From NCBI GenBank assembly GCA_003712055.1, contig RHLJ01000003.1, positions 1 to 64,000 of the forward strand: a DNA stretch of 64,000 bases, written 5' to 3'. Position 1 is the first letter of the stretch. Every line of letters begins with the position of its first letter. The stretch is from Balneola sp. (GTDB lineage Bacteria; Bacteroidota; Rhodothermia; Balneolales; Balneolaceae). Shown here piece after piece: positions 1 through 64,000 of this stretch. A program made the position numbers and the translations under genes. The notes beneath the pieces are model-generated. The model did no database searches. It was not told the origin of the DNA and worked only from the letters and a program-made list of their open reading frames with translations.

Positions 1-244
1 CCATTGTAATAAAAATTTATACTCTGTGAGCCGACCCTACGCTCTCCTCATTCAAAAGAATTTCAGAGCTTATATAAAGCTCGCACAAACAATCTGTTTT
101 TTGCTTCTACATTATTTCAAGGAACAATGCCTTAGACATCAAATAATTTCCAAGACAGATTCCAAAGATACGGGATAAATCCATCAGATGTCAATAACTA
201 TCTGAACTTTTTTCTACTTTTTTTGCCCTAAACTTTGGAGCATA
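1..244. other. non-coding left edge
   Basis: No convincing gene is visible here. A minus-strand ATG at 4..2 could begin the next gene leftwards, but only that codon is inside the window. A promoter-like element for it is listed separately. A short palindrome (gagctt/aagctc, around 67-84) has no T-tract and is not called a terminator. Confidence 0.5.
163..194 (-). promoter_or_regulatory. Bacteroidota-type promoter for a gene off the left edge
   Basis: Read on the minus strand, TTG (194-192) lies 21 nt before TATCTTTG (170-163), an exact match to the TAnnTTTG -7 box known for Bacteroidota sigma factor. It points left, towards the possible ATG at position 4. The call rests on motif match only. 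Confidence 0.4.
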
Positions 245-282
245 AAAAAAGAAGTGAAACTCTATCGTTGCACTTCTTTTTT
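245..282 (-). terminator. terminator of the ribosomal super-operon
   Basis: A 12-bp perfect stem (245-256 with 271-282) with a 14-nt loop carries AAAAAAGAAGTG/CACTTCTTTTTT, so the minus-strand transcript ends in a T-run. It lies just after the rplQ stop and is the first clear terminator in the minus-strand gene run. Confidence 0.85.
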
Positions 283-298
283 AAAAGGGTTTAGAGGA

Positions 299-910
299 TT
301 ACTTTTTTTCTCCTTCCTCTTCCGTATCAGCTTCTGAAGTTTCTTCTTCAACAGACTCATTTTCTGCAGTTACTTCTTCAGAACTTTCTTCGCTAGCAAC
401 CTCTTCTTCCGCTGCTACAGCTTCTATTTCCTCTTCAACAACTGTTTCTGTAGCCTCAGCGGTTGCTGCTTCAGTAGCTGCCTCTGGTGCATTCGATTTC
501 TTAGTTCTTCGAGTTCTCTTTTTCTTGGTAGTTTTACCTTCGGGCTGAATGTCATTGAAATCTACTAACTCAATCACAGCCATTTCGGCTCCATCGCCTT
601 GCCTGAATCCGATTTTGATTACCCGGGTATAACCACCTGGTCGATCTTTCGCCTTTGGACCTACTTCAGCAAATAAAGCTTTTACTGTTTCTTTATCCTG
701 AAGACTAGAAAAAACTTCTTTCCTGTTTAGGTGATTATCTTCTTTAGCTCGCGTTATTAATGGCTCAATAAATCTACGAAGTTCTTTCGCTTTAGCTACG
801 GTAGTAACAATTCGGTGCTCTCTAACAAGAGCAGTTGCTAATGCCCTCATCGTTGCTCTTCTATGAGCAGCGGTACGGCTTAGTTTTCTACCTTTTACTT
901 TGTGGCGCAT
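299..910 (-). CDS. rplQ: 50S ribosomal protein L17 with long acidic tail
   Basis: L17 is a large-subunit protein that contacts 23S rRNA near the exit tunnel. The first ~117 residues are a standard L17 core beginning MRHKVKGRKLSRTAAHRRAT. At 203 residues it is much longer than the E. coli protein (127). The extra part is a short Lys/Arg block (about 126-138) followed by ~65 residues almost entirely of Glu, Ala, Thr, Ser and Val. The tail is low-complexity and probably disordered. Last gene of the super-operon, 16 nt after rpoA and followed by its terminator. Confidence 0.97.
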   Translation of the reverse strand: MRHKVKGRKLSRTAAHRRATMRALATALVREHRIVTTVAKAKELRRFIEPLITRAKEDNHLNRKEVFSSLQDKETVKALFAEVGPKAKDRPGGYTRVIKIGFRQGDGAEMAVIELVDFNDIQPEGKTTKKKRTRRTKKSNAPEAATEAATAEATETVVEEEIEAVAAEEEVASEESSEEVTAENESVEEETSEADTEEEGEKK

Positions 911-926
911 GATTTAATTTCCTTTC

Positions 927-1898
927 TTAGTCTAAATACTTGGATACATCCATACCAAATTGAAGATTCTTTTCTTCAATTACTTCAATCAGCTCGGTAA
1001 GAGATTTCTTTCCAAAGTTTCTGAATTTCAATAGGTCTTGCTCATCTCTTGCAACTAGTTCACCAATTGAATTGATGTTTGCAGATTTCAAGCAGTTGTA
1101 TGCACGAACACTCAAGTTCAAGTCTTCAATACTTGTTCGGAGTAGGTTGGCAATTCTTTGCTTCTCAGCATCTACTTCTTCCTCTTCCTGAGTGAATGGT
1201 TCTTCAATCTTCTCAGTGATGAACTTCTCAATGTGCTCTTTAAGAATTTTACCAGCAAGCGTTAATGCTTCTTTAGCATTTACTGAGCCATCAGTTTCAA
1301 CATCCATTACAAGCTTTTCGTAGTCAGTTCTTTGCCCAACACGAACGTTCTCTACATTGAACTTTACAGACTTGATAGGAGTATAGATTGCATCGATAGC
1401 AATAAGGTTTACATCTTCTTCATCAAAAGAAATTTCCTCTGCAGGAACATATCCTCTTCCACGACCTACACGAAGTTCGATCTCGAGCTCAGCATCATCA
1501 GCAAGATTAGCTATTACATGGTCAGTGTTTAGTACTTCGTACTCAGCAGTAGCATTATCAATGTCACCTGCAGTAAGTGTGCCACTACCTTTCTTGCTTA
1601 TGTGAATTACTCCACCGCTTTGCTCAACTTGCTTGAAGCGTACTTGCTTGAAGTTTAAGATGATTTCATAAACATCTTCCTTTACTCCTTTAATACTGGA
1701 ATACTCATGATCAACGCCATTAATTTTTACAGCATTGATAGCAATACCCGGAAGAGAAGAAAGAAGTACTCTTCGAAATGAATTTCCGATCGTAACACCA
1801 AATCCTCTCTCTAGTGGTTGAAGAACAAATGTACCGAAGTTGTCATCATCTTTAACAACATCGAGGCTTTCTGGCATTTGAATACTATAGTTACTCAT
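927..1898 (-). CDS. rpoA: DNA-directed RNA polymerase alpha subunit
   Basis: The alpha subunit dimerises to nucleate RNA polymerase assembly. At 323 residues it has the normal two-domain length: an N-terminal dimerisation/assembly domain (about 1-230) and an acidic linker (EEEEEVDAE region). The C-terminal domain (about 250-315) carries the helix-hairpin-helix elements CLKSANINSIGEL and RNFGKKSLTEL that contact UP-element DNA and activators. It lies between rpsD and rplQ, the usual alpha-operon order, so polymerase and ribosome synthesis are coupled. Confidence 0.98.
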   Translation of the reverse strand: MSNYSIQMPESLDVVKDDDNFGTFVLQPLERGFGVTIGNSFRRVLLSSLPGIAINAVKINGVDHEYSSIKGVKEDVYEIILNFKQVRFKQVEQSGGVIHISKKGSGTLTAGDIDNATAEYEVLNTDHVIANLADDAELEIELRVGRGRGYVPAEEISFDEEDVNLIAIDAIYTPIKSVKFNVENVRVGQRTDYEKLVMDVETDGSVNAKEALTLAGKILKEHIEKFITEKIEEPFTQEEEEVDAEKQRIANLLRTSIEDLNLSVRAYNCLKSANINSIGELVARDEQDLLKFRNFGKKSLTELIEVIEEKNLQFGMDVSKYLD

Positions 1899-1921
1899 AG
1901 TGATACGGTAAACTTTTAAAA

Positions 1922-2527
1922 TTACTTAGAATAAAGCTCAACAATAAGCTGAACATTGATGTTTTCTGGAATCTCTTCCATTGTGGGCTCATAAAGGAAT
2001 TTCCCGGAAGTTGATTTAGCATCTACTTCAACCCACTTGTATTTATTGCGAGGAGCACTGCTCAATGAATCCTGCACCAACTCAAGGTTTCTTGATTTTG
2101 GACGAAGTGAAATAATATCACCAGGCTTCACTGCATATGAAGGAATATTCACTGTACTACCATTTACTACAATGTGCTTATGTGAAACAAGCTGTCTCGC
2201 CTGACGACGAGTTTTCGTGAATCCCATTCTGAATACAGTATTATCTAATCTTGATTCCAGAGACTGAAGCAATACCTCACCAGTTACACCATCCTTTGCA
2301 CTTGCTGCTTCATACAGATTACGGAATTGCTTCTCTAAAAGTCCGTATGTGTATTTTGCCTTTTGCTTTTCTTCTAGTTGAACAGCGTATTCTGATTTTC
2401 TTTGGAATCTTGATCGGCCATGCTGACCTGGGCCATAAGGCTTTCTTTCAAGAGCTTTACTAGCTCCAAAAATTGGTTCTTTAAACCTTCTAGCCTTTTT
2501 CTGTTTTGGTCCTCTATATCTTGCCAT
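1922..2527 (-). CDS. rpsD: 30S ribosomal protein S4, zinc-free type
   Basis: S4 is a primary 16S rRNA binder that nucleates assembly of the small-subunit body. The 201 residues contain an N-terminal region starting [18 protein letters not shown] and the S4 RNA-binding fold (about 92-155, [12 protein letters not shown] and [14 protein letters not shown]). There are no cysteines in the N-terminal region, so this is the non-zinc form. In many bacteria S4 represses its own operon; no leader motif for this was identified here. Confidence 0.98.
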
Positions 2528-2546
2528 GTGTTATTACAATAACTAA

Positions 2547-2954
2547 TTAAACTCTTCTTCTTTTTGGTGGGCGACATCCGTTATGCGGGATTGGAGTCTT
2601 GTCTACAATAGAAGAGATCTCTAATCCAACATTTGCCATTGCCCGAACAGCTGCTTCTCTACCAGAACCAGGTCCTTTTACAAATACTTCCACTTTTCTT
2701 AGCCCCATATCATGGGCAGCTCTGGCAGCAGTTTCAGCACTTAGCTGAGCTGCATACGGTGTATTTTTTCTTGAGCCTTTAAATCCTTCTTTACCAGCAG
2801 AAGACCAGGAAAGTACATTTCCGTTAGCATCTGTAATGGTAACAATCACATTATTGAAAGTAGCCTTTACAAAAGCCATCCCATTAGGATCACTAACCTG
2901 CTTTTTCTTTTTTCTTTTAGCTGCTGCAGCTGAGCTTGCTTGCTTCTTAGCCAT
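2547..2954 (-). CDS. rpsK: 30S ribosomal protein S11
   Basis: S11 forms part of the platform and mRNA exit region of the small subunit. The 135 residues carry the family motif [14 protein letters not shown] and the basic C-terminus [13 protein letters not shown] Lys/Ala-rich N-terminal arm precedes the globular domain. Located 20 nt after rpsM and 19 nt before rpsD. Confidence 0.98.
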
Positions 2955-2973
2955 AATTACTTGTCAATTAAAA

Positions 2974-3351
2974 TTACTTAGTAGCTTTCTTCTTATTGGC
3001 AACGGTTCGCTTTTTACCCTTACGAGTACGCGCGTTTGTCTGAGTTCTTTGACCTCGAACAGGAAGCCCTTTACGATGCCTTACTCCTCTATAACTGCCG
3101 ATCTCTATAAGTCGACGAATGTTTCCATTCACTTCACTTCGTAGAGCACCTTCCACTTTATATTCTTCATCAATCATCGTACGGATAGCACTCACTTGCT
3201 CATCAGTCCAATCCTGTACTTTAATGTTCTCATCAATCTCAAGTGATGATAGAATATTATGAGACTGAGAACGCCCAATCCCATGTATATAAGTAAGGCC
3301 TATTAGCCCTCTTTTTTGTTTTGGTAAATCAATTCCTGCGATTCGTGCCAT
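2974..3351 (-). CDS. rpsM: 30S ribosomal protein S13
   Basis: S13 sits in the head of the small subunit and makes the intersubunit bridge to the 5S rRNA/L5 region. The 125 residues begin [14 protein letters not shown] and contain the H2TH-type segment and the basic tail [19 protein letters not shown] typical of the family. It follows the short rpmJ gene by 14 nt, as in most alpha operons. Confidence 0.98.
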
Positions 3352-3365
3352 ATATACTTATGCAA

Positions 3366-3482
3366 TTATCCCTGTCGCTGCTTGTGGCGAGGGTTTTTCT
3401 TATTGATTACATACAAACGACCTTTTCGTCTTACAATCTTGTCGTCTGAGCTTCTTTTTTTAACCGAAGATCTTGTTTTCAT
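3366..3482 (-). CDS. rpmJ: 50S ribosomal protein L36, cysteine-free
   Basis: A 38-codon gene in the infA-rpsM gap, read directly from the sequence: it starts [12 protein letters not shown] and ends NPRHKQRQG, the invariant L36 C-terminus. Zinc-type L36 uses three Cys and one His. Here the Cys positions are Ser11, Asp14 and Asn27, and only the histidine of PRHKQ remains, so this is the zinc-independent form. Gene order infA-rpmJ-rpsM is the canonical one. It is too short for many gene callers. Confidence 0.95.
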
Positions 3483-3493
3483 GTCTACAGTAG

Positions 3494-3712
3494 TTATTTG
3501 TATCGATAGGTAATTCGTCCTTTACTCAAATCGTAAGGAGACATCTCAACAGCTACTTTATCTCCGGGAAGAATTTTGATGTAGTACATCCTCATCTTTC
3601 CAGAAACATGAGCAAGTAATTCATGCCCATTTTCCAGCTGCACTCTGAATTGTGCATTTGGAAGTGCTTCTAAGATTTCACCATCCTGTTTGATCGGCTC
3701 TTGTTTAGCCAT
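3494..3712 (-). CDS. infA: translation initiation factor IF-1
   Basis: IF-1 occupies the ribosomal A site during initiation and helps IF-2 and IF-3. The 72 residues form a single S1/OB-fold domain with the family signatures [21 protein letters not shown] and [21 protein letters not shown] in order (quoted in parts). It overlaps the end of map by 8 nt, which suggests translational coupling, and is followed 11 nt later by rpmJ. Confidence 0.98.
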
Positions 3713-4514
3713 ATTGAATTACATTATCTTGATTTTTCGACAGCTCGGCAATATAGTCAAAAGTACTGAGAATTTCAGCACTTCCTTCCCTCACTACAAT
3801 ATCATGTTCGAAGTGAGCAGAAACTTTACCATCGGCCGTTACTACCGTCCAACCATCTTTCAACGTTTTTACTTTCCACGAACCCATATTTATCATGGGC
3901 TCAATCGCAAGGGTCATACCTGAACGCAGGCGCTCCCCTTTTCCTTTTCTTCCGTAATTGGGAACTGATGGATCTTCATGTAATGATTTTCCTAATCCGT
4001 GCCCAACTAAATCCTTTACAACTCCAAACCCTTCTTTCTCGCAATGGCTCTGGATGGAACTTCCTATATCTCCCATCCTATTACCATGTACTGCATGCTC
4101 AATCCCGAGATAGAGTGATTCAAGAGTAGTACGCAATAAATTCAGTACCTCATCATCACAATCTCCAACCGCAAAAGTAAACGCGTGATCACCGAAGTAA
4201 CCATCTTTTTCTACTCCACAGTCAACAGAGACTACATCTCCTTCGTTAAGCACGCGATCTCCCGGAATTCCATGTACAACTTCTTCATTTACTGAAATAC
4301 AAAGCGTACCTGGAAATGGATTATTACTAGGGCCATAACCTTTGAAAGCTGGCCTGGCATTATTTGCCTTTATATAATCCTCCGCAATCCGATCAAGCTT
4401 TCCAGTGGTAACTCCTGGCTCAATGTACTTACCAACCTGGCCAAGTGTTCTGGAAACAAGTTGCGCGCTTTCACGCATCTTGTCGATTTCGGATTCACTT
4501 TTAAGGTAGATCAT
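3705..4514 (-). CDS. map: type I methionine aminopeptidase
   Basis: Removes the N-terminal methionine from nascent proteins. The 269-residue pita-bread fold shows the metal ligands in order: Asp in [11 protein letters not shown], Asp in YFGDHAFTF, His in [13 protein letters not shown], Glu in LAIEPM and Glu in [22 protein letters not shown] is also diagnostic. It sits 2 nt after secY and overlaps infA, the usual secY-map-infA arrangement. Confidence 0.97.
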
Positions 4515-4516
4515 TG

Positions 4517-5830
4517 TTAAGCCCTGCGGCTTCGCCCTTTGATCTTTCCTGTTTTCATGAAACCATCATAATGACGCATCATCAAATGGCTCTCAATCTG
4601 TTGCAGAGTATCTAACGCAACACCAACTATAATCAACAGACTTGTACCCCCATAGAAGAGAGCAAATCCTGGAGTAACTCCAAAGTTGATTACGATTGCA
4701 GGAAGAATCGCTACAAAAGAAAGAAATAGTGAACCCGGAAGGGTAATTTTTGTCAAAATATTATCAATGAACTCTACGGTAGATTTACCTGGGCGAACAC
4801 CCGGAATAAAACCACCTTGTCTTTTCATGGTATCAGCCATTTCCTTTGGATTGATGGCGATAGCCGTATAGAAAAATGTGAAAAACACACAGATAAAGAA
4901 GAATACTACCGAGTATAAGAAACCGGAGTAGTCAACCGACCATGCTGTTAATAATTGGACAGTTTCATTCTCTGGGAAAAACGATCCAACTGTGCTAGGA
5001 ATGAACATGATTGACTGTGCAAAAATAATAGGCATTACACCTGCTGCATTTACACGAAGTGGTAAATATTGAGTCGTTCCACCATATACTTTTCTTCCAA
5101 CCACTCGCTTTGCATACTGTACAGGAATCTTTCTGGTTCCTTGAGTAAGTAAGACTACAGCTGCAATAATGAGGACCAGCACAGCAATCTCAATTAATAC
5201 GATAATTGCATTACTCTTGGTTGTAACCTCATTAATAAGGTTTGCAGGTAGTACTGCAATAATACCAATCATGATAATTAGCGAAATACCATTCCCAATC
5301 CCTCGATCAGTAATTCGCTCACCTAACCACATTACAAATGCAGTACCTGCTGTTAATACAATAATGGAAGTAATTGTGAATGCCACAGGACTTACAATAA
5401 TTGCTCCAGGAGCTGTCGCAATCAGGTTTATAGAAAATGCAACAGCCTGAAGTGCGGTAATACCAACTGTACCATATCGGGTTAGACGCGTAATCTTCCT
5501 TCTCCCTTCTTCACCTTCACGTTGAAGCTTTTGGAAATAAGGTACTACAGCCCCCATTAACTGAATGATGATAGAAGCGGTAATGTATGGCATAATACCA
5601 AGCGCAAATACACCCGCACGAGAGAAAGCCCCTCCCACAAACATATCAAACAAGCCCAGAAGGCTGTTTGCTCCACTTCCAGTAGAGTCTAGAAGTGCAC
5701 CAGGATCTACTCCTGGTAACGTGATATAACTTCCTACCCTGTAGACCATCAAGATTCCTACTGTGTATAGAATCCTGTTTTTCAGGTCCTCGATTTTAAA
5801 GATGTTGCGGAAATTTTCTATCAGACTCAT
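4517..5830 (-). CDS. secY: protein translocase subunit SecY
   Basis: SecY is the channel of the Sec translocon in the inner membrane. The 437 residues contain about ten hydrophobic segments. Recognisable family signatures are YRVGSYITLPGVDP near the N-terminus, a plug region rich in Gly/Ser (TGSGANSLLGLFDMF), ITDRGIGNGISLIIM, and NPKEMADTMKRQGGFIPGVR near the C-terminus. It lies downstream of rplO as in most spc operons, so translocon and ribosome are co-expressed. Confidence 0.98.
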   Translation of the reverse strand: MSLIENFRNIFKIEDLKNRILYTVGILMVYRVGSYITLPGVDPGALLDSTGSGANSLLGLFDMFVGGAFSRAGVFALGIMPYITASIIIQLMGAVVPYFQKLQREGEEGRRKITRLTRYGTVGITALQAVAFSINLIATAPGAIIVSPVAFTITSIIVLTAGTAFVMWLGERITDRGIGNGISLIIMIGIIAVLPANLINEVTTKSNAIIVLIEIAVLVLIIAAVVLLTQGTRKIPVQYAKRVVGRKVYGGTTQYLPLRVNAAGVMPIIFAQSIMFIPSTVGSFFPENETVQLLTAWSVDYSGFLYSVVFFFICVFFTFFYTAIAINPKEMADTMKRQGGFIPGVRPGKSTVEFIDNILTKITLPGSLFLSFVAILPAIVINFGVTPGFALFYGGTSLLIIVGVALDTLQQIESHLMMRHYDGFMKTGKIKGRSRRA

Positions 5831-5846
5831 TCGTCGCTAGTTCCGA

Positions 5847-6299
5847 TTATTTAATGATGGTTACGGTTCCGCCTGCTTTTTCTACTTTTTCAATAGCAGC
5901 TTTGCTGGCAGCATGTACTTCAATTTCGATTTTGTCCTTGAACTCTCCGGTTCCAAGAACTTTTACAAGATCCTTGTTATGAGCTAAACCAGCTCCAACT
6001 AAATCAACTATAGTAATAGTAGCTTCAAGCTTCCCTGCTTCAATATACTCGCTGATTGTTCTAAGATTAATAGGTCGGTATTCAACACGGTTCGGATTCT
6101 TAAAACCGAATTTTGGAATACGTCGTTGTAGGGGCATCTGACCACCTTCGAACCAGGCTCTTCTTGAATAACCTGATCTGGACTTTTGACCATTCATACC
6201 ACGACCTGATTCCTGTCCTTTACCAGAACCTTCACCACGCCCAACTCTTTTCGAGTTTTTCTTATTTGGAGCCGGTGCTTTTAAATTAGTTAAATCCAT
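5847..6299 (-). CDS. rplO: 50S ribosomal protein L15
   Basis: L15 is a late-assembly 23S rRNA-binding protein. The 150 residues start MDLTNLKAPAPNKKNSKRVG, with the Gly/Arg/Ser-rich extension GRGEGSGKGQESGRGMNGQK followed by the globular domain. Its start lies only 21 nt after the rpsE stop. In most bacteria rpmD (L30) occupies this junction; it is absent here. Confidence 0.98.
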   Translation of the reverse strand: MDLTNLKAPAPNKKNSKRVGRGEGSGKGQESGRGMNGQKSRSGYSRRAWFEGGQMPLQRRIPKFGFKNPNRVEYRPINLRTISEYIEAGKLEATITIVDLVGAGLAHNKDLVKVLGTGEFKDKIEIEVHAASKAAIEKVEKAGGTVTIIK

Positions 6300-6320
6300 A
6301 GTTCAAATATGTTATCGGTA

Positions 6321-6845
6321 TTAACCTTCGAATACTTTATTAAGAGAAACGCCTCTTCTCTGCGCTACTTCTACAGGGTCAGTTAATTCTTTTAATGCCT
6401 GAAATGCAGCCTTCACCATGTTATGAGGGTTAGAAGAACCTTGAGACTTTGAAAGAATATTGTGAACACCAGCTACATCGAGCAAGTTTTTTACGGCACC
6501 ACCAGCAATTACACCAGTACCTTCTGATGCCGGACGTAATAATACTTTTCCTGCTCCTGCTTTTCCAACCACAGGATGGTAGATGCTTTTACTTGCAGTA
6601 AGTGGAATTCTGATCAAATTCTTTTTTGCGTTGTCAAAGCCTTTTTGGATAGCGTCAGAAACCTCGTTCGCTTTACCAAGACCATGACCTACAACTCCAT
6701 TACCATCTCCTACTACAACAATGGCATTAAAGCTAAATCGACGACCACCTTTTACTACTTTTGCTACACGGTTAACGTGAACCAGCTTCTCCTCTAAATT
6801 TAGGTTTGCTGCTGGGATAGATTGTTTTCTTCTTACTTTAGGCAT
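6321..6845 (-). CDS. rpsE: 30S ribosomal protein S5
   Basis: S5 is a small-subunit protein at the decoding site and mRNA entry, important for fidelity. The 174 residues have the double-stranded RNA-binding-like N-terminal domain ([31 protein letters not shown]) and the C-terminal domain ([19 protein letters not shown]). Length is normal. It lies between rplR and rplO with no L30 gene following. Confidence 0.98.
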
Positions 6846-6862
6846 TACTTAGTCCAGTTCTT

Positions 6863-7198
6863 TTAAAAGTCTAATCCACCTTCACGGGCACCTTCGGCAG
6901 CCGCTTTGATAATTCCATGATATTGGTATCCGCCTCTATCAAATACGATAGTGTTAATACCTTTGTCTTGAGCTGCTTTTGCCAGTTCAGTTCCAGCCTG
7001 TTTTGCTTTTTCAACACCAGCTTCAGCTTTGTTTGATGCAAGAGTAACTCCAGCTGCATCATCAATTAGTTGCAGGTAAGTAAACTTGTTACTTTTGTAA
7101 ACGCTTAACCGTGGCCTTTCAGCAGTACCTTTTACAGTAGCACGGATCCGAGCTCTGATTTTATTCCTGCGTTCAGTTTTTTTCTGATTCTTATTCAT
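6863..7198 (-). CDS. rplR: 50S ribosomal protein L18
   Basis: L18 binds 5S rRNA in the central protuberance together with L5. The 111 residues have a basic N-terminal arm, then [20 protein letters not shown], and end with [20 protein letters not shown] and a C-terminal REGGLDF, all typical of L18. Gap to rplF is 10 nt and to rpsE 17 nt. Confidence 0.98.
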
Positions 7199-7208
7199 TT
7201 CTTAGTCC

Positions 7209-7763
7209 TTATTTAGCCGCTGATTTACCTGCTTTACGTCTAATCTGCTCACCAACATACCGGATACCTTTTCCTTTATATGGTTCAGGCTTACGGAATG
7301 AGCGAATCTTTGCAGAAACCTGACCAACCAACTCCTTATCGATACCTGAAATGATAAGAATTGGGTTTTTGCTGGATTTGGTATCTACTTCAATTTTAAT
7401 CCCTTGAGGCGGTACGAAGAAGATCGGGTGAGAATAACCAAGGTTTAGTTCAAGTACATCACCGCTCATAGCAGCTCTGAAACCCACGCCAATGATTTCT
7501 AGTTTTTTAGTGTACCCTTCGGTAACTCCAACTACCATATTATTGATAAGAGAACGGTAAAGACCGTGAAGTGCACGATCTGATTTTTGCTCAGAGCTTC
7601 TCTTTACAACTATAGTGTTTTCACTTTTTTCAACAGTGATATTTGGATGAACCTGAAGACTGTTTTCGCCTTTATCCCCTTTTACAGTGATAATGTTGTC
7701 AGCGCTAATGCTTAGTTCAACTTTATCGGGAAGGGCAACGGGTAATTTTCCTATACGAGACAT
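7209..7763 (-). CDS. rplF: 50S ribosomal protein L6
   Basis: L6 lies near the GTPase-associated centre and contacts 23S rRNA helix 97. The 184 residues start MSRIGKLPVALPD and comprise two similar alpha/beta domains. The second ends in the diagnostic RKPEPYKGKGIRYVGEQIRRK. Length is close to the family norm. Confidence 0.98.
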   Translation of the reverse strand: MSRIGKLPVALPDKVELSISADNIITVKGDKGENSLQVHPNITVEKSENTIVVKRSSEQKSDRALHGLYRSLINNMVVGVTEGYTKKLEIIGVGFRAAMSGDVLELNLGYSHPIFFVPPQGIKIEVDTKSSKNPILIISGIDKELVGQVSAKIRSFRKPEPYKGKGIRYVGEQIRRKAGKSAAK

Positions 7764-7778
7764 AGTTTAATACTCTTT

Positions 7779-8171
7779 TTAATAAACGGTACAAAGTACT
7801 TCGCCGCCAACATTAAGTTTGCGAGCTTCTTTATCAGTCATTACACCTTTCGAAGTAGATAGAATTACCACTCCAAGGCCGTTTTGAGCGCGTGGCACTT
7901 CAGCCGCTCCGCTATACTTTCTTAATCCAGGCTTAGAAAATCTTGTAAGGTCACGGATTACAGGTAAACCATACGAATCATATTTCAGGAACATCCTGAT
8001 TACGCCTTGCTTACCATCTTCAATATCGATGAACTTAGAGATGTATCCTTTATCTACAAGGATCTTAGCCATTGCGCGCTTTAATTTAGATGCAGGAACA
8101 TCCACTTTTCTGTGGCCTGCAGTTTGCGCATTTCTAATTCGAGTTAAAAAATCTGCTATCGGATCGTTCAT
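7779..8171 (-). CDS. rpsH: 30S ribosomal protein S8
   Basis: S8 binds the central domain of 16S rRNA and is an spc-operon repressor in E. coli. The 130 residues start NDPIADFLTRIRNA after Met and end STSKGVMTDKEARKLNVGGE plus VLCTVY, both conserved. Only 6 nt separate it from rpsN, so translation is probably coupled. Confidence 0.98.
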   Translation of the reverse strand: MNDPIADFLTRIRNAQTAGHRKVDVPASKLKRAMAKILVDKGYISKFIDIEDGKQGVIRMFLKYDSYGLPVIRDLTRFSKPGLRKYSGAAEVPRAQNGLGVVILSTSKGVMTDKEARKLNVGGEVLCTVY

Positions 8172-8177
8172 TTCAGT

Positions 8178-8447
8178 TTACCAACTTGCTTTTCTTACGC
8201 CAGGGATTTTTCCATCCGAAGCTAATTCACGGAACTTGATTCGAGAAATACCATATCTCCCAATGTATCCTCTACTACGGCCAGTAATACTGCACCGGTT
8301 TCTTACACGAGTAGGGCTCGCATTTCTAGGGAGCTTTTGTAAGGCTTCATAATCACCAGCCTCTTTTAAAGCAGCCCGCTTTTCAGCGAATTTCTCTACT
8401 GTTCTTTTTCTTTTCTCGTTTCTTGCTATCCAGGATTTTTTAGCCAT
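8178..8447 (-). CDS. rpsN: 30S ribosomal protein S14, zinc-free long form
   Basis: S14 is a small-subunit head protein. The 89 residues are the long, zinc-independent form: [15 protein letters not shown] at the N-terminus and [20 protein letters not shown] near the C-terminus, with a single Cys and no paired CxxC motifs. With L36 and S4 also lacking zinc ligands, this operon seems not to depend on zinc for these proteins. Confidence 0.98.
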
Positions 8448-8461
8448 AATGGAATTTCGTA

Positions 8462-9013
8462 TTAATTTCTTCTTTTAAATGGCATTCCGAAGTGTTTTAG
8501 CAATGCTAAAGACTCTTCATCAGTTTCTGCAGTGGTTACAAACGTAATGTCCATACCATGCAGCTTTGTAACTTTATCAGTATCAATTTCAGGGAAAATG
8601 GTATGCTCTTTTACACCCATTGTGTAGTTACCACGCCCGTCAAAACTCCTGTCAGGAATACCTTGAAAGTCACGAGTTCTAGGTAATGCCAGGTTAATGA
8701 ATCTATCAAGGAATTCGTACATGATACGACCTCTTAGAGTCACCTTACATCCGATTGGCATTCCTTCTCTTAACTTAAAGTTAGAGATAGATTTTTTTGC
8801 TTTAGTGGTTACTGGCTGTTGGCCAGTAATCAGAGCCATATTTGCAACAATAGTATCTAATGATTTCTTGTCTTGAATCGCTTCTCCGGATCCCACATTA
8901 AGCACAATCTTCTGGAGCTTAGGAATAGCCATCACATTCTCATAGGCAAACTCTTCCTTAAGCTTAGGAGCAATCTCTTCTTTATAAAATGTATATAGTC
9001 TTGCTTCTGCCAT
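8462..9013 (-). CDS. rplE: 50S ribosomal protein L5
   Basis: L5 binds 5S rRNA and forms an intersubunit bridge with S13. The 183 residues contain family motifs [36 protein letters not shown] and [19 protein letters not shown]. Length is normal. Placed between rplX and rpsN as in the canonical spc order. Confidence 0.98.
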
Positions 9014-9025
9014 TGTTATCTACAA

Positions 9026-9406
9026 TTATTTGTCTATGATTTCACCACTGGTCTTTGCATAGCGAACCCAACGGCCTTTACCGTTTTCTTCAAGTCGCTT
9101 GCGACCAATTCTTGATGGCTCTCCAGTTGAAGGATCCACTACCATCACATTTGAAATGTGAATAGGGGCTTCTTTATGGATTCTTCCACCTTGTTGATTT
9201 TCTTGAGAAGGCTTTTCGTGGTGTGTTCTGATGTTAACACCTTCAACAAGTACCCTTTCCTGATCCGGGAAAACCATTAATACTCTTGCCTGGTAACCCT
9301 TATCACGAGAAGGTTGACCTTTTGAGCTGGTAATCGCCTTAGTTAGGGCAACTGTATCGCCTTTTTTAACGTGTAATTTTCGTTGTGTATTGAACCTGCG
9401 TGGCAT
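9026..9406 (-). CDS. rplX: 50S ribosomal protein L24
   Basis: L24 is an assembly initiator protein for the large subunit. The 126 residues contain a KOW domain near the N-terminus ([20 protein letters not shown]) and [20 protein letters not shown] in the middle. The family is usually ~100-105 residues; the added length is mainly at the C-terminus ([20 protein letters not shown] onwards) and in a small N-terminal insertion. Confidence 0.97.
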
Positions 9407-9419
9407 TACTCTAATCCTT

Positions 9420-9788
9420 TTAAAGTACTTCCGGAGCTAGGGACACAATCTTCATGTAACTCTTCTCACGAAGTTCGCGAGCTACAGGTCCAAAAATACG
9501 TGTTCCTACCGGTTCCTGATCTTTGTTAATAACTACTGCGGCGTTTTCATCAAAACGGATATAGCTTCCGTCTTTTCGCCTGAATTCTTTTTTCGTTCTC
9601 ACTATAACAGCTTTAACAACATCACCCTTTTTAACATTACCACCCGGGAGTGCAGTTTTCACTGAAGCAGAAATTATATCACCTACTCTGGCATATCTTC
9701 TTCTTGAATCACCAAGAACTTTGATACACATGATTTTTTTTGCTCCGCTGTTGTCAGCTGTGTTTAAAATTGTTTGAGTTTGAACCAT
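9420..9788 (-). CDS. rplN: 50S ribosomal protein L14
   Basis: L14 lies at the subunit interface near the sarcin-ricin loop. The 122 residues start [20 protein letters not shown] and include [19 protein letters not shown] and [20 protein letters not shown], all highly conserved. Length is exactly typical. Confidence 0.98.
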
Positions 9789-9807
9789 CGCTTTCTAAAC
9801 CTCTTAC

Positions 9808-10089
9808 TTATTTAGCTTTTTCAACGATTTCAACCAATCTCCAAGACTTTCTTTTGGAAAGCGGGCGGGTTGACATGATTCGAACAGTATCACCGATACC
9901 TGCTTCGTTGTTTTCGTCGTGAGCCATGTACTTGGTAGTTTTTGTGATGAATTTCCCATAAATAGGGTGCTTCACCTGACGATCAACAGCGATGGTGATA
10001 CTTTTCTCCATCTTATCGCTTACTACCCGGCCGGTTCTTTCACGGCGTTGTGCTCTTTCAATATTCTGTGCGTTTTCTGCCATAGTCAA
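9808..10089 (-). CDS. rpsQ: 30S ribosomal protein S17
   Basis: S17 binds 16S rRNA helix 11 early in assembly. The 93 residues hold an OB fold with [20 protein letters not shown] and [19 protein letters not shown], ending [20 protein letters not shown] first Met three codons upstream of MAENAQ makes the start slightly ambiguous; [15 protein letters not shown] would also be acceptable. Confidence 0.97.
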
Positions 10090-10100
10090 AATCCTGCTGA

Positions 10101-10298
10101 TTACTCAGCACTTCTTTTTTCGTTCAAAATGGTTTTCAAACGTGCAATCTCACGTCTGTGACTTTTAATACGAGCAGGGTTTTCGAGCTGCCCGGTAACA
10201 GATTTAGAAAAACGAAGATTTTGAAGAGCAGACTGCTCATCCTTTACTCTGGTTTCTAATTCTGTAGTTGATAAATCTCTTAATTCGTGTGCTTTCAT
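10101..10298 (-). CDS. rpmC: 50S ribosomal protein L29
   Basis: L29 is a small helical protein at the tunnel exit that helps dock trigger factor and SRP. The 65 residues begin [20 protein letters not shown] and contain [20 protein letters not shown], the two-helix coiled hairpin of the family. It follows rplP by 10 nt and precedes rpsQ by 11 nt. Confidence 0.97.
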
Positions 10299-10308
10299 TT
10301 CTTCCTCC

Positions 10309-10728
10309 TTATCCGTTCAGGTCTCTACGAACGACGAATTTAGTTTTGATTGGAAGTTTGTGAGCAGCTCTTCTCATCGCTTCGCGAGCCCTGTCTTCAG
10401 ATACTCCGGCGATTTCAAACATGATGCGGCCTGGTTTTACCACAGCTACCCAGTGATCCAAAGCACCCTTACCTTTACCCATTCGAGTTTCAGCAGGCTT
10501 ACTGGTCATTGGTCGGTCAGGAAAAATTCTGATGAATGTCTGACCATCACGTTGAAGAGAACGTGCGATTGCGATACGACATGCTTCAATTTGTCGAGAA
10601 GTGATGAACTTAGGCTCCAATGCCTTTAAAGCAAAATCACCAAAATTGATGAGATGACCTCTGTTGGAATTGCCTTTAAGTTTATCGCGATGTACTCGAC
10701 GTCGTTTTACTCTTTTTGGTTCTAACAT
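10309..10728 (-). CDS. rplP: 50S ribosomal protein L16
   Basis: L16 organises the A-site and peptidyl-transferase region of 23S rRNA. The 139 residues begin [20 protein letters not shown] and include [20 protein letters not shown] and [19 protein letters not shown], diagnostic of L16. The conserved arginine-containing loop PDRPMTSKP is intact. Confidence 0.98.
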
Positions 10729-10738
10729 CGTTACTTAC

Positions 10739-11500
10739 CTATCCGTTGTTATTGTTCGCACGGTTTCTGTTTCGTCGGCGTCTGTTATTTCTGCGATCGC
10801 CTTTGTCGCCGCCTCTTCTACCTCGAGAAGAATCAGCTTCTTGTTTACTTTGAGCTCCAGGAGTCAAGTCAACATCTCCAATAATCTCTCCTTTGTAGAT
10901 CCAAACACTTACTCCAATAGCTCCATAAATGGTATTAGAAGTAGCAACTGAATAATCAATATCTGCTCTAAGTGTATGAAGGGGAATCTGGCCTTCTTTG
11001 TATTGTTCTGTTCTCGCCATCTCAGCACCGCCAAGACGACCAGCGCATGAAACTTTAATTCCTTTTGCTCCCATTCTCATGGCAGAAGCAATGGCGGTTT
11101 TCATTGCTCTTCTAAAGGAAACACGAGCTTGAAGTTGCTGAGCAATATTTTGAGCAACCAAACTTGCATCAAGCTCAGGTCTCTTAATTTCACTCACATT
11201 AATTTGTACTTCTTTGCTTGTGATTTTCTTTAACTCTTCGCGGAGTAATTCGATCTGCTCACCACCTTTCCCGATAATTACACCAGGACGGCTTGTTCTA
11301 AGAGTAAGAAGGATTCTCTTCGGGGTACGCTCGATCACTACGTTCGAAAGCCCACCGTTTCTTAAACGGGTTTGTAGATATTCGCGAAGCTTAGTGTCTT
11401 CAAGCACTAATGCAGGCTGGTTGTCTTCTGAGTACCAGTTAGAATCCCAACCGCGAATAATTCCTAGTCTAAAACCAATTGGATTTGTTTTTTGTCCCAA
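10739..11500 (-). CDS. rpsC: 30S ribosomal protein S3 with Arg/Asn-rich tail
   Basis: S3 lines the mRNA entry channel and contributes to mRNA unwinding. The N-terminus [20 protein letters not shown], the KH-domain GxxG loop [11 protein letters not shown] and the C-terminal domain with [20 protein letters not shown] are all standard. At 253 residues it is about 20 longer than E. coli S3. The extra length is a tail after about residue 218 made of Arg, Asn, Gly and Asp ([20 protein letters not shown]), likely disordered and RNA-contacting. Confidence 0.97.
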
Positions 11501-11512
11501 GGTATTGCTCGT

Positions 11513-11890
11513 TTAATCGTTTGCCATTTCTACTTCACGTTTTGCAACCACCACAGTGATATGGCAAGAACGCTTGTTTATGCGGTGAGCCCTTCCCTGC
11601 GGTGCAGGTTGAATTCTCTTAAGGGTTACGCCTTCATTTACATAGATGGTTTTGATGTATAAATCTTCATCATCAAAACGCTCTTCCTGAAATTTATCTC
11701 TCAGGTTTGCTGCAGCCGACTTAATTACTTTTGCTACCTCAGCTGCTGAACCTTTTTTAGTGAATTCAAGCCTTTTCAAAGCTTTATCCACCTGAGCACC
11801 ACGTACAGCATCGGCTACTAACCTCACTTTACGAGGGGCTCTTCTTAAATGTCGTTGTATGGCTCTTGCCTCAAATACTGGAGTATCCAT
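11513..11890 (-). CDS. rplV: 50S ribosomal protein L22
   Basis: L22 lines the nascent-peptide exit tunnel with its long beta hairpin. The 125 residues carry RAPRKVRLVADAVRG at the N-terminus and the hairpin RIQPAPQGRAHRINKRSCHI, the site where macrolide-resistance changes occur in other species. Length is slightly above the E. coli protein (110). Confidence 0.98.
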   Translation of the reverse strand: MDTPVFEARAIQRHLRRAPRKVRLVADAVRGAQVDKALKRLEFTKKGSAAEVAKVIKSAAANLRDKFQEERFDDEDLYIKTIYVNEGVTLKRIQPAPQGRAHRINKRSCHITVVVAKREVEMAND

Positions 11891-11900
11891 TTACTCTACC

Positions 11901-12170
11901 TTATTTAGCTTTTTTCATTGGATGCCCACGGAAAGTTCGAGTTGGTGCAAATTCACCAAGTTTGTGACCTACCATGTTTTCTGTTACAAATACCGGAATG
12001 AACTGCTTGCCGTTATGTACAGCTAGTGTTAGCCCGATAAAATCAGGAGTTATCAGGGAACTTCTAGACCAGGTTTTGATCACTTTTTTGCTTCCGCTTT
12101 CATTAGCCTCATCAATTTTTCGTTGAAGCTTGTAATGAACAAAAGGCCCTTTTTTTAATGAGCGTGGCAT
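11901..12170 (-). CDS. rpsS: 30S ribosomal protein S19
   Basis: S19 sits at the top of the small-subunit head, contacting S13. The 89 residues start [20 protein letters not shown] and contain [20 protein letters not shown] and [20 protein letters not shown], diagnostic of S19. Gaps to rplB and rplV are 11 and 10 nt. Confidence 0.98.
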
Positions 12171-12181
12171 ACTTTCTATTC

Positions 12182-13012
12182 TTATTTCTTAGCGTTTCTT
12201 CTTCTGATGATGTATTTATTCGATAGCTTCTTACGGTCTCGGGTCTTTTTACCTTTAGCCATTTGACCCCATGGAGAACGTGGATGTCCACCAGAAGCTT
12301 TACCTTCACCACCACCCATTGGGTGATCTACCGGATTCATCGCAACACCACGAGTTTGTGGACGACGACCTAACCAACGGCTTCTTCCTGCCTTACCAAT
12401 GGTAGTGTTCATATGATCCGGATTGCTGGTAGTACCAACAGTTGCAATGCAACGTCCCAGGATTAATCTCACTTCACCAGATGGAAGCTTTACACTTACA
12501 TACTTTTCTTGCTTACCTAACAACTGAGCTACAGTCCCAGCGCTTCGGCAAAGAATCGCTCCACGACCTGGTTCAAGCTCAATATTATGAATGAATGTAC
12601 CAGGAGGCATATGTCTTAATTCAAGAGCATTCCCTAAATCCGGAGATACCTTCGAACCAGAGATCACAGTATCACCAACTTTTAATCCATTAGGAGCGAT
12701 AATGTATCTTTTCTCACCATCCGCATAAGCTAAAAGAGCAATTCTTGCAGTACGGTTTGGATCGTACTCAATTGTTTGAACTTTAGCCGGGATATCAAAT
12801 TTGTTTCTTTTGAAATCGATTACCCTGTAACGGCGCTTGTGTCCTCCTCCTCTATGACGAGAAGTTTTACGTCCGTGATGGTTACGACCACCTGATTTAC
12901 CAATACCAACGGTAAGAGATTTTACCGGCTTATCAGTAGTAACGTCATCAAACACAGGAGCTATTCTGTGTCGGGTACCGGGAGTAATAGGTTTTAATTT
13001 CCTTGTTGCCAT
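12182..13012 (-). CDS. rplB: 50S ribosomal protein L2
   Basis: L2 is required for subunit association and peptidyl-transferase activity. The 276 residues include the RNA-binding domain and the C-terminal extension with the near-invariant [20 protein letters not shown], whose histidine is functionally critical in other bacteria. Length matches the family (about 275). Confidence 0.99.
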
Positions 13013-13024
13013 GTATCTCTAATC

Positions 13025-13315
13025 TTAGATTTCGCTAAAGAAATCGATTTCACCTTCTTTAATTGTCACAATCGCCTTCTTCCATGTAGCAGTTCTACCT
13101 GCCTGGAAACCACTACGAGTATATCTTCCTTTAGGCTTGGAAGGCATGATCAATGTGTTCACTTTAGCTACTTTAACGCCAGGGTAGTGAGACTCGATAG
13201 CCTCTTTGATTTCCGGCTTGGTAGCTTTTTTTGCTACTTCAAAAGTGAACTTATTTTCCGTCTCAGAAAGACGGCTCAATTTTTCAGTAATAACAGGTCT
13301 GATTAAAATGCTCAT
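13025..13315 (-). CDS. rplW: 50S ribosomal protein L23
   Basis: L23 forms the tunnel-exit docking platform for trigger factor and SRP. The 96 residues start MSILIRPVITEKLSRLSETE and contain KPEIKEAIESHYPGVKVAKV and GRYTRSGFQAGRTATWKKAI. Its start codon overlaps the rplD stop by 4 nt (ATGA), a translational-coupling arrangement. Confidence 0.98.
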   Translation of the reverse strand: MSILIRPVITEKLSRLSETENKFTFEVAKKATKPEIKEAIESHYPGVKVAKVNTLIMPSKPKGRYTRSGFQAGRTATWKKAIVTIKEGEIDFFSEI

Positions 13316-13962
13316 GCTGCTACCTCTTCATTCTTGGATTCGATTGAGTTCTCAAGAACAGCAATCGCACTTTCCTGGATCATAATTACATCAGCGTTCA
13401 GGATCTGATATGTATTAGGCATGTTTGCTTCCAATACCATTACACCAGGAATGTTTCTAGCTGATAAGTATACGTTCTTGTCATTTTCAGCAGTAAGTAG
13501 AAGCACTTTTTTCCCTTCTGCCTGGAAAGCCGCAAGCATTGTATTTACTTGCTTGGTTTTTGGAGCTTCAAAAGTGAAGTCCTTTACAATAGTAATAGCT
13601 TCATTAGCAGCTTTCACCGATAACGCTGATTTTCTAGCTAAACGAATGACTTTCTTGTTTAACTTGAAGCTGTAGTCACGAGGCTTAGGACCAAATACAG
13701 TACCCCCTTTTCTAAGAAGAGGAGACTTGATGCTTCCACGGCGAGCATTACCAGTACCTTTTTGTCGATATAATTTCTTTGTACTACCAGTAATTTCTGA
13801 ACGCTCTTTTGTGCTGTGAGTACCCTGACGCTTATTAGCCATATGGCGACGAACGTCTTCGTACATAACAACTTCATTAGGCTCAATAGCAAAGATTGCA
13901 TCATTAAGATCTGCTTTTTTGCTCGCCTTGGTTCCGTCTATTTTATATATATCTAATTTCAT
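13312..13962 (-). CDS. rplD: 50S ribosomal protein L4
   Basis: L4 lines the exit tunnel with a long loop and in enterobacteria represses the S10 operon. The 216 residues include the loop segment RQKGTGNARRGSIKSPLLRK followed by GGTVFGPKPRDYSFKLNKK, both diagnostic. It overlaps rplW by 4 nt and follows rplC by only 2 nt. Confidence 0.98.
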   Translation of the reverse strand: MKLDIYKIDGTKASKKADLNDAIFAIEPNEVVMYEDVRRHMANKRQGTHSTKERSEITGSTKKLYRQKGTGNARRGSIKSPLLRKGGTVFGPKPRDYSFKLNKKVIRLARKSALSVKAANEAITIVKDFTFEAPKTKQVNTMLAAFQAEGKKVLLLTAENDKNVYLSARNIPGVMVLEANMPNTYQILNADVIMIQESAIAVLENSIESKNEEVAA

Positions 13963-13964
13963 TC

Positions 13965-14603
13965 TTACGCCTCAGCTGATTTGTTGAGGATTTCAACGTA
14001 GCTGCCTTTAGGACCAGGAATACTTCCTGTAACTAGTATGAGGCTTGATTCTGGAAGAATCTTAGCAACACTCAGGTTCTTTACTTTCACACGAGTATTA
14101 CCATGTTGACCTGCCATTCGCATTCCTTTGAATACACGTGCAGGGTCAGAAGCACCACCAATAGAACCAGGAGCTCTTAGTCGGTTATGCTGACCATGAG
14201 TCTCATCCCCAACTCCGCTAAAGTTATGGCGCTTGATTACCCCAGAGAATCCACGACCTTTTGAAGTACCGGCCACATCAACGATGTCTCCTACAGAAAA
14301 CACGTCTTCAACCTTAAGCTCATTACCTTCTACAAGTCCTTCTGGTAGGTAATCACGGAATTCTTTTACTACCGCTTTTCCTGAAGTTCCTGCTTTAGCA
14401 AGGTGGCCTTTTACAGCTTTTGAAATATTTTTTTCTTTTCGTTCAAAACTAGAAACCTGAACAGCATTGTAGCCATCCTTTTCTTCTGTTTTGATTTGGG
14501 TAATAACAGCGGTTGGAACTTCAACAACAGTTACAGGAATACTGCGACCGATTTCGTCGAAGACACTTGTCATCCCAACTTTTTTTCCAATCAAACCACG
14601 CAT
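13965..14603 (-). CDS. rplC: 50S ribosomal protein L3
   Basis: L3 is an assembly initiator whose long loop reaches the peptidyl-transferase centre. The 212 residues start MRGLIGKKVGMTSVFDEIGR and include GRGFSGVIKRHNFSGVGDET and GQHGNTRVKVKNL. The conserved Gln of the MAGQHG motif, methylated in E. coli, is present. Confidence 0.98.
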   Translation of the reverse strand: MRGLIGKKVGMTSVFDEIGRSIPVTVVEVPTAVITQIKTEEKDGYNAVQVSSFERKEKNISKAVKGHLAKAGTSGKAVVKEFRDYLPEGLVEGNELKVEDVFSVGDIVDVAGTSKGRGFSGVIKRHNFSGVGDETHGQHNRLRAPGSIGGASDPARVFKGMRMAGQHGNTRVKVKNLSVAKILPESSLILVTGSIPGPKGSYVEILNKSAEA

Positions 14604-14622
14604 TGTGTTCTTGATCCTTTCG

Positions 14623-14934
14623 TTAAACTTTAATTTCTACGTCAACGCCAGAAGGTAATTCCAGCTTCATTAGAGCATCTACGGTTTGTGAACCAGTAGA
14701 CAGAATATCAATAAGTCTTTTGTGAGCTCTGTATTCGAACTGCTCACGAGACTTCTTATCAACAAACACCGATTTATTTACAGTGATAATGCTTTTTCTT
14801 GTTGGTAATGGAATTGGACCAGAAACCACAGCACCAGTTGATTTTACAGTCTGAATAATCTTCTCAGCTGATTTGTCAATCAAATTATGATCGTATGACT
14901 TTAGCTTGATTCTGATTTTTTGTTGTGTTGCCAC
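14623..14934 (-). CDS. rpsJ: 30S ribosomal protein S10
   Basis: S10 is a small-subunit head protein and, as NusE, a transcription antitermination partner. The 103 residues contain [20 protein letters not shown] and [20 protein letters not shown], and end [10 protein letters not shown], as expected. It follows tuf after 13 nt, joining the str and S10 segments into one transcription unit. Confidence 0.98.
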
Positions 14935-14947
14935 GGATCAGAACTCC

Positions 14948-16135
14948 TTAATCTAAGATTTTAGTTACCACACCGGCTCCTACGGTTCGCCCACCCTCAC
15001 GGATCGCAAAACGTAGCCCTTCTTCCATCGCCACCGGCTGAATCAATTCTACCGACAACTTCACATTGTCGCCAGGCATCACCATCTCCACGCCACTCGG
15101 CAGCTCACATGCTCCCGTTACATCCGTGGTACGGAAATAAAACTGTGGACGGTAGCCCTTGAAGAACGGCGTGTGACGCCCACCTTCGTCTTTGCTCAAC
15201 ACGTACACCTCACACTCAAACTTCTTGTGGGGAGTAATTGAGCCTGGCTTACAAAGCACCATTCCACGCTGGATGTCTTCCTTGGCAATACCTCGAAGCA
15301 GGATCCCCGCGTTGTCGCCCGCCTGACCCTGGTCAAGCAGTCTACGGAACATCTCAATACCAGTCACTACACTCTTTAACGGCTCTTCAACGATCCCTAC
15401 AATCTCGATCTCGTCGTTAAGCTTCAAGATTCCACGCTCAATACGGCCTGTTGCCACAGTTCCACGACCAGTGATTGAGAACACGTCTTCTACTGGCATT
15501 AGGAATGGCTTGTCTACATCACGCTCTGGAGTAGGGATGGTGGTATCCACTGCCTGGATAAGCTCCACAATCTTCTCTTCCCACTGCGCTTCGCCGTTAA
15601 GAGCACCTAACGCAGATCCCTGGATCACAGGAATATCATCGCCATCAAACTCATAGCTAGATAGCAGCTCACGTACTTCCAGTTCTACCAACTCAAGCAG
15701 CTCCTCGTCGTCCACCAAGTCTACCTTGTTCATGAACACTACGATTTGAGGCACCCCTACCTGACGAGCCAACAAGATGTGCTCGCGGGTCTGTGGCATC
15801 GGGCCATCGGTAGCCGCTACTACTAAAATAGCACCGTCCATCTGAGCCGCACCCGTTACCATGTTCTTCACATAGTCGGCGTGGCCCGGGCAGTCTACGT
15901 GCGCGTAGTGACGTGCTTCAGACTCATACTCCACGTGCGCCGTCGCAATGGTAATCCCACGCTCTCTTTCCTCCGGAGCGTTGTCAATCTGATCGAAGGC
16001 CTGGGCTTCTCCCCCATAAGTCTTCGCCATTACCGTCGTGATCGCCGCCGTCAAGGTCGTCTTGCCGTGATCTACGTGACCAATGGTGCCCACATTCACG
16101 TGGGGCTTGGTGCGTTGAAAGGTCTCTTTTGCCAT
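14948..16135 (-). CDS. tuf: elongation factor Tu
   Basis: EF-Tu delivers aminoacyl-tRNA to the ribosome using GTP. The 395 residues show G1 [11 protein letters not shown], the G3 motif DCPGHADY, G4 NKVDLVDD and the three-domain architecture ending [13 protein letters not shown]. Its base composition stands out: codons ending in C or G (ggc, ctc, cgc, acc, gtc) dominate, whereas neighbouring genes prefer A/T-ending codons. This may reflect extreme expression bias, gene conversion with another tuf copy, or transfer. Confidence 0.99.
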
Positions 16136-16163
16136 ATTCTAACTAGTTTATCGTTTAAATTTC

Positions 16164-18305
16164 TTATGCCTGGCTTTCAATAATTTCCTGAGCAATCTTA
16201 TCAGGTACCTGCGTGTACTCTTCAAATTCCATAGAGTATACTGCACGCCCTTGAGTCAAAGATCGAAGGTCAGTAGAGTATCCGAACATCTCAGAAAGAG
16301 GAACATTTGCTTTTACTACTGAGCCATTAGGATCAGAGTTCATGCTCTGGATAATTCCACGACGACTGTTCAAGTCACCAATAACATCACCCATGTACTC
16401 TTCCGGAGTGGTTACTTCTACCTTCATTACAGGCTCAAGCATTACCGGCTTGGCTTTTTTTGCTGACTCACGGAAACCAGACTTTGCTGCTAATTCGAAG
16501 CTTAACTGGTCAGAGTCAACATCGTGGTAAGAACCATCAAATAGTCTTACACCAATATTTTGAACTCCATAGTTGGCCTGGATACCATTTTCCAAAGCCG
16601 CAAGGAATCCTTTTTCAACAGATGGGATAAATTCACGAGGAATATTACCACCTACAATTTCATTAATGAATACGAAGCCTTCGTGCTGACTCACACGATC
16701 CTTCTTACCTTCGTAATTATCGAAGTACCCCATAGGAGCAATCTCAAACTGGATATCAGCGAACTTACCACGGCCACCAGTTTGCTTCTTGTAAGTCTCA
16801 CGATGAGTAACATTAGCAGAAATGGTTTCACGGTAAGATACCTGAGGAGCACCTACGTTAGCTTCTACTTTAAATTCTCTTTTCAATCGATCAACAATGA
16901 TCTCAAGGTGAAGCTCACCCATACCAGCAATTGTAGTCTGACCAGTTTCTTCATCAGTAGAAACTTTAAATGTCGGATCTTCTTCAGCTAGTTTTTGAAG
17001 ACCAGTTGAAAGCTTGTCGCTGTCAGCTTTTGTCTTAGGCTCAACAGCAAGCTTAATTACCGGCTCTGGGAAAGTGATTTGCTCAAGGATAACTGGACTG
17101 TCCAGATCACAGAACGTATCACCAGTGTACACTTCTTTAACACCTACGACAGCTACAATATCACCTGCCTGGGCAAATTCTACATCTTTCTTGTCATTGG
17201 CATGCATCTCAAGTAGACGACCAACACGCTCTTTCTTACCAGTAGAAGAGTTTAAGATGTAAGATCCTTTGTCAAGTTTACCAGAGTACACTCGAGCAAA
17301 TGTTAACTTACCTACATAAGGATCCGTCATGATCTTGAAAGCTAATGCAGAGAAAGGACCATTTGGGTCAGCCTCTCTTGTAACTTCTTCTTCGGTTTTT
17401 GGATCGATACCCTTAACAGCTTCAACATCAAGTGGAGAAGGCATGAAATCAAGAACGCGATCAAGCATTGCCTGAACACCTTTGTTCTTAAGAGCAGTAC
17501 CACACATTACTGGAGTAATGTCTTTTGCAATAGTTGCCTTTCTGATCGCATCAATAATTTCTTCTTCAGAAATCTCCTCTTCCATGAGGTATTTTTCCAT
17601 CAGGGTCTCATCATGGTCAGCAATAGCTTCAAGCATTTGAACACGGTAGTCGTTCACGCTTTCAACCATATCTTCTGGGATGTCAATTACATCATATTTT
17701 GCTCCAAGAGAAGCTTCATCCCAAACAATACCTTGCATGGTGATCAAATCAACTACTCCTTTAAAGTTCTCCTCTCTTCCGATTGGAATTTGGATAGGAA
17801 TAGGATTTGCATTCAATTTTTCATCAAGCTGAGATACTACATTATAGAAGTCAGCTCCAGTACGATCCATCTTGTTCACGAAAGCCATACAAGGAACCAT
17901 GTACTTGGTAGCCTGTCTCCATACAGTTTCAGACTGAGGCTGAACAGCACCTACAGAGCAAAGTACAAATACTGCACCGTCTAATACACGAAGAGAACGC
18001 TCTACCTCTACGGTAAAGTCCACGTGACCAGGAGTATCAATAATATTGATGCGGTGATCTTTCCAAATACAGTGAGTAGCTGCAGAAGTGATAGTAATAC
18101 CACGCTCCTGCTCCTGCTCCATCCAGTCCATAGTAGCAGCGCCATCATGCACTTCACCAATTCTATGACTTCTACCAGTATAGAAAAGGATACGCTCGGT
18201 AACAGTGGTTTTACCGGCATCAATGTGCGCCATAATCCCGATGTTACGCGTTTTGCGCATTGTGTCGAGAACTTTAGGATCCATTGCAGTTTTAACTTCA
18301 GACAT
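16164..18305 (-). CDS. fusA: elongation factor G
   Basis: EF-G drives ribosomal translocation and recycling. The 713 residues start with a G domain ([47 protein letters not shown]), followed by domains II-V including [13 protein letters not shown] and [20 protein letters not shown]. Length and order are normal. It lies between rpsG and tuf, the classical str operon order. Confidence 0.99.
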
Positions 18306-18326
18306 GTTTGTGATGAATAGTGTTTT

Positions 18327-18794
18327 TTAAAATCTAAAATGTGCGAATGCTTTGTTTGCCTCAGCCATACGGTGAGTCTCATCTTTCTTACGAACAGCTC
18401 CACCTTCATTCTTAGAAGCATCGATAAGCTCTCTGGAAAGACGAAGCGACATTGATTTATCATTTCTTGATCGCGCCGCTTTGATTAACCACCTCATTCC
18501 TAAGGCAGTACCACGCTCTTGTCTCACTTCAACAGGCACCTGGTAAGTAGCCCCACCAACTCGGCGAGACTTAACCTCAACTACTGGAGTTGAATTCTGA
18601 AGTGCAGAACGGAAAACATCAATACCTGTTTCTCCTGTTCTTTCTTCGATCAGTTCGAATGCCTGATAAACAATTTTACGAGCAACATTTTTCTTCCCGT
18701 CTTTCATCAGGTTGTTCACAAAACGGGTAATCATTTTGTCCGAAAAAATCGGATCTGGTTGCACGTCTCTTTTTTCTGCTTTTCTTCTACGCAT
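18327..18794 (-). CDS. rpsG: 30S ribosomal protein S7
   Basis: S7 initiates assembly of the 16S rRNA 3' domain and touches the E site. The 155 residues start [20 protein letters not shown] and contain [20 protein letters not shown] and the conserved beta-hairpin segment [20 protein letters not shown], ending in a helical region with [15 protein letters not shown]. Confidence 0.98.
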
Positions 18795-18820
18795 GCTCGA
18801 CTAGTTTAAATTCTTAATGG

Positions 18821-19195
18821 TTACCCTTTAGGTCGTTTAGTACCGTATAAACTTCGGCTCTGTGTTCTACCCTCAACACCAGCAGTATCAAGTGTACCAC
18901 GAATGATGTGGTATCGAACACCCGGTAAATCCTTTACCCTTCCTCCACGAATAAGAACAATACTATGCTCTTGCAGGTTGTGGCCCTCACCAGGGATATA
19001 GGCGGTAACTTCAATTCCATTTGTTAAACGAACACGAGCTACTTTACGAAGTGCTGAGTTCGGCTTCTTCGGAGTGGTAGTGTAAACCCGGGTACAAACA
19101 CCACGCTTCTGCGGACAATTCTGCATTGCCGGAGCGGTTGTTTTCCGAACCTTACTTTTTCTACCTTTTCTAATAAGTTGTTGTATAGTTGGCAC
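18821..19195 (-). CDS. rpsL: 30S ribosomal protein S12
   Basis: S12 is the decoding-centre protein controlling accuracy. The 124 residues include [20 protein letters not shown] and [20 protein letters not shown], the two regions where streptomycin-resistance changes occur; both look wild-type (Lys in PKKPNS and in RVKDLPG). The start is GTG at 19195. First gene of the super-operon, preceded by a promoter-like element. Confidence 0.98.
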
Positions 19196-19235
19196 TGTTC
19201 AAAAATTTGGTTATTGCCATCAAATCGAGAGCTTG

Positions 19236-19266
19236 CAAATATCGGGATGTTTAGAATTTTGTGCAA
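19236..19266 (-). promoter_or_regulatory. putative promoter of the ribosomal super-operon
   Basis: On the minus strand TTG (19266-19264) is followed after 20 nt by GATATTTG (19243-19236). This resembles the Bacteroidota TTG-N19/20-TAnnTTTG pattern with one deviation in the first -7 bases. It is about 40 nt upstream of the rpsL GTG and is the best candidate in the recG/rpsL divergent gap. Confidence 0.45.
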
Positions 19267-19385
19267 AAAATTTATCACCAATAATTCCACTTATTCCTTA
19301 ATCTTGCCTAATCTCTAGAAAACTAGTGCTAAAAGCAGCTAAATTTACTCAATAATTTTTTTATAGATATATATCATTATATCAA

Positions 19386-21455
19386 TTGAATCTTTCAACT
19401 TTACCCGGTTTATCAACAAAAAGGCTCGAGGCTTTATCTAAGTCGGGCATTAGGTCCGCCGCTGATTTATTGTATTATTTCCCGTACCGCTATTTAGACC
19501 GGACGAATGTGCAGCCAATCAAGCAACTAAGAGGAGCAAATGAAGAGGTTACCGTTACCGGGAAAATCACTTCTATAGAAGAAGTTGGGTTTGGCAGAAA
19601 GAAGCGACTCGAGATTTCTATTTATGACCGAACAGGAGTTGTTAAAGGGGTTTGGTTCAGAGGGGCTTCTTATTTCAAAAAGGCATTTAAGGAAGGAGAG
19701 GTTGTAGCTTTTTTTGGACAAGCAAAGAGATATGGTAAAACTATCACCATGGCTCATCCCGAAGTTGACAAATTAGCTGAGGAAGGAGACCTGGAGGCTT
19801 TTTCCAAAATTGTTCCCATTTATCCGGGAAATAAAGAACTAAGCAAAGCACGTATTACCAGTGTACTCATTAGAAAATGGATCCAGTCCATGTTAAGCGA
19901 AACTACTTTGAATGAGTTTTTACCGCAAAGTATGCTTAAGGAGATGAACCACCCCCTTCGTAAAGAAGCCTTTCAAATGATCCATTTCCCGAATAGCCAT
20001 TCGGATCATAAAAAAGCCCTTGATCGGTTTAAGTTTGAAGAGCTCTTTCTTTTTGAATTGAGTATGGAGAAAATCCATCACACTATAAAAGAAAGAGAAC
20101 GAGGTCATGTATTGAGCAATCTTGGAAATTATACCTCTACTTATTTTAAAGAGCTACTCCCTTTCGATTTAACAGATGGTCAGAAATCTGCCCTGGCTGA
20201 TATCAAAAAAGATGTACGATCAGGGAGGCAGATGAACAGGCTTATCCAGGGAGATGTAGGCGCCGGTAAAACAATTGTTGCCATTGGGGCATTATTGATG
20301 GCATTGGATAATGGCTATCAGGCAACGTTCATAGCTCCTACTGAAATTTTGGCCGAACAACATTTCCAGACTTTATCAAGCCAGTTAAAAGATTTGGATA
20401 TTAATATTCGATTATTGGTAGGAGGTCAAAAGACCGCATTACGCCGAGATGTACTTACGGATATTGAAAGAGGAAGCTGCCAAATTGTAGTTGGTACCCA
20501 TGCGGTTATCCAGAAAGAAGTAAAGTTTCACAAGCTTGGTTTGGCTGTGATAGATGAGCAACACCGATTTGGAGTAAAGCAACGGGCAGAGCTATTAAAT
20601 AAAGGAGAGCATCCTCATATATTAGTAATGAGTGCCACTCCCATACCGCGATCATTGGCAATGACGGTGTATGCCGATCTGGATATCTCTATTATAAAAG
20701 GACTCCCATCGGGCAGAAAACCAGTTAGGACTGCTATTCGTGGAGAGAAGAAAAGAGAAAATGTCTATTCCTTTGTGAAATCAGAAGTTGATACAGGCGG
20801 ACAGGTATATGTCATCTATCCATTGATTGAAGAATCCGAAGCACTAGATTTAAAAGATGCGACTGCGGGATATGAAAAACTGAAAGCAAGGTTTGCTGAT
20901 TTCAACGTGGGGCTTTTGCATGGGCAAATGAGTTCGGATGAAAAAGATGAGGTCATGAAATCATTTATCGCTAACAAACTTCAGATTTTGGTTTCAACCA
21001 CTGTGATTGAAGTAGGGGTTGATGTACCTAATGCTTCTGTAATGATTATAGAACATGCTGAACGTTTTGGGCTTTCTCAGCTTCATCAATTGAGAGGAAG
21101 GATTGGCCGGGGTGAGCGGCAAAGTTATTGTATACTCATGCCAGATGTGAAAGTGAGCAAAGCAGGTGCCTTCCGACTCAAAACCATGGAAGAAACCAAT
21201 GATGGTTTTAAAATTGCGGAAGCAGACCTAAAGCTTCGAGGTCCGGGTGATTTTCTTGGAACCAAACAAAGTGGCTTACCTGATTTTAAAGTAGCTGATA
21301 TAGTGGGCGATCAATTCATCCTTGCCCAGGCTAAAGAAAAAGCTAGAGATCTTATAGAACAAGATTCCGAACTAACCCACCCTGACCATCAACCTCTCAA
21401 AAAAATATTCGAACCTTATTTTGCTGAAAAGGCTTCTTTTTATGGAATGGGATAA
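19386..21455 (+). CDS. recG: ATP-dependent DNA helicase RecG
   Basis: RecG remodels stalled replication forks and branch-migrates Holliday junctions. The 689 residues begin from a TTG start with the helix-hairpin-like PGLSTKRLEALSKSGI and LLYYFPYRYLDR. A wedge OB domain (about 65-150) follows, then the helicase core with Walker A GDVGAGKT, the DEQH box (VIDEQHRFGVKQR), SATPIPRSLAM, STTVIEVGVDVPNAS and QLRGRIGRG. The C-terminus ends FYGMG. Full length. It is divergent from rpsL across 190 nt; no Shine-Dalgarno is visible before the TTG. Confidence 0.97.
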   Translation: MNLSTLPGLSTKRLEALSKSGIRSAADLLYYFPYRYLDRTNVQPIKQLRGANEEVTVTGKITSIEEVGFGRKKRLEISIYDRTGVVKGVWFRGASYFKKAFKEGEVVAFFGQAKRYGKTITMAHPEVDKLAEEGDLEAFSKIVPIYPGNKELSKARITSVLIRKWIQSMLSETTLNEFLPQSMLKEMNHPLRKEAFQMIHFPNSHSDHKKALDRFKFEELFLFELSMEKIHHTIKERERGHVLSNLGNYTSTYFKELLPFDLTDGQKSALADIKKDVRSGRQMNRLIQGDVGAGKTIVAIGALLMALDNGYQATFIAPTEILAEQHFQTLSSQLKDLDINIRLLVGGQKTALRRDVLTDIERGSCQIVVGTHAVIQKEVKFHKLGLAVIDEQHRFGVKQRAELLNKGEHPHILVMSATPIPRSLAMTVYADLDISIIKGLPSGRKPVRTAIRGEKKRENVYSFVKSEVDTGGQVYVIYPLIEESEALDLKDATAGYEKLKARFADFNVGLLHGQMSSDEKDEVMKSFIANKLQILVSTTVIEVGVDVPNASVMIIEHAERFGLSQLHQLRGRIGRGERQSYCILMPDVKVSKAGAFRLKTMEETNDGFKIAEADLKLRGPGDFLGTKQSGLPDFKVADIVGDQFILAQAKEKARDLIEQDSELTHPDHQPLKKIFEPYFAEKASFYGMG

Positions 21456-21518
21456 AATAATTTGATTTTATAAATACTATTCAACATCGTACAAGTATGT
21501 TTATAAGAATTAATCTCT

Positions 21519-22637
21519 ATGCTGAATTCCTGTAAAATTTTCTTGCTCTTCCTGATCGTCATAATTGCGTGTGATGTTGTAAATGCTCAGAGTAATGTTC
21601 TTCGAGGAAAGATACTCGATTCCGACACGGGAGAATCTTTACCTGGAACACATATTTTTATTAATAAAACTACAATAGGCACCATATCGGATAAGGATGG
21701 CAACTATGCACTACCAGGAATCCCAAATGGGGAACAAACAATCGTCTTCTCTTTTATAGGGTTTAAAGAACATGCAGTTAAAATTGAATTCCCTGTAGAT
21801 GAAAACCAGACCTTTAATGTGAGCCTTAAACCAAAAGATTTTGAGCTGGGTCAAATTCAGGTTCGCGCGAGCAATAAGGAATGGAAACGAAATCTGGAAC
21901 TTTTTAAGAAGCACTTCTTTGGATACACTAATAACTCATCCAAGATGGAGATTCTCAATCCTGAAGTATTAGATTTCGAAAACTCCGGTTCTGAATTGAT
22001 AGCGAACGGCGAAGCACCTTTAAAAATACTTAACAAGGCTCTTGGATATGAAATCACATACTACCTGAATGAGAGTGTTTCTTCTAATGATAGTTTTAAT
22101 GCCAGTTTTTATGTGAAGTTCGAAGAAATGAAAGCCGATTCAGAACAAGAACATCAAGCATGGCTAAGGGAAAGAAAAAGGAGTTATGAAGGCTCTTTTG
22201 TTCACTTCTTAAATGCTTTAGACAATAATTCTTATGAAGAAGAGGGGTTTGAGATTTTTGCTGCAAAGAAAGAAAGTTTGAATAATTTTGAAGGGCATCA
22301 TGATTACAGTGATAAAGCCTTTACTAAAGAAATCATAAAACAAGAATTCAGTACGTTTCCAAAAAACAGCAAATGGATCGAGCTTTTCGTACCAAAAAAA
22401 TATGACTATATAAAGGTGGTATATATAAACGAAGAGATAGGGTATTTACTAAAAAGTAAGATTCGCATGAGCGGTAACTATGACCAGATATCCTGGATTG
22501 AAATACCCAACCAAACCGCCGTGGTTAATAAGTTTATTGGTAGCTATTCTGAGCCCGGGAAATATACCTTACATGGATTCTGGGGTTGGACACATCGAAT
22601 TCCTGAGCTACTCCCCGACAACTACAATATCAGATAA
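21519..22637 (+). CDS. secreted protein with carboxypeptidase-regulatory-like domain
   Basis: A 372-residue exported protein with a signal peptide (about 1-24, hydrophobic then VVNAQ). Residues about 27-110 form a carboxypeptidase-regulatory-like/CNA-B-type beta sandwich: GKILDSDTGESLPGTHIFIN, GTISDKDGNYALPGIPNGEQ, VFSFIGFKEHAVKIEF. Such domains precede TonB receptors, but this protein is far too short and lacks a plug and barrel. The remainder (about 115-372) is a mixed alpha/beta region I do not recognise. It probably acts in the periplasm or on the surface. Downstream of recG by 63 nt; a bidirectional terminator follows. Confidence 0.75.
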   Translation: MLNSCKIFLLFLIVIIACDVVNAQSNVLRGKILDSDTGESLPGTHIFINKTTIGTISDKDGNYALPGIPNGEQTIVFSFIGFKEHAVKIEFPVDENQTFNVSLKPKDFELGQIQVRASNKEWKRNLELFKKHFFGYTNNSSKMEILNPEVLDFENSGSELIANGEAPLKILNKALGYEITYYLNESVSSNDSFNASFYVKFEEMKADSEQEHQAWLRERKRSYEGSFVHFLNALDNNSYEEEGFEIFAAKKESLNNFEGHHDYSDKAFTKEIIKQEFSTFPKNSKWIELFVPKKYDYIKVVYINEEIGYLLKSKIRMSGNYDQISWIEIPNQTAVVNKFIGSYSEPGKYTLHGFWGWTHRIPELLPDNYNIR

Positions 22638-22666
22638 AAAACACCTGCTTTCAAACAGGTGTTTTT
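22636..22666. terminator. bidirectional terminator between convergent genes
   Basis: The stem AAAACACCTG (22638-22647) pairs with CAGGTGTTTT (22656-22665) around an 8-nt loop, flanked by A-rich and T-rich ends. It can therefore stop the plus-strand gene ending at 22637 and the minus-strand gene ending at 22687. Confidence 0.85.
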
Positions 22667-22686
22667 GTCTTCTTTTGGGTTAGAAA

Positions 22687-23805
22687 TCACAGGCCTATGC
22701 TTATGCCTGTCTCTATATATGAGCTGAAATATCCTCGGAACGAACTGCTACTCATAGTGGCTCTATTCGACAATCTCCTTATTAAAGAAGCCTTTGCGAT
22801 ATAGTTGAATCGATCCATAATAGGCACAGTTACTGTAGTGGAGCTACGTATGAATTTATAATTCAGAAATTCCTCATCAGCTACTGTAAGTGTGGTAAAA
22901 TCTCTGAGGGTCCCCGAGAAATTTTGAATCACCCTGGCTTTTCCTAGGTCAAAAGAGAGTTTAGTTCCGGCAACAACTTGTGAATAGTTGAGACGCTCGC
23001 TCGGTGAATCATTGAATACTTTATAGGAAACAGGAAATTCGATTTTGAAAGATTTACTCTTCGATTGAAAGCTAAGGTTACTTCCAACTGTGTACGACTC
23101 AAATGACCTCTTCTTTATTTCTTCAGGACTGGTTTGAGTGGCAAATTCTAATTCAGTTTGATTTCTTGAATTCCATTCGGCAAACAATTCGATCTCACTC
23201 GTCACCCTCCCCTTCCATCTTTTCGAATACAAGGCCTGGACTTCAAATCCATGATAATGTGTTTTATCATTATCAGTTGCATCGTATGACTTGTATCGAT
23301 AACTGGCCTCAAATCTTAGCCATCTTTGTTTTTTGAGATAGAAGTCAAAATGTAATGGAGCTAATACCTGAGAATAGGAAAAGCGACTCCTGAAAATGAG
23401 GTCACTTTGATCAATTGGTGCCTGTGTTTTTCTTGAGAAACTGGGAGAAAACTCAAAATACTTCCTGGATGCATACTTGGTTCTGAATGATGCATAAACA
23501 CGATAAAATTCTTTCTGAGCACTATTCTGCTGGTGGTACACATTAGCTCTTAGGTCTCCACTCAGCTTTAACCTTGTACTCCCCCATCGCTTGAGAAAAT
23601 CTGTATTCGCGAACAATTCATTGTAGTTTGAATTGCTCCATAAATCACTTCTCCCCAGAGTGTCTTCTGATTGTATGAGTGTTTCCGGGTTTCTGAAAAT
23701 ATTCCACTCGTAGCCTTGATAAACTCCTGTTTTAACCCGGAGTTGAGCGGAAGCAAATTCCTGGAAGAAAAGTATGGCAAGTATGCAGGTGATTGTTCGT
23801 TTCAT
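22687..23805 (-). CDS. putative outer-membrane beta-barrel protein
   Basis: A 372-residue exported protein of unknown function. Signal peptide about 1-20 (ILAILFFQEFASAQ). The rest consists of alternating short strands rich in aromatic residues with polar turns (for example FEASYRYKSYDATDND, TSEIELFAEWNS, IEFPVSYKVFNDSPSERLNY), a pattern typical of outer-membrane beta barrels. No catalytic motif or named family is recognisable. It is convergent with the preceding secreted protein and separated from the next minus-strand gene by a terminator. Confidence 0.6.
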   Translation of the reverse strand: MKRTITCILAILFFQEFASAQLRVKTGVYQGYEWNIFRNPETLIQSEDTLGRSDLWSNSNYNELFANTDFLKRWGSTRLKLSGDLRANVYHQQNSAQKEFYRVYASFRTKYASRKYFEFSPSFSRKTQAPIDQSDLIFRSRFSYSQVLAPLHFDFYLKKQRWLRFEASYRYKSYDATDNDKTHYHGFEVQALYSKRWKGRVTSEIELFAEWNSRNQTELEFATQTSPEEIKKRSFESYTVGSNLSFQSKSKSFKIEFPVSYKVFNDSPSERLNYSQVVAGTKLSFDLGKARVIQNFSGTLRDFTTLTVADEEFLNYKFIRSSTTVTVPIMDRFNYIAKASLIRRLSNRATMSSSSFRGYFSSYIETGISIGL

Positions 23806-23872
23806 TGTTAGATGTTGGTCTTGTTTATCTATAAAACAGTCGACTGCACGATTACCCTACCACCTATAAAAA

Positions 23873-23901
23873 AAAGAGGAGCACAACCAGCACTCCTCTT
23901 T
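23873..23901 (-). terminator. rho-independent terminator, minus strand
   Basis: A 9-bp perfect stem AAAGAGGAG/CTCCTCTTT (23873-23881 with 23893-23901) with an 11-nt loop is followed on the minus strand by a run of eight T. It would end the transcript of the 24094-25218 gene after a ~190-nt 3' region. Confidence 0.85.
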
Positions 23902-23991
23902 CCTGCATACTACTTCTTAGTGATAGTTAAGAAGTATGGTCCACCTGAGAAAAAAAGGTTAATTCAGTATGTAATTTTCATTTGAGAGGAG
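23902..23991. other. non-coding 3' region with a small palindrome
   Basis: Between a possible 30-codon reading frame and the terminator lies a further hairpin, TACTTCTTA/TAAGAAGTA around GTGATAGT (about 23910-23935). It lacks a T-tract and may be a processing or stability element. Nothing else is apparent. Confidence 0.35.
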
Positions 23992-24084
23992 TCATCTCAT
24001 TGAGACCGCCGCCTTCCGAAGTATGCGTACGTAGGACAAGCTTAGTTCCTCGCCGATGAGTTTCTTTTTTTGAGTACCGTTCAT
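23992..24084 (-). CDS. possible 30-residue peptide
   Basis: An ATG lies 9 nt after the stop of the 24094-25218 gene on the same strand and opens 30 codons: MNGTQKKKLIGEELSLSYVR followed by ILRKAAVSMR, then TGA. It ends before the transcript terminator. There is no Shine-Dalgarno beyond a GAG, and the stretch is richer in GC (CGG AAG GCG GCG) than its neighbours. It could equally be untranslated RNA or a repeat fragment. No family is recognised. Confidence 0.25.
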   Translation of the reverse strand: MNGTQKKKLIGEELSLSYVRILRKAAVSMR

Positions 24085-24093
24085 CTCAAATAC

Positions 24094-25218
24094 TCATTGC
24101 TGCAATTCTCCAAGGCTTTGGAGTCGATAAGCATTTAATGTCTTCGGAATATTCGATTGCCACATTCCCAAATCCTGTACTTGCGGGCGCTGGTAGGTTC
24201 CCTGCCAATCCAGCAGTAGTACTCCTATTATATTTCGATGCTCCCCAAGGGCGAAATCTGTTTTACCAGACGGAGATGGAATCATCCGTTTCTCGCGATT
24301 AATTTTGTTACTTATGTGGCGGCGAATCACATCAATCTCCGGATAATCATTACCTATAAGTAATAAGGATATACCTACTTCAATGACCACATCCTCTTTT
24401 GCTCTTTCTAAAATGGAAAGGGTATTTCTCCTGAAGTAATCTGTAATCTCGGGAAAATCTTCATAGGCCACATCTACTTGATAATATCCTGAAGCTGCTA
24501 TAACTATATGAGTCAACGTGTAGAGCTTGTTTTCGAATTGCTGCTTGCTGAGCCTTCCATCCATTTCCTCAGGATAGACCCGATTCACCGCTTCTTGAAA
24601 AATCTGTGTGTAATCTGCTATACCGAGTTGCTTTAGCCAATAAACCTGGTTTGCAAGTTGTGCTCCCCATGCTTTTATCATTCGATAGTTGGTAAACACC
24701 CTCTTAAAATCATAGGATTTCAAGGCTTCTATGAATTCATCATGGTGTTCATGCCTTAATCCAATCTCATCAAGTCTAGCTACATGGCGCAATAGCTTGG
24801 TAGCATAAAATCGATATTCCGGGAAATCGCTTAGTGTTTGACTTCGAAGCCTTTTCCTTGTAGTAGAAGTGCTGTAATATTTTCGATTACTTTCTTCACT
24901 GTATTTTTTGATGGTCTCTGCATCCAGCCCCCTTTTATAAATGGTATTTAAACTTTGATTTGCCAATTCTATCCCCTCCAGGAAAAGAGGAATGTATTTT
25001 TCGTCCCCATAGTGGCGGTAAAATCTGAGTCCCATATGCCCGGTTTTGAAACGGGATAATTTGTCAGCATTCCTTTCGTAATTGTCCCTGATGATGGCTG
25101 CGTCTTCTGCAAAGTTATATTCAACAGATACCTCCTCATGCTGGAAAGCAAAGCTCTGTTCCTGACTAAGGCTCAATACTAATAAGGTTATCAGGCCGAT
25201 ATATTTTGTTATGTTCAT
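24094..25218 (-). CDS. exported helical protein, possibly DUF3541-like
   Basis: A 374-residue protein with a signal peptide (about 1-24, LITLLVLSLSQEQSFAFQ). The mature part is predominantly alpha-helical with many Tyr, Arg, His and Glu residues. It contains conserved-looking segments HMGLRFYRHYGD, LNTIYKRGLDAETIKKYSEE, IKAWGAQLANQVYWLKQLG and SGKTDFALGEHRNIIGVLLL. The overall impression is of the DUF3541 group of exported proteins, but this is from memory and unverified. No enzymatic motif is seen. It has its own terminator, and an 11-nt tandem repeat of the TCTACA type lies about 100 nt upstream of its start. Confidence 0.6.
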   Translation of the reverse strand: MNITKYIGLITLLVLSLSQEQSFAFQHEEVSVEYNFAEDAAIIRDNYERNADKLSRFKTGHMGLRFYRHYGDEKYIPLFLEGIELANQSLNTIYKRGLDAETIKKYSEESNRKYYSTSTTRKRLRSQTLSDFPEYRFYATKLLRHVARLDEIGLRHEHHDEFIEALKSYDFKRVFTNYRMIKAWGAQLANQVYWLKQLGIADYTQIFQEAVNRVYPEEMDGRLSKQQFENKLYTLTHIVIAASGYYQVDVAYEDFPEITDYFRRNTLSILERAKEDVVIEVGISLLLIGNDYPEIDVIRRHISNKINREKRMIPSPSGKTDFALGEHRNIIGVLLLDWQGTYQRPQVQDLGMWQSNIPKTLNAYRLQSLGELQQ

Positions 25219-25317
25219 AGCGTGAATTTTTTTGGTGTTTAACTCAAAAACATCTCACAAGAGGTTTTCCCTACCCCTCTTTTCTAATACTGATTTCTAC
25301 TTTGCTTTAAAAATTGG

Positions 25318-25339
25318 TCTACAAAAACTATACAAATAC
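25318..25339. promoter_or_regulatory. tandem TCTACA-type repeat (copy 1)
   Basis: Two 11-nt units, TCTACAAAAAC and TATACAAATAC, sit head to tail between the divergent genes at 25218 and 25396. The same arrangement occurs at 30278-30299 and 32211-32232. The one-helical-turn spacing suggests a site for a regulator binding one DNA face; the binder is unknown. Confidence 0.4.
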
Positions 25340-25395
25340 TGGATTTGTGCTCCTGAACACTTATTATTGGAACGGGTATCAATTAGGAGTATTAA

Positions 25396-25668
25396 GTGAC
25401 CAAACAAAAGAAGGATAACAACGATCCAGAAGAATTTTATTCTAAAAGGAATTGTGATTTCTGTAATTCGCAAGAAGGGGAAATGCGAAAAGTGGGTCAG
25501 TATATCGTTGAGCTAAATGAGATTGAACACGATGGAGAAACAAAGCTTGCGTGTCAGGGTTGTAAAAGAAAGATCAAGAGCATGAGTGCCTTTCAAGATA
25601 AATACAACAACGGGAAAAGGTTTTCATTCTTAAGGAAACTATTCTTTTCTGGTTTTCAACAAAAATAA
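25396..25668 (+). CDS. small double-CxxC (zinc-ribbon-like) protein
   Basis: A 90-residue protein starting at GTG with a good Shine-Dalgarno (aggag at 25385-25389). Two CxxC pairs, CDFC (about 20-23) and CQGC (about 53-56), are 30 residues apart and could bind one zinc ion. The C-terminus is basic and aromatic (KRFSFLRKLFFSGFQQK). It aligns along its length with the protein at 32411-32674 (GQYIVELNEIEHDGETKLAC against GDFLVKLQTVVIDNEEQLVC). Function is unknown; DNA, RNA or protein binding are all possible. Confidence 0.75.
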   Translation: MTKQKKDNNDPEEFYSKRNCDFCNSQEGEMRKVGQYIVELNEIEHDGETKLACQGCKRKIKSMSAFQDKYNNGKRFSFLRKLFFSGFQQK

Positions 25669-25766
25669 ATACACTCCTCTCTCATTTCACTCGTTTAATA
25701 AGCCCTCTCTCTTTTGAGTTCTTAATCAACAGAGACTATCTTCTACAATAAGATAATTTTTTCGCC

Positions 25767-28595
25767 TTGACTCAATTTCTAAAACTCTTAGCTACCCTCC
25801 TTTGTGTTTTAATTTTCCCCTGGTTCAATTCTTATTCACAAATTCAGTTTGGAGGGCATCCACCATCTCTAAGCTGGAATCAAATAAATACACAAACTGT
25901 AAAAATTATCTACCCGGATGGTGAATACGAAAAGGCAAATCGAATAGCTAATCTTATAAACTATATACATGCCCATCAGCTTCATACTGTTGGCTCAAAC
26001 TCAAAAAAAATTGATATAGTACTTCAGGCTAATCAAGTTATTAGCAACGGTTACGTTTCCCTTTCTCCATTTCGTAGTGAGTTTTTTGCGACTCCTTTTC
26101 AAAATAATCAGGTATTAGGCTCAGTAGATTGGTTAGATGGTTTAGCCATACATGAATATAGGCATGCGCTTCAGTTTTCTAACTCGAATAGATGGGTAAC
26201 TAAGTTTTTTCATATCACACAAGGTCAGGGTGGATGGGCTGGCTCTATGTTCCTTGCTATTCCCGACTGGTACTTCGAAGGAGATGCAGTAAGCTCGGAA
26301 ACTGTTCTCAGCAGTGGCGGAAGAGGCAGGAATGCTTCCTTTTTCAAAGAACAAAGAGCATTACTCCTAAATGATATCGATTACTCCTATATGAAGGCAC
26401 GCAATGGTTCCTATAAAGACCTGGTTCCAAGTCATTATCCACTCGGGTTTGCGATAATAAACTATGGGAGAAATCAATTTGGACCAGATGTTTGGAAAAA
26501 AGTTCTTAAAGATGCCGGATCATACAGAACTATTATTTACCCTTTTTCTGGAGCTATGAAAATCCATACAGGAATGCGCGCTCCTGGTATGTACAAAGCC
26601 TCATACTCAGAATTAAAAGAACAGTGGAATAAAGAATTAAATGAGCTTCAATTAACTAATCACCAAAGTCTAACACCAAAACAGAAAATATTTACTAATA
26701 ACAGCTTCCCTCAATATATAGATGAAAGCAGTATTGTATACTTGAGTGCCAGCTACAAAAAAACAGGGGCAATCTATCAGCTAACTAATGGGCAAACGAA
26801 AAAAATTACAGATGTTGGCTCTTCAGTATCTCCTTTTCTGTCCTCTACTAATTCGATTCTCTCCTGGTCAGAATATGAACGTGATCCAAGATGGGGACTT
26901 AGGAATTTCACTAAGATTATTACCTACGATTTAAATACTAGAGAGAAACGAGTTATTGCCCGAAAAACGAAATTTTTCTCTCCAGAAGCTTCTCCTGACG
27001 GCTCAAAAATTGTCGCTGCTAGATATACAGAAGAGCTGGAATCCAATATTGTAATTCTAAATATAAATGATGGTTCCATTGAACAAGTGCTTCCGAATCC
27101 GGAGGATCATACCATTTCTTATCCATCCTGGTCTTTTGATAATGGCGCCATTATTTACCTTGGAAAAAAGAATAGTCAACTAGCTATTTTTAAATTCAAC
27201 CTTTCGAATGATCAGATTTCTCAACTTTCTCCCTGGACAACACATACCATCGGAAAAATTGCAGTAGGGAAGGATAGAGTGGTTTACTCAGCCTCTTATA
27301 CAGGTATTGATAATATTTTTTCCATTGATCTGGATGGGTCACAAACCATTACTCAGCTTACTTCGTCAAGAATTGGCGCTTACCAGCCAGATATTTCTCC
27401 GGAAGGTACACGGATTGTGTTCAGTGAATTTACCGAGATGGGATCCGTACTCAGTTCTCTGGAAATAGAAAAATCTATGCAAAAAATTATTGCTCCTATC
27501 GCACCATCTCATATGGAACGATTTAATATTAATCTTGCAGAATATGAAGAAGATATTCTTGATAAAATCCCTGATACCAAGTTTGAAGCCAAGCCATATA
27601 AGGGGTTTCTTAAAGGAACAAAACTGCATGACTGGGGAATATCAGGAGGTACCAGTGAAGTATATGCACGGATAGGATTTACTAACATTCTAAATGATTT
27701 TAATGCAAATCTAATCAGTGGTTTTAACCAAAACGAGGATGCTTTTAGATATGGTGTCTCTGCGCAATATGCCAGGTATTTCCCTGTAATTAACGCTTCC
27801 GCTTTTAACACTGACCGAAATACAGTAGTCCTCTCTAAAAGTGATTCAACTTATTTTTTGGATAGTTTCACTCAAAATAAAGTGAGCACAGGGATTTCAA
27901 TTCCTTTGGTCTGGGAGCGAGGAAATTATTCGACTGGATTAACAATAACAGGGAACCTTGCCGCTTATCATCTAGGAAGTCGTTTTTCTTTAGAAAACTC
28001 ATCTGAGCAACTTACTTCATTAGAGCTAAATCTTGTTTCCTACAATATCAGAAGGAGAGCATACCAAAATGTTCAACCCCGCTTAGGGCCGTATTTATTG
28101 ATGTATTATTCGAAGTCACTTTCTGATATAGAAGCGGAGCGCTTTAACGCTCAAATGGGTCTTTATATACCTGGAATCGGTTTGAATCATGGAATCCTAA
28201 TTGAGGGAGAATATCAAAAAGAAGACCTAAGTAATACCTACCAATACTCCGATGTATTTAATTTTGCTCGTGGGTATGCATACCCCTACAATGATGAAGT
28301 ATTTCGCTTTTCAATAAACTATCAACTCCCTTTGTTATATCCCGACTGGGGGTTTTTCAATTTTACCTATTTCAAGAGAGTGAGATTAAACATGTTTTAT
28401 GATATAGCGAAACACAATTTATTTTTAACAGACTTCGAAGAACGCAGTAGATCTTTCGGTGGGGAACTAATTTTGGATAATGTCATGCTCAATGTTTTGC
28501 CCATAAGTTTTGTGCTAAGACAAAGCTATCTACTCGATTCAACATCAGGGGATTCCAATACCAATTTCGATTTCTTTATAAGGATTGCACTCTAA
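25767..28595 (+). CDS. HEXXH metallopeptidase with beta-propeller and outer-membrane barrel
   Basis: A 942-residue exported protein translated from a TTG start, signal peptide about 1-25. Residues about 120-175 hold a gluzincin-type zinc site: HEYRH (His129, Glu130, His133) and a downstream EGDAV glutamate (Glu171, in PDWYFEGDAVSSE). About 310-590 is a TolB/WD40-like propeller with repeated S-x-DG blades (SPEASPDGSKIVAARY, SPEGTRIVFSEF). About 620-942 looks like an outer-membrane beta barrel of the surface-antigen type, ending FFIRIAL. The family is seen in Bacteroidota but substrates are generally unknown. It ends 1 nt before the convergent TPR regulator. Confidence 0.8.
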   Translation: MTQFLKLLATLLCVLIFPWFNSYSQIQFGGHPPSLSWNQINTQTVKIIYPDGEYEKANRIANLINYIHAHQLHTVGSNSKKIDIVLQANQVISNGYVSLSPFRSEFFATPFQNNQVLGSVDWLDGLAIHEYRHALQFSNSNRWVTKFFHITQGQGGWAGSMFLAIPDWYFEGDAVSSETVLSSGGRGRNASFFKEQRALLLNDIDYSYMKARNGSYKDLVPSHYPLGFAIINYGRNQFGPDVWKKVLKDAGSYRTIIYPFSGAMKIHTGMRAPGMYKASYSELKEQWNKELNELQLTNHQSLTPKQKIFTNNSFPQYIDESSIVYLSASYKKTGAIYQLTNGQTKKITDVGSSVSPFLSSTNSILSWSEYERDPRWGLRNFTKIITYDLNTREKRVIARKTKFFSPEASPDGSKIVAARYTEELESNIVILNINDGSIEQVLPNPEDHTISYPSWSFDNGAIIYLGKKNSQLAIFKFNLSNDQISQLSPWTTHTIGKIAVGKDRVVYSASYTGIDNIFSIDLDGSQTITQLTSSRIGAYQPDISPEGTRIVFSEFTEMGSVLSSLEIEKSMQKIIAPIAPSHMERFNINLAEYEEDILDKIPDTKFEAKPYKGFLKGTKLHDWGISGGTSEVYARIGFTNILNDFNANLISGFNQNEDAFRYGVSAQYARYFPVINASAFNTDRNTVVLSKSDSTYFLDSFTQNKVSTGISIPLVWERGNYSTGLTITGNLAAYHLGSRFSLENSSEQLTSLELNLVSYNIRRRAYQNVQPRLGPYLLMYYSKSLSDIEAERFNAQMGLYIPGIGLNHGILIEGEYQKEDLSNTYQYSDVFNFARGYAYPYNDEVFRFSINYQLPLLYPDWGFFNFTYFKRVRLNMFYDIAKHNLFLTDFEERSRSFGGELILDNVMLNVLPISFVLRQSYLLDSTSGDSNTNFDFFIRIAL

Positions 28596-28596
28596 C

Positions 28597-30198
28597 CTAG
28601 GCCAGTTCTTTCAAATATGAAACCAGGTCGTCCTCTGTTTGTAATTCCAGCTTTTTCTTGAGACGGTACCTTGCCTGAACTACACTTCTTGTATTTATCC
28701 CGATTATGTTGCCAATTTCTTTATTCGATAATTCCATTTGAACAAGTGAAGCAAGCCGCTTATCCCCTTTGGTAAGTGAGTTCCCTTTTTGATCTAATTT
28801 TCTGAAAAAGCCACTATTTACTTGGTCTATTCTGTTTAATAAGTGCTCTTCCTCTCCAGTAATTTTGGTAGTATGTCGTAAGGAACTTACCAAAGAATTA
28901 AGCTCTTTCTTCGACTCAATGTTGATAAGCACTTTCGATACTTTAGTTAATCGTTCAATCACACTATTCAAAAACTCATCTTTAGCATTTATTAGCATCC
29001 CATAGCTTTCCAGCTCCTTTTGAATGCTTTGAATTTCTTGCTCCCTGTCTTTTTCCTTCCGCTTAGAAGATTGCCTATAACTTATGGAAATGCCTATCAA
29101 CAGGACCGAACCTATGACAATCGATAATATCATCTTCAATCTGGCCTCTCTATTTTCGGCTTCTAAAAGAAGAATCTCTTGTTCTTTTTTCTGAGTATCG
29201 TATCGAGCCTGAGCCTCAACTAGTTCCTCTCTGGTATCCATGTTTGTGATACTATCGCTATATATTTTGAAGTGCTCGTGATTTTCTAACGCCAATTCAG
29301 ATTTACCAGCCTCTTTAAACACTGTATATAGTAGATTATACCCATCTCGAATAAGAATTAAGGAGCCTACTTCCTTTGCGATTTCATAAGATTCTAGTGC
29401 ATATTCTTCTGCTTTTGAATGATTCCCCAATTCAAGATTAATTGACGATAAATGCCTTAATGTCTCGGTGAGGCCCATAAGGTTGTTCATTTTCTTATCA
29501 AATTCTCTGGACTGCAAGGCATATACTAATGCAGAATCGAGCTTTTCTTCCTTTTGATAGACCATTGCCAGATTAATGATATCGGTACTCATTAAAAGGG
29601 TATCCTTTAAACCCTCTTTTATCTTTAGCGCCTCCTTAAACTTCTGCTTAGCCTTACCATATTCTTTAGTTTGAAAATAGATACTTCCCAGGGTACTCGT
29701 TGCAATTGCCTTAGGTTGACGAGCATTAGCCTTTTCGAAATACGTGAGGGCTTCTTCATAGAAATCGGTTGCAGCTTCATATTGTTCATCATAAAAGTAA
29801 ACATACCCGATCATTCCAATAATTTGTCCCATCCTACTAGAGTTATTGGAGCTCGACTTGAGGTTATACGCTTCCATCAAATTTACGATAGCTTCATCAT
29901 GTACCCCTTTCACCGCATAGTGCCTACCCAAATTATAGTAGGCACTAATTAGCAATTCTAAATCCTCTTGCCCCTTAGCAAACTCAAGAAATGATTCTGC
30001 AAAAAAAAGCATCGAATCGATATCGCTACGCATGTACCTTGAAATAAGAATCTCATATGCTCTATGAAAATCTTCGACTCTTTCTTCGTCTTCTAAAATG
30101 CTTCTTAGTTCATAATTCGACATCCTTCCATACTGAGCGTAGACATCGCAGCAAACCAACACTAATACCAAACCCAAAACTAAATTTTTAATACCCAT
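28597..30198 (-). CDS. membrane-anchored TPR protein with C-terminal LuxR-type HTH
   Basis: A 533-residue regulator paralogous to the next gene upstream. Signal/anchor at about 1-21, then five to six TPR repeats in the periplasmic part (for example YYNLGRHYAVKGVHDEAIVN, TLGSIYFQTKEYGKAKQKFK). A coiled coil follows, then a membrane segment (MILSIVIGSVLLIGISISY, about 355-373), a second coiled coil, and a cytoplasmic HTH (LTKGDKRLASLVQMELSNKE to SVVQARYRLKKKLEL). Such proteins probably pass a periplasmic signal to DNA. A TCTACA-type repeat lies 80-101 nt upstream of the start. Confidence 0.85.
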   Translation of the reverse strand: MGIKNLVLGLVLVLVCCDVYAQYGRMSNYELRSILEDEERVEDFHRAYEILISRYMRSDIDSMLFFAESFLEFAKGQEDLELLISAYYNLGRHYAVKGVHDEAIVNLMEAYNLKSSSNNSSRMGQIIGMIGYVYFYDEQYEAATDFYEEALTYFEKANARQPKAIATSTLGSIYFQTKEYGKAKQKFKEALKIKEGLKDTLLMSTDIINLAMVYQKEEKLDSALVYALQSREFDKKMNNLMGLTETLRHLSSINLELGNHSKAEEYALESYEIAKEVGSLILIRDGYNLLYTVFKEAGKSELALENHEHFKIYSDSITNMDTREELVEAQARYDTQKKEQEILLLEAENREARLKMILSIVIGSVLLIGISISYRQSSKRKEKDREQEIQSIQKELESYGMLINAKDEFLNSVIERLTKVSKVLINIESKKELNSLVSSLRHTTKITGEEEHLLNRIDQVNSGFFRKLDQKGNSLTKGDKRLASLVQMELSNKEIGNIIGINTRSVVQARYRLKKKLELQTEDDLVSYLKELA

Positions 30199-30405
30199 GA
30201 CATACTTGTAGATCGAATGTATACATCAATATATGATTTAGCCTCCAAAAGCCTTATGTGTTTTAAAAAATGCTCGGTCTACAAATGATCTACAAATCCA
30301 TCTCAGAGTATTCTTTTAGCTATAATTGTGAAGCAAATTTGTCTACCCTTAACATAATTCTAATACCCGTGAATAATTGGTTGATAGCCGGTTATTCTCT
30401 TTCCT
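30199..30405. other. intergenic region between the two TPR/HTH genes
   Basis: About 200 nt without a reading frame of useful length. It holds the tandem repeat at 30278-30299 and leads into the structured element at 30406-30508. No clear promoter can be assigned; AT-rich segments make weak matches common. Confidence 0.5.
30278..30299. promoter_or_regulatory. tandem TCTACA-type repeat (copy 2)
   Basis: TCTACAAATGA and TCTACAAATCC are two near-identical 11-nt units in direct orientation, preceded by GG as in copy 1. This is the cleanest of the three copies. It lies upstream of the 28597-30198 TPR/HTH gene. Confidence 0.5.
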
Positions 30406-30508
30406 AAAGGAACTAATCCTCAATCCGAATCTATCGGGTTGTATTAGTAAAACAATAATCTACCTGACCAAGACAAGCCAAAGCCTCGATTTAATCGGGG
30501 CTTTTTTT
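30406..30508 (+). ncRNA. structured RNA-like element with terminator (copy 1)
   Basis: From AAAGGAACTAAT the sequence folds as an outer stem ACTAAT/ATTAGT enclosing CAATCCG/CGGGTTG, then TACCTGACCAAGACAAG, then a 10-bp terminator stem (30480-30489 with 30495-30504) and a T-run. The copy at 32682-32780 keeps the same outline while stem bases change in a pairing-preserving way. It overlaps the stop codon of the minus-strand gene at 30507. It could be a small RNA or the 3' end of a longer plus-strand transcript. Confidence 0.5.
30480..30508 (+). terminator. terminator of structured element copy 1
   Basis: AAAGCCTCGA pairs with TCGGGGCTTT (one U-G pair) around TTTAA, followed by a seven-T run. 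It points along the plus strand. The opposite strand has a less strong tail, so it may serve the minus-strand gene less well. Confidence 0.75.
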
Positions 30509-32186
30509 ATAGGGCAAGTAATACTTCTAATAAATCTTCTTTAGGATCTAGTTCTAGTTTCTTTCTTAACCTGTAACGACTTTGCTCAACACTTTTAGGT
30601 TCGATATTAAGAATACCCGCTATTTCTTTAGCACTAAGTTTTAATCTGATTAAAGCTGCCAGTCTCTTGTCCTTTTCTGTAAGATCAGGAAATTGATTTT
30701 TTAGGTTATCAAAAAAACCGGAACAAACTTGATCAACTTTAGATTGAAGTTCCATTCTTTGCTCGTTAATCGAAACGTTTTGAAGAATCTTCATTTCCAT
30801 TCTTGTTAACTCTCTCCTCATCTCATCTCGATCGGAACCAAATCGAATACCATAGATCTGTTCCTTTAGTTGCTCAAGGAAATCGTTCTTTTCTACAATA
30901 TGGAGTGCATAGTCGGTAAGCTCTTTTTGTACCTGCTCAAATCTCAGCTTTTCATTTTCCAGTTCCTCTTCTGCTAACCTCTTTTGCGAATCTGCAAGCA
31001 GTCGATCTTTCTCTTTAAGTTCTACCTCTTTCTTTCTTACATGCTGTGCTCTTAAAGCGAACAGAATCGCAAAAAGAAGCCCCCCACCGAGAAGAAGAGA
31101 TATCAAAATAATTCTGGTTCTTTGTAATTCTGTTTTCGAAGCTAATAGTGCAATTTCCTTCTCTCTTTTTTCTGCTTCGTATTTTTCCTGTACTTCAATA
31201 AGTGTTGCTCTACTCTCTTCATTGATTACACTATCCCTGTAATCATGAAATTTGATATAGCTTGCTAACGCTTCACCCTTATTACCTAGAAAATCGTGAG
31301 CTTCGTAAAGAACTTCGTACGCTCTTTCAAGATCACGGTACGACTTATATTCTTCAGCAAGCAGAGCGGCATTTTTGGCATAATTTAATGCTGTATCTCC
31401 AATACCAAGATCAATATTCATCCTGGCAAGATCTCTATAAGTTCCAATTAATTTTCTCCTGGAACCTACCTTTTCATCAATTTCCAGTGCCCTCTCCAAA
31501 AAAATACGAGCTGAATCCAACTGCCCCCATTCCTGATAAATCATCGCAATATTTTTTATGTCTGAAGTCATCAACAAAGAATCTTTAAGTTCCTCTTTTA
31601 CTTTAAGCGATTGTTTATAATAATTTTTCGCAGATTCCAGGTCTTCTTTTTGATAATAAATACTTCCGATAGTACTAATAGTAATCGCAAGTGGACGTTG
31701 GGCCCCTAAAGGTTCGAAATAGGTACGTGCAAGTTTATAATAATCTAGAGCTGTGTCGAACTGGTCATTTGTGTAATACACGTAGCCGATCATACCTACA
31801 ATTCTTCCCTGCAATGTTAATTCAGAATTTGAAGTACCAAACGTAGCGTCAGCTAATACTTGTGCAATCTTAAATTCATCAATGGCCTTAACAGTTTCCC
31901 CTTTGTATCCATAATATCGACCCATATTGTAGTGTGCCCCTACCATCAGTGTTGTATCTCTAAGCTCGTCAGCAAATTCAACAAAACCTTGAGCAAATAT
32001 GTAAGCTGAATCCAAATCATTATCTAGATAACGATTCATCAGTGTTATATACATGACCTCTAGCTCGTTTGGATCTTCTTCTAGCTCGAGCCTGTTGATT
32101 AGTTCATTTGTTGATTGTGCTTTTATCTCTTGAACAAAGAAGCAAAGCAGAGCAATGCTTACTAGTGCAAATCTATTTCTCCTCAT
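30507..32186 (-). CDS. membrane-anchored TPR protein with C-terminal LuxR-type HTH (paralogue)
   Basis: A 559-residue paralogue of the 28597-30198 protein with the same architecture. Signal peptide about 1-23, TPR repeats (YNMGRYYGYKGETVKAIDEF, STIGSIYYQKEDLESAKNYY), coiled coil, transmembrane segment (IILISLLLGGGLLFAILFAL, about 355-374), then a long coiled coil. The HTH has the LTEKDKRLAALIRLKLSAKE and SVEQSRYRLRKKLELD motifs. Both proteins appear to be intact. A CCTACA-type tandem repeat starts 25 nt upstream of its ATG. Confidence 0.85.
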   Translation of the reverse strand: MRRNRFALVSIALLCFFVQEIKAQSTNELINRLELEEDPNELEVMYITLMNRYLDNDLDSAYIFAQGFVEFADELRDTTLMVGAHYNMGRYYGYKGETVKAIDEFKIAQVLADATFGTSNSELTLQGRIVGMIGYVYYTNDQFDTALDYYKLARTYFEPLGAQRPLAITISTIGSIYYQKEDLESAKNYYKQSLKVKEELKDSLLMTSDIKNIAMIYQEWGQLDSARIFLERALEIDEKVGSRRKLIGTYRDLARMNIDLGIGDTALNYAKNAALLAEEYKSYRDLERAYEVLYEAHDFLGNKGEALASYIKFHDYRDSVINEESRATLIEVQEKYEAEKREKEIALLASKTELQRTRIILISLLLGGGLLFAILFALRAQHVRKKEVELKEKDRLLADSQKRLAEEELENEKLRFEQVQKELTDYALHIVEKNDFLEQLKEQIYGIRFGSDRDEMRRELTRMEMKILQNVSINEQRMELQSKVDQVCSGFFDNLKNQFPDLTEKDKRLAALIRLKLSAKEIAGILNIEPKSVEQSRYRLRKKLELDPKEDLLEVLLAL

Positions 32187-32210
32187 ATCTCTAACTTTAT
32201 TTTTTTAGAC

Positions 32211-32232
32211 CCTACAGGATCCCTACATAATT
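32211..32232. promoter_or_regulatory. tandem TCTACA-type repeat (copy 3)
   Basis: CCTACAGGATC followed by CCTACATAATT, two 11-nt units with the same phase as copies 1 and 2 but more diverged (CCTACA in place of TCTACA). It lies 25-46 nt before the start of the 30507-32186 regulator and could be an autoregulatory site. Confidence 0.35.
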
Positions 32233-32410
32233 CATAACCCACAAGAATGTACTATTTATTTTCTAAACAGTTTTCTAAAAAAGTACCAAATTAACACCGT
32301 TAAGGCACTTATTTACCCCTACGCGCTCTCTACATTCGGGAAGATCGCCAATCAAACCTGATAAATTAGCTTCAGCCAATTAAGGTTCGACAAACAAATG
32401 GGTTTTAGAA

Positions 32411-32674
32411 ATGAATATGCAAATATGTGAGCAAAGTGTAGAAGTTAGAAGCTGCTCCTGCTGTGGAGCTGAAGAAGGTAAACCTAGATTAGTGGGTGAC
32501 TTTTTGGTAAAACTTCAAACTGTTGTAATAGATAATGAGGAGCAGTTGGTATGCCAAAGCTGTTTAAGAAAAAATAGGATAGTTAGAGAGACACTTGGGT
32601 TAGTATCCTTTTGTCAGGGTGAAGCAAAGACAAAGACAAAATTCAAGTTCAAATTAGGATTCTTAAGCAGATAA
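32411..32674 (+). CDS. small double-CxxC protein (paralogue)
   Basis: An 87-residue protein related to that at 25396-25668. It has CSCC (about 15-18) and CQSC (about 48-51) with the same ~30-residue spacing, a beta-rich segment between (GDFLVKLQTVVIDNEEQLVC) and a basic C-terminus (KTKTKFKFKLGFLSR). There is an extra Cys after the second pair. It is transcribed away from the TPR/HTH gene and is followed 8 nt later by the structured element at 32682. Function unknown. Confidence 0.75.
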   Translation: MNMQICEQSVEVRSCSCCGAEEGKPRLVGDFLVKLQTVVIDNEEQLVCQSCLRKNRIVRETLGLVSFCQGEAKTKTKFKFKLGFLSR

Positions 32675-32681
32675 ATAGAAC

Positions 32682-32780
32682 AAAGGAACTAATTGCAGTA
32701 CCCCAATTTCTGGTATTGCTTAGTACACGGTAACATACCTGACCCAGACAAGAAAAAGCCCCGGTTTCGGGGCTTTTTTT
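32682..32780 (+). ncRNA. structured RNA-like element with terminator (copy 2)
   Basis: Begins AAAGGAACTAAT as in copy 1, then ACTAA/TTAGT and GCAGTACC/GGTATTGC stems (one G-U pair), then TACCTGACCCAGACAAG and a strong GC terminator. It follows a double-CxxC gene, so it may be that gene's 3' untranslated region or a separate RNA. The terminator overlaps the typA stop codon. Confidence 0.5.
32754..32780. terminator. bidirectional terminator between the CxxC gene and typA
   Basis: AAAAGCCCCG (32754-32763) pairs with CGGGGCTTTT (32768-32777) around GTTT. It has T-rich flanks on the plus strand and A-rich on the other, so it can terminate both the plus-strand transcript and typA. Confidence 0.85.
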
Positions 32781-34599
32781 ATATGGTAGCTTTCTTCTTT
32801 TCTTCGCGTTTACGATCGTTATGATCTAAAAACTTTTTTCTTACTCTTAAGCTTTTGGGAGTCACTTCAAGTAGCTCGTCATTAGCGATAAATTCTATGC
32901 ATTCTTCGAGGCTCATTTTTTTTGCCTGAGAAATTTTAATTGAGTCTGCAGTTTGAGTAGCACGATGATTAGTCAGGTTTTTCTTCTTAGCTACATTTAC
33001 AACCATATCATCAGTACGGTTATTTAACCCTACTACCATTCCCATATAGGTTGGATCTCCTGGCTCTACAAAAAACTGACCTCGATCCTGAATACCTTCT
33101 AACGCGTATCCCGTTACATCTCCTTTTTCCAAGGCGATTAGTGCCCCTCTGGTACGTCCTGGTATCTCACCTGCAAAAGGCTCATACGCATCAAACTGCT
33201 GGTGCATTATTCCTGTACCTCGCGTTTCGGTTAGCATCTCCCCTCTAAAACCTATCAATCCCCTCGACGGAACTCTAAACTCAATTCTATTATTCTCTCC
33301 TTCCTGGCTCATACCTTGCATGATCCCTTTTCTCTTTTGAAGGTTATCGATCACACGGTTACTGTAATCTGTGTGAACATCAATGACCACTTCTTCGACA
33401 GGCTCATGAACAACACCTTCCATTTCCTGCATCAAGACTTCTGGTCGAGATACTGCAAATTCGAATCCTTCTCGTCTCATCGTTTCAATAAGAATTGCCA
33501 TCTGCAATTCCCCACGTCCTGAAACCTTAAATACATCAGGACTATCAGTCGCTTCCAACCTCATCGCTACGTTGGTACGCACTTCCTTTTCCAAACGGTC
33601 CTTGATCTGATTCGAAGTAACATAATCTCCTTCTAATCCTGCGAAAGGAGAATTGTTTACCCGGAAATACATCGCAATAGTTGGTTTATCAAGATCAATA
33701 TACTCTAGAGGTGTTGGATCAGATATTGCCGTTAAGGTATCGCCAATATTCACTGAATCGTAACCTGCAAGAGCAACAATGTCACCAGCACGAGCTTCTT
33801 CTACAGGTTCTCTCTGGAGTCCGTTAAAAGTAAATAGTTTGGTAGCACGACCTTTCATCTTTTGATCGCCTTTTCCATTCACTAAAACCACTTCCTGGTT
33901 AAGCTTTATGGTTCCCTGTTCTATTCTACCGATCGCAATTCTACCTACATAATCATTCCAGTCAATACTACTCACCAGCATTTTGAATTCTTCCTCAACT
34001 GGTTGAGAAGGGGCTGGAACATGATCTACAATGGTATCCATCAATGGTGCAAGGCTTTCCCCTTCGTCTTCAAGCTCAAGTTTTGCAATCCCATCTCTGG
34101 CCACTGCATATAGTACCGGAAAATCGAGTTGATCATTGGTTGCATCAAGCATTACAAACAAGTCAAAGATTTCATCCAGCACAGCATCTGGCCGGGCATC
34201 CTTCCTGTCTATCTTATTTATCACGACGATAGGCTTATACCCAAGACTTAGGGATTTACGAAGCACAAACTTGGTTTGTGGTAATGGGCCTTCGGCAGCA
34301 TCTACCAAAAGGATTACTCCATTTACCATTTTTAGAATCCGCTCTACTTCTCCACCAAAATCAGCGTGACCCGGAGTATCTACGATATTGATTTTAGTAT
34401 CACCCCAATGAACCGCGGTATTTTTTGCACTGATGGTTATACCACGTTCCTTCTCAAGGTCGCCGGAATCCATTACTCTCTCTTCTACTTCCTGGTTTTC
34501 CCTGAAAGTTCCGCTCTGCTTTAGTATTTGATCAACTAATGTAGTTTTCCCATGATCTACGTGAGCGATAATGGCAATATTTCTTAAGTCTTGATGCAT
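32779..34599 (-). CDS. typA: translational GTPase TypA/BipA
   Basis: TypA is a ribosome-associated GTPase of the EF-G family linked to stress and cold adaptation and 50S assembly. The 606 residues show [19 protein letters not shown] (G1), DTPGHADFGGEVER (G3), NKIDRKDARP (G4) and the family-specific C-terminal region GTGIMHQQFDAYEPFAGEIP and RTRGALIALEKGDVTGYALE. Length matches the family. A divergent small gene follows 127 nt away. Confidence 0.97.
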   Translation of the reverse strand: MHQDLRNIAIIAHVDHGKTTLVDQILKQSGTFRENQEVEERVMDSGDLEKERGITISAKNTAVHWGDTKINIVDTPGHADFGGEVERILKMVNGVILLVDAAEGPLPQTKFVLRKSLSLGYKPIVVINKIDRKDARPDAVLDEIFDLFVMLDATNDQLDFPVLYAVARDGIAKLELEDEGESLAPLMDTIVDHVPAPSQPVEEEFKMLVSSIDWNDYVGRIAIGRIEQGTIKLNQEVVLVNGKGDQKMKGRATKLFTFNGLQREPVEEARAGDIVALAGYDSVNIGDTLTAISDPTPLEYIDLDKPTIAMYFRVNNSPFAGLEGDYVTSNQIKDRLEKEVRTNVAMRLEATDSPDVFKVSGRGELQMAILIETMRREGFEFAVSRPEVLMQEMEGVVHEPVEEVVIDVHTDYSNRVIDNLQKRKGIMQGMSQEGENNRIEFRVPSRGLIGFRGEMLTETRGTGIMHQQFDAYEPFAGEIPGRTRGALIALEKGDVTGYALEGIQDRGQFFVEPGDPTYMGMVVGLNNRTDDMVVNVAKKKNLTNHRATQTADSIKISQAKKMSLEECIEFIANDELLEVTPKSLRVRKKFLDHNDRKREEKKKATI

Positions 34600-34726
34600 G
34601 TTTAATTGTGAATGAAAAATTCCAAGCCCTGAAGATACGGCTATTTCAATGAAATTATGATTATGAATTACTTAAATGTTTAGTCCTAATTTCTGATACT
34701 TATTAACAGATGTACTAGTTTATAAC

Positions 34727-35215
34727 ATGCTAAAAGAGATAACTCATTTTCCTGGAAAAACTTTAATCGGCCTTAGATCTGATACTTCTTTATCCAATTA
34801 CGCAGCACCAAAGCTTTGGCCTCAATTCATGCCTAGAAGAAAGGAAATTCCGAACCTGGTATCAGAAGACAATTTTTCAGTTCAACTTTATAATGGTATT
34901 TACTCTTTTAAAAGCTTTACTCCCTTCATTGAGTTTGAGTATTGGGCGGCAGTAGAAGTTTCTGATGTTGATCATATCCCAGCGGGTATGGAGGTATTAG
35001 AAATTCCAGAAGGCTTGTACGCCATTTTTATCCATAAAGGTCCGGTAACTGAGTTTGTTCAAACACTTAGATTTATTCATGAACAATGGCTTCCGACTTC
35101 TGGATTTGAAATTGATCATCGCCCTCACTTTGAAGTGCTTGGAAAAAAATATTTAGGAACTCAACATCCCGATTCTGAAGAAGAAGTTTGGGTGCCCATA
35201 AGAGCCATTTCTTAG
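34727..35215 (+). CDS. GyrI-like effector-binding domain protein
   Basis: A 162-residue stand-alone domain of the GyrI-like/AraC effector-binding type. Features are a strand-rich fold with FEYWAAVEVSDVDHIPAGME, IPEGLYAIFIHKGPVTEFVQ, the WLPTSGFEIDHRPHFEVLG segment and a C-terminal EEVWVPI strand. The conserved acidic residue of the pocket appears in the EEEVW segment. Members bind small hydrophobic ligands or inhibit gyrase; no partner is encoded nearby, so the ligand is unknown. Confidence 0.8.
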   Translation: MLKEITHFPGKTLIGLRSDTSLSNYAAPKLWPQFMPRRKEIPNLVSEDNFSVQLYNGIYSFKSFTPFIEFEYWAAVEVSDVDHIPAGMEVLEIPEGLYAIFIHKGPVTEFVQTLRFIHEQWLPTSGFEIDHRPHFEVLGKKYLGTQHPDSEEEVWVPIRAIS

Positions 35216-35319
35216 TAAAGCCTTGACAAAGGTTTTTTAAAAATAATTTCAAAAGTCCTTTTAATTAATTACCCTGGACGAAGCTTTTTCGCTTTAACCT
35301 TAACAAAATCATGTGAATA

Positions 35320-35757
35320 ATGAAGCATATTAGAATTATATCTGCACTACTCTTAGTAACTATCTTCACGGGGTGTTATAACGCTGTTGTAATGACTGAC
35401 AAAACTCCATCTAATGTTGTTATTGACCAACCATGGGCTATGGGCTTTGTATACGGATTAGTACCTCCAACTCCTATTGATGCTAGCGAAACTTGCACAG
35501 ATGGAGTAGCAAAAGTTGAAACTAAAATTAGCTTTCTCAATGGACTAGTTTCAGCACTAACATTTAGTATAGTAACTCCAATGCATATTACTGTTACTTG
35601 TGCTGAGCCTGGTAGCACTGCTGATGCTGGATTTGATGAAGACCAAACCATTACCGTACCAGAAGATGCAACAGATGATGAATTACAAGAAATCTACAAA
35701 TACGCTTCCGATCTGGCCGTAAAACACGATAAACCTATTTATGTTTCTCATAAATAG
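35320..35757 (+). CDS. Bor-like lipoprotein
   Basis: A 145-residue lipoprotein: signal with lipobox FTGC (Cys19), then a domain resembling phage lambda Bor, the serum-resistance lipoprotein. The best match is the FLNGLVSALTFSIVTPMHIT segment, which aligns with the Bor region FVNGLLGFITLGIYTPLEAR. A Thr/Asp/Glu-rich linker and C-terminal YKYASDLAVKHDKPIYVSHK follow. Cellular location is probably the outer membrane; function here is unknown. A terminator follows. Confidence 0.75.
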   Translation: MKHIRIISALLLVTIFTGCYNAVVMTDKTPSNVVIDQPWAMGFVYGLVPPTPIDASETCTDGVAKVETKISFLNGLVSALTFSIVTPMHITVTCAEPGSTADAGFDEDQTITVPEDATDDELQEIYKYASDLAVKHDKPIYVSHK

Positions 35758-35797
35758 AGTGAAAAACTGATAAAAAGTTTTCCACTTCTGGAATTCT

Positions 35798-35832
35798 AAA
35801 AGGGAAGGAATTTGATATCCTTCCCTTTTTTA
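35798..35832 (+). terminator. terminator after Bor-like gene
   Basis: The stem AAAAGGGAAGGA (35798-35809) pairs with TCCTTCCCTTTT (35818-35829) around an 8-nt loop and is followed by a T-rich tail on the plus strand. Confidence 0.85.
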
Positions 35833-35861
35833 CTTTCTTATCCCCATATCGAATTATAGCT

Positions 35862-38800
35862 ATGAGGGTTAGGAAAACAATTCTCTTTTCTTTAATACTA
35901 GAGGTCATTCTCTTTTCCAATGCGATCTTCGCACAGAATTTCAGCGAACTTGGAAGGCCCTTTTATACGTACTACTCTCCAGAAGACTACGAAGGGCATA
36001 ACCAGAATTGGGCAGCGATCCAAGATTCTACCGGGCGTATGCTTTTTGCAAACAATCACGGTGTCTTCCGTTTTGATGGCCATCGCTGGGAAAAAGCTTC
36101 TACCCTGAATGGCGGCTTAATCCGCTCATTAGTAAAGGACGAGAAGGAAAATCTTTTCTGGGGTGGTCAAAATGACTTTGGGGTTGTTGTTTCAGATTCG
36201 ATTGGAAACATGGTCTTGAGGTCTCTTACCCATCTAATACCTGATTCTGTTGAATCTTACAATAACGTCTGGAATATCCTTATCAATGAACATGGGGTGT
36301 ACTTTCGTTCAAATAAATACATCTTTCACTATAACAATAATGCCATTTCAATTATAAAAAATGATCGATGGTTTCAACATGGATTTGTTATAAATGGGAA
36401 AGTAATTGTTCAGCAATTTCCCCATGGCTTGTTTTACCTGGAAGGTGATTCTCTCTCTTTAATTCCTAATAGTGAGATCTTCTCGCAAGACAATGTAGGC
36501 AATATTATTCCTCTGGATAATGGTAACATGCTAGTTACCACTTTTTTTAAAGGCCTTTTTGAATTTGATGGCACTTCTTTTTCTTTCTTTAATAATGAAA
36601 TCAATGAGCTCTTAAAAAAAGCTATGGCTTACAAGACCGTAAAACTTAATAGTGGAAATATTGCTATTGCTACTATTCAAGAAGGATTATTCCTGATCGA
36701 TCAAGAAGGAAATTTAGTTAATCGTATGCAGGTTGAAGAGAAACCAACCACGGAGTTATTTGAAGATGACCACGGAGGACTTTGGGCTGTATTAGATGGA
36801 GGACTAGCCCGAATAGAAATAGAAGCTGCTTTATCAAAGTTTCAAAACAATGAGGGCATAACCAGCACTTCATCGTCAATTACTAGGCATAATGGAGAAT
36901 TGTATGTAGGCGCTTATAATGGATTATTTAAGCTTACTCAACAAGGCTTAGAAGCTGCCAAATTCGAGCGGATAAATGATAATCGGTTTCAAATATGGAC
37001 TCTGCTTAGTACTGAGAATGGGTTATTAATTGGGGCACAAGAGGGACTTTTTGTTTTTAAAGATGGAGTCATAAGTCCAATTTTAAATAACCTCGTTGTT
37101 CGAAAACTGCAGCATTCTAAAACCGATCCCAATGCTGTATTTGTTGGGGCTATGTTGAATTTCAGAACACTTAGATATAATAATAACAAATGGGAGTTGA
37201 GTCCTCCACACCCAGGTATTGAAACCAATACGCACTATATAGCTGAAAAGCCGAATGGAGACTTATGGTTAGGCTCCCAGTTTCAAGGAGCCACCAAAAT
37301 CGAGGATTTCTTTAATTCAACTAGTCAGGATATTGTCAGATTTCCCAGCGAGGTTGGTTTTCCTGAAAGAACCGACAAATATACCAACACCTTTTTCCTT
37401 GATGATCATATTTCTATTGGTACTTCAAAAGGTATTTTTAGGATTGATGAATCCTCTTCTGAAATAATTCCGGATTCTACTTTTGGCCCCTTGTTTACCG
37501 GTTCTGGGAAAGATGTATTTAGAGTTAAAAAAGCGCCGGATAGAGTTTGGTTTGTTCGATCATCGGAAAATGGGATGCTTATACCTACTGATCAGGGTTC
37601 TTACGAATGGAATGATCTCCCTTTACGAAAGATATCCTCAGGTTCTACTCAAGACTTCTTTTTTGACGAAGACCTTACAACCTGGTTAGCTACTACAAAT
37701 GGGGTTTATCGTTTCGACAGAGATAAGCAAAGAGAGTATTCGCACAAAGCAAAGACATACATCAATGAAGTAAGTCTCACCAAAAATGATTCACTGATTT
37801 ATGGCGGACATCCTAGTCCTGGCTTTAAAACCCCAGAGTTAAAGCATGACGAAAATGAACTTCGTTTCCAATATGGGCTTCCTCATTTTTCAGCCCCCGA
37901 GGTTACTGAGTATTCCTTCAGGCTAATTGGAGATAATGACCAATGGAGCCCATGGAATAACGAATCTCAAAAGTTCTATACGAATCTTAGCCATGGTACT
38001 TATGTATTCGAAGTTCGGGCGAAGGATATGTATGAGAATATCTCTGGTACCGCAAGTTTTGCTTTTTCTATTACTCCTCCGTGGTATCAAACATCCGCAG
38101 CTTATGCCATGTATTTTATTCTTGGGCTTGGATTATTTATTGGAATATTAATTGGGGTAGTAAAATGGAATGGCAACCGGCTTGAGGCAAGAAACCGGGA
38201 ATTAGAAGAGCAGGTTTCAAGTAGAACTAAAGAGATCGAAGAACAAAAACAGGTTATTCAAAAGAATCTTGATGAGAAAGAAGTGCTTTTAAAAGAAATT
38301 CATCATCGGGTGAAAAATAATCTTCAGATTATCTACAGTCTGTTAAATCTTCAAAAGGATACAATTAATGATCAGCAGGTGCTGGACGCAATCAAAGTGA
38401 GTCAGGGCCGAATCAGAAGTATGAGCCTTGTCCATGAAATCTTATACAAACATGATGATCTCAAGGAAATAGAACTTTCTGCATACCTAAAAAACCTGGT
38501 TGAACATATTGAACAGAATTATCAGAAAAGATCAGAGTCCGTTACAACGAACTACGAATTAGAGCCTTGTGAAATAGACACCAATACCGCAATCCCACTG
38601 GGGTTAACGGTACATGAAGTAATCAGCAATGCATTCAAATACGCTTTTAATGAGACTAAAGATGGCGTACTTCAAATTAAAAGCAGTATCAAAAATGGAG
38701 TACTTCAATTAATCATCAGTGATAATGGCCCCGGTTTTAACCTAACTGAGCAAAAGGAAGACACTTTAGGCCTATTACTTATCGAAGATATGGTTCGTCA

Positions 38801-38876
38801 GCTTAAAGGAAGTAAAGAAGTCTCTTCTTCCGTTGGTACTTCATACAAATTTGAAATCCCTATAAGCAACTCATGA
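35862..38876 (+). CDS. two-component sensor kinase with periplasmic propellers
   Basis: A 1004-residue sensor. Signal peptide about 1-24, then about 30-690 of Reg_prop-type propeller repeats (blades such as LFWGGQNDFGVVVSDSIGN and GELYVGAYNGLFKLTQQGL). A Y_Y_Y-like domain (about 685-745, ending SFAFSITPPWYQTSA) and one membrane segment (about 752-775) follow. After a coiled coil comes an HisKA_2 kinase: phospho-acceptor His815 in EIHHRVKNNLQ, ATPase NAFKYAF and SDNGPGF. No receiver domain is fused; the next gene supplies it. The 4-nt overlap (ATGA) with that gene suggests coupled translation. Confidence 0.9.
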   Translation: MRVRKTILFSLILEVILFSNAIFAQNFSELGRPFYTYYSPEDYEGHNQNWAAIQDSTGRMLFANNHGVFRFDGHRWEKASTLNGGLIRSLVKDEKENLFWGGQNDFGVVVSDSIGNMVLRSLTHLIPDSVESYNNVWNILINEHGVYFRSNKYIFHYNNNAISIIKNDRWFQHGFVINGKVIVQQFPHGLFYLEGDSLSLIPNSEIFSQDNVGNIIPLDNGNMLVTTFFKGLFEFDGTSFSFFNNEINELLKKAMAYKTVKLNSGNIAIATIQEGLFLIDQEGNLVNRMQVEEKPTTELFEDDHGGLWAVLDGGLARIEIEAALSKFQNNEGITSTSSSITRHNGELYVGAYNGLFKLTQQGLEAAKFERINDNRFQIWTLLSTENGLLIGAQEGLFVFKDGVISPILNNLVVRKLQHSKTDPNAVFVGAMLNFRTLRYNNNKWELSPPHPGIETNTHYIAEKPNGDLWLGSQFQGATKIEDFFNSTSQDIVRFPSEVGFPERTDKYTNTFFLDDHISIGTSKGIFRIDESSSEIIPDSTFGPLFTGSGKDVFRVKKAPDRVWFVRSSENGMLIPTDQGSYEWNDLPLRKISSGSTQDFFFDEDLTTWLATTNGVYRFDRDKQREYSHKAKTYINEVSLTKNDSLIYGGHPSPGFKTPELKHDENELRFQYGLPHFSAPEVTEYSFRLIGDNDQWSPWNNESQKFYTNLSHGTYVFEVRAKDMYENISGTASFAFSITPPWYQTSAAYAMYFILGLGLFIGILIGVVKWNGNRLEARNRELEEQVSSRTKEIEEQKQVIQKNLDEKEVLLKEIHHRVKNNLQIIYSLLNLQKDTINDQQVLDAIKVSQGRIRSMSLVHEILYKHDDLKEIELSAYLKNLVEHIEQNYQKRSESVTTNYELEPCEIDTNTAIPLGLTVHEVISNAFKYAFNETKDGVLQIKSSIKNGVLQLIISDNGPGFNLTEQKEDTLGLLLIEDMVRQLKGSKEVSSSVGTSYKFEIPISNS

Positions 38877-39481
38877 TTGACATCCGCGTGCTCATATTAG
38901 AGGATGAAATGGTGATAGCCCGCGATCTTCAAAAGATTCTAAAACGAATTGGAATTACAGAGATTCTGATTGTGAATGAACCGGATGAGATGGTTGATCA
39001 ATCTCGTTCCTTTTTACCCCACCTGATGTTATGCGATATCAACTTAGAGGAAGATAAAGTAGATGGTATCACTCTTTGCCAAAAAATAATCCGGTCCGTT
39101 AGCACCAATATTATTTTCATCACTGCCAATGCAAATGACAACTACTTGGTAAGAGCACAAGAGGTAAAACCACTCAATTATTTACTTAAACCTTTTGATG
39201 AGGAACAAGTAGCTACCACTATCGCACTAGCACTTTCAAAACCTGAAGTACAACAGTCTGGGCATTTAAAAAAGGATTACGAGCAATTACTCACTGAAAG
39301 TGAATACAACATTCTAACGCTGATTTCAGAAAATAAAACCACTACTGAAATTGCTTCCCAATTATTTATATCTCCTAAAACGGTGGAGAATCATCGTAGG
39401 AATATCTCCCAAAAACTCAATTTGGAAGCCAAGAAAAACACCCTACTCTCCTGGGCTATTCAGCATAAAGATGAAATCTAG
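38873..39481 (+). CDS. response regulator with LuxR-type HTH
   Basis: A 202-residue two-domain regulator. The receiver domain (about 1-120) has acidic residues LEDE (9-12), a phospho-acceptor Asp55 in LCDINLEED, the Thr of ITANAND and the Lys of NYLLKPFD. The C-terminal HTH (about 140-200) has TESEYNILTLISENKTTTEI and SPKTVENHRRNISQKLNL. It overlaps the kinase gene by 4 nt, so it is the obvious partner of that HisKA_2 kinase. Targets may include the surface-protein genes downstream. Confidence 0.92.
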   Translation: MIDIRVLILEDEMVIARDLQKILKRIGITEILIVNEPDEMVDQSRSFLPHLMLCDINLEEDKVDGITLCQKIIRSVSTNIIFITANANDNYLVRAQEVKPLNYLLKPFDEEQVATTIALALSKPEVQQSGHLKKDYEQLLTESEYNILTLISENKTTTEIASQLFISPKTVENHRRNISQKLNLEAKKNTLLSWAIQHKDEI

Positions 39482-39563
39482 TACTCCTTCTCCTTTCGCT
39501 TTCTAATGAAAAATGAGGGTTAACCCCTATATCTAGTTTCAGTCATCAAGGCTTACTTATGGT

Positions 39564-39779
39564 ATGACTAATCATACAAAATTAAGCAAAACTCAGATGC
39601 AGGTATTAGAACGGATTGCGAATGGTTTTTCCACATCAGAAATAGCCGAGCAACTAGGTTCAAAACCTAAAACTATTGAAAACCATAGATATAGCATCGC
39701 AAAAAAACTTCGCATCAGCGGTAAAAACTGTGTGCTGAAATACGCAATAGAACATAAGAGCGAGCTCCAACCCGACTAA
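39564..39779 (+). CDS. free LuxR-type HTH protein
   Basis: A 71-residue protein that is little more than a LuxR-type HTH (LSKTQMQVLERIANGFSTSE, KTIENHRYSIAKKLRISGK). No receiver or ligand domain is attached. It resembles the HTH of the preceding response regulator and may have arisen from it. It could act as a repressor or dimerisation partner. 83 nt from the response regulator, 18 nt before the next gene. Confidence 0.85.
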   Translation: MTNHTKLSKTQMQVLERIANGFSTSEIAEQLGSKPKTIENHRYSIAKKLRISGKNCVLKYAIEHKSELQPD

Positions 39780-39797
39780 TCAAAAACGAACATTATC

Positions 39798-41282
39798 ATG
39801 AAACGTTTAATCTTTGTTTCCCTTTTCCTATTTATTTCTGCAACAGAAATTCTGGCCCAAACGGCACCTACTCTCAATATTCAGGGAGTACTTAGAGACG
39901 ACCAAAATATGGCCGTTTCGGATGGCACCTATCAACTGACTTTTAAATTATATGAAGATCAAACAGGTGGAGCCGAAATTTGGGAAGAAGATCAATCTTT
40001 GACCATCACGAATGGAGTATATTCTGCACTTCTTGGGGATGCTACTGATCTCTCTGGTATTGGCTTCAACAGTCAATATTACTTAGGAATTGCTGTTGAT
40101 GGAGGACTCGAACTAGGCCCCAGAATCCCGCTTTCACTAAGTCCCTATTCTATGGCGGTAGTAGGCAGTGAAAATGTATTCCCTTCAACCGGAGCTGTAG
40201 GAATTGGAACTACCTCTCCTGATTCGGAAGCAAAGCTACAGATAGAAGGTGGAGATTTGGTTATTTCCAATGGTGAATTTCATCTATCTGCCAGTAATAT
40301 CAAACTGGATGACAACTGGATTTCTGGTGACGGTGATGATGAAGGGATTTTTGTGAACGCGAATGGAGAAGTGGGTATTGGAACCACAAATATTGAAGAG
40401 GATTTCCAGGTAAATGGAATGTCCCTTTTTGAAGGAGCCACACGATTTGACAAACCGTCTATTCAATCAGGCGGAAACACGTTTGATTATGATATCTGGA
40501 TTCAAGGAGGTGCGGACACACTTGGCGGGGACTCCAGAAACCTTGCTATTCTTGGAGACGAAACAACCGATCAGCTTCATTTAAACTATGCAGGTGAATA
40601 TAAAGGAGGGGTTGAAATTGGAGGAAAGACACATGCGGTAGATGGCTTTATTGCTACCAGAGTACCAACTCATAATAGTGGTTCCAGACTTGGTATTGGA
40701 AGCCATGGAGGCGAAGGGGGAAATGACAATGTTCAGCCTGGTTATAAATTCGTAGATGACAATGACACTGGGTTATTCTCTCATTCCGATGGGGTAATTA
40801 ACTTTTTTAATAATGGTTACGAGACAATATGGATTGACCGATTTGGTATAAAATGCGGGCAAGGTCTAGGTTCATGTGGCCTCGAAAACCAATTTAGTGA
40901 TCGTAGAATCAAGACTGACATACGACCATACTCTTCCTTTGAGGCTTTGGAAAACATTCTGAAATTATCTCCCAAGACGTACCGGTTTAGATTTCTGGAC
41001 GCCGCGCCCGTTTCTCACGGTTTGATTGCTCAAGAAGTCGAAAAAGTGTTACCTCATGCAGTAACCGATTCCGGTAAAAACAAAACTCTAAGCGATGGAA
41101 CTGTCATTGAAAATGTAAAAGAGCTGGATTTCGATGCTATAACGTTGGAGTTAGTTCTGGCAATAAAACAACTCAATGAAAAAGTTGATGCACTCGCCAA
41201 AGAAAATGAAGAATTAAAAAGCCAACTGGCAAACATAAAAGAGAAAGAAACATCCTCACCGGAAAACAAAACAGATAGGTAG
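39798..41282 (+). CDS. secreted protein with S74 auto-processing chaperone domain
   Basis: A 494-residue exported protein (signal about 1-20). The N-terminal part has an all-beta domain of the type found in T9SS substrates and phage tail-like fibres. The middle contains repeats such as GAVGIGTTSPDSEAKLQIEG. The C-terminus is a peptidase S74 intramolecular chaperone domain: QFSDRRIKTDIRPYSSFEAL, with the expected Ser367 and Lys372, and a final coiled coil (LNEKVDALAKENEELKSQLA). S74 domains trimerise and then self-cleave in characterised phage proteins. First gene of the surface-protein group that ends at 48043. Confidence 0.8.
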   Translation: MKRLIFVSLFLFISATEILAQTAPTLNIQGVLRDDQNMAVSDGTYQLTFKLYEDQTGGAEIWEEDQSLTITNGVYSALLGDATDLSGIGFNSQYYLGIAVDGGLELGPRIPLSLSPYSMAVVGSENVFPSTGAVGIGTTSPDSEAKLQIEGGDLVISNGEFHLSASNIKLDDNWISGDGDDEGIFVNANGEVGIGTTNIEEDFQVNGMSLFEGATRFDKPSIQSGGNTFDYDIWIQGGADTLGGDSRNLAILGDETTDQLHLNYAGEYKGGVEIGGKTHAVDGFIATRVPTHNSGSRLGIGSHGGEGGNDNVQPGYKFVDDNDTGLFSHSDGVINFFNNGYETIWIDRFGIKCGQGLGSCGLENQFSDRRIKTDIRPYSSFEALENILKLSPKTYRFRFLDAAPVSHGLIAQEVEKVLPHAVTDSGKNKTLSDGTVIENVKELDFDAITLELVLAIKQLNEKVDALAKENEELKSQLANIKEKETSSPENKTDR

Positions 41283-41304
41283 TCACCATAATTCTGAGGA
41301 TGTC

Positions 41305-44300
41305 ATGAATACCAAATTATTTCCCGGAATAATGCTTTTTCTATCATTGATAGGTTCGTGCCACCTTGAGTTGGTCGCTCAAACCTATAATACAGGAAGA
41401 ACCACCATCGTAAATGGAGCAACCGGAACCATTAAATCCGGGGAATACAACTCTAGTATTGTAATTGGCGAACCGTTTGTACTTAGTACTAAAGGGCTTA
41501 ATAATTCTACCAGCACTGGATTATGGGGATTACAACTTAACTCACCTTCTTCACCAAATATAAGTGCCTCGGAAGGAGACTTCTCTGATAAAGTAGAAAT
41601 CACATGGCAATTGGAAAGCTTGTCTCCTGCCCCGGGTAAGGGGTATCATGTATTTCGTGATGGCAACTTATTGGCAAGGCTCTCCTTTTCTGATACTTCC
41701 TATACTGATAGCAATGTAAAAGCAGGTGTATTCTATTTCTACACTATCACCGCCATAAATAACTTCGGGGAAAGTGTACTGGGAAACACTACCGGATTTG
41801 TGAATCCAAATGGAGTAATAACAGGAACCATTGAAACTTCAAAAAAGCGACCTGTTTCTGATGTTGAGGTTAGCTTGAGTCCGGTAGTTGGGCGTTCATT
41901 AAGCTTTGATGGTTCCGATGATAAGTTAGACGCAGTAAGCAGCGAAGTTAGTACTCTAAATAGTCTTATTGATACCTCTTTTACGTTTTCAATGTGGGTT
42001 AACCCGAGCTCGACAGGAACGGATCGCATGTTGGGAGGTGGACAGTTTCAGGATGTATCCGGGGAGTCATATCCCTTTGCTCTGTATACTTCTGGGGATA
42101 AATTTGCAGCCTCCCTAACTACCTCTTTCGGTGAACAATTATTAACTGGTACAACAACCTTCATTACTTCTCAGTGGTACCATGTGGTTCTCACTTACAG
42201 TACTTCAAAAGGTGTACAATTATTAGTAGATGGAAACATAGAGGCCGATGCTTCTACAAATGGTTCTCTCGAAGAATTCATTTCATTCCTGATTGGAGAA
42301 GATATTAATTCAACTTCCGGACTAGCCAGGTGGGATGGGCTTATTGATGAAATACGATTGTGGGATATTCACCGCGATACCACCTCAATCCAAACAGATA
42401 AAGACCGAACTATAAGTGGTAAAACCGAGAATTTGATCGGCTATTGGCGTCTTGATGAAGGAACTGGTGATCTTGCATTTGACCTTACTTCCCAAAAAAT
42501 AAAATTGAATATAGAAGGCGCGTCTTTTTCTACCACACATGCCACCTTACCCGCCAGCGCAATCACTGATTCCTTAGGAAATTATGAAATTGAAGGTATC
42601 TTTTATGATACCGGAACTACCTTTGATGTAACTCCAACTAAAGCACTCCACACGTTTACCCCCTCTTTACGAAATGCCACCCTTAGTACCAGTAATACAG
42701 GGGTAAATAACGTCGACTTTGAAGATGATTCTCAAATTTCGGTAGAAGGATTTGTAAAGTTTTCTGGTACAGAATGCTTTGAACAGGAAGTAGAAATCCT
42801 CGTCAATGGTAATTCAACCATACCAAAAACATTCACGGATAGTAACGGAGAGTTCACTCTTGAATTTGAACCAGGTACCTCCGTAACAATTGGACCTTCA
42901 AAAAACGATCATCCGTTTAGTCCCATTAATTATGTAATTGAAAATATAAACGAACCTCTGGCTGGGGTCGAATTTAAAGATAACGACCTGGTAGACCTAA
43001 GTATTCATTTTGCCGGTGGTGCTTGTCGCTATCCAATCGGAAAGGCAACTGTGACGGTACGTACATTGGATGGCTGTTTTAGTCAAACCTTTGAAACAGA
43101 CGCTTCTGGGTTTGCAGTACTAAGAAATATTCCCTCCAATAAATACGAGGTAATTCTTACCCCTGAAGATCCTAATATCACCTTTGATGGTATCGAGATA
43201 GATTTGTCAGCAGGCAGTGACACGGTAGAATTTATATACCGAGCTCCTCTCGAGGCTGAAATAGAACTCTTAACGAATACACGCCACGTTAATGATATTC
43301 CGGTTTTAAGAATGGCAGCCGAAGGCCAGGATACTACCCTTTTTAAGATGATTCTTAGAGAAGAGTACAAAAACTCCACTACCGGGGCACTTAACTATTG
43401 TTATATCGATTCAGGAACTGTAAAAATAGATGACAAAATTGCCCTAAAGGAAACAAATCGCACCATCACTTTTAAGAATCCGGATATCACAAGAAAGGAT
43501 TCTATGCCTGTTTATAAAATGATTGTAGGACGACCTAATTTCCTGGATGGTGGTGAACGCCCTTACCAAAAAGAGCTTCAAATTACAGGTAAAGACGTAG
43601 ATGGTCGCGAAGCTACTGGAGAGTTTTGGGCTTATGTACAAGGTCATCAAACCGTGGGAAACTCATTCATTACTACTGCACCTAATCGCCCTCTATTTGT
43701 TTTGAGAGACCCTCCCGGAGATAAAAGTTTTTCTGAAATCACAAAGGAGTATACACTTACTTATGCCAATAGCTTTGAGGTTAAACTAGCAGAAGACAGA
43801 GAATTTGAAACTGTAGAAGTAGGTGGCATTGATGAGATTGAAGGTGAGGGGGTACTTATTGAAACTCTTGAGCAGGTGCGTGATGAAAACCAGGTAGGCT
43901 CTAAAACCACCTATGGAGTTGATTTAAAATCCAGAAAAACAATCACATTTGAAGAGGTATTAAAAACCGATGAATCTGCTGAAAGTGCAGATGGGAAACA
44001 TGATATCATAGCTGGTGCAGCCCATAATTATAGATATGGTGTTGTTCAATCACTTCGAGTAAATGATGACGGATCGGTTGAAATATCTAAACGTTTAGGA
44101 ATAGAACCTGACGGGTTTCAGACCTTCTATTATTACACAGTAGGATTTATCGAAGAAGTGCTAATCCCTAACTTAAAACAAACCCCTGACTTTAATGTTA
44201 ATGTAGATATTCAAAAAGAAGTCGAAAACTGGGAACGCCATTTAGAGTTCCACAATCAATTGACATCCCAGAACTTTCTCGGATTACTGAATATCCCCCA

Positions 44301-47300
44301 GGTTTTACCGGATCAACTCTTCAAAAATAATATTTCTTTTAGCGCGGGTGCGCCTTATGAGGCAATTGCTGGATACCAATCTGTATCCAGTATCGAATGG
44401 GAGGATGAGATTGAAATCAAATCCGAGGTTACGGATGATATTATTACAACAGTTGCGGGATCGGGAGAAGGGTTCAAAACCAAGTTAAAAACTACATACT
44501 CGGAAGACTCGGAACGAGAAATAGAGTTTGAAGGTAGTACAGAAACCAGAATAGTCCTTGACGACGCTACTGAAGGTGATGCATTTTCTGTAGATATTGA
44601 AACTGATGTACTGGGTTTTCCACTCTATAAATTAAAGGGTGGGCAGTCTACCAATCCGTGGGAAGAAAATACTTCGAAAAGAGATAACGTGTCTTTAACT
44701 ATGGATTCATATCAGGCTGTGAATGTGCCACCTACTGGGGAAGCGCAATTTACACTTAACATTGGAAATGAAAGCGAAACAGACGAAGAACGGGTATACG
44801 AGGTTCGGTTAATTCCTGAATCAAACCCTGATGGAGCAGTATTAAAAGTAGGAGGTAAAGCACTTCCCGCAACGAACTCATTTACCATACCAGCAGGAGA
44901 AACTGTGCAGGCATCCTTAACCGTTGAACGTGGTCCTGAGGCCTTTGAATACGACAGTTTGATGTTAATGGCTTACGCTCCCGGGCAGTATGATTTATGG
45001 TTATCCACCGAAAACCGACACTTTCTTGATGCTGTAGATACTGTTTTCTTCAATGTTCAGTTTTCAAAAGCTTGCGGAAGTGACGTGGCAATTGCCAATT
45101 TTAATAACTTTGTGATTAATCAGTATGATAGCACAGCTTTCCCGGTTCAGGTGTTCGGGTACAATCCTAATGATCCCGACTTTGATCAGCTTCTTTTAGA
45201 ATATCAACATGCGGGAGAGGACTTCTGGATCATTGCTGATTCAGTGCGCTCTGATAGCATAGGAATCCAGGATTTCTATTTCATGAGTTGGGATTATAAT
45301 GATCTGGCAGATGGAGCATTTAACTTGCGCGTTAAGTCCGTTTGTGTGGATGGAACCGTTAGCGAAAGCAACCACCTGAATGGAATTATCGACCGATCTT
45401 CGCCAACTATTTTTGGAGAGCTAAGCCCAGCGAATAATGGATCCTTAGGTTTTAACCAGGAAATAGCCATCACTTTTAATGAGCGAATTGATACTACAAC
45501 ACTCTTTGTAGATCAGATTCGTCTTTTCAATACAGAAGAAGACCGGGAAATCCCGATGCGATTCAGTACAGATGGATTTACAATAATTCTTACCCCAGAA
45601 GAACAAAACCGATTTATTGAAGGAGTACGCCTCAGAGCTGAAATAGACACTCTTGCAGACATTCATGGAAACTGGATTTCGAGCCCAATCGAATGGGAAT
45701 TTGAAGTAGATCGAAACCCAATTCGATGGAACCAAAAAACTCTAAGTGAAGCTGTGTTCACTGATATTACTACCGTATTCAGCATACCGTTAAGAAATAT
45801 TGGACAGCAAACCAGTTCCTTCACTCTAACCAACATTCCTGACTGGATAAGTGTTACCCCCGTGGAAGGTGAAATTGGAGCCAATGGTAAGGTCGATATC
45901 CAGCTCTCAATAACAGATGAGATAAACTTTGGTCAGTACTTTGATACACTAACCGTCGAAACATCGGAAGGTGATGAACCTCTACAACTGGATATACGTG
46001 CACTCCAGCGTCCTCCTATATGGCAGGTTGAACCTCTCGATTTTGAATATCAAATGTCGGTAGTTGGCGAGGTGGTTCTTAAGGGAACTCCATCATCTGA
46101 TTCTTTTGATATAGTCGCTGCTTTTGTTGATGGAGAATGTAGAGGATTTGCTTCACCTCAACTTGTAGAGGAAACTGGACAATATCTATTGTTCCTGAAT
46201 TTGTATAGCAATGTTCAAAATGGCGAAGAAATAACCTTCCGGTTGTGGGATGCCGAGGACGCTGAAGAGTATTGGGAGCTTAATGACAGCTTCTCTTTTG
46301 AAGCTAATACGGTAATGGGCTCACTTTCTTCACCGATCGAATTTAACTCAGAAGGAGATGTGGCTCAGCATGTTACTTTAAATAAAGGATGGACATGGTT
46401 TACCGAACATCTGACTAACACAGAAGAAAAAAGTCAAATCAATAATGCATTAAGTGGCATCTCTTTTGGTGAAGGCGACCGAATAATCAGTCAGTCGAGG
46501 TTCGAGTCATGGTCTACTTCCGGCAACCGCTGGGTTCCGGGAAAAATGCAGTTCTCATCTTCTGAGACCTACCACATAAATACCGATTCCGCCAAGACTA
46601 TCACCTTTATTGGACAGGAAATTGACCCTGATGCCCAAACTATAACTCTTACTCCTGGTAATACCTGGATCGGCTACCCAATTCGAAGAAATGTCCAAAT
46701 AAATACTGCTCTGGCTAACCTAAATGCAACAGAAGGTTCTGTTATCAGAAATCAAACTCAATTTGCTGAATATCTAGGTGGAAATATAAATCAATGGATT
46801 GGTAGTCTTAATCTGCTGAGAGCTGGAGATGGTTTTATCTATACTTCCACTTCTGACGACACCCTTTCTTTCTCTTATAACACTGGATCGACTAACCAAA
46901 AAATTCATACCAACTCTGAAAATCAGAGCCCAGTTAAAAACCTGCCTGTTACAAAAGGAATAATTTCTTCCCAATACAGCCAGAAAGAAGCCGTAGAATC
47001 CAGACTTAAATGGGAATTAAGTGTATATGAACATCAATACAATATGCCCGTTATTCTTGGTTTTGATGAGATAGAGCTGGATAGTTCGTGGGTTGTAGGT
47101 GCATTTATTAATGATGAGATTGCCGGTATTGGTCGCCTCAATTTGATTCCTTTGGTAGGAGAATACCGAAGTTACTTAATGGTGTACCATTCCATCGCAA
47201 CAGCAGACTCAGTCAGCTTCAAGCTCCTTAATCCAGAGTCTGAAGAAATAATAGGACTCAATAATAAAGTCATCTTCTCGGATACTCATCACACCGGATC

Positions 47301-47619
47301 TTTACTAGCTCCAGTAAGACAGCGGGCGGTTTTAGATTCTGAAATTCCTACTGAGTTTTCTTTGAGCCAGAATTACCCTAATCCATTTAACCCAAGTACT
47401 ACCTTAAATGTAAGTTTGCCTATAAAAGCTCACCTCAGCATTGTCATATACAATATTCTAGGACAAAAAGTAGCAACAATAGCTAATGAAGAGCTCCCGG
47501 CTGGAATACATTACATACAATGGGATACAAGCGCACTTGGATTGTCTTCCGGGGTTTACTTTGCCGAAATGAAGGCGGATAAATTCACCCAAATAAGAAA
47601 AATGACACTCATTAAATAA
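41305..47619 (+). CDS. giant multidomain secreted protein with T9SS sorting signal
   Basis: A 2104-residue protein with signal peptide (about 1-26). Domain order seen: FnIII-like (about 75-165), LamG/concanavalin-like (about 190-385, GRSLSFDGSDDKLDA and GYWRLDEGTGDLAFDLTS), several carboxypeptidase-like beta repeats (about 395-640), a large middle region I do not recognise, an SbsA/Big_5-like domain (about 1370-1465) and a BACON-like segment (about 1475-1570). Two copies of the module also found in the next gene follow (about 1572-1675 and 1895-2005). The C-terminal T9SS type-A sorting domain contains NYPNPFNPSTT. Probably an adhesin or surface-layer protein. Confidence 0.85.
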   Translation: MNTKLFPGIMLFLSLIGSCHLELVAQTYNTGRTTIVNGATGTIKSGEYNSSIVIGEPFVLSTKGLNNSTSTGLWGLQLNSPSSPNISASEGDFSDKVEITWQLESLSPAPGKGYHVFRDGNLLARLSFSDTSYTDSNVKAGVFYFYTITAINNFGESVLGNTTGFVNPNGVITGTIETSKKRPVSDVEVSLSPVVGRSLSFDGSDDKLDAVSSEVSTLNSLIDTSFTFSMWVNPSSTGTDRMLGGGQFQDVSGESYPFALYTSGDKFAASLTTSFGEQLLTGTTTFITSQWYHVVLTYSTSKGVQLLVDGNIEADASTNGSLEEFISFLIGEDINSTSGLARWDGLIDEIRLWDIHRDTTSIQTDKDRTISGKTENLIGYWRLDEGTGDLAFDLTSQKIKLNIEGASFSTTHATLPASAITDSLGNYEIEGIFYDTGTTFDVTPTKALHTFTPSLRNATLSTSNTGVNNVDFEDDSQISVEGFVKFSGTECFEQEVEILVNGNSTIPKTFTDSNGEFTLEFEPGTSVTIGPSKNDHPFSPINYVIENINEPLAGVEFKDNDLVDLSIHFAGGACRYPIGKATVTVRTLDGCFSQTFETDASGFAVLRNIPSNKYEVILTPEDPNITFDGIEIDLSAGSDTVEFIYRAPLEAEIELLTNTRHVNDIPVLRMAAEGQDTTLFKMILREEYKNSTTGALNYCYIDSGTVKIDDKIALKETNRTITFKNPDITRKDSMPVYKMIVGRPNFLDGGERPYQKELQITGKDVDGREATGEFWAYVQGHQTVGNSFITTAPNRPLFVLRDPPGDKSFSEITKEYTLTYANSFEVKLAEDREFETVEVGGIDEIEGEGVLIETLEQVRDENQVGSKTTYGVDLKSRKTITFEEVLKTDESAESADGKHDIIAGAAHNYRYGVVQSLRVNDDGSVEISKRLGIEPDGFQTFYYYTVGFIEEVLIPNLKQTPDFNVNVDIQKEVENWERHLEFHNQLTSQNFLGLLNIPQVLPDQLFKNNISFSAGAPYEAIAGYQSVSSIEWEDEIEIKSEVTDDIITTVAGSGEGFKTKLKTTYSEDSEREIEFEGSTETRIVLDDATEGDAFSVDIETDVLGFPLYKLKGGQSTNPWEENTSKRDNVSLTMDSYQAVNVPPTGEAQFTLNIGNESETDEERVYEVRLIPESNPDGAVLKVGGKALPATNSFTIPAGETVQASLTVERGPEAFEYDSLMLMAYAPGQYDLWLSTENRHFLDAVDTVFFNVQFSKACGSDVAIANFNNFVINQYDSTAFPVQVFGYNPNDPDFDQLLLEYQHAGEDFWIIADSVRSDSIGIQDFYFMSWDYNDLADGAFNLRVKSVCVDGTVSESNHLNGIIDRSSPTIFGELSPANNGSLGFNQEIAITFNERIDTTTLFVDQIRLFNTEEDREIPMRFSTDGFTIILTPEEQNRFIEGVRLRAEIDTLADIHGNWISSPIEWEFEVDRNPIRWNQKTLSEAVFTDITTVFSIPLRNIGQQTSSFTLTNIPDWISVTPVEGEIGANGKVDIQLSITDEINFGQYFDTLTVETSEGDEPLQLDIRALQRPPIWQVEPLDFEYQMSVVGEVVLKGTPSSDSFDIVAAFVDGECRGFASPQLVEETGQYLLFLNLYSNVQNGEEITFRLWDAEDAEEYWELNDSFSFEANTVMGSLSSPIEFNSEGDVAQHVTLNKGWTWFTEHLTNTEEKSQINNALSGISFGEGDRIISQSRFESWSTSGNRWVPGKMQFSSSETYHINTDSAKTITFIGQEIDPDAQTITLTPGNTWIGYPIRRNVQINTALANLNATEGSVIRNQTQFAEYLGGNINQWIGSLNLLRAGDGFIYTSTSDDTLSFSYNTGSTNQKIHTNSENQSPVKNLPVTKGIISSQYSQKEAVESRLKWELSVYEHQYNMPVILGFDEIELDSSWVVGAFINDEIAGIGRLNLIPLVGEYRSYLMVYHSIATADSVSFKLLNPESEEIIGLNNKVIFSDTHHTGSLLAPVRQRAVLDSEIPTEFSLSQNYPNPFNPSTTLNVSLPIKAHLSIVIYNILGQKVATIANEELPAGIHYIQWDTSALGLSSGVYFAEMKADKFTQIRKMTLIK

Positions 47620-47629
47620 CAGGAAAGCT

Positions 47630-48043
47630 ATGAAGATTCAATTGATAACTTTTTATCTCTGCCTTTCTTTTGTCGCTTTTTTCGGATGTAAAAAAGAATC
47701 AGGTGTTTTGGTTTTTGAGGATGATCCTTCCGAATGGAGTATAGACCCCAGCTCCTATCAGCATTATATGAGCGTTGTGGCTTTTGCCTCTTCTTCATCT
47801 GATACTTCTGATATTCTTGCTGCTTTTCACGATAATGATCTTCAAGGCTTTACCACAGGTGAAGTACATCAGGGAAGAGTAATCCATTTCTTATTAGTCT
47901 ATAACAATCAAACTACAGGGAAAATAGGGTTTCGGCTATACCAATCCGGCGAAGACAGAGTCATTGGCTCAGTAGATAGTATATCATTTAATTCCGGAGC
48001 TGGATTAGGTACTCCGGATAACCCTTATGAAATTGAGTTCTAG
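47630..48043 (+). CDS. lipoprotein sharing a module with the giant surface protein
   Basis: A 137-residue lipoprotein (lipobox FFGC, Cys20). Its mature part, starting near WSIDPSSYQHYMSVVAFASS and ending LGTPDNPYEIEF, aligns with two modules in the 41305-47619 protein: WQVEPLDFEYQMSVVGEV...SLSSPIEF and LKWELSVYEHQYNMPVIL...GSLLAPV. Shared features are the Y-x-M/S start, SDTSDILAAFHD (D-x-V-A/G-A-F), L-x-V-Y-N and a final GxLxxPxEI/F. It may anchor or cap the giant protein. Its TAG stop overlaps the stop of the opposite-strand gene within one CTAG. Confidence 0.75.
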   Translation: MKIQLITFYLCLSFVAFFGCKKESGVLVFEDDPSEWSIDPSSYQHYMSVVAFASSSSDTSDILAAFHDNDLQGFTTGEVHQGRVIHFLLVYNNQTTGKIGFRLYQSGEDRVIGSVDSISFNSGAGLGTPDNPYEIEF

Positions 48044-48933
48044 CTATTCTGTATTCGATCTTTAATTTCGTACTTGTCTAACAACTCTCTCATCTTCTTT
48101 GAAAAGGCCGTTTGGTAATAAGCAGGCATCCGGTCCGAATGGTCAAAAAACCTGTGATACTTTTCTTCCAGATGTGGGTAATGACGTTTTATAGCTCTCA
48201 TTACGAGCTGTTTACTATCTGCAAGTCCTGAACCAAACAAAGAAATAGTAGCAGGGAAAATATAGTCCACACCAAGTCTTTTAAAGGTTGAAAAAGCTAA
48301 TTCAAGTTGTTCAGTGGTGTCTGATATATAGGGAATCAAAGGCATCAAACTAATCCCGGTTGTTAACCCTGAGTTTTTGACTTCTTCCACAGCTTTTAAT
48401 CTATCTGAAGGAGTTGTTGCTCCCGGTTCGAATATTCTGGCTACCTCATCCTGAAGTGTGGAAAAGGAAAAGGAGACCATCGCACTTCCTTCAAGTTTAC
48501 CTCCCAAGTCTTCTGGCAGAATAGAGACTCTATTTATCTCCTTGATCAAATCAATATCCCGAACTATGAGATCGGACTTGGTAATCATATGAACCGGAAA
48601 CCGATACTCTAAAATCACCTCTAACAATTGTCTGGTTAATCCAAGCTCTTCTTCAACTTTCAAATATGGATCGGTAGCGGATGAAAGCACAATAATTCCA
48701 TACTGTTGCTTCTTAGCCCTTCTTGCCAATTCCTTTTCCAACAATCCAACAGCATTCACTTTAACTGCTAATTTTTTCTCCATGTGTTCGCCATATTTAC
48801 TACCTCTTATATAGCAGTACAAGCAGTTGAAAGAGCATGCGCTAAATGGATTTAGCGTATAATCGTCCAGAAACCAGGGGTCTCTCCTCTTGGTTTTGTT
48901 GAGTATGGTTTTGCTTTCAATTTCTGAGACCAT
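48040..48933 (-). CDS. radical SAM protein, SPL-like group
   Basis: A 297-residue radical SAM enzyme with the CSFNCLYC iron-sulfur motif (three Cys, about residues 33-40), preceded by DPWFLDDYTLNPFSA. The sequence resembles the group often annotated as spore photoproduct lyase-like or Rv2578c-like radical SAM proteins (SSATDPYLKVEEELGLTRQL, HMITKSDLIVRDIDLI, EPGATTPSDRLKAVEEVKNS). Real substrates of this group are mostly unknown. It overlaps the upstream gene by 17 nt and lies among DNA-alkylation-repair-like genes, which makes a nucleic-acid role plausible. Confidence 0.82.
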   Translation of the reverse strand: MVSEIESKTILNKTKRRDPWFLDDYTLNPFSACSFNCLYCYIRGSKYGEHMEKKLAVKVNAVGLLEKELARRAKKQQYGIIVLSSATDPYLKVEEELGLTRQLLEVILEYRFPVHMITKSDLIVRDIDLIKEINRVSILPEDLGGKLEGSAMVSFSFSTLQDEVARIFEPGATTPSDRLKAVEEVKNSGLTTGISLMPLIPYISDTTEQLELAFSTFKRLGVDYIFPATISLFGSGLADSKQLVMRAIKRHYPHLEEKYHRFFDHSDRMPAYYQTAFSKKMRELLDKYEIKDRIQNS

Positions 48934-49747
48934 AACTATGCCTGCTTAAGCCAATCTTGATCTTGGTTCTAAACCACGAGCCAACCCCTTTACTGTAAAT
49001 CTCTTCCTCAAATTTTTGAATGATATCAGGATGGAATTTAGCCGTAGTCTTGGCTGCCCAGCCAATTCCTCTTCTGATATGATGATCTTTTGCTCCAGAA
49101 AGGCTGAGCAACACTTTAAAGGCTTCTTCAACTTCTGGCTTGGGGAGTCCCCATTTAATGGCGTTATGACAACCAGATCCAATCGCCCGAACCACCCACT
49201 TACTCTCATGGCTTTTTAGCTTCTCGAAAGTATCAATCATTCTTCCCGGATAATTCAGAAAAGCATGTCCAAATACTCTTTCTCCGATGATGTCTGATAC
49301 ATACCAATCCCAGGATTCAGAGATATATTTGATTGCTTTGTTGATAGATTCATCAAAATTCAGTCCAAGTCTGAGCTTAAGAATGGTGCCTATAAGTACA
49401 TTTTCTCCAATGGTCTGTGACCCTGTAAGCTTTTCACAGATTTCCAGATGTTCCTCAGGCTTTACTCTATGTACTATTTCTTGTCCGCAATATTCAAGAA
49501 GTGGAAATTTTACTTTATAGCTTAAAATCCTTTGATGAATGGCTGCCGCAAAAGAGTCAATACCTCCTGCTTCTAATGAAGAAAAGCATTCTTCAAGTTC
49601 TCTTTTGATTTCAGATTTTCTCGATATTTCTTCCAAGAGGTGTTCTTTTAGTACCTTTTCTTCTCCATGAAGAATGTAATGAATTAAATAGTGATGAAAA
49701 CTTTCCAAAAAGAATTCAGGCTTACAGCAAAACCTCGAGGCTTCCAT
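48917..49747 (-). CDS. HEAT-like / DNA-alkylation-repair-like protein
   Basis: Up to 276 residues, alpha-helical throughout, with the helical-repeat style of DNA alkylation repair proteins (ESKWVVRAIGSGCHNAIKWG, HHIRRGIGWAAKTTAKFHPD). The conserved WVVRAI/IRRGIGWA segments align loosely with AlkD-type HEAT repeats. The first ATG (49747) makes a 57-nt head-to-head overlap with the YjbQ gene; the true start is more likely a TTG near 49708. Overlaps the radical SAM gene at its 3' end. Confidence 0.6.
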   Translation of the reverse strand: MEASRFCCKPEFFLESFHHYLIHYILHGEEKVLKEHLLEEISRKSEIKRELEECFSSLEAGGIDSFAAAIHQRILSYKVKFPLLEYCGQEIVHRVKPEEHLEICEKLTGSQTIGENVLIGTILKLRLGLNFDESINKAIKYISESWDWYVSDIIGERVFGHAFLNYPGRMIDTFEKLKSHESKWVVRAIGSGCHNAIKWGLPKPEVEEAFKVLLSLSGAKDHHIRRGIGWAAKTTAKFHPDIIQKFEEEIYSKGVGSWFRTKIKIGLSRHSYGLRN

Positions 49748-50116
49748 TTAATCACTCGGGAAGTTTTGGATCATCTGCCTGAACTAAAAGAGATCGACAC
49801 CGGAATAGCTCATATTTTTATTCAACATACCAGTGCCAGCTTAACAATCAATGAAAATGCTGACCCAACCGTTAGAGAAGACTTTGAAACGCATTTCAGG
49901 AGAGCTGTACCTGAGGATATGAGCCTATACCAACATACCTATGAAGGAGCTGATGATATGACGTCACATATAAAAAGCTCTATTCTTGGCTCTTCCGTTT
50001 CTATTCCAATTACCAATGGACGTTTCAATCTTGGAACCTGGCAGGGAGTTTATTTATGTGAGCATCGGATTCATGGTGGAAGCAGAAAACTGGTAGTAAC
50101 ATTAATGGGAGTCTAA
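49691..50116 (+). CDS. yjbQ: YjbQ/UPF0047 family protein
   Basis: A 141-residue member of the YjbQ family, annotated elsewhere as secondary thiamine-phosphate synthase from weak biochemical evidence. Diagnostic segments are IFIQHTSASLTINENADPTV, the H-x-E region GADDMTSHIKSSILGSS and LGTWQGVYLCEHR. The metal-binding histidines of the family are present. The start is either GTG 49691 or ATG 49694. It is 12 nt upstream of the DNA-alkylation-repair-like gene. Confidence 0.88.
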   Translation: MMKTFQKEFRLTAKPRGFHLITREVLDHLPELKEIDTGIAHIFIQHTSASLTINENADPTVREDFETHFRRAVPEDMSLYQHTYEGADDMTSHIKSSILGSSVSIPITNGRFNLGTWQGVYLCEHRIHGGSRKLVVTLMGV

Positions 50117-50128
50117 AAGAGGTTATCG

Positions 50129-50899
50129 ATGGCTTATAAACAACTAAAACTATGGTTTGACGGAGAACTGGCTACTCTTTTGGGGAATAAGATCATTGAA
50201 GCAGGACATTCTATTGATGTAGCTGCTTTTTCGACATCTATCGATGAACAGGTTCAGCCTTTAGAGCTAAAAGACCGGGTAGAAGTGATAGCCGATGAAC
50301 TGGATAGCTTTTTGGGAAAGAGCTATCTGAGAAACCTCACTGTTCTGCTTTCTATTCTCGGACCTGAAAATGAAGAAGAAACCGGGATGTTCGCCAATTT
50401 TTACTGGGTGATGCCCATTGCCAAATTCATTGAGAAGTACGGACTAGATAACTTTGAAGAATCCATGAATGGTATTAAAGAAATCACCAAAAGAAATACC
50501 GGTGAATACACCATTCGGCCATATATAGAGAAATACCCTGAAAGAACCATCGAGGTGATGGAAGAATGGTCTAAGGATTCCAACTTTCATGTTCGACGGC
50601 TTGCAAGCGAAGGAGGTAGACCACGTTTGCCATGGGCACCAAAGCTTGATCAATTTATAGATGATCCAAGCCCGCTGCTACCTATTCTTGAAAACCTGAA
50701 AGATGACACGAAGAAATATATACAGAAATCAGTGGCGAATTGCCTGAATGATATTTTGAAGGACAATCCTGAGATCGCAAAAGCTATAATTGAAAACTGG
50801 AAAAAAGATGCGACCAAAGAAAGAGCTTGGATCATTAAACACGCTCTACGCAATCTTCTAAAAAAAGAAGATGCATGGGCGTTATTGATAGTAAAGTAA
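50129..50899 (+). CDS. DNA alkylation repair protein, AlkC/AlkD-like
   Basis: A 256-residue helical-repeat protein. The segment NFHVRRLASEGGRPRLPWAP is a strong signature of AlkC-type DNA alkylation repair proteins, which excise N3-alkylated adenine. The C-terminal repeats (KYIQKSVANCLNDILKDNPE, RAWIIKHALRNLLKKED) are HEAT-like. It follows the YjbQ gene by 12 nt and probably shares its transcript. No terminator is obvious; a repeat element follows. Confidence 0.85.
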   Translation: MAYKQLKLWFDGELATLLGNKIIEAGHSIDVAAFSTSIDEQVQPLELKDRVEVIADELDSFLGKSYLRNLTVLLSILGPENEEETGMFANFYWVMPIAKFIEKYGLDNFEESMNGIKEITKRNTGEYTIRPYIEKYPERTIEVMEEWSKDSNFHVRRLASEGGRPRLPWAPKLDQFIDDPSPLLPILENLKDDTKKYIQKSVANCLNDILKDNPEIAKAIIENWKKDATKERAWIIKHALRNLLKKEDAWALLIVK

Positions 50900-51112
50900 T
50901 ATGAATTCGGGATAAGAAGCTTATGAAACTTCACCGTTTCTTAGTCATTCCCGAGGAGGCGGGAATCTAGATTTAGCTTTTACAAGCAGAACTTACTTTT
51001 GATCTGAATCCAAATTCCGGCTTTCGCCCGCCTTCCAAAGTCTCATACGGAGGGAAGGCTGCGGAATGACGCATTCTGGCGTTTAAAGAGCCTCGTTTCC
51101 TGGACTTCTATT
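50900..51112. other. intergenic region containing a repeat element
   Basis: Contains the MITE-like element described separately and no reading frame of useful length. The left part (50900-50943) and right part (51071-51112) show nothing recognisable. Confidence 0.5.
50944..51070. repeat. MITE/REP-like palindromic element
   Basis: Ends are inverted: GTCATTCC (50944-50951) and GGAATGAC (51063-51070). Inside are hairpins ATTCCCG/CGGGAAT near the left end and ATTCCG/CGGAAT with GCCTTCC/GGGAAGGC at the right. This resembles the CATTCCCG palindromic intergenic repeats of many bacteria. No transposase is encoded nearby. Confidence 0.55.
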
Positions 51113-51150
51113 AAAACAAAAAGTAGGCTTCCCAGTCAGAGAATACCTAC
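51113..51150 (-). terminator. terminator after the DUF4249-like gene
   Basis: On the minus strand GTAGGT/GCCTAC with an inner TTCTC/GGGAA stem (51123-51150) is followed by TTTTTGTTTT. It would end the TonB-receptor/lipoprotein transcript. Confidence 0.7.
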
Positions 51151-51178
51151 ATAGCTATAGGAAATTATCCCTAAAAAA

Positions 51179-51997
51179 TTAGCCCTTCTCTATGCTAAAA
51201 ATCAGTGTATCACTACTAAACGAAGTGAATATTCCCAATCCGTTTTCAACATTTGAAGGAGGCTCTGATAAATTCCTGGAATCCTGATCTCCCGATTCAT
51301 ACAGATCCACATATTCCTGATTTACATGATATAGAACCACCTGATATCTCCCGTAATGGGTTAGCGTAAATGGGATCACATTGAATACATCCAGATTGGT
51401 GGGCTCTATTTCAAAACTCAAATTTCGTTCGTTATCTCCAAAATCGATAGTAACTATCTCCTCGGGATCGCTCTCTATATTCTCTACTCTGGCGAAATAG
51501 TAGTTTCCTTCCGGGTTATCCCAATAGATTTCAATGTTTGGTATTTCTGTTCGCTCAAATAAATCCTGGAGTTCATTGATTTGTTCAATTTCAATTCTTG
51601 GATCAGATACCGATAAACCCTGTGGTTTCTCTGGTACCGTTGTGCTTGAAACTATTCGCTCCCCGAAATATTCAAAGGAAAGTACGTATGTATTTCCATC
51701 TATAATTTGAAGGTCGTTGCCTTCGTAAAGATAGGCACCTGATTCATTACCATCAGGGCTAAGTAAATAACTCGTATCATTCCATTCGATAAGAACATTT
51801 GCATCATTGATGGAAAAATCTTCCTCCTCTTCAGAAATAAATGGAATAAGTCGGCTTATATGTATTGAATTGACCGGGTTTCCTGAATAGATAAATCCTT
51901 CTACCACCACTTCTTCAGTAACTGATAGATTTACCGTCCCATCAGAACACGAAGTCAGGGTAATCATGGCAGCAATTAAGAGTGCTCTTGATTTCAT
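51179..51997 (-). CDS. DUF4249-like lipoprotein
   Basis: A 272-residue lipoprotein (lipobox LTSC, Cys17). The domain order and motifs (NAILVEWNDT-like NANVLIEWNDTSYLLS, LQIIDGNTYVLSFEYFGERI, TTVPEKPQGLSV) fit the DUF4249 family, which in Bacteroidota is usually encoded next to a TonB-dependent receptor. It sits 5 nt after the receptor gene, so it is probably a periplasmic or outer-membrane accessory. Substrate unknown. Confidence 0.8.
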   Translation of the reverse strand: MKSRALLIAAMITLTSCSDGTVNLSVTEEVVVEGFIYSGNPVNSIHISRLIPFISEEEEDFSINDANVLIEWNDTSYLLSPDGNESGAYLYEGNDLQIIDGNTYVLSFEYFGERIVSSTTVPEKPQGLSVSDPRIEIEQINELQDLFERTEIPNIEIYWDNPEGNYYFARVENIESDPEEIVTIDFGDNERNLSFEIEPTNLDVFNVIPFTLTHYGRYQVVLYHVNQEYVDLYESGDQDSRNLSEPPSNVENGLGIFTSFSSDTLIFSIEKG

Positions 51998-52002
51998 TAT
52001 GC

Positions 52003-54717
52003 TTAAAACTTGATGTTGAAAAATATGTTTGGGGTAAAACCAATGGTGTTTACATCGGTTGTAATCAGATCACCTTCGATGACTTCAAACTTCTTGTACC
52101 AGGTATTGGTATTGTTGTAAGCATTGAAGATGGATAGTCCTACTTCAGCCCATACCCCGGAACCCCAATCCCATCCATAGGTTCCGGAAAGATCTAGTCG
52201 GTGATAATCTGCTAACCGATATGCATTTTTATCCCCTACTGACACATAGGTGTTGGTTACTCCATCAAGAAGCGTAATTTCATACCCGCCAGTTGGGCTT
52301 GTATAAGGCTTTCCAGTTGCATATACCCATGTTCCTGACAGGTTGAAATCTCCCAGACGAAGGCTGTTTACTAATTTAAACTCATGCGTTTGGTCATGAA
52401 GCGCCGGGTAAGGATCTTCGGATAAATCGGGAAATTCATGAATGGTCTCACTCAAAGTGTACCCCAACCAACCAGTATATTTGCCAAACTTTTTCTGAGC
52501 AAGAAATTCAATCCCTCTTGAATAGCCTGTTCCTTCATAAAAGAATTCATCCAGTTGAGTAGTCCTGGAATTCAAGAAGCCAGAGTTTGTAAACCTTAAT
52601 GTGTACTCAGAAAGACCTGTCATGTCTTTGTGATATCCTTCGATATCGAACAAAAAACCAGCCGTTTCATAAGATATCCCCGCTATATAATGGGTAGCCG
52701 AGCTAACCGGGTTAAGCTCATCATTAGCTAACAGCCAAAAATCCCTGCTTCCCTGAGACACATCCTCACGAACTACTCTTGTAACGAATTGATTGAAGTA
52801 GCCCCACGCCCCTTTAAGGGTTAAGGAAGGGGTGACCTTAAAAGAAAAGGAAGCGCGAGGCTCAACATAGGTATCATTCGTTTCGCTGTACTGATTGATT
52901 CTAACCCCATAATTCAAGGTCAATCGGTCAAAGAGTTTCCAGCTGTCCTGGATATATCCGGCCAGTACAGATCCTTTGTCATTCCTATCTAGTACTACCG
53001 AGGTATCATTTCTGATTTGGGTGTAATCAACATTGTTATAAGTGTACTGAAGACCAAAGGATATAGTATGATTTTGATTGAGCTGAAAATCATTATCGTT
53101 CTTGAAAGTAAAATCAATCACATTATTGTCTTCAAGAGTACCATCCCGAACTTCAAAAGTAGAGTCAGCTCGAGTTATTTCGTTGGTGGTAAATAAATCC
53201 CGATTTGTAAAGTATTTTGAGTAGGACAGCACAGAGTTAGAATACAATCTATTGTTCCATTGACGTCCCCAACGAAGACTTGAACCTACATTACCCCAAT
53301 CATTGATGTCTTTGGTATCATTTGTAAAACCAAAGTTTGATTCGCTCCCACCTCCTCCGAATACTCCACTAAACTGACTACTATTAAAATCACTCGAGTT
53401 GTCCAGTTTATCCTGCCCGTTATAGAAGGAAAAGGAAAGGATATCGCTATTACTAGGTCTATATGTAGCTTTTGCGTTTAAATCATAAAAGTAAAAAGCA
53501 GGTTCTGTTTCAGTAGCTCCGAATCGGGCTTGCGGACCAACATTACCCTGATCACTATCTGATTCCTCTTCGAACAACCCAAAAATGTTGTTATAAATCC
53601 CGCTTTGTACAATATCGGTGTAGGATCTACGTGCTGATAAAAACATGGATCCTTTTCCATCGGCAAAGGGCAATTCTAATGATCCATTGGCACTTAGGGC
53701 ACTAATCCCAAAGTTTCCTGAAGCATTTTTTGTGTTCCCATTCTTTCCTGTCAGTACTGCTACGCTTGATAACCTTCCGCCATATTTGGGTTCAAACCCT
53801 CCTTTATAGAATTGTATATCCTTAACTGCATTAGAATTGAATGCACTGAAAAAACCATAAAAGTGATCCACGTGATAAACAGTAAAGCCATCAAATAAAA
53901 TGAGGTTTTGATCGGGAGTACCGCCCCTAACAAAAAGTCCGGAAGAGGTTTCGTTAGTAGCACTTATACCTGGAAGCATCTGGAGAGATCGGAAGATGTC
54001 CTTTTCCCCGAGACTAGGTAGAGAAGAAAGTTGAGCAGGAGAAATTGACACTGAACTTACCCCATTTGAAGCTTTGATCATATGTTCTTTTTGATCTGTA
54101 ACTACAATTTCTTCCAATTCTTCTGTAAACTGCTCAAGCTCGATGGTTATGAAATTTCCATCAATACTTTCTGGTAGCAACTGAAGTGTGAGCGTTTTAT
54201 ACCCAATGTATTGCGCCACAATGATGGAGGTATCACTTGGTGTGTTGAAAAGAGTGAAAAATCCATCAACATTTGAACTAGTACCTTTTTCAGTATCAGG
54301 TAAATATACCGTGGCATAGGGAAGTGTTTCTCCTGAACTTTGATCTATTATTTTGCCTTCAAGAGTGAAATTAACCCTTGTTGGATCGGGAGTTTTCTTA
54401 AGTCTCACTCCCTTTTTTCTAATTTTTACCGTTTTTCCTTCTACAAGAAAATCCACTTCAAATTCTTTTAAAAGAGCTTCGAATACTCGTTCAAGGGGTC
54501 GATTTGAAAATGAAACTCCAAGGACTTTTACATTTGAAACTACCTCTGATTCAAAATCGATTGTAATACCATAACGCTCTTCCAATGCTTCAAAAATGGA
54601 ATACAAATCTTGATTAAGGTATGTACCATTTACTAAAATTTCGGAATTGTCTTGAGCAATTAATGCCGTAGTTGAAACGATATAGATGAATAGTGAAAAA
54701 AGTGCTTTTCTGGGCAT
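52003..54717 (-). CDS. TonB-dependent receptor with N-terminal STN domain
   Basis: A 904-residue outer-membrane transporter. Signal peptide about 1-22; STN/secretin-like domain about 25-105; carboxypeptidase-like domain about 115-205 (GKIIDQSSGETLPYATVYLP); plug about 210-320 (EIVVTDQKEH, LFVRGGTPDQNLILFDGFTV); beta barrel to the end (FFNIKF). STN domains often indicate signalling to an anti-sigma factor, but none is seen here; the divergent LytS/LytTR pair is the neighbouring candidate regulator. Transported substrate unknown. Followed by a DUF4249-type partner. Confidence 0.9.
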   Translation of the reverse strand: MPRKALFSLFIYIVSTTALIAQDNSEILVNGTYLNQDLYSIFEALEERYGITIDFESEVVSNVKVLGVSFSNRPLERVFEALLKEFEVDFLVEGKTVKIRKKGVRLKKTPDPTRVNFTLEGKIIDQSSGETLPYATVYLPDTEKGTSSNVDGFFTLFNTPSDTSIIVAQYIGYKTLTLQLLPESIDGNFITIELEQFTEELEEIVVTDQKEHMIKASNGVSSVSISPAQLSSLPSLGEKDIFRSLQMLPGISATNETSSGLFVRGGTPDQNLILFDGFTVYHVDHFYGFFSAFNSNAVKDIQFYKGGFEPKYGGRLSSVAVLTGKNGNTKNASGNFGISALSANGSLELPFADGKGSMFLSARRSYTDIVQSGIYNNIFGLFEEESDSDQGNVGPQARFGATETEPAFYFYDLNAKATYRPSNSDILSFSFYNGQDKLDNSSDFNSSQFSGVFGGGGSESNFGFTNDTKDINDWGNVGSSLRWGRQWNNRLYSNSVLSYSKYFTNRDLFTTNEITRADSTFEVRDGTLEDNNVIDFTFKNDNDFQLNQNHTISFGLQYTYNNVDYTQIRNDTSVVLDRNDKGSVLAGYIQDSWKLFDRLTLNYGVRINQYSETNDTYVEPRASFSFKVTPSLTLKGAWGYFNQFVTRVVREDVSQGSRDFWLLANDELNPVSSATHYIAGISYETAGFLFDIEGYHKDMTGLSEYTLRFTNSGFLNSRTTQLDEFFYEGTGYSRGIEFLAQKKFGKYTGWLGYTLSETIHEFPDLSEDPYPALHDQTHEFKLVNSLRLGDFNLSGTWVYATGKPYTSPTGGYEITLLDGVTNTYVSVGDKNAYRLADYHRLDLSGTYGWDWGSGVWAEVGLSIFNAYNNTNTWYKKFEVIEGDLITTDVNTIGFTPNIFFNIKF

Positions 54718-54885
54718 GACCTATTTTTTATTGCCCAAAACTCAGCATAATCACTCTATCTGGAAAAATTATTCAACCAATGAAAGGAAAAAATCTATGA
54801 GTACCTTTGATTACCTAAATGATCTCTTTGGTTGAACTTTTTGAGTTATTGATTGAAAAAATGATCTCTTTTAAAAAACCCCCTG

Positions 54886-54893
54886 TATTTTTG
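54886..54893 (+). promoter_or_regulatory. TAnnTTTG -7 box upstream of the LytS-like kinase
   Basis: TATTTTTG fits the Bacteroidota -7 consensus and lies 22 nt before the kinase ATG. No matching TTG is found at the expected -33 distance, so it may be a weak or partial promoter. Confidence 0.3.
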
Positions 54894-54914
54894 AGATGAA
54901 TTGAAAAAGGGAAA

Positions 54915-55967
54915 ATGGATTTTATAAGAAAATACTTACTGCATTTTTTGTTGTGGAGCATTTACTTCACATTATTCTTTTTTGTAGCTAATGAGCAATT
55001 TACTCTAATCAATGCGTTGCTAGTTGCGAGTATCATTACTTTTGTTCATGCTTCCATTTTTTATGTCAATTACACCTACCTCATTCCATCTCTTTATTTC
55101 AGAGGTAAGAATCTGCTTTATCTTTTTTCGGTAGTAATTGTTCTTTGCACTTTTGTTTTTATTGGAGCTGTAGCTCTTGAAGGGCTCATTCAACCACAGC
55201 CTGTGCCCCTTTTTATGATGAATAACCCTAACGATTTTAGTTCAGTTGAACCTCCCATTTTTCTTAGGCTCATTCCCATCTCGGTCCCTGCTATTATGCT
55301 ATTAATGGTATCCTTCATCCTTAAAAAAACAGAGCATTCTCAATTAGTTGAACAGGAATTGGAACAACTCAAGACACAAAACTTTGAGACTGAACTCAAG
55401 TTTCTAAGGTCACAGATCAACCCACATTTTCTTTTTAACTCCCTAAATAATATTTATTCACTATCAGTTACAAAATCTGAGAAAACCCCGGATATGTTAG
55501 TGAAACTAAGCAGCATGCTTAGATACCTTATTTATGAATGCAATGTCGATAAAGTCTCCCTCGAGAAAGAGATCGAGTATATTAGCAATTATATCGAGCT
55601 TCAAAAATTAAAGGATGACCAGATATCGAATATTCATTTTAATCATCAGGGAAATAATGCAGAAATAAGCCCCATGCTGCTCATGCCTTTTGTCGAAAAT
55701 GCTTTTAAGCATAGTAAAATCGAAGACACTGACAAAAGCTGGATTGACATTTCTCTTGAAGTAAAGGAATCTGGGAAACTTTGCTTTAAAGTTGAAAACA
55801 GCATTCCGCCTATACCCACAACAAAAGACGAAACCGGAGGTGTGGGAATTGCTAACGTGAAGAAGCGGCTTCAGCTACTTTATCCTGAACGTCACTCTAT
55901 CAATTTTTTTGAAGATATTTATCAATACAAGATCGAACTTAGCATTGAGTTGAATGGAACCCATTAG
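54915..55967 (+). CDS. LytS-like histidine kinase
   Basis: A 350-residue membrane sensor kinase of the His_kinase (PF06580-type) family. About four N-terminal hydrophobic segments, then a coiled coil and the kinase motif RSQINPHFLFNSLNNIYSL with phospho-acceptor His171. The ATPase part is short (PFVENAFKHSK, ETGGVGIANVKKRLQLLYPE). No extracytoplasmic domain is evident, so it may sense the membrane. It overlaps the next gene by 14 nt. Confidence 0.9.
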   Translation: MDFIRKYLLHFLLWSIYFTLFFFVANEQFTLINALLVASIITFVHASIFYVNYTYLIPSLYFRGKNLLYLFSVVIVLCTFVFIGAVALEGLIQPQPVPLFMMNNPNDFSSVEPPIFLRLIPISVPAIMLLMVSFILKKTEHSQLVEQELEQLKTQNFETELKFLRSQINPHFLFNSLNNIYSLSVTKSEKTPDMLVKLSSMLRYLIYECNVDKVSLEKEIEYISNYIELQKLKDDQISNIHFNHQGNNAEISPMLLMPFVENAFKHSKIEDTDKSWIDISLEVKESGKLCFKVENSIPPIPTTKDETGGVGIANVKKRLQLLYPERHSINFFEDIYQYKIELSIELNGTH

Positions 55968-56649
55968 ATGTGCAATTGTAGATGATGAGCAACCAGCTAG
56001 GGAGCTCCTAAAAAACTTTTCTAAAAGGGTAGAAGGGCTATCTGTGATTGGTACTTTTAAAAGTCCACTGGCAGTATTCCCGTTGATAAACAGTAATGAA
56101 ATAGACCTGCTGTTTCTTGATATCCAGATGCCAGATATAAAAGGAACTGATTTTCTAAAATCAATCAAAAACGGACCCAAGGTCATCTTTACAACCGCTT
56201 ATCCTGATTACGCCTTAGAAGGATACGATCTAAATGTGACCGATTATTTATTGAAACCCTTTAGCTTTGAACGTTTCCTGCAGGCCATTGAAAAAGTCCA
56301 TAGACTTATTTTTCCCAGAGTCGAATCCGTCACAAATTCAAAAAATCATCTTTCCATTTCTTCTAATCATCGAATATATAGACTAAAATTCTCTGATATA
56401 CTTTTAATAGAGGGACTGAAGGAATATGTCTCGTTCTACACCAAGCAAGGGCAACGCATTATCTCTTTACAAAGTCTCAAGGCACTAGAGAAAGAACTCC
56501 CTTCCAATGCTTTTCTGCGTACTCATAGATCATATATCGTTCAAATTGACGCCATTCGATTTTTAGAAGGCAATATTATTCACCTTGAAGATAGAGAAAT
56601 CCCGATTGGAGTAAGTTATAAACAACAAGTACTGGAAGCTCTGAAATAG
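55954..56649 (+). CDS. LytTR-type response regulator
   Basis: A 231-residue regulator with receiver domain (acidic VDDEQPAREL, phospho-acceptor Asp56 in LLFLDIQMPD, Lys in LLKPFSFERF) and a C-terminal LytTR DNA-binding domain (about 125-231, IEGLKEYVSFYTKQGQRIIS, LRTHRSYIVQIDAI, IPIGVSYKQQVLEAL). It overlaps the kinase gene. LytTR proteins bind pairs of short direct repeats. A role controlling the divergent TonB-receptor operon is plausible. Confidence 0.92.
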   Translation: MEPIRCAIVDDEQPARELLKNFSKRVEGLSVIGTFKSPLAVFPLINSNEIDLLFLDIQMPDIKGTDFLKSIKNGPKVIFTTAYPDYALEGYDLNVTDYLLKPFSFERFLQAIEKVHRLIFPRVESVTNSKNHLSISSNHRIYRLKFSDILLIEGLKEYVSFYTKQGQRIISLQSLKALEKELPSNAFLRTHRSYIVQIDAIRFLEGNIIHLEDREIPIGVSYKQQVLEALK

Positions 56650-56685
56650 ATGTTTATCAATTAGTTGCTCTTGCAAGATTACCTT

Positions 56686-56759
56686 ACCAACCGAGCGCTC
56701 GCTCTACCATGCCTTGACGAAGTAGAGCGGAGAGGGAGAGATTCGAACCCTCCTTAAGT
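56686..56759. repeat. left copy of the island-flanking direct repeat
   Basis: ACCAACCGAGC ... GCTCTAC-N14-GTAGAGCGGAGAGGGA ... ATTCGAACCCTC ... TTAAGT matches 61038-61109 in the same orientation, with a few substitutions and a two-base length difference. It includes the 3' end of a serine tRNA. Putative attachment-site copy. Confidence 0.6.
56701..56728. repeat. hairpin repeat GCTCTAC/GTAGAGC (copy 1)
   Basis: GCTCTAC (56701-56707) pairs with GTAGAGC (56722-56728) around a CATGCCTTGACGAA loop, immediately 3' of the tRNA remnant on the minus strand. The same hairpin follows the intact tRNA at 61051-61078. Confidence 0.55.
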
Positions 56760-56773
56760 CCGCTTAAACTCCA
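56728..56773 (-). pseudogene. 3' remnant of a tRNA-Ser gene
   Basis: The minus strand reads GGAGTTTAAGCGGACTTAAG then GAGGGTTCGAATCTCTC and CCTCTCC. This is a class II variable arm (TTAAG/CTTAA with loop CGGA), a complete T-arm (one G-U pair) and the 3' acceptor strand of a serine tRNA. The 5' acceptor strand, D-arm and anticodon are missing; the upstream sequence is instead the end of the lyase gene. The variable arm differs from that of the intact tRNA at 61078 while still pairing. Confidence 0.7.
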
Positions 56774-56796
56774 GCTGTCTGTTCATGATTAAGCCA

Positions 56797-58422
56797 TCAC
56801 TCTTCTAGCAAATTTTCAACTAAAGCCGCTAACTCCTGACCGCGAACCAGGTCAATCAATGCTTCGATGTCTTCCCGAAGAAAACGATCTTCCATAACCA
56901 TCTCAATATGACTGCGAATCAAGGTGTGTATTGCCTCAGTTTTCGGTGACATTTTCATCGGGTGCATACGATCTCGAATAAGGTCAATGGCTTGTGCAGC
57001 AAGCATTAACTCAATGGCCAATACTTGCTCGCACATATCCAGGTTTAACTGCAAATCATACAAAGAACTATTACCCATGCTATTGTGGTCTTCTTGCATG
57101 CTTTTTCCTGATAGGGAATGGATGCTTGCTGGCGTAGCTTGCTGACGCATTTGCCCAATAATAGAGAGTTGGAGAGACTGAACTTGTACCATACCAGAGT
57201 TGAGCCCAGGCTGACCGCCGGCCAGGTTGGCGGGGAGTCCATAGCTAGCTTGAGGTGAAATCAGTCGTGCGGAACGTGACTCAGAAAGACCAGCTACATC
57301 AGTAAGGACAATATTGAGGTAATCTAAAAGGTGCGCCATATGAGAACCATCGTAATTTCCACCCATTACAACATCAAAGCAATCTGGTTGCTCTATATTC
57401 CGAAAGACAAGTGGATTCATAGACGCGGCATTGATCTCTCGGTTCATCGCATCGGACACGAAGCTATAGGTCTCCCGTAACGACCCATAAATATGCGGTG
57501 TTGAGCGGAGGCTAACTGCATCCTGTATACGTGGGTTAACTTCACCAAGACGTGCACGTCCTTCATCTGTTGTCCACTCGCTACCTTTTAGAAGAGTGCG
57601 TGCTGTATGTGCCGAAATAATCTGACCAGGTATATCACGCGATTCATGAATACGGTAGTCTAATGCACCTATTTCACCGCGGAGAGCCTCCATGGTCAGG
57701 GCGAAACAAGCCTCCATCACATAAAGAAGATGTTTTATCCGGTAAAGCGAATAAACCGCACCCGCTGCTAATACGGTGCTACCGCTAATAATCGAAAGGG
57801 CCTCCTCTATCTCCAAAGTAAATAATGGATCAACTCCTGCTCTCGCGAGTATGTCTGGCGCGGAACCAATATCGCCGTTGTATTTGGCCACACCATGCGG
57901 ACTACCTGCCATTACTAGTCCGAGTGCGGCCATTGGTTGCAGGTCACCACTACCCAGAGATCCCTCCCATGGCATAATGGGAATCACACCAGCATTCAAC
58001 AAATCCAAGTAACGTTGGATCAAATCTATACGGATACCAAACGAACCACTGCTAGCAACATTGGCCCTAAGTAGCAGGGCAATTCGAGAAATCTGATCGC
58101 AAAAGGGTTGACCTATGCCCGTCGCATGAGATTCCAGTATCCTCATTTGAAAGTCGATCTGTTCTTCACTCACTAATACCTTGTCTTTTAAGGGACCCAA
58201 TCCTCTTGTCAATCCGTAAATAGGTCGCCCTTCTGCTAACCATTTTCGAACCTGATCGTTAGAGGCCTTAACATTCCCCGCTGCTTCAGGTTCAAGTTTA
58301 ACCTCGCAAGATTCAGCCGCTAAAAAACGGAAAACGTCCTCTACCTGAAGCGACTTTCCATCTAACATGAAAGAGAAGGTCTCGCGATTGACCGAGTCGT
58401 TTTTATAAGGTGAATTCGCCAT
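56797..58422 (-). CDS. divergent MIO-type ammonia-lyase / aminomutase homologue
   Basis: A 541-residue protein of the histidine/phenylalanine/tyrosine ammonia-lyase superfamily. Kept motifs: Tyr69 in IYGLTRGLGPL, Ser98-His99 in ESHATGIG (as in histidine lyases), VSLRSTPHIYG with Arg306, GGNYDGSHMA, and SMQEDHNSMG. Unusual: the MIO-forming Ala-Ser-Gly loop is one residue shorter and reads Gly157-Ser158-Gly159 (EGSLGSGDLQPMA). The conserved Asn of INGT is Ser213 (IISGST), and the Tyr of DxYSLR is Val303. It may be catalytically altered, an aminomutase, or a lyase of unusual chemistry. Arg codons of the CGN type are frequent. Divergent from the next gene. Confidence 0.85.
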   Translation of the reverse strand: MANSPYKNDSVNRETFSFMLDGKSLQVEDVFRFLAAESCEVKLEPEAAGNVKASNDQVRKWLAEGRPIYGLTRGLGPLKDKVLVSEEQIDFQMRILESHATGIGQPFCDQISRIALLLRANVASSGSFGIRIDLIQRYLDLLNAGVIPIMPWEGSLGSGDLQPMAALGLVMAGSPHGVAKYNGDIGSAPDILARAGVDPLFTLEIEEALSIISGSTVLAAGAVYSLYRIKHLLYVMEACFALTMEALRGEIGALDYRIHESRDIPGQIISAHTARTLLKGSEWTTDEGRARLGEVNPRIQDAVSLRSTPHIYGSLRETYSFVSDAMNREINAASMNPLVFRNIEQPDCFDVVMGGNYDGSHMAHLLDYLNIVLTDVAGLSESRSARLISPQASYGLPANLAGGQPGLNSGMVQVQSLQLSIIGQMRQQATPASIHSLSGKSMQEDHNSMGNSSLYDLQLNLDMCEQVLAIELMLAAQAIDLIRDRMHPMKMSPKTEAIHTLIRSHIEMVMEDRFLREDIEALIDLVRGQELAALVENLLEE

Positions 58423-58510
58423 TTTTTTTGTGCTTCAAGAGTTTGGACTAGCAGTCTAAGTTATATTTTATATTTTACAATCTACGGACAGAGATAATTT
58501 TAAAAAAGAT

Positions 58511-58516
58511 AGGAGC
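58511..58516 (+). promoter_or_regulatory. ribosome binding site of the adenylating enzyme
   Basis: TAGGAG about 9 nt upstream of ATG 58525 is a clear Shine-Dalgarno sequence, stronger than those of most surrounding genes. The 58423-58510 gap contains divergent AT-rich sequence with no definite promoter. Confidence 0.5.
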
Positions 58517-58524
58517 CAACTAAA

Positions 58525-59616
58525 ATGATCACTGAAATTTTAGATCAACGAATTGGATCTGAAGTTAAAGAAAAAGACTTCATCGCAGCTGCAATGAGCT
58601 GGCATTTCAATCCGAATACTGGCTCACCCTATTGGGTTGAAAGAAGTAAAATATTGGGTTTTGACCCTCAGAAAGAAATAAAGACCTTCGCAGATCTACA
58701 GAAGTTTCCAAATGTAGTAGATGAGATGCGAAAAGTACCGGTTCAAAACCTTATCCCTGTGGGCTATGGCCCGAAACCCCCTGTTTTCGGTGTATTTGAC
58801 TCCGGTGGTACTACCGGAATCCCTAAGCGCGTCGTAGTTCTCGAAGATTGGGTGAACCTTCAACTTAGTTGGCAAGATGAAAAGGTCGCGGCTCATGGAA
58901 TTCTACCAGGCAAAAATATTTGTTACGTCGGTCCTTCGGGGCCTCATATGTTTGGTGCTTATACTGCGGAAAGGGCACGGAGAACCCGAGGCTTGAATTT
59001 CCCAATAGATCTGGATCCCCGTTGGGTGAAACGTAGCTTAGAAGCTGGACACAAGGAAGAGGTTGAGCGGTATGTTCGTCACCTTGTTGAGCAAGCAAGT
59101 ACTATTTTAGAGACTCAGGATATAGGGCTCCTAATCACAACACCACCTTTACTTGAGCGCATGGCTCGCGAAGATAAACTGGTTGATTTAATAAATGAAA
59201 AAGTAACCGGTATTCAATGGGGTGGTGCGCACATGGATGCCGATACACGCGAGCTTTACCGTAATAAGGTTTTTCCAGAGGTCTCCCTGGTTGGTAACTA
59301 TGGCAGTGCTATGATGCTTGGCGGAGTGATCGAGCGACCCGAGAAGCGTAATGACGACCTTTGTGTATTCGATCCTCTCTCTCCCTTCGTAACCTTCAAG
59401 GTTGTTCATCCTGATACTCACGAAGAAGTACCCTATGGCGAACGAGGTCAGTTGTTAATGCATCATATTAGTAGAAATATGTTTTTGCCTAATAATCTCG
59501 AGAGAGATATGGGAACAAGAGTTGAAGCCCTTTCGGGACACTTAGGTGATGCTGTTGCGGATGTTTATCCAGTTCAAACATTTGAGGGAAAGACAGTAAT
59601 CGAAGGAGTCTATTAA
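58525..59616 (+). CDS. EhpF/LuxE-like adenylate-forming enzyme without C-terminal domain
   Basis: A 363-residue member of the ANL (acyl-AMP-forming) superfamily. It has the phosphate-binding loop DSGGTTGIPK (Ser93-Gly98), QWGGAHMDAD, GNYGSAMML (258-264, the A5-type region) and a PYGERGQLLMHH strand. It lacks the ~100-residue C-terminal domain with the catalytic lysine, so thioester formation is unlikely. This is the architecture of EhpF, the atypical phenazine-pathway adenylating enzyme, and close to LuxE in length. It is 2 nt upstream of the LuxC-like gene, so the two are almost certainly co-translated. Predicted to activate a carboxylate as an adenylate. Confidence 0.85.
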   Translation: MITEILDQRIGSEVKEKDFIAAAMSWHFNPNTGSPYWVERSKILGFDPQKEIKTFADLQKFPNVVDEMRKVPVQNLIPVGYGPKPPVFGVFDSGGTTGIPKRVVVLEDWVNLQLSWQDEKVAAHGILPGKNICYVGPSGPHMFGAYTAERARRTRGLNFPIDLDPRWVKRSLEAGHKEEVERYVRHLVEQASTILETQDIGLLITTPPLLERMAREDKLVDLINEKVTGIQWGGAHMDADTRELYRNKVFPEVSLVGNYGSAMMLGGVIERPEKRNDDLCVFDPLSPFVTFKVVHPDTHEEVPYGERGQLLMHHISRNMFLPNNLERDMGTRVEALSGHLGDAVADVYPVQTFEGKTVIEGVY

Positions 59617-59618
59617 TT

Positions 59619-60992
59619 ATGCCATCTCCTGATACTCTCATCCCGATTGACTCCATTGGCCCAAGTGGTTCCTACCGAACTCGCCGTCATACCATAGTCA
59701 AGGATGTTCGTGGCGTGCCTACTCTTCGCCTGAGCTTAATTCCTCGTCTATTCTTATGGCGCAGTATCTCAGCGATGCATAAAGCAGCACCGAAATCAGT
59801 GGAAAAAAGAGCTGAAATATTGGCGAAAGCGGGAGAAATATTTTCCACTGAATCTATCGATGGCATGTCTCCAGACACCTACCAACGCATGGTGAGCCGT
59901 ATCTGCGGTTTACCTCTATATATGGCCCGTAAATCAACGGAAATAATAGCCGAATCTGCAATCAAAGCATATCAAACATCGGCATTTGCCCGTCCATTAG
60001 CTGCTGTCGACGATTGGAGAGCGCCCCAAACTTTAGATGGAGGAGCTGTGTGGGTTCGCAGAGGTAACATATTTGGTGTTCTTGCTTCAGGAAACACACC
60101 TAGTGTTCACTCACTTTGGCTTGAAGCATTGGCACTCGGGTATAAAGTAGTAGTTCGCCCTTCCCAACGCGAGCCACTAACTCCTTACCGATTAATTCGA
60201 GCTCTGCATATGGCAGGTTTTGACACTGATCAAATCATGTTTCTACCGACGAACCATGCAGAAGCTGAAGATATCGTCGAGGCATCCGATTTGTCTATAG
60301 TATATGGCGGTGATGCCATGGTTCAAAAATACCATAATCGCCCCACCGTACTAACTGAGGGCCCGGGACGATCCAAAATTCTTATCACGGAAGATGCCTG
60401 GCAAGAAAGCATGGATATGATCATCGAATCCGTTGCTGGAAAAGGCGCAACTAACTGTATTAATACCACGGCTATATTTGTCGAAGGCGACCCGGCTCCA
60501 TTTGCAAAGGCTCTTGCCGACCGCTTAGCAAAAATGCCGAGCCACCCGCCAGATCATGATAAAGCGATTTTACCTGTACAGCAGCTGGATCAGGCATTAG
60601 CACTAGAAAATCTATTGCATCAACGTGCGCTTGGAACAAAGCCTATATTAAATGAAGTGGTTCATGATCTTGGAGACGGAGCTGCTGTCTTACGCCCAGC
60701 AGTCTTTCTTCTTAATGATCCAAACGCATCGCAAACAAGAGTTGAATTGCCCTTTCCTTGCGTATGGGTTGCACCTTGGTCAAAGGACTATGGAATACCT
60801 CCACTAAAAGATACCTTAGTTTTAACAGCGATTACTCGAGATGAAGAACTTATAGACAGTTTGCTCAATGAACCATCCATACTTAACCTTTATCTAGGAA
60901 ATACACCAACTACTTTCCTGGAACCGGGTATTCCACATGATTCATATTTAGGTGAATTCCTGATGCGAACTAAAGGAGTAGCTCGGAATTGA
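59619..60992 (+). CDS. EhpG/LuxC-like aldehyde-forming reductase
   Basis: A 457-residue protein of the LuxC acyl-CoA reductase / aldehyde dehydrogenase superfamily. Cofactor-binding segments are LASGNTPSVHSLWLEALALG (about 155-174) and VVVRPSQREPLTPYRL. The catalytic cysteine is Cys280 in GKGATNCINTTAIFVEG. LuxC reduces a fatty acyl thioester with NADPH; EhpG is proposed to accept an acyl-adenylate product from EhpF. No luxA, luxB or luxD is present, so light production is not implied. Likely product is an aldehyde of unknown identity. Confidence 0.85.
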   Translation: MPSPDTLIPIDSIGPSGSYRTRRHTIVKDVRGVPTLRLSLIPRLFLWRSISAMHKAAPKSVEKRAEILAKAGEIFSTESIDGMSPDTYQRMVSRICGLPLYMARKSTEIIAESAIKAYQTSAFARPLAAVDDWRAPQTLDGGAVWVRRGNIFGVLASGNTPSVHSLWLEALALGYKVVVRPSQREPLTPYRLIRALHMAGFDTDQIMFLPTNHAEAEDIVEASDLSIVYGGDAMVQKYHNRPTVLTEGPGRSKILITEDAWQESMDMIIESVAGKGATNCINTTAIFVEGDPAPFAKALADRLAKMPSHPPDHDKAILPVQQLDQALALENLLHQRALGTKPILNEVVHDLGDGAAVLRPAVFLLNDPNASQTRVELPFPCVWVAPWSKDYGIPPLKDTLVLTAITRDEELIDSLLNEPSILNLYLGNTPTTFLEPGIPHDSYLGEFLMRTKGVARN

Positions 60993-61037
60993 AAGGAAGA
61001 TTTTAATAGTAATCTGAGCTACTACAAAAATTGCTAG

Positions 61038-61109
61038 ACCAACCGAGCCTGCTCTACGAAGCCTTGGCGAAGTAGAGCGGAGAGGGAGGGATTCGAACCC
61101 TCGTTAAGT
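61038..61109. repeat. right copy of the island-flanking direct repeat
   Basis: Same orientation as 56686-56759. The shared segments are ACCAACCGAGC, GCTCTAC-N14-GTAGAGCGGAGAGGGA, ATTCGAACCCTC and TTAAGT. It lies over the 3' end of the intact tRNA-Ser and the sequence just downstream of it. Confidence 0.6.
61051..61078. repeat. hairpin repeat GCTCTAC/GTAGAGC (copy 2)
   Basis: GCTCTAC (61051-61057) pairs with GTAGAGC (61072-61078) around GAAGCCTTGGCGAA; the last base is the tRNA discriminator position. It may assist 3' processing of the tRNA or terminate the adjacent LuxC-like transcript, or simply be an interspersed repeat. Confidence 0.55.
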
Positions 61110-61166
61110 GTTTCCACCTAAACTCCCTTAGCAGGGGAGCGCTTTCAGCCACTCAGCCACCTCTCC
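61078..61166 (-). tRNA. tRNA-Ser(GCT)
   Basis: An 89-nt class II tRNA on the minus strand. Acceptor GGAGAGG/CCTCTCC, D-arm GCTGAGTGGCTGAAAGC, anticodon stem-loop CTCCC-CTGCTAA-GGGAG with anticodon GCT (serine, AGC/AGU codons), long variable arm and T-arm GAGGG-TTCGAAT-CCCTC. CCA is not encoded. Intact copy at the right side of the island. Confidence 0.95.
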
Positions 61167-61223
61167 TTTTTGAAGGGGCACAAATATACGGTGCTCAGTA
61201 TGTCTAAGCAATGTTAAGTTTGT

Positions 61224-61784
61224 TTATTTGTCTTCCCTTATGGCGTAAATCTGAGCCAGGTTTCTACCCTTTTGGGCATAATCTAATCCGTAACCCAAAA
61301 CGAATTTTGTTGGGATCTCAAAGCCTACATAATCGATATTAACATCATGAACGGTAGCATCCTTCTTATGCAATAATGTAATCACTGACACTGATGCTGG
61401 TTCATTCTCTTTCATCTTTTCAACTATGTACTTCATAGAAAGCCCAGTATCGATTATATCTTCAACAAGTATGATATGCTTCCCTTTAATCTTTGCATCA
61501 ATTTCTTTCAGCTCAGTTACTTCTCCTGACGACACCTTAGCATCACCGTAACTACTCAATTTCATGAAATCGACTTCGCATTCGATAGTAACATTGCGCA
61601 TGATATCTGCCAGAAAGATAAATGCTCCGTTCAGTACACCAATAAAAATGGGGTTCTTGCCATCAAAGTCTTTATCTAGCTGCTCGCCCATTAAGGAAAT
61701 CCTAGCATCTATCTGCTCTTTGGTGATAAATACATCAAAAATTTCCCCGTTGCACTCAACAGAATCCGGTAAATAAAAGCTCAT
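61224..61784 (-). CDS. hpt: hypoxanthine phosphoribosyltransferase
   Basis: Converts hypoxanthine and guanine with PRPP to IMP and GMP in purine salvage. The 186 residues carry the PRPP-binding motif IILVEDIIDTGLSMKYIVEK, a KGRNLAQIYAIRED C-terminus and PIFIGVLNGAFIFLADIMRN. Length is typical for Hpt. It lies 3 nt after tilS on the same strand, an arrangement also seen in other bacteria. Confidence 0.95.
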   Translation of the reverse strand: MSFYLPDSVECNGEIFDVFITKEQIDARISLMGEQLDKDFDGKNPIFIGVLNGAFIFLADIMRNVTIECEVDFMKLSSYGDAKVSSGEVTELKEIDAKIKGKHIILVEDIIDTGLSMKYIVEKMKENEPASVSVITLLHKKDATVHDVNIDYVGFEIPTKFVLGYGLDYAQKGRNLAQIYAIREDK

Positions 61785-61787
61785 TTC

Positions 61788-63152
61788 TTATACCACTTGT
61801 TGGATAATTAAATAGCTGCAAGTATGCGAATTATATTTCACTTTTTCCGAAATAGTACCAAACTCTCCGTTTGAAGCTATTTCAGGAAATAAAACGGAAT
61901 AAATGACTCCATCATTACCACAAAGCACCCGGGCGTTTTCCCGCAATGATGAAGGAAGTTTACGATTTGTCAAGTGGTCTGAAACCTTCTGCGAACCTTC
62001 CATACCAAGGGGATTGAAGGAATCTCCATCTCGCCAATTTCTTATTGTAACTGGCCAACTCAAACAATCAGCGTCAAGATTTAATACCCCTGGCTTCGAT
62101 TCTGAGGAGAAATAAAAACTGAATCCATTTAATACCAATCCATCTTCTATCTCATTTTTTTGTATTAAACTCTGATCTTTTTGTTTTAGGTCGGAAAGTT
62201 TGAAAAAGATTTGTTCTCTTTCTTTATATAAGTGGCCGCACTCACCAAGCTCAATGGATGTACCTGTTTGAGTATCTCCTATTTTTTTAAGCTCCAGTAA
62301 TTGGCCTTTAGAAAGTGGTACATCCTCATTCAAAGTGAGTATGTATTTCTTTAGCACTTCTGCCTTCAGCACTTCATCCAACATATTATATGAATCAAGC
62401 TCAATCCCTGAGCCATTGAAGACTTTTTCAAAAACTATATCAAGAGCAGCCTGATAGGACTTACTTCGTTCTTCAAGTTCCAGGATATTATTTCTCCATC
62501 CAGGGAAGAATTCTTCAAATTCTTCAAACACTTTATTTCTAAGAAGATTTCGAGCGTATTTGTTTTCTTGATTACTTACATCTTCTCTAAAAGGAACCGC
62601 ATTCTCTTCGCAAAAAGTATAAATCTCTTCTTTGCTAATTCTTAAGAGAGGTCGAAAAATATCCTTTTCAACAACTTGCATTCCATCCCAGGCACCAATC
62701 CCGCTTCCTCTCAATAGTTTTTGAAAAATAGTCTCAAGTTGATCGTCTTGATGGTGAGCAGTTGCTATAAAATCGGCCTTCTGATAGGCTTTAATATCCC
62801 TGAAAATCCGATAGCGTTCATCCCGTGCCCATTTCTGAAAATTCTCCACTTTTGCATGAGCCGACTCTAGACGTACAGAACAACACTCAATGTTCCATTC
62901 CGTGCACATTCCTTCAACAAGTTCCTGGTCCAGGTCTGAATCTTCGCCTCTTAATCCATAGTTGATATGTACAACAAAGAGCTCTGCTTCAACTTTTGAA
63001 AGCAGATACAAAAGAGCCATTGAATCAGCTCCTCCACTAACCCCTATAATGAAGCTGGGGTTTTTCTTTTTTAATGAAGAAAGGTGATTGACTAAACTTT
63101 GTTTAATCGATTTGGACACGGATTTGTTCATACGAAAAAGTATCCACTTCAA
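61788..63152 (-). CDS. tilS: tRNA(Ile)-lysidine synthase
   Basis: TilS attaches lysine to C34 of the CAU-anticodon tRNA-Ile so that it reads AUA. The ORF of up to 454 residues contains the pyrophosphatase loop VSGGADSMALLYLL, ATAHHQDDQLETIFQKLLRG and a C-terminal domain with RNWRDGDSFNPLGMEGSQKV. The start is probably the second Met at 63131 (MNKSVSKSIKQSLVNHL), which shortens its overlap with birA to 29 nt. Operon birA-tilS-hpt. Confidence 0.93.
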   Translation of the reverse strand: MKWILFRMNKSVSKSIKQSLVNHLSSLKKKNPSFIIGVSGGADSMALLYLLSKVEAELFVVHINYGLRGEDSDLDQELVEGMCTEWNIECCSVRLESAHAKVENFQKWARDERYRIFRDIKAYQKADFIATAHHQDDQLETIFQKLLRGSGIGAWDGMQVVEKDIFRPLLRISKEEIYTFCEENAVPFREDVSNQENKYARNLLRNKVFEEFEEFFPGWRNNILELEERSKSYQAALDIVFEKVFNGSGIELDSYNMLDEVLKAEVLKKYILTLNEDVPLSKGQLLELKKIGDTQTGTSIELGECGHLYKEREQIFFKLSDLKQKDQSLIQKNEIEDGLVLNGFSFYFSSESKPGVLNLDADCLSWPVTIRNWRDGDSFNPLGMEGSQKVSDHLTNRKLPSSLRENARVLCGNDGVIYSVLFPEIASNGEFGTISEKVKYNSHTCSYLIIQQVV

Positions 63153-63885
63153 GATCCTTATTCAATACAACTAACGCACCATGTTCATTAACACCCAGAA
63201 ATTTAAAAGTCCCTTCTCTTAGGTCGTTGTTCACAAATATCTTTGCCCATTGTCCATACCCAATCATATTTTTATTGATCGTGCGGACTAACTCGATTTC
63301 TCTGGTTTCCCATAGCCGGTAGTAGTATTCTATTTTCGTTAGAATACGGGCTAATATTTGCTCTCTTGAATATTCTTTATCTGTTATTTGGGCAAGTGAA
63401 ATTGCAGAGTCACTTAATTCAGCTTCAAATTCACGCTGATTTATATTAATCCCAATACCAACAATTACTCTATCCAACACATTTCCATTGAATACTGCCT
63501 CTGTAAGTAGACCACATAGCTTTTTCCCATCGATCAGAACATCGTTAGGCCACTTTATATCAAAACTAGTTTTAGCATAATCGCTACATACATCCGCTAC
63601 AGCAAGTGCACATGAAAGAGTTAGTATCGTTAATCTATGTTGATTAGTCGGCTCAAATATCAGACTGAACATCAAGTTGCATTCTGACTCTGACTCCCAG
63701 GCGCGTTCATACTGTCCTCTTCCTTTAGTCTGTGAATCAGCAATAACTAAAGTGCCATGTAAGCTATCCACCCTGCTCATTCTTTTAGCATATGAGTTGG
63801 TGGAATCCAATTCAGAGAAATAAAAATTGCTACGTCCTAACCAGGACGTAGCTAATTGATCTTCAAATTGCTCGGTTAAAAACAA
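63103..63885 (-). CDS. birA: biotin-acetyl-CoA-carboxylase ligase
   Basis: BirA activates biotin as biotinyl-AMP and attaches it to the carboxyl carrier protein. The 260 residues include SELDSTNSYAKRMSR, the biotin-binding DSQTKGRGQYERAWESE loop and IKWPNDVLIDGKKLCGLLTE, then a C-terminal SH3-like domain. No N-terminal DNA-binding domain is present, so it cannot act as a biotin-operon repressor. It overlaps tilS and follows the partial CBM48-like gene by 5 nt. Confidence 0.93.
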   Translation of the reverse strand: MFLTEQFEDQLATSWLGRSNFYFSELDSTNSYAKRMSRVDSLHGTLVIADSQTKGRGQYERAWESESECNLMFSLIFEPTNQHRLTILTLSCALAVADVCSDYAKTSFDIKWPNDVLIDGKKLCGLLTEAVFNGNVLDRVIVGIGININQREFEAELSDSAISLAQITDKEYSREQILARILTKIEYYYRLWETREIELVRTINKNMIGYGQWAKIFVNNDLREGTFKFLGVNEHGALVVLNKDLEVDTFSYEQIRVQID

Positions 63886-63890
63886 AGGGA

Positions 63891-64000
63891 TTACTTTCCT
63901 ATTGTAACCAGAGAATCTTCTGTGCCAAATTCGTTGGCAACATAGGCATCGGCTTCATAGTCGTTTTCCCATGTTTCGCCATCAATTAAATACTTGAACC
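63891..64000 (-). CDS. C-terminal end of a CBM48/isoamylase-early-set-like protein (partial)
   Basis: The last 36 codons of a minus-strand gene that enters from the right edge, ending TAA at 63891. The readable end FKYLIDGETWENDYEADAYV plus ANEFGTEDSLVTIGK has the glycogen-binding CBM48/AMPK-beta style (FKYxIDG-x-W, D-x-x-A-x-x-Y-x-x-N). The rest of the gene is outside the window, so a single-domain protein and a longer enzyme cannot be told apart. Confidence 0.6.
   Translation of the reverse strand, partial: FKYLIDGETWENDYEADAYVANEFGTEDSLVTIGK

Follow-up and report, generated by a model that had tools for sequence, protein, structure and literature searches.

Three adjacent genes of Balneola sp. 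very probably form one functional unit. The best explanation of them, to which we give an even chance as a whole, is a horizontally acquired metabolic cassette with the 3' end of a tRNA-Ser(GCT) gene as its insertion site; in this cassette, an acid made by a lyase lacking the MIO group would be adenylated by an EhpF-like enzyme and reduced to an aldehyde by an EhpG-like enzyme. The window analyzed here is a stretch of 64,000 nucleotides (positions 1–64,000, forward strand) of contig RHLJ01000003.1 from assembly GCA_003712055.1.

Gene layout and tRNA-Ser insertion site

The trio comprises the lyase homologue on the minus strand followed by the EhpF-like and EhpG-like pair on the plus strand, and is flanked by a tRNA-Ser repeat on one side and the intact tRNA-Ser(GCT) on the other (Table 1). 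The lyase stop codon (56797–56799) directly adjoins the distal att-like repeat, and the EhpG-like ORF begins 2 nt past the stop codon of the EhpF-like ORF. This is the layout given in a preliminary description of the locus, and it is confirmed by the ORFs and the repeat. The tRNA-Ser 3' remnant reported there is also real: positions 56701–56759 and 61051–61109 form a direct repeat of 59 nt with 92% identity and a spacing of 4350 nt. The aligned stretch begins in the 3' strand of the anticodon stem, includes the 3' end of the tRNA, and ends ~40 nt beyond it. Because the repeat covers the 3' part of the tRNA and its downstream flank, it matches the expectation for att-like repeats and, with the intact tRNA-Ser(GCT), bears out the proposed insertion at a tRNA. 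The GC content of the trio is 0.45–0.47 as compared with 0.36–0.40 for neighboring genes. No integrase was recognized among the genes examined, and the search for a shared promoter in the 102-nt intergenic region gave a single weak sigma-70-like match that was not above chance.

Table 1. Features of the tRNA-flanked locus, in window coordinates
Feature	Position	Strand	Basis
Degenerate 3' part of tRNA-Ser with its downstream hairpin; att-like direct repeat	56686..56796	-	Distal island end; repeat alignment
PF00221 lyase homologue, 541 aa	56797..58422	-	ORF, profile match
Divergent intergenic region, 102 nt; presumed shared promoter region	58423..58524		ORF positions
EhpF/GriC-like adenylating enzyme, 363 aa, lacking a C-terminal domain	58525..59616	+	ORF, homology
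EhpG/GriD-like NAD(P)H-dependent acyl reductase, aldehyde-dehydrogenase fold, 457 aa, Cys280	59619..60992	+	ORF, homology, predicted fold
Hairpin and flank 3' of tRNA; extra-tRNA portion of att-like repeat	61027..61076	-	Repeat alignment
Intact tRNA-Ser(GCT), presumed insertion site	61077..61166	-	tRNA detection

The lyase homologue and its MIO loop

In a profile search the lyase homologue matches PF00221 over residues 25–503 (E 1.3e-126), and its best database scores are with histidases. As in HutH (PDB 1gkj, 6v6h), the histidase-type pocket motifs, an SH dyad and a QEDH motif, are present, and the pocket residues Y69 (Y53), H99 (H83), Q300 (Q277), R306 (R283), and E444 (E414) are kept (histidase counterparts in parentheses). 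It is unlike HutH in its short MIO loop, in the replacement of the catalytic positions N195 and Y280 by S213 and V303, and in its score against the HutH profile, which at 377 bits is well below the cut-off of 539 bits. A further position is changed from F329 to Y357. The MIO-forming loop reads E153-GSLG-SGDLQP as compared with the standard GSVGASGDL and is thus one residue short, a detail that the preliminary description overlooked. Ser158, Gly159, and the following Asp are still present, and neither the lyase nor any other member of its clade has a loop of normal length with the Ala-Ser-Gly (or Cys/Thr-Ser-Gly) tripeptide.

That clade, which has 100% support, consists of the window lyase and its three nearest relatives, and all four members have the loop deletion together with the N195S and Y280V replacements. 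Two of them, from Nonomuraea (L006) and Embleya (L007), are 45% identical to the window lyase; they differ from it in having Thr where the MIO Ser would be, in their apparent signal peptides, and in the absence of EhpF and EhpG genes within 10 kb. In a separate clade (L157 and L159), encoded beside betaine/amine transporters, the loop has been lost independently, and Y280 is also lost. In histidase, activity or expression is lost when N195 or Y280 is mutated (PMC11432326). Since the loop is one residue short and both positions are changed clade-wide, ordinary MIO chemistry is doubtful and an MIO-free elimination is likelier. Judged from its sequence, the protein is probably a family member that lacks MIO and has a pocket resembling that of histidase, and not an ordinary ammonia-lyase; it is likely to work without MIO, probably by a chemistry different from that of the MIO enzymes. 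Ergothionase (ergothioneine trimethylamine-lyase, PDB 6s7j), another PF00221 protein, is reported to lack MIO (PMC13405746) and provides a precedent. The two are compared by score and by this reported absence and have no special sequence closeness (174 bits versus 236 bits for ordinary histidases); in the ergothionase-type comparison the window loop is shortened, yet its Ser and Gly remain.

The preliminary description took the lyase to be an MIO-family enzyme with an amino acid as the substrate for deamination or rearrangement. In that model, an MIO-like group would still be built from Gly157-Ser158-Gly159, the enzyme would be an ammonia-lyase or aminomutase acting on histidine or an aromatic amino acid, and the pair would reduce the resulting acrylate or β-amino acid. 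The retained loop residues, the five kept pocket positions, the histidase-type SH dyad, and the top scores with histidases are consistent with this. However, a loop that is short in the entire clade, the replacement of two positions whose mutation kills histidase activity or expression (PMC11432326), the Thr in L006 and L007, and the presence in the host of an ordinary ASG histidase (L131) besides the window lyase all argue against it, and we consider it unlikely. No description of a Gly-Ser-Gly MIO was found in the literature searched. A structure prediction for the lyase from a two-sequence alignment reached a pLDDT of 36, and the model was discarded. No relative of the lyase was found in viral contigs under the patterns used, and phages gave merely ordinary homologues with 33% identity.

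The EhpF/EhpG-like pair and the proposed pathway

The EhpF-like protein can be aligned with EhpF (PDB 3hgu/3l2k; E ~3e-78) up to the final EhpF residue, so the absence of a C-terminal domain is a family trait; it comprises the ANL N-terminal domain alone, with 363 residues as compared with ~366 for the family. The profile matches of the reductase are to Aldedh (47 bits) and, marginally, to LuxC (21.8 bits, cut-off 21). Its AlphaFold2 model (pLDDT 92) has an ALDH fold (Z 37.1 over 431 residues), and Cys280 is invariant across 37 sequences. The full-length EhpF alignment and the closely adjoining EhpG partner gene support the earlier assignment of the pair to EhpF/EhpG, and homology makes the conversion of a carboxylate to an aldehyde its likely function. 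A LuxC/LuxE-type fatty-acid reductase was considered and rejected, as the LuxC match is marginal, EhpF is by far the best match of the EhpF-like protein, and relatives belong to aromatic pathways. Nothing was found under "arylcarboxylate reductase" in the literature searched.

EhpF and EhpG of the D-alanylgriseoluteic acid (phenazine) system likewise combine an adenylating enzyme that lacks the C-terminal domain with an ALDH/LuxC-like reductase, and the EhpF-like proteins of phenazine clusters are 38–47% identical to that of the window. Unlike that system, the window pair is partnered with a lyase homologue and has no phenazine genes nearby, and its EhpF-like protein forms, with the homologue from metagenome-assembled genome G411, a fully supported branch of its own. 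A phenazine context was rejected, there being no phz gene beside the trio; 29 other loci of the family hold a PhzE-like gene. By description, GriC and GriD of grixazone biosynthesis follow the same two-protein route, in which 3-amino-4-hydroxybenzoate is first converted to its acyl-AMP and subsequently to the corresponding aldehyde (PMC10179220); they differ in this substrate and in having no lyase.

The proposed pathway has three steps. (i) The MIO-less lyase would eliminate a leaving group better than ammonia, for example trimethylamine from a histidine betaine such as hercynine or ergothioneine, leaving urocanate, thiourocanate, or a similar unsaturated acid. (ii) The EhpF-like enzyme, by homology to EhpF and GriC, would turn the acid into an acyl-adenylate. 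(iii) The EhpG-like enzyme, by homology to EhpG and GriD, its fold, and Cys280, would bind the acyl group through Cys280 and form the aldehyde by NAD(P)H-dependent reduction. The product of the cassette is probably an aldehyde from a small acid, and the acid is most likely unsaturated and perhaps of the imidazole type. The more specific readings are tentative: a betaine or imidazole substrate for the lyase has a rather low probability, and a mobile pathway from a betaine (e.g. hercynine or ergothioneine) to imidazole acrolein through the lyase and the pair a slightly lower one. We know of no earlier description of such a route and of no case in which ergothionase is paired with a carboxylate reductase. 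Both the host and G411 have a gene for an EgtD-like hercynine synthase; as it is also found in same-genus genomes without the cassette, it gives no pointer to hercynine. No betaine transporter was recognized near the trio.

The lyase pocket might instead carry out another reaction, such as an addition or isomerization, or act on the acid, adenylate, or aldehyde of the pair, with EhpF/EhpG acting first or sharing an intermediate. This arrangement would suit the divergent layout of the trio, the loss of an electrophile on which amino acid substrates depend, and the use of such pairs in many pathways whose upstream genes are unrelated. Retention of the carboxylate-binding Arg and of the base Tyr, however, is in keeping with an acid as the substrate and with abstraction of a proton, and we regard the arrangement as improbable, to the same degree as a retained MIO.

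Conservation of the trio and its significance

All three genes occur in the same divergent layout in G411, a high-GC bacterial genome and the single further one in which the trio was found, with identities of 69% (lyase), 69% (EhpF), and 63% (EhpG). Its lyase (L025) and EhpF genes lie divergently on one contig; a second contig opens with the end of EhpF, followed by the EhpG gene, and continues in frame with a 4-nt overlap. The neighbors there, a membrane transporter and an SNF2 helicase, are unrelated to the flanks in the window. The same trio and layout in an independent genome indicate that the three genes work together, as the preliminary description had supposed. The three proteins have diverged alike (dN 0.26, 0.24, and 0.28) with synonymous sites near saturation, and all three are therefore constrained.

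Of the 80 top-ranking EhpF-type loci, 78 include the EhpG gene; outside the trio-bearing genomes, these loci lack the lyase. The preliminary description would have been refuted if each gene were found on its own beside unrelated genes, and for the trio this is not the case: the pair is widespread without the lyase, but the closest relatives of this pair and of this lyase occur together. An unlinked lyase in pair-bearing actinobacteria was also considered and rejected, the lyase-family matches in 18 of 23 genomes all being at most 35% identical. The tRNA-flanked, GC-shifted insert and the usual occurrence of the pair without the lyase would suit a tRNA-borne island whose genes have nothing to do with each other, or a lyase that is a decaying pseudo-enzyme. 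This reading is very improbable, since G411 has the same trio amid unrelated flanks, all three genes are under strong purifying constraint, and the lyase changes are clade-fixed rather than random.

To our knowledge, a lyase of this type has not previously been found paired with EhpF/EhpG. A clade of the ammonia-lyase family appears to have dropped the catalytic group that defines the family, with the remaining pocket kept. If this is true, the clade would provide a testable case of family function without MIO and a caution against hutH as a name for such genes, and, with the cassette, a compact mobile pathway for making an unsaturated aldehyde would be added.

Layout of the locus at tRNA-Ser

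The trio of genes, encoding a lyase homologue (541 aa, PF00221), an EhpF-like adenylating enzyme (363 aa), and an EhpG-like reductase (457 aa), is bounded on one side by an intact tRNA-Ser and on the other by an att-like tRNA-Ser remnant, an arrangement noted in the preliminary description and confirmed here by the ORFs, the tRNA, and the repeat. The repeat is 59 nt long with 92% identity; its alignment starts at the anticodon stem, on the 3' side of the tRNA, and runs on for ∼40 nt downstream of the tRNA. The trio genes have a GC content of 0.45–0.47, higher than that of their neighbors (0.36–0.39). No integrase was recognized among the window ORFs scanned.

Features of the tRNA-Ser locus in the window
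Feature	Position	Strand and arrangement
Lyase homologue	56797-58422	minus
EhpF-like adenylating enzyme	58525-59616	plus, divergent from lyase
EhpG-like reductase	59619-60992	plus
Intact tRNA-Ser(GCT)	61077-61166	bounds trio on one side

Where the trio is absent in the host's family, tRNA-Ser(GCT) adjoins a hypoxanthine phosphoribosyltransferase gene. In genome G046 (locus L121), DNA-alkylation-repair-like genes that match the window at 49.6–50.9 kb start ∼1.4 kb past the tRNA, whereas ∼10 kb separate the two in the window. The window locus has therefore gained DNA, and the trio is the portion of it beside the tRNA. The segment that separates the trio from the DNA-alkylation-repair-like genes (50900-56650), which by reading comprises a DUF4249 gene, a TonB-dependent-receptor-like gene, a sensor kinase, and a LytTR regulator, is likewise missing beside tRNA-Ser in G046, so that the inserted DNA may extend beyond the island described. 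Elsewhere, the window has a gene with a Peptidase_S74 domain and, after it, one encoding a 2104-aa protein that contains Laminin_G_3 and secretion C-terminal sorting domains (39798-47619), and a 942-aa ORF with no Pfam match at E 1e-5 (25767-28595).

Occurrence of the trio in other genomes

The trio is rare. EhpF was found in 1 of 394 genomes sampled in the host's phylum; in the host's order, 1 genome of 129 had the lyase. The lyase was absent from 396 genomes in the phylum of Sphaerisporangium and from 398 in that of Burkholderia, bar two 35% homologues in a single genome; in 23 genomes that carry the EhpF/EhpG pair, actinobacterial and other, lyase-family genes are at most 35% identical. When 84,980 species were scanned with an EhpF profile and the best 80 loci were kept, EhpG lay inside the locus in 78 and the lyase in one, L025, from a bacterial metagenome-assembled genome (G411) that is also the sole carrier among 294 genomes of its phylum.

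L025 has the lyase and EhpF in the divergent layout of the window, each 69% identical to its counterpart (EhpF over the part present). The contig stops within EhpF; a second G411 contig, overlapping it by 4 nt, opens in frame with the remainder, followed by EhpG at 63%. The flanking genes, a membrane transporter and an SNF2 helicase, do not match those of the window, and the GC content of L025 (0.67) shows that the two hosts are very different. This independent genome supports the three-gene unit, whose co-occurrence elsewhere had been proposed as a check. The dN values between window and G411 are similar for the three proteins (0.26, 0.24, and 0.28) and synonymous sites are near-saturated, a pattern of divergence that marks the trio as an old and constrained unit.

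The EhpF/EhpG pair

The best, and almost sole, PDB match of the EhpF-like protein is EhpF, aligned through the last residue. Other family members lie in phenazine clusters (Burkholderia, E. coli, and Pantoea) or, in Streptomyces, in clusters of other kinds; in a quick tree, the window and G411 proteins form a separate, fully supported branch. An AlphaFold2 model of the EhpG-like protein (35 sequences; pLDDT 92, pTM 0.90) has an aldehyde dehydrogenase fold (Foldseek TM ∼0.8; VIA Z 37.1, rmsd 2.8 over 431 residues, 14% identity). The 37 sequences compared all have Cys280. In grixazone biosynthesis, GriC/GriD are described as converting 3-amino-4-hydroxybenzoate to an acyl-AMP and then to the aldehyde (PMC10179220, citing Suzuki 2007). 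From these likenesses, the pair is predicted to turn some carboxylate into an aldehyde.

Among other loci, the pair adjoins a luciferase-like monooxygenase gene (PF00296) in Planosporangium (L010:10001-13341); in Frankia, Pseudofrankia, and Sphaerimonospora (L011, L012, L013, L017, and L020), it lies among ABC-ATPase or SHMT genes without a PhzE-like gene. On an E. coli plasmid (L003, NZ_CP076707.1), EhpF/EhpG homologues belong to a phenazine-type cluster, and a gene annotated clbA lies close by.

Active site and possible chemistry of the lyase

The window lyase belongs to PF00221 beyond doubt but scores far under the cut-off of each named enzyme. Its MIO-forming loop is one residue short (GSLG-SGDLQP versus GSVGASGDLAP in an alignment with >20 homologues), and the same gap appears in an independent HMMER alignment with P. 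putida histidase. In histidase numbering, N195, Y280, and F329 are replaced (by Ser213, Val303, and Tyr357), and Y53, H83, Q277, R283, and E414 are retained. Thus, the protein has lost residues tied to MIO and retained those tied to binding and proton abstraction, which looks like altered chemistry rather than decay. The loop deletion, Ser at N195, and Val at Y280 are common to the G411 lyase and two secreted-looking actinobacterial relatives (L006 and L007; 45% identity to the window lyase) in which Thr replaces the MIO serine; the four form one clade with 100% support. These two genes (L006:9863-11590, Nonomuraea; L007:9737-11557, Embleya) stand alone; their products have apparent signal peptides, and the shortened loop reads Gly-Thr-Gly.

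A precedent is ergothionase, a PF00221 enzyme that frees trimethylamine from ergothioneine and is reported to lack MIO (PMC13405746). Plasmid genes named hutH in Agrobacterium, Aminobacter, and Rhizobium (L157:5019-6512, L158:3016-4509, and L159:3019-4512) have a loop three residues short and Leu at Y280, and form a fully supported branch apart from the window clade. Those of L157 and L159 lie directly 3' of ABC transporter genes of glycine betaine or amine type. The three are probably not histidases and are candidate betaine lyases. A Rhizobium leguminosarum "histidine ammonia-lyase" in a different operon (L160:2980-4485), with AAD replacing ASG and Leu at Y280, is possibly a further MIO-less member. 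Since the loop-deleted branches are separate, MIO was probably lost more than once, with Y280 lost every time.

A betaine substrate for the window lyase is a weak proposition because the protein is no closer to ergothionase than to histidase and hosts have an EgtD-like gene whether or not they carry the trio. The SH and QEDH motifs of the lyase, which are of histidase type, suggest an imidazole-like substrate. The MIO-family mechanism first ascribed to this lyase is doubtful, given the loop deletion and the replacement of N195 and Y280; with ergothionase and repeated MIO loss as precedents, the most economical reading is that the enzyme would catalyze an elimination without MIO.

Follow-up and report, generated by a model that had tools for sequence, protein, structure and literature searches.

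The gene on the minus strand at 56797..58422 of the window (the whole 64,000-nucleotide stretch of Balneola sp. DNA that was analysed) encodes a 541-aa protein with the aromatic-amino-acid-lyase fold and a putatively MIO-less active site. It starts with ATG and remains open throughout, in agreement with an earlier sequence-only reading that had reported an intact frame over 541 codons. The match to PF00221 (Lyase_aromatic) spans residues 25–503 and is full length (E = 1.3e-126). The score against the hutH equivalog TIGR01225 is 377.3 bits, below the cut-off of 539.15, and the protein falls far under the cut-off of each NCBIfam equivalog for histidine ammonia-lyase (HAL), TAL, PAL and the aminomutases. 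An ordinary HutH with ASG, INGT and DPYSIR motifs is encoded separately, on contig C4 of the same genome. The AF2 model of the protein (mean pLDDT 83.2, pTM 0.87) matches HAL, TAM and ergothionase structures over about 480–500 residues, with Z values of 38–39 for HAL and an equal closeness to ergothionase (Z 37.7, 2.6 Å, 485 residues); fold searches with the model do not tell HAL and ergothionase apart. Fumarases, adenylosuccinate lyase and trans-aconitate decarboxylase gave weak matches (Z 12–13). Loops 295–300, 403–407 and 437–444 of the modelled active site have pLDDT values below 50, and no geometry is claimed for them.

In HAL, the MIO position is occupied by Ala-Ser-Gly, whereas the corresponding loop of the window protein is shortened to G157-S158-G159 (57946..57954, minus strand). 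HMMER introduces a one-residue gap in this loop (GSLG-SGDL in the window protein versus GSVGASGDL in Pseudomonas putida HAL), and MAFFT, which places the gap as HMMER does, aligns GSLG-SGDLQPM with GS(L/V/M)GASGDLAPL in 15 of 15 HALs. The change can be described as deletion of the Ala, or as replacement of Ala by Gly with a preceding deletion; the loop is one residue short in both descriptions. Chance misalignment of the loop was ruled out because the two programs place the gap identically, and a simple shift of the Ala does not account for it. The Asn of the INGT motif (HAL N195) is replaced by Ser213 (57784..57786, minus strand; ISGS), and the Tyr of the DxYSLR motif (HAL Y280) by Val303 (57514..57516, minus strand; DAVSLR). 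Tyr69 of the YG motif (58216..58218, minus strand; Y53 in both HAL and ergothionase), His99, Arg306 and the QEDH motif (443–446) are kept. Thus the sequence-only reading, which had described a shortened loop in an otherwise well-aligned region, loss of the Asn and Tyr, and retention of Tyr69, Arg306 and QEDH, was accurate in each respect, including the position of the loop. Alignment revealed further changes that it had not listed. Lys79-Asp80, which follows the YG motif (58183..58188, minus strand), is present in every member of the window clade and in all five ergothionase-type proteins compared, and Lys occurs at the K79 position in none of the 15 HALs. Asp358 (57349..57351, minus strand) takes the place of the GGNFH histidine (GGN-Y-D358-G versus GGN-F-H-G in HAL).

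These changes are shared by proteins from distant bacteria. A homologue with 67% identity is present in the high-GC MAG Co_bin.8 (L003), which is unrelated to the window genome, and homologues with 43–45% identity occur in Nonomuraea gerenzanensis (L030) and Embleya (L031). The short loop, the Asn to Ser and Tyr to Val replacements, K79-D80 and D358 are found in all four members of this clade, which come from three distant bacterial groups. Decay or sequencing error was ruled out, since independent genomes carry the identical change, and the sequence comparison supports active-site changes that are concerted and conserved across distant bacteria. In this respect the proposal of altered chemistry rather than decay is supported, with chemistry independent of MIO as the likely form, although the alteration is not unprecedented, as ergothionase precedes it. 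The MAG copy has the same Ser158 and Gly159 as the window protein, whereas the loop Ser is Thr in both actinomycete members; therefore, the residue that would supply the MIO methylidene is not conserved in the clade. A close relative combining a Gly-Ser-Gly loop with ordinary lyase activity was looked for, and none was found. Further clade members were absent from 295 other Bacteroidota-side genomes of the window's phylum, from 293 other genomes of the MAG's phylum, from 396 genomes of the Actinobacteria-side phylum (a set without a positive control) and from IMG/VR. A scan of genome contigs returned the MAG copy and ordinary HALs only. Phage matches to the protein had about 33% identity and were HAL-like. 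No account of the window clade was found in the literature searched.

Divergent from the lyase-like gene, with 102 bp between the start codons, lies a plus-strand gene (58525..59616) for a 363-aa EhpF/GriC-like AMP-forming acid-activating enzyme, which matches EhpF (PDB 3hgu/3l2k) at E about 3e-78 and contains an SGGTTG loop. It is followed by a plus-strand gene (59619..60992) for a 457-aa EhpG/GriD-like acyl reductase of the Aldedh/LuxC type (PF00171 and PF05893), which has 34% identity to the protein that occupies the EhpG position in a plasmid-borne phenazine cluster of E. coli. The pair has the layout of an EhpF-type adenylating enzyme with a tandem Aldedh/LuxC-type reductase and is predicted to be an EhpF/EhpG (GriC/GriD)-type two-component carboxylic acid reductase that would convert an aryl carboxylate to its aldehyde. 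A passage of PMC10179220 citing Suzuki 2007 describes GriC/GriD as an AMP-binding protein and a reductase that together convert 3-amino-4-hydroxybenzoate to its aldehyde. Elsewhere in the window, two DNA alkylation repair (PF08713) proteins are encoded on opposite strands beside a radical SAM protein (48917-49747 and 50129-50899).

The linkage of the lyase-like gene to the reductase pair is conserved in two unrelated genomes. In the MAG, an ehpF-like gene, 69% identical to that of the window, is likewise divergent from the lyase-like gene and ends at the contig edge at residue 271; a second contig, which presumably adjoins the first, starts with ehpF-like residues 269–363, followed by an ehpG-like gene (63% identical to the window). 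The actinomycete homologues have no reductase neighbour, and none was present on the Embleya replicon. Two congeners of the window organism conserve the flanking birA-tilS-hprt block, and the three genes are absent from the 19-kb stretches around it. A search of 127 other genomes of the order returned no ehpF-like gene. The GC content across the three genes (56797-60992) is 0.43–0.48, compared with about 0.33–0.42 in the flanks. The raised GC content, together with these absences, suggests that the three-gene unit was gained horizontally. An EgtD-family (PF10017) methyltransferase is present in both module-bearing genomes (in the window genome at L072, G000:C2:31614-32507), and histidine betaines may therefore be available in them. 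It is also present in both congeners tested, which do not have the module, so the link between EgtD-type betaines and the module is not specific.

Most of the substitutions have a counterpart in ergothionase, the ergothioneine trimethylamine-lyase of Treponema denticola (PDB 6s7j/6s7q), which has the same ammonia-lyase fold. Its loop, SSIG-EGDI, equals that of the window protein in length and is one residue shorter than that of HAL. The Asn is replaced by Ser in SIVSCN, as at Ser213, and the Tyr by Leu in QDPLSFR, where the window protein has Val303. The Lys-Asp pair is found in YGLNRGVGWNKD as in YGLTRGLGPLKD of the window protein, ergothionase has NFE in place of the NFH of HAL, and equivalents of its Tyr53, His83, Arg280 and Glu411 are retained in the window protein. 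Ergothionase eliminates trimethylamine by acid/base catalysis that depends on essential residues. We compared five ergothionase-type proteins, namely 6s7j, which alone is characterised, and those of Polaromonas, Paracoccus and Sinorhizobium (two). At 42 positions the window clade is invariant and has a residue absent from the 15 HALs; K79 and S213 are the two that are common to all five ergothionase-type proteins, counting as trivial the start Met that both groups share, and F91 is found in four. Position 358 is acidic (Asp or Glu in the ergothionase-type proteins) and position 303 is non-aromatic and never Tyr in both groups. The loop, Asn and Tyr changes thus largely represent a known, ergothionase-type MIO-free signature; ergothionase is described as lacking MIO in a passage of PMC13405746 citing Maurer 2019. 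The two groups differ at IEDH (QEDH in the window protein), at SAN(F) in SANFEI (GGNYDG in the window protein and GGN(Y/W)D in its clade) and at the Lys of IQK (Ser/Thr in the VQ(S/T) of the window clade), positions that also vary in some ergothionase-like proteins.

When the motif columns were left out, both clades were recovered with high support, at 100/100 for the window clade and 100/99 for the ergothionase-type clade. In the best tree, they join, together with a Rhizobium protein (L052), at 45/25; with the motif columns kept, the window–ergothionase grouping had an SH-aLRT value of 92. With a smaller sequence set, the AU p value for a group of window and ergothionase proteins was 0.48, and monophyly was neither rejected nor shown. 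An AU p value of 0.0096 against this group was not used: L052, a member of the ergothionase group, was missing from the tested set, and when it is added the best tree itself contains the grouping. The window proteins form their own fully supported clade, distinct from the ergothionases, and their placement as sisters is weak given the long branches. Given the low support for the join, MIO may have been lost in a single event or in two.

Other genes without ASG were noted on plasmids of Rhizobium (L052:1980-3485, GSIGAADL), Agrobacterium (L051:3019-4512, GSVGYLTH), Klebsiella (L053:2950-4482, GSVGYLIA) and Sinorhizobium (L054:1926-3566, GSVGQADM). All four also lack Tyr280, some adjoin glycine-betaine-type transporters, and L052, L051 and L053 are annotated as hutH or aromatic amino acid ammonia-lyase; they are probably misannotated MIO-less lyases. 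By inspection, the Sinorhizobium protein and the two actinomycete homologues (L030:7863-9590 and L031:7737-9557) have an N-terminal hydrophobic, signal-peptide-like segment and may act outside the cytoplasm, while the window and MAG proteins have no such N-terminus.

MIO enables the departure of a poor leaving group, the amine. In a family member that has no MIO, the substrate itself must come with an acidified β-hydrogen or with a leaving group that departs easily, as ergothioneine does. Because the loop is short in four of four clade members and its Ser is Thr in the actinomycetes, the window protein almost certainly carries no MIO. The conserved HAL-site residues Tyr, His, Arg and Glu argue for catalysis. 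The Tyr, Arg and Glu, combined with the newly gained Lys and Asp, are consistent with acid/base elimination, and MIO-free elimination by this protein is rather likely. The adjoining carboxylate reductase suggests an unsaturated acid as the next substrate. We therefore favour, with a probability of roughly 0.6, a cofactor-free lyase whose unsaturated acid product is reduced to an aldehyde by the EhpF/EhpG-like pair. In such a scheme, Tyr69, together with His99, Arg306 and Glu444, would bind and deprotonate a β-aryl or similar carboxylate substrate whose leaving group is a good one and may be a quaternary ammonium, and Lys79/Asp80 and Asp358 would occupy the MIO pocket and supply its charge. An ergothionase-like, cofactor-free 1,2-elimination would follow; the EhpF/GriC-like neighbour would adenylate the α,β-unsaturated acid, and the EhpG/GriD-like enzyme would then reduce it to the aldehyde. 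We infer lyase activity, the leaving group, the substrate and the action of the three enzymes in series. The position of a lyase-like gene beside a two-gene reductase suggests an undescribed elimination-and-reduction step. A stronger version, in which the clade is a separate MIO-free lineage that arose independently of ergothionase, does not have ergothioneine as its substrate and supplies its unsaturated acid to a dedicated two-component reductase in a new natural enal route, is tentative and somewhat doubtful.

Several other explanations were weighed. The protein could be a divergent ergothionase, acting on ergothioneine or histidine betaine as a trimethylamine-lyase, that automatic annotation would name HAL: it has the short loop, S213, the lost Tyr, K79 and an acidic residue 358 in common with these enzymes, its genome encodes an EgtD homologue, and the best tree sets its clade beside them. 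We consider this unlikely, as identity to 6s7j is no higher than to HAL, IEDH, SANF and the IQK lysine are not conserved, and the neighbouring carboxylate reductase is unlike the neighbours of the ergothionase-like genes examined. Since characterised PF00221 relatives that were found all carry out elimination or aminomutation, and the protein still has both the catalytic Tyr and the Arg that binds the carboxylate, it also seems improbable that it has a non-lyase activity, for instance isomerisation, hydration, decarboxylation or acyl modification of the EhpF/EhpG product, even though the steps of the three-gene module may run in another order and the L-aspartase-like fold includes the fumarases, adenylosuccinate lyase and trans-aconitate decarboxylase that the model matched at Z 12–13.

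Loss of the cofactor residues might instead indicate a catalytically dead scaffold or pseudoenzyme, which is very unlikely considering the 67% identity between distant genomes, the invariance of the rest of the active site and the invariance of the new charged residues. An ordinary ammonia-lyase in which Gly-Ser-Gly cyclises to an MIO-like group is most improbable. Gly in place of the Ala is possible in principle, and Ser158 and Gly159 are kept in two members, but the loop is one residue short, its Ser is Thr in the other two, the two MIO-contacting residues, Asn and Tyr, are missing, and ergothionase, with a loop of equal length, has no MIO according to the same passage of PMC13405746. If the favoured reading of a cofactor-free lyase coupled to a reductase is correct, MIO-free catalysis in the ammonia-lyase fold would reach a second clade and several phyla beyond ergothionase, and the three-gene pathway is open to test. 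The co-changing positions (short loop, N to S, Y to V/L, new Lys and His to Asp/Glu) would flag MIO-incapable proteins currently labelled histidine ammonia-lyase.

Among known systems, HAL (HutH; P. putida 1gkj/1b8f and T. cruzi 6v6h) has the same fold over its full length, about 31–33% identity to the window protein and the same Tyr, His, Arg, Glu and QEDH residues; the window protein differs in having no Ala-Ser-Gly, INGT Asn or DxYSLR Tyr and in having Asp for the GGNFH His. The tyrosine and phenylalanine aminomutases, PAL and TAL share the fold at 22–28% identity but all form MIO from (A/T)SG. The EhpF/EhpG pair of the griseoluteic acid phenazine pathway and the GriC/GriD pair of grixazone have tandem AMP-forming and Aldedh/LuxC-type genes, as in the window. 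The EhpF/EhpG-type pairs examined lie in shikimate- or phenazine-type clusters with no ammonia-lyase homologue nearby, whereas the window pair partners an MIO-less protein; three of them (L032, L034 and L035), in plasmid clusters of Burkholderia, Streptomyces and E. coli, are accompanied by DAHP synthase or isochorismatase/anthranilate-synthase-type genes. Ergothionase 6s7j has 28% identity to the window protein, and the ergothionase-like genes examined adjoin transporter, hut or ornithine cyclodeaminase-family genes, whereas the window gene adjoins a carboxylate reductase.
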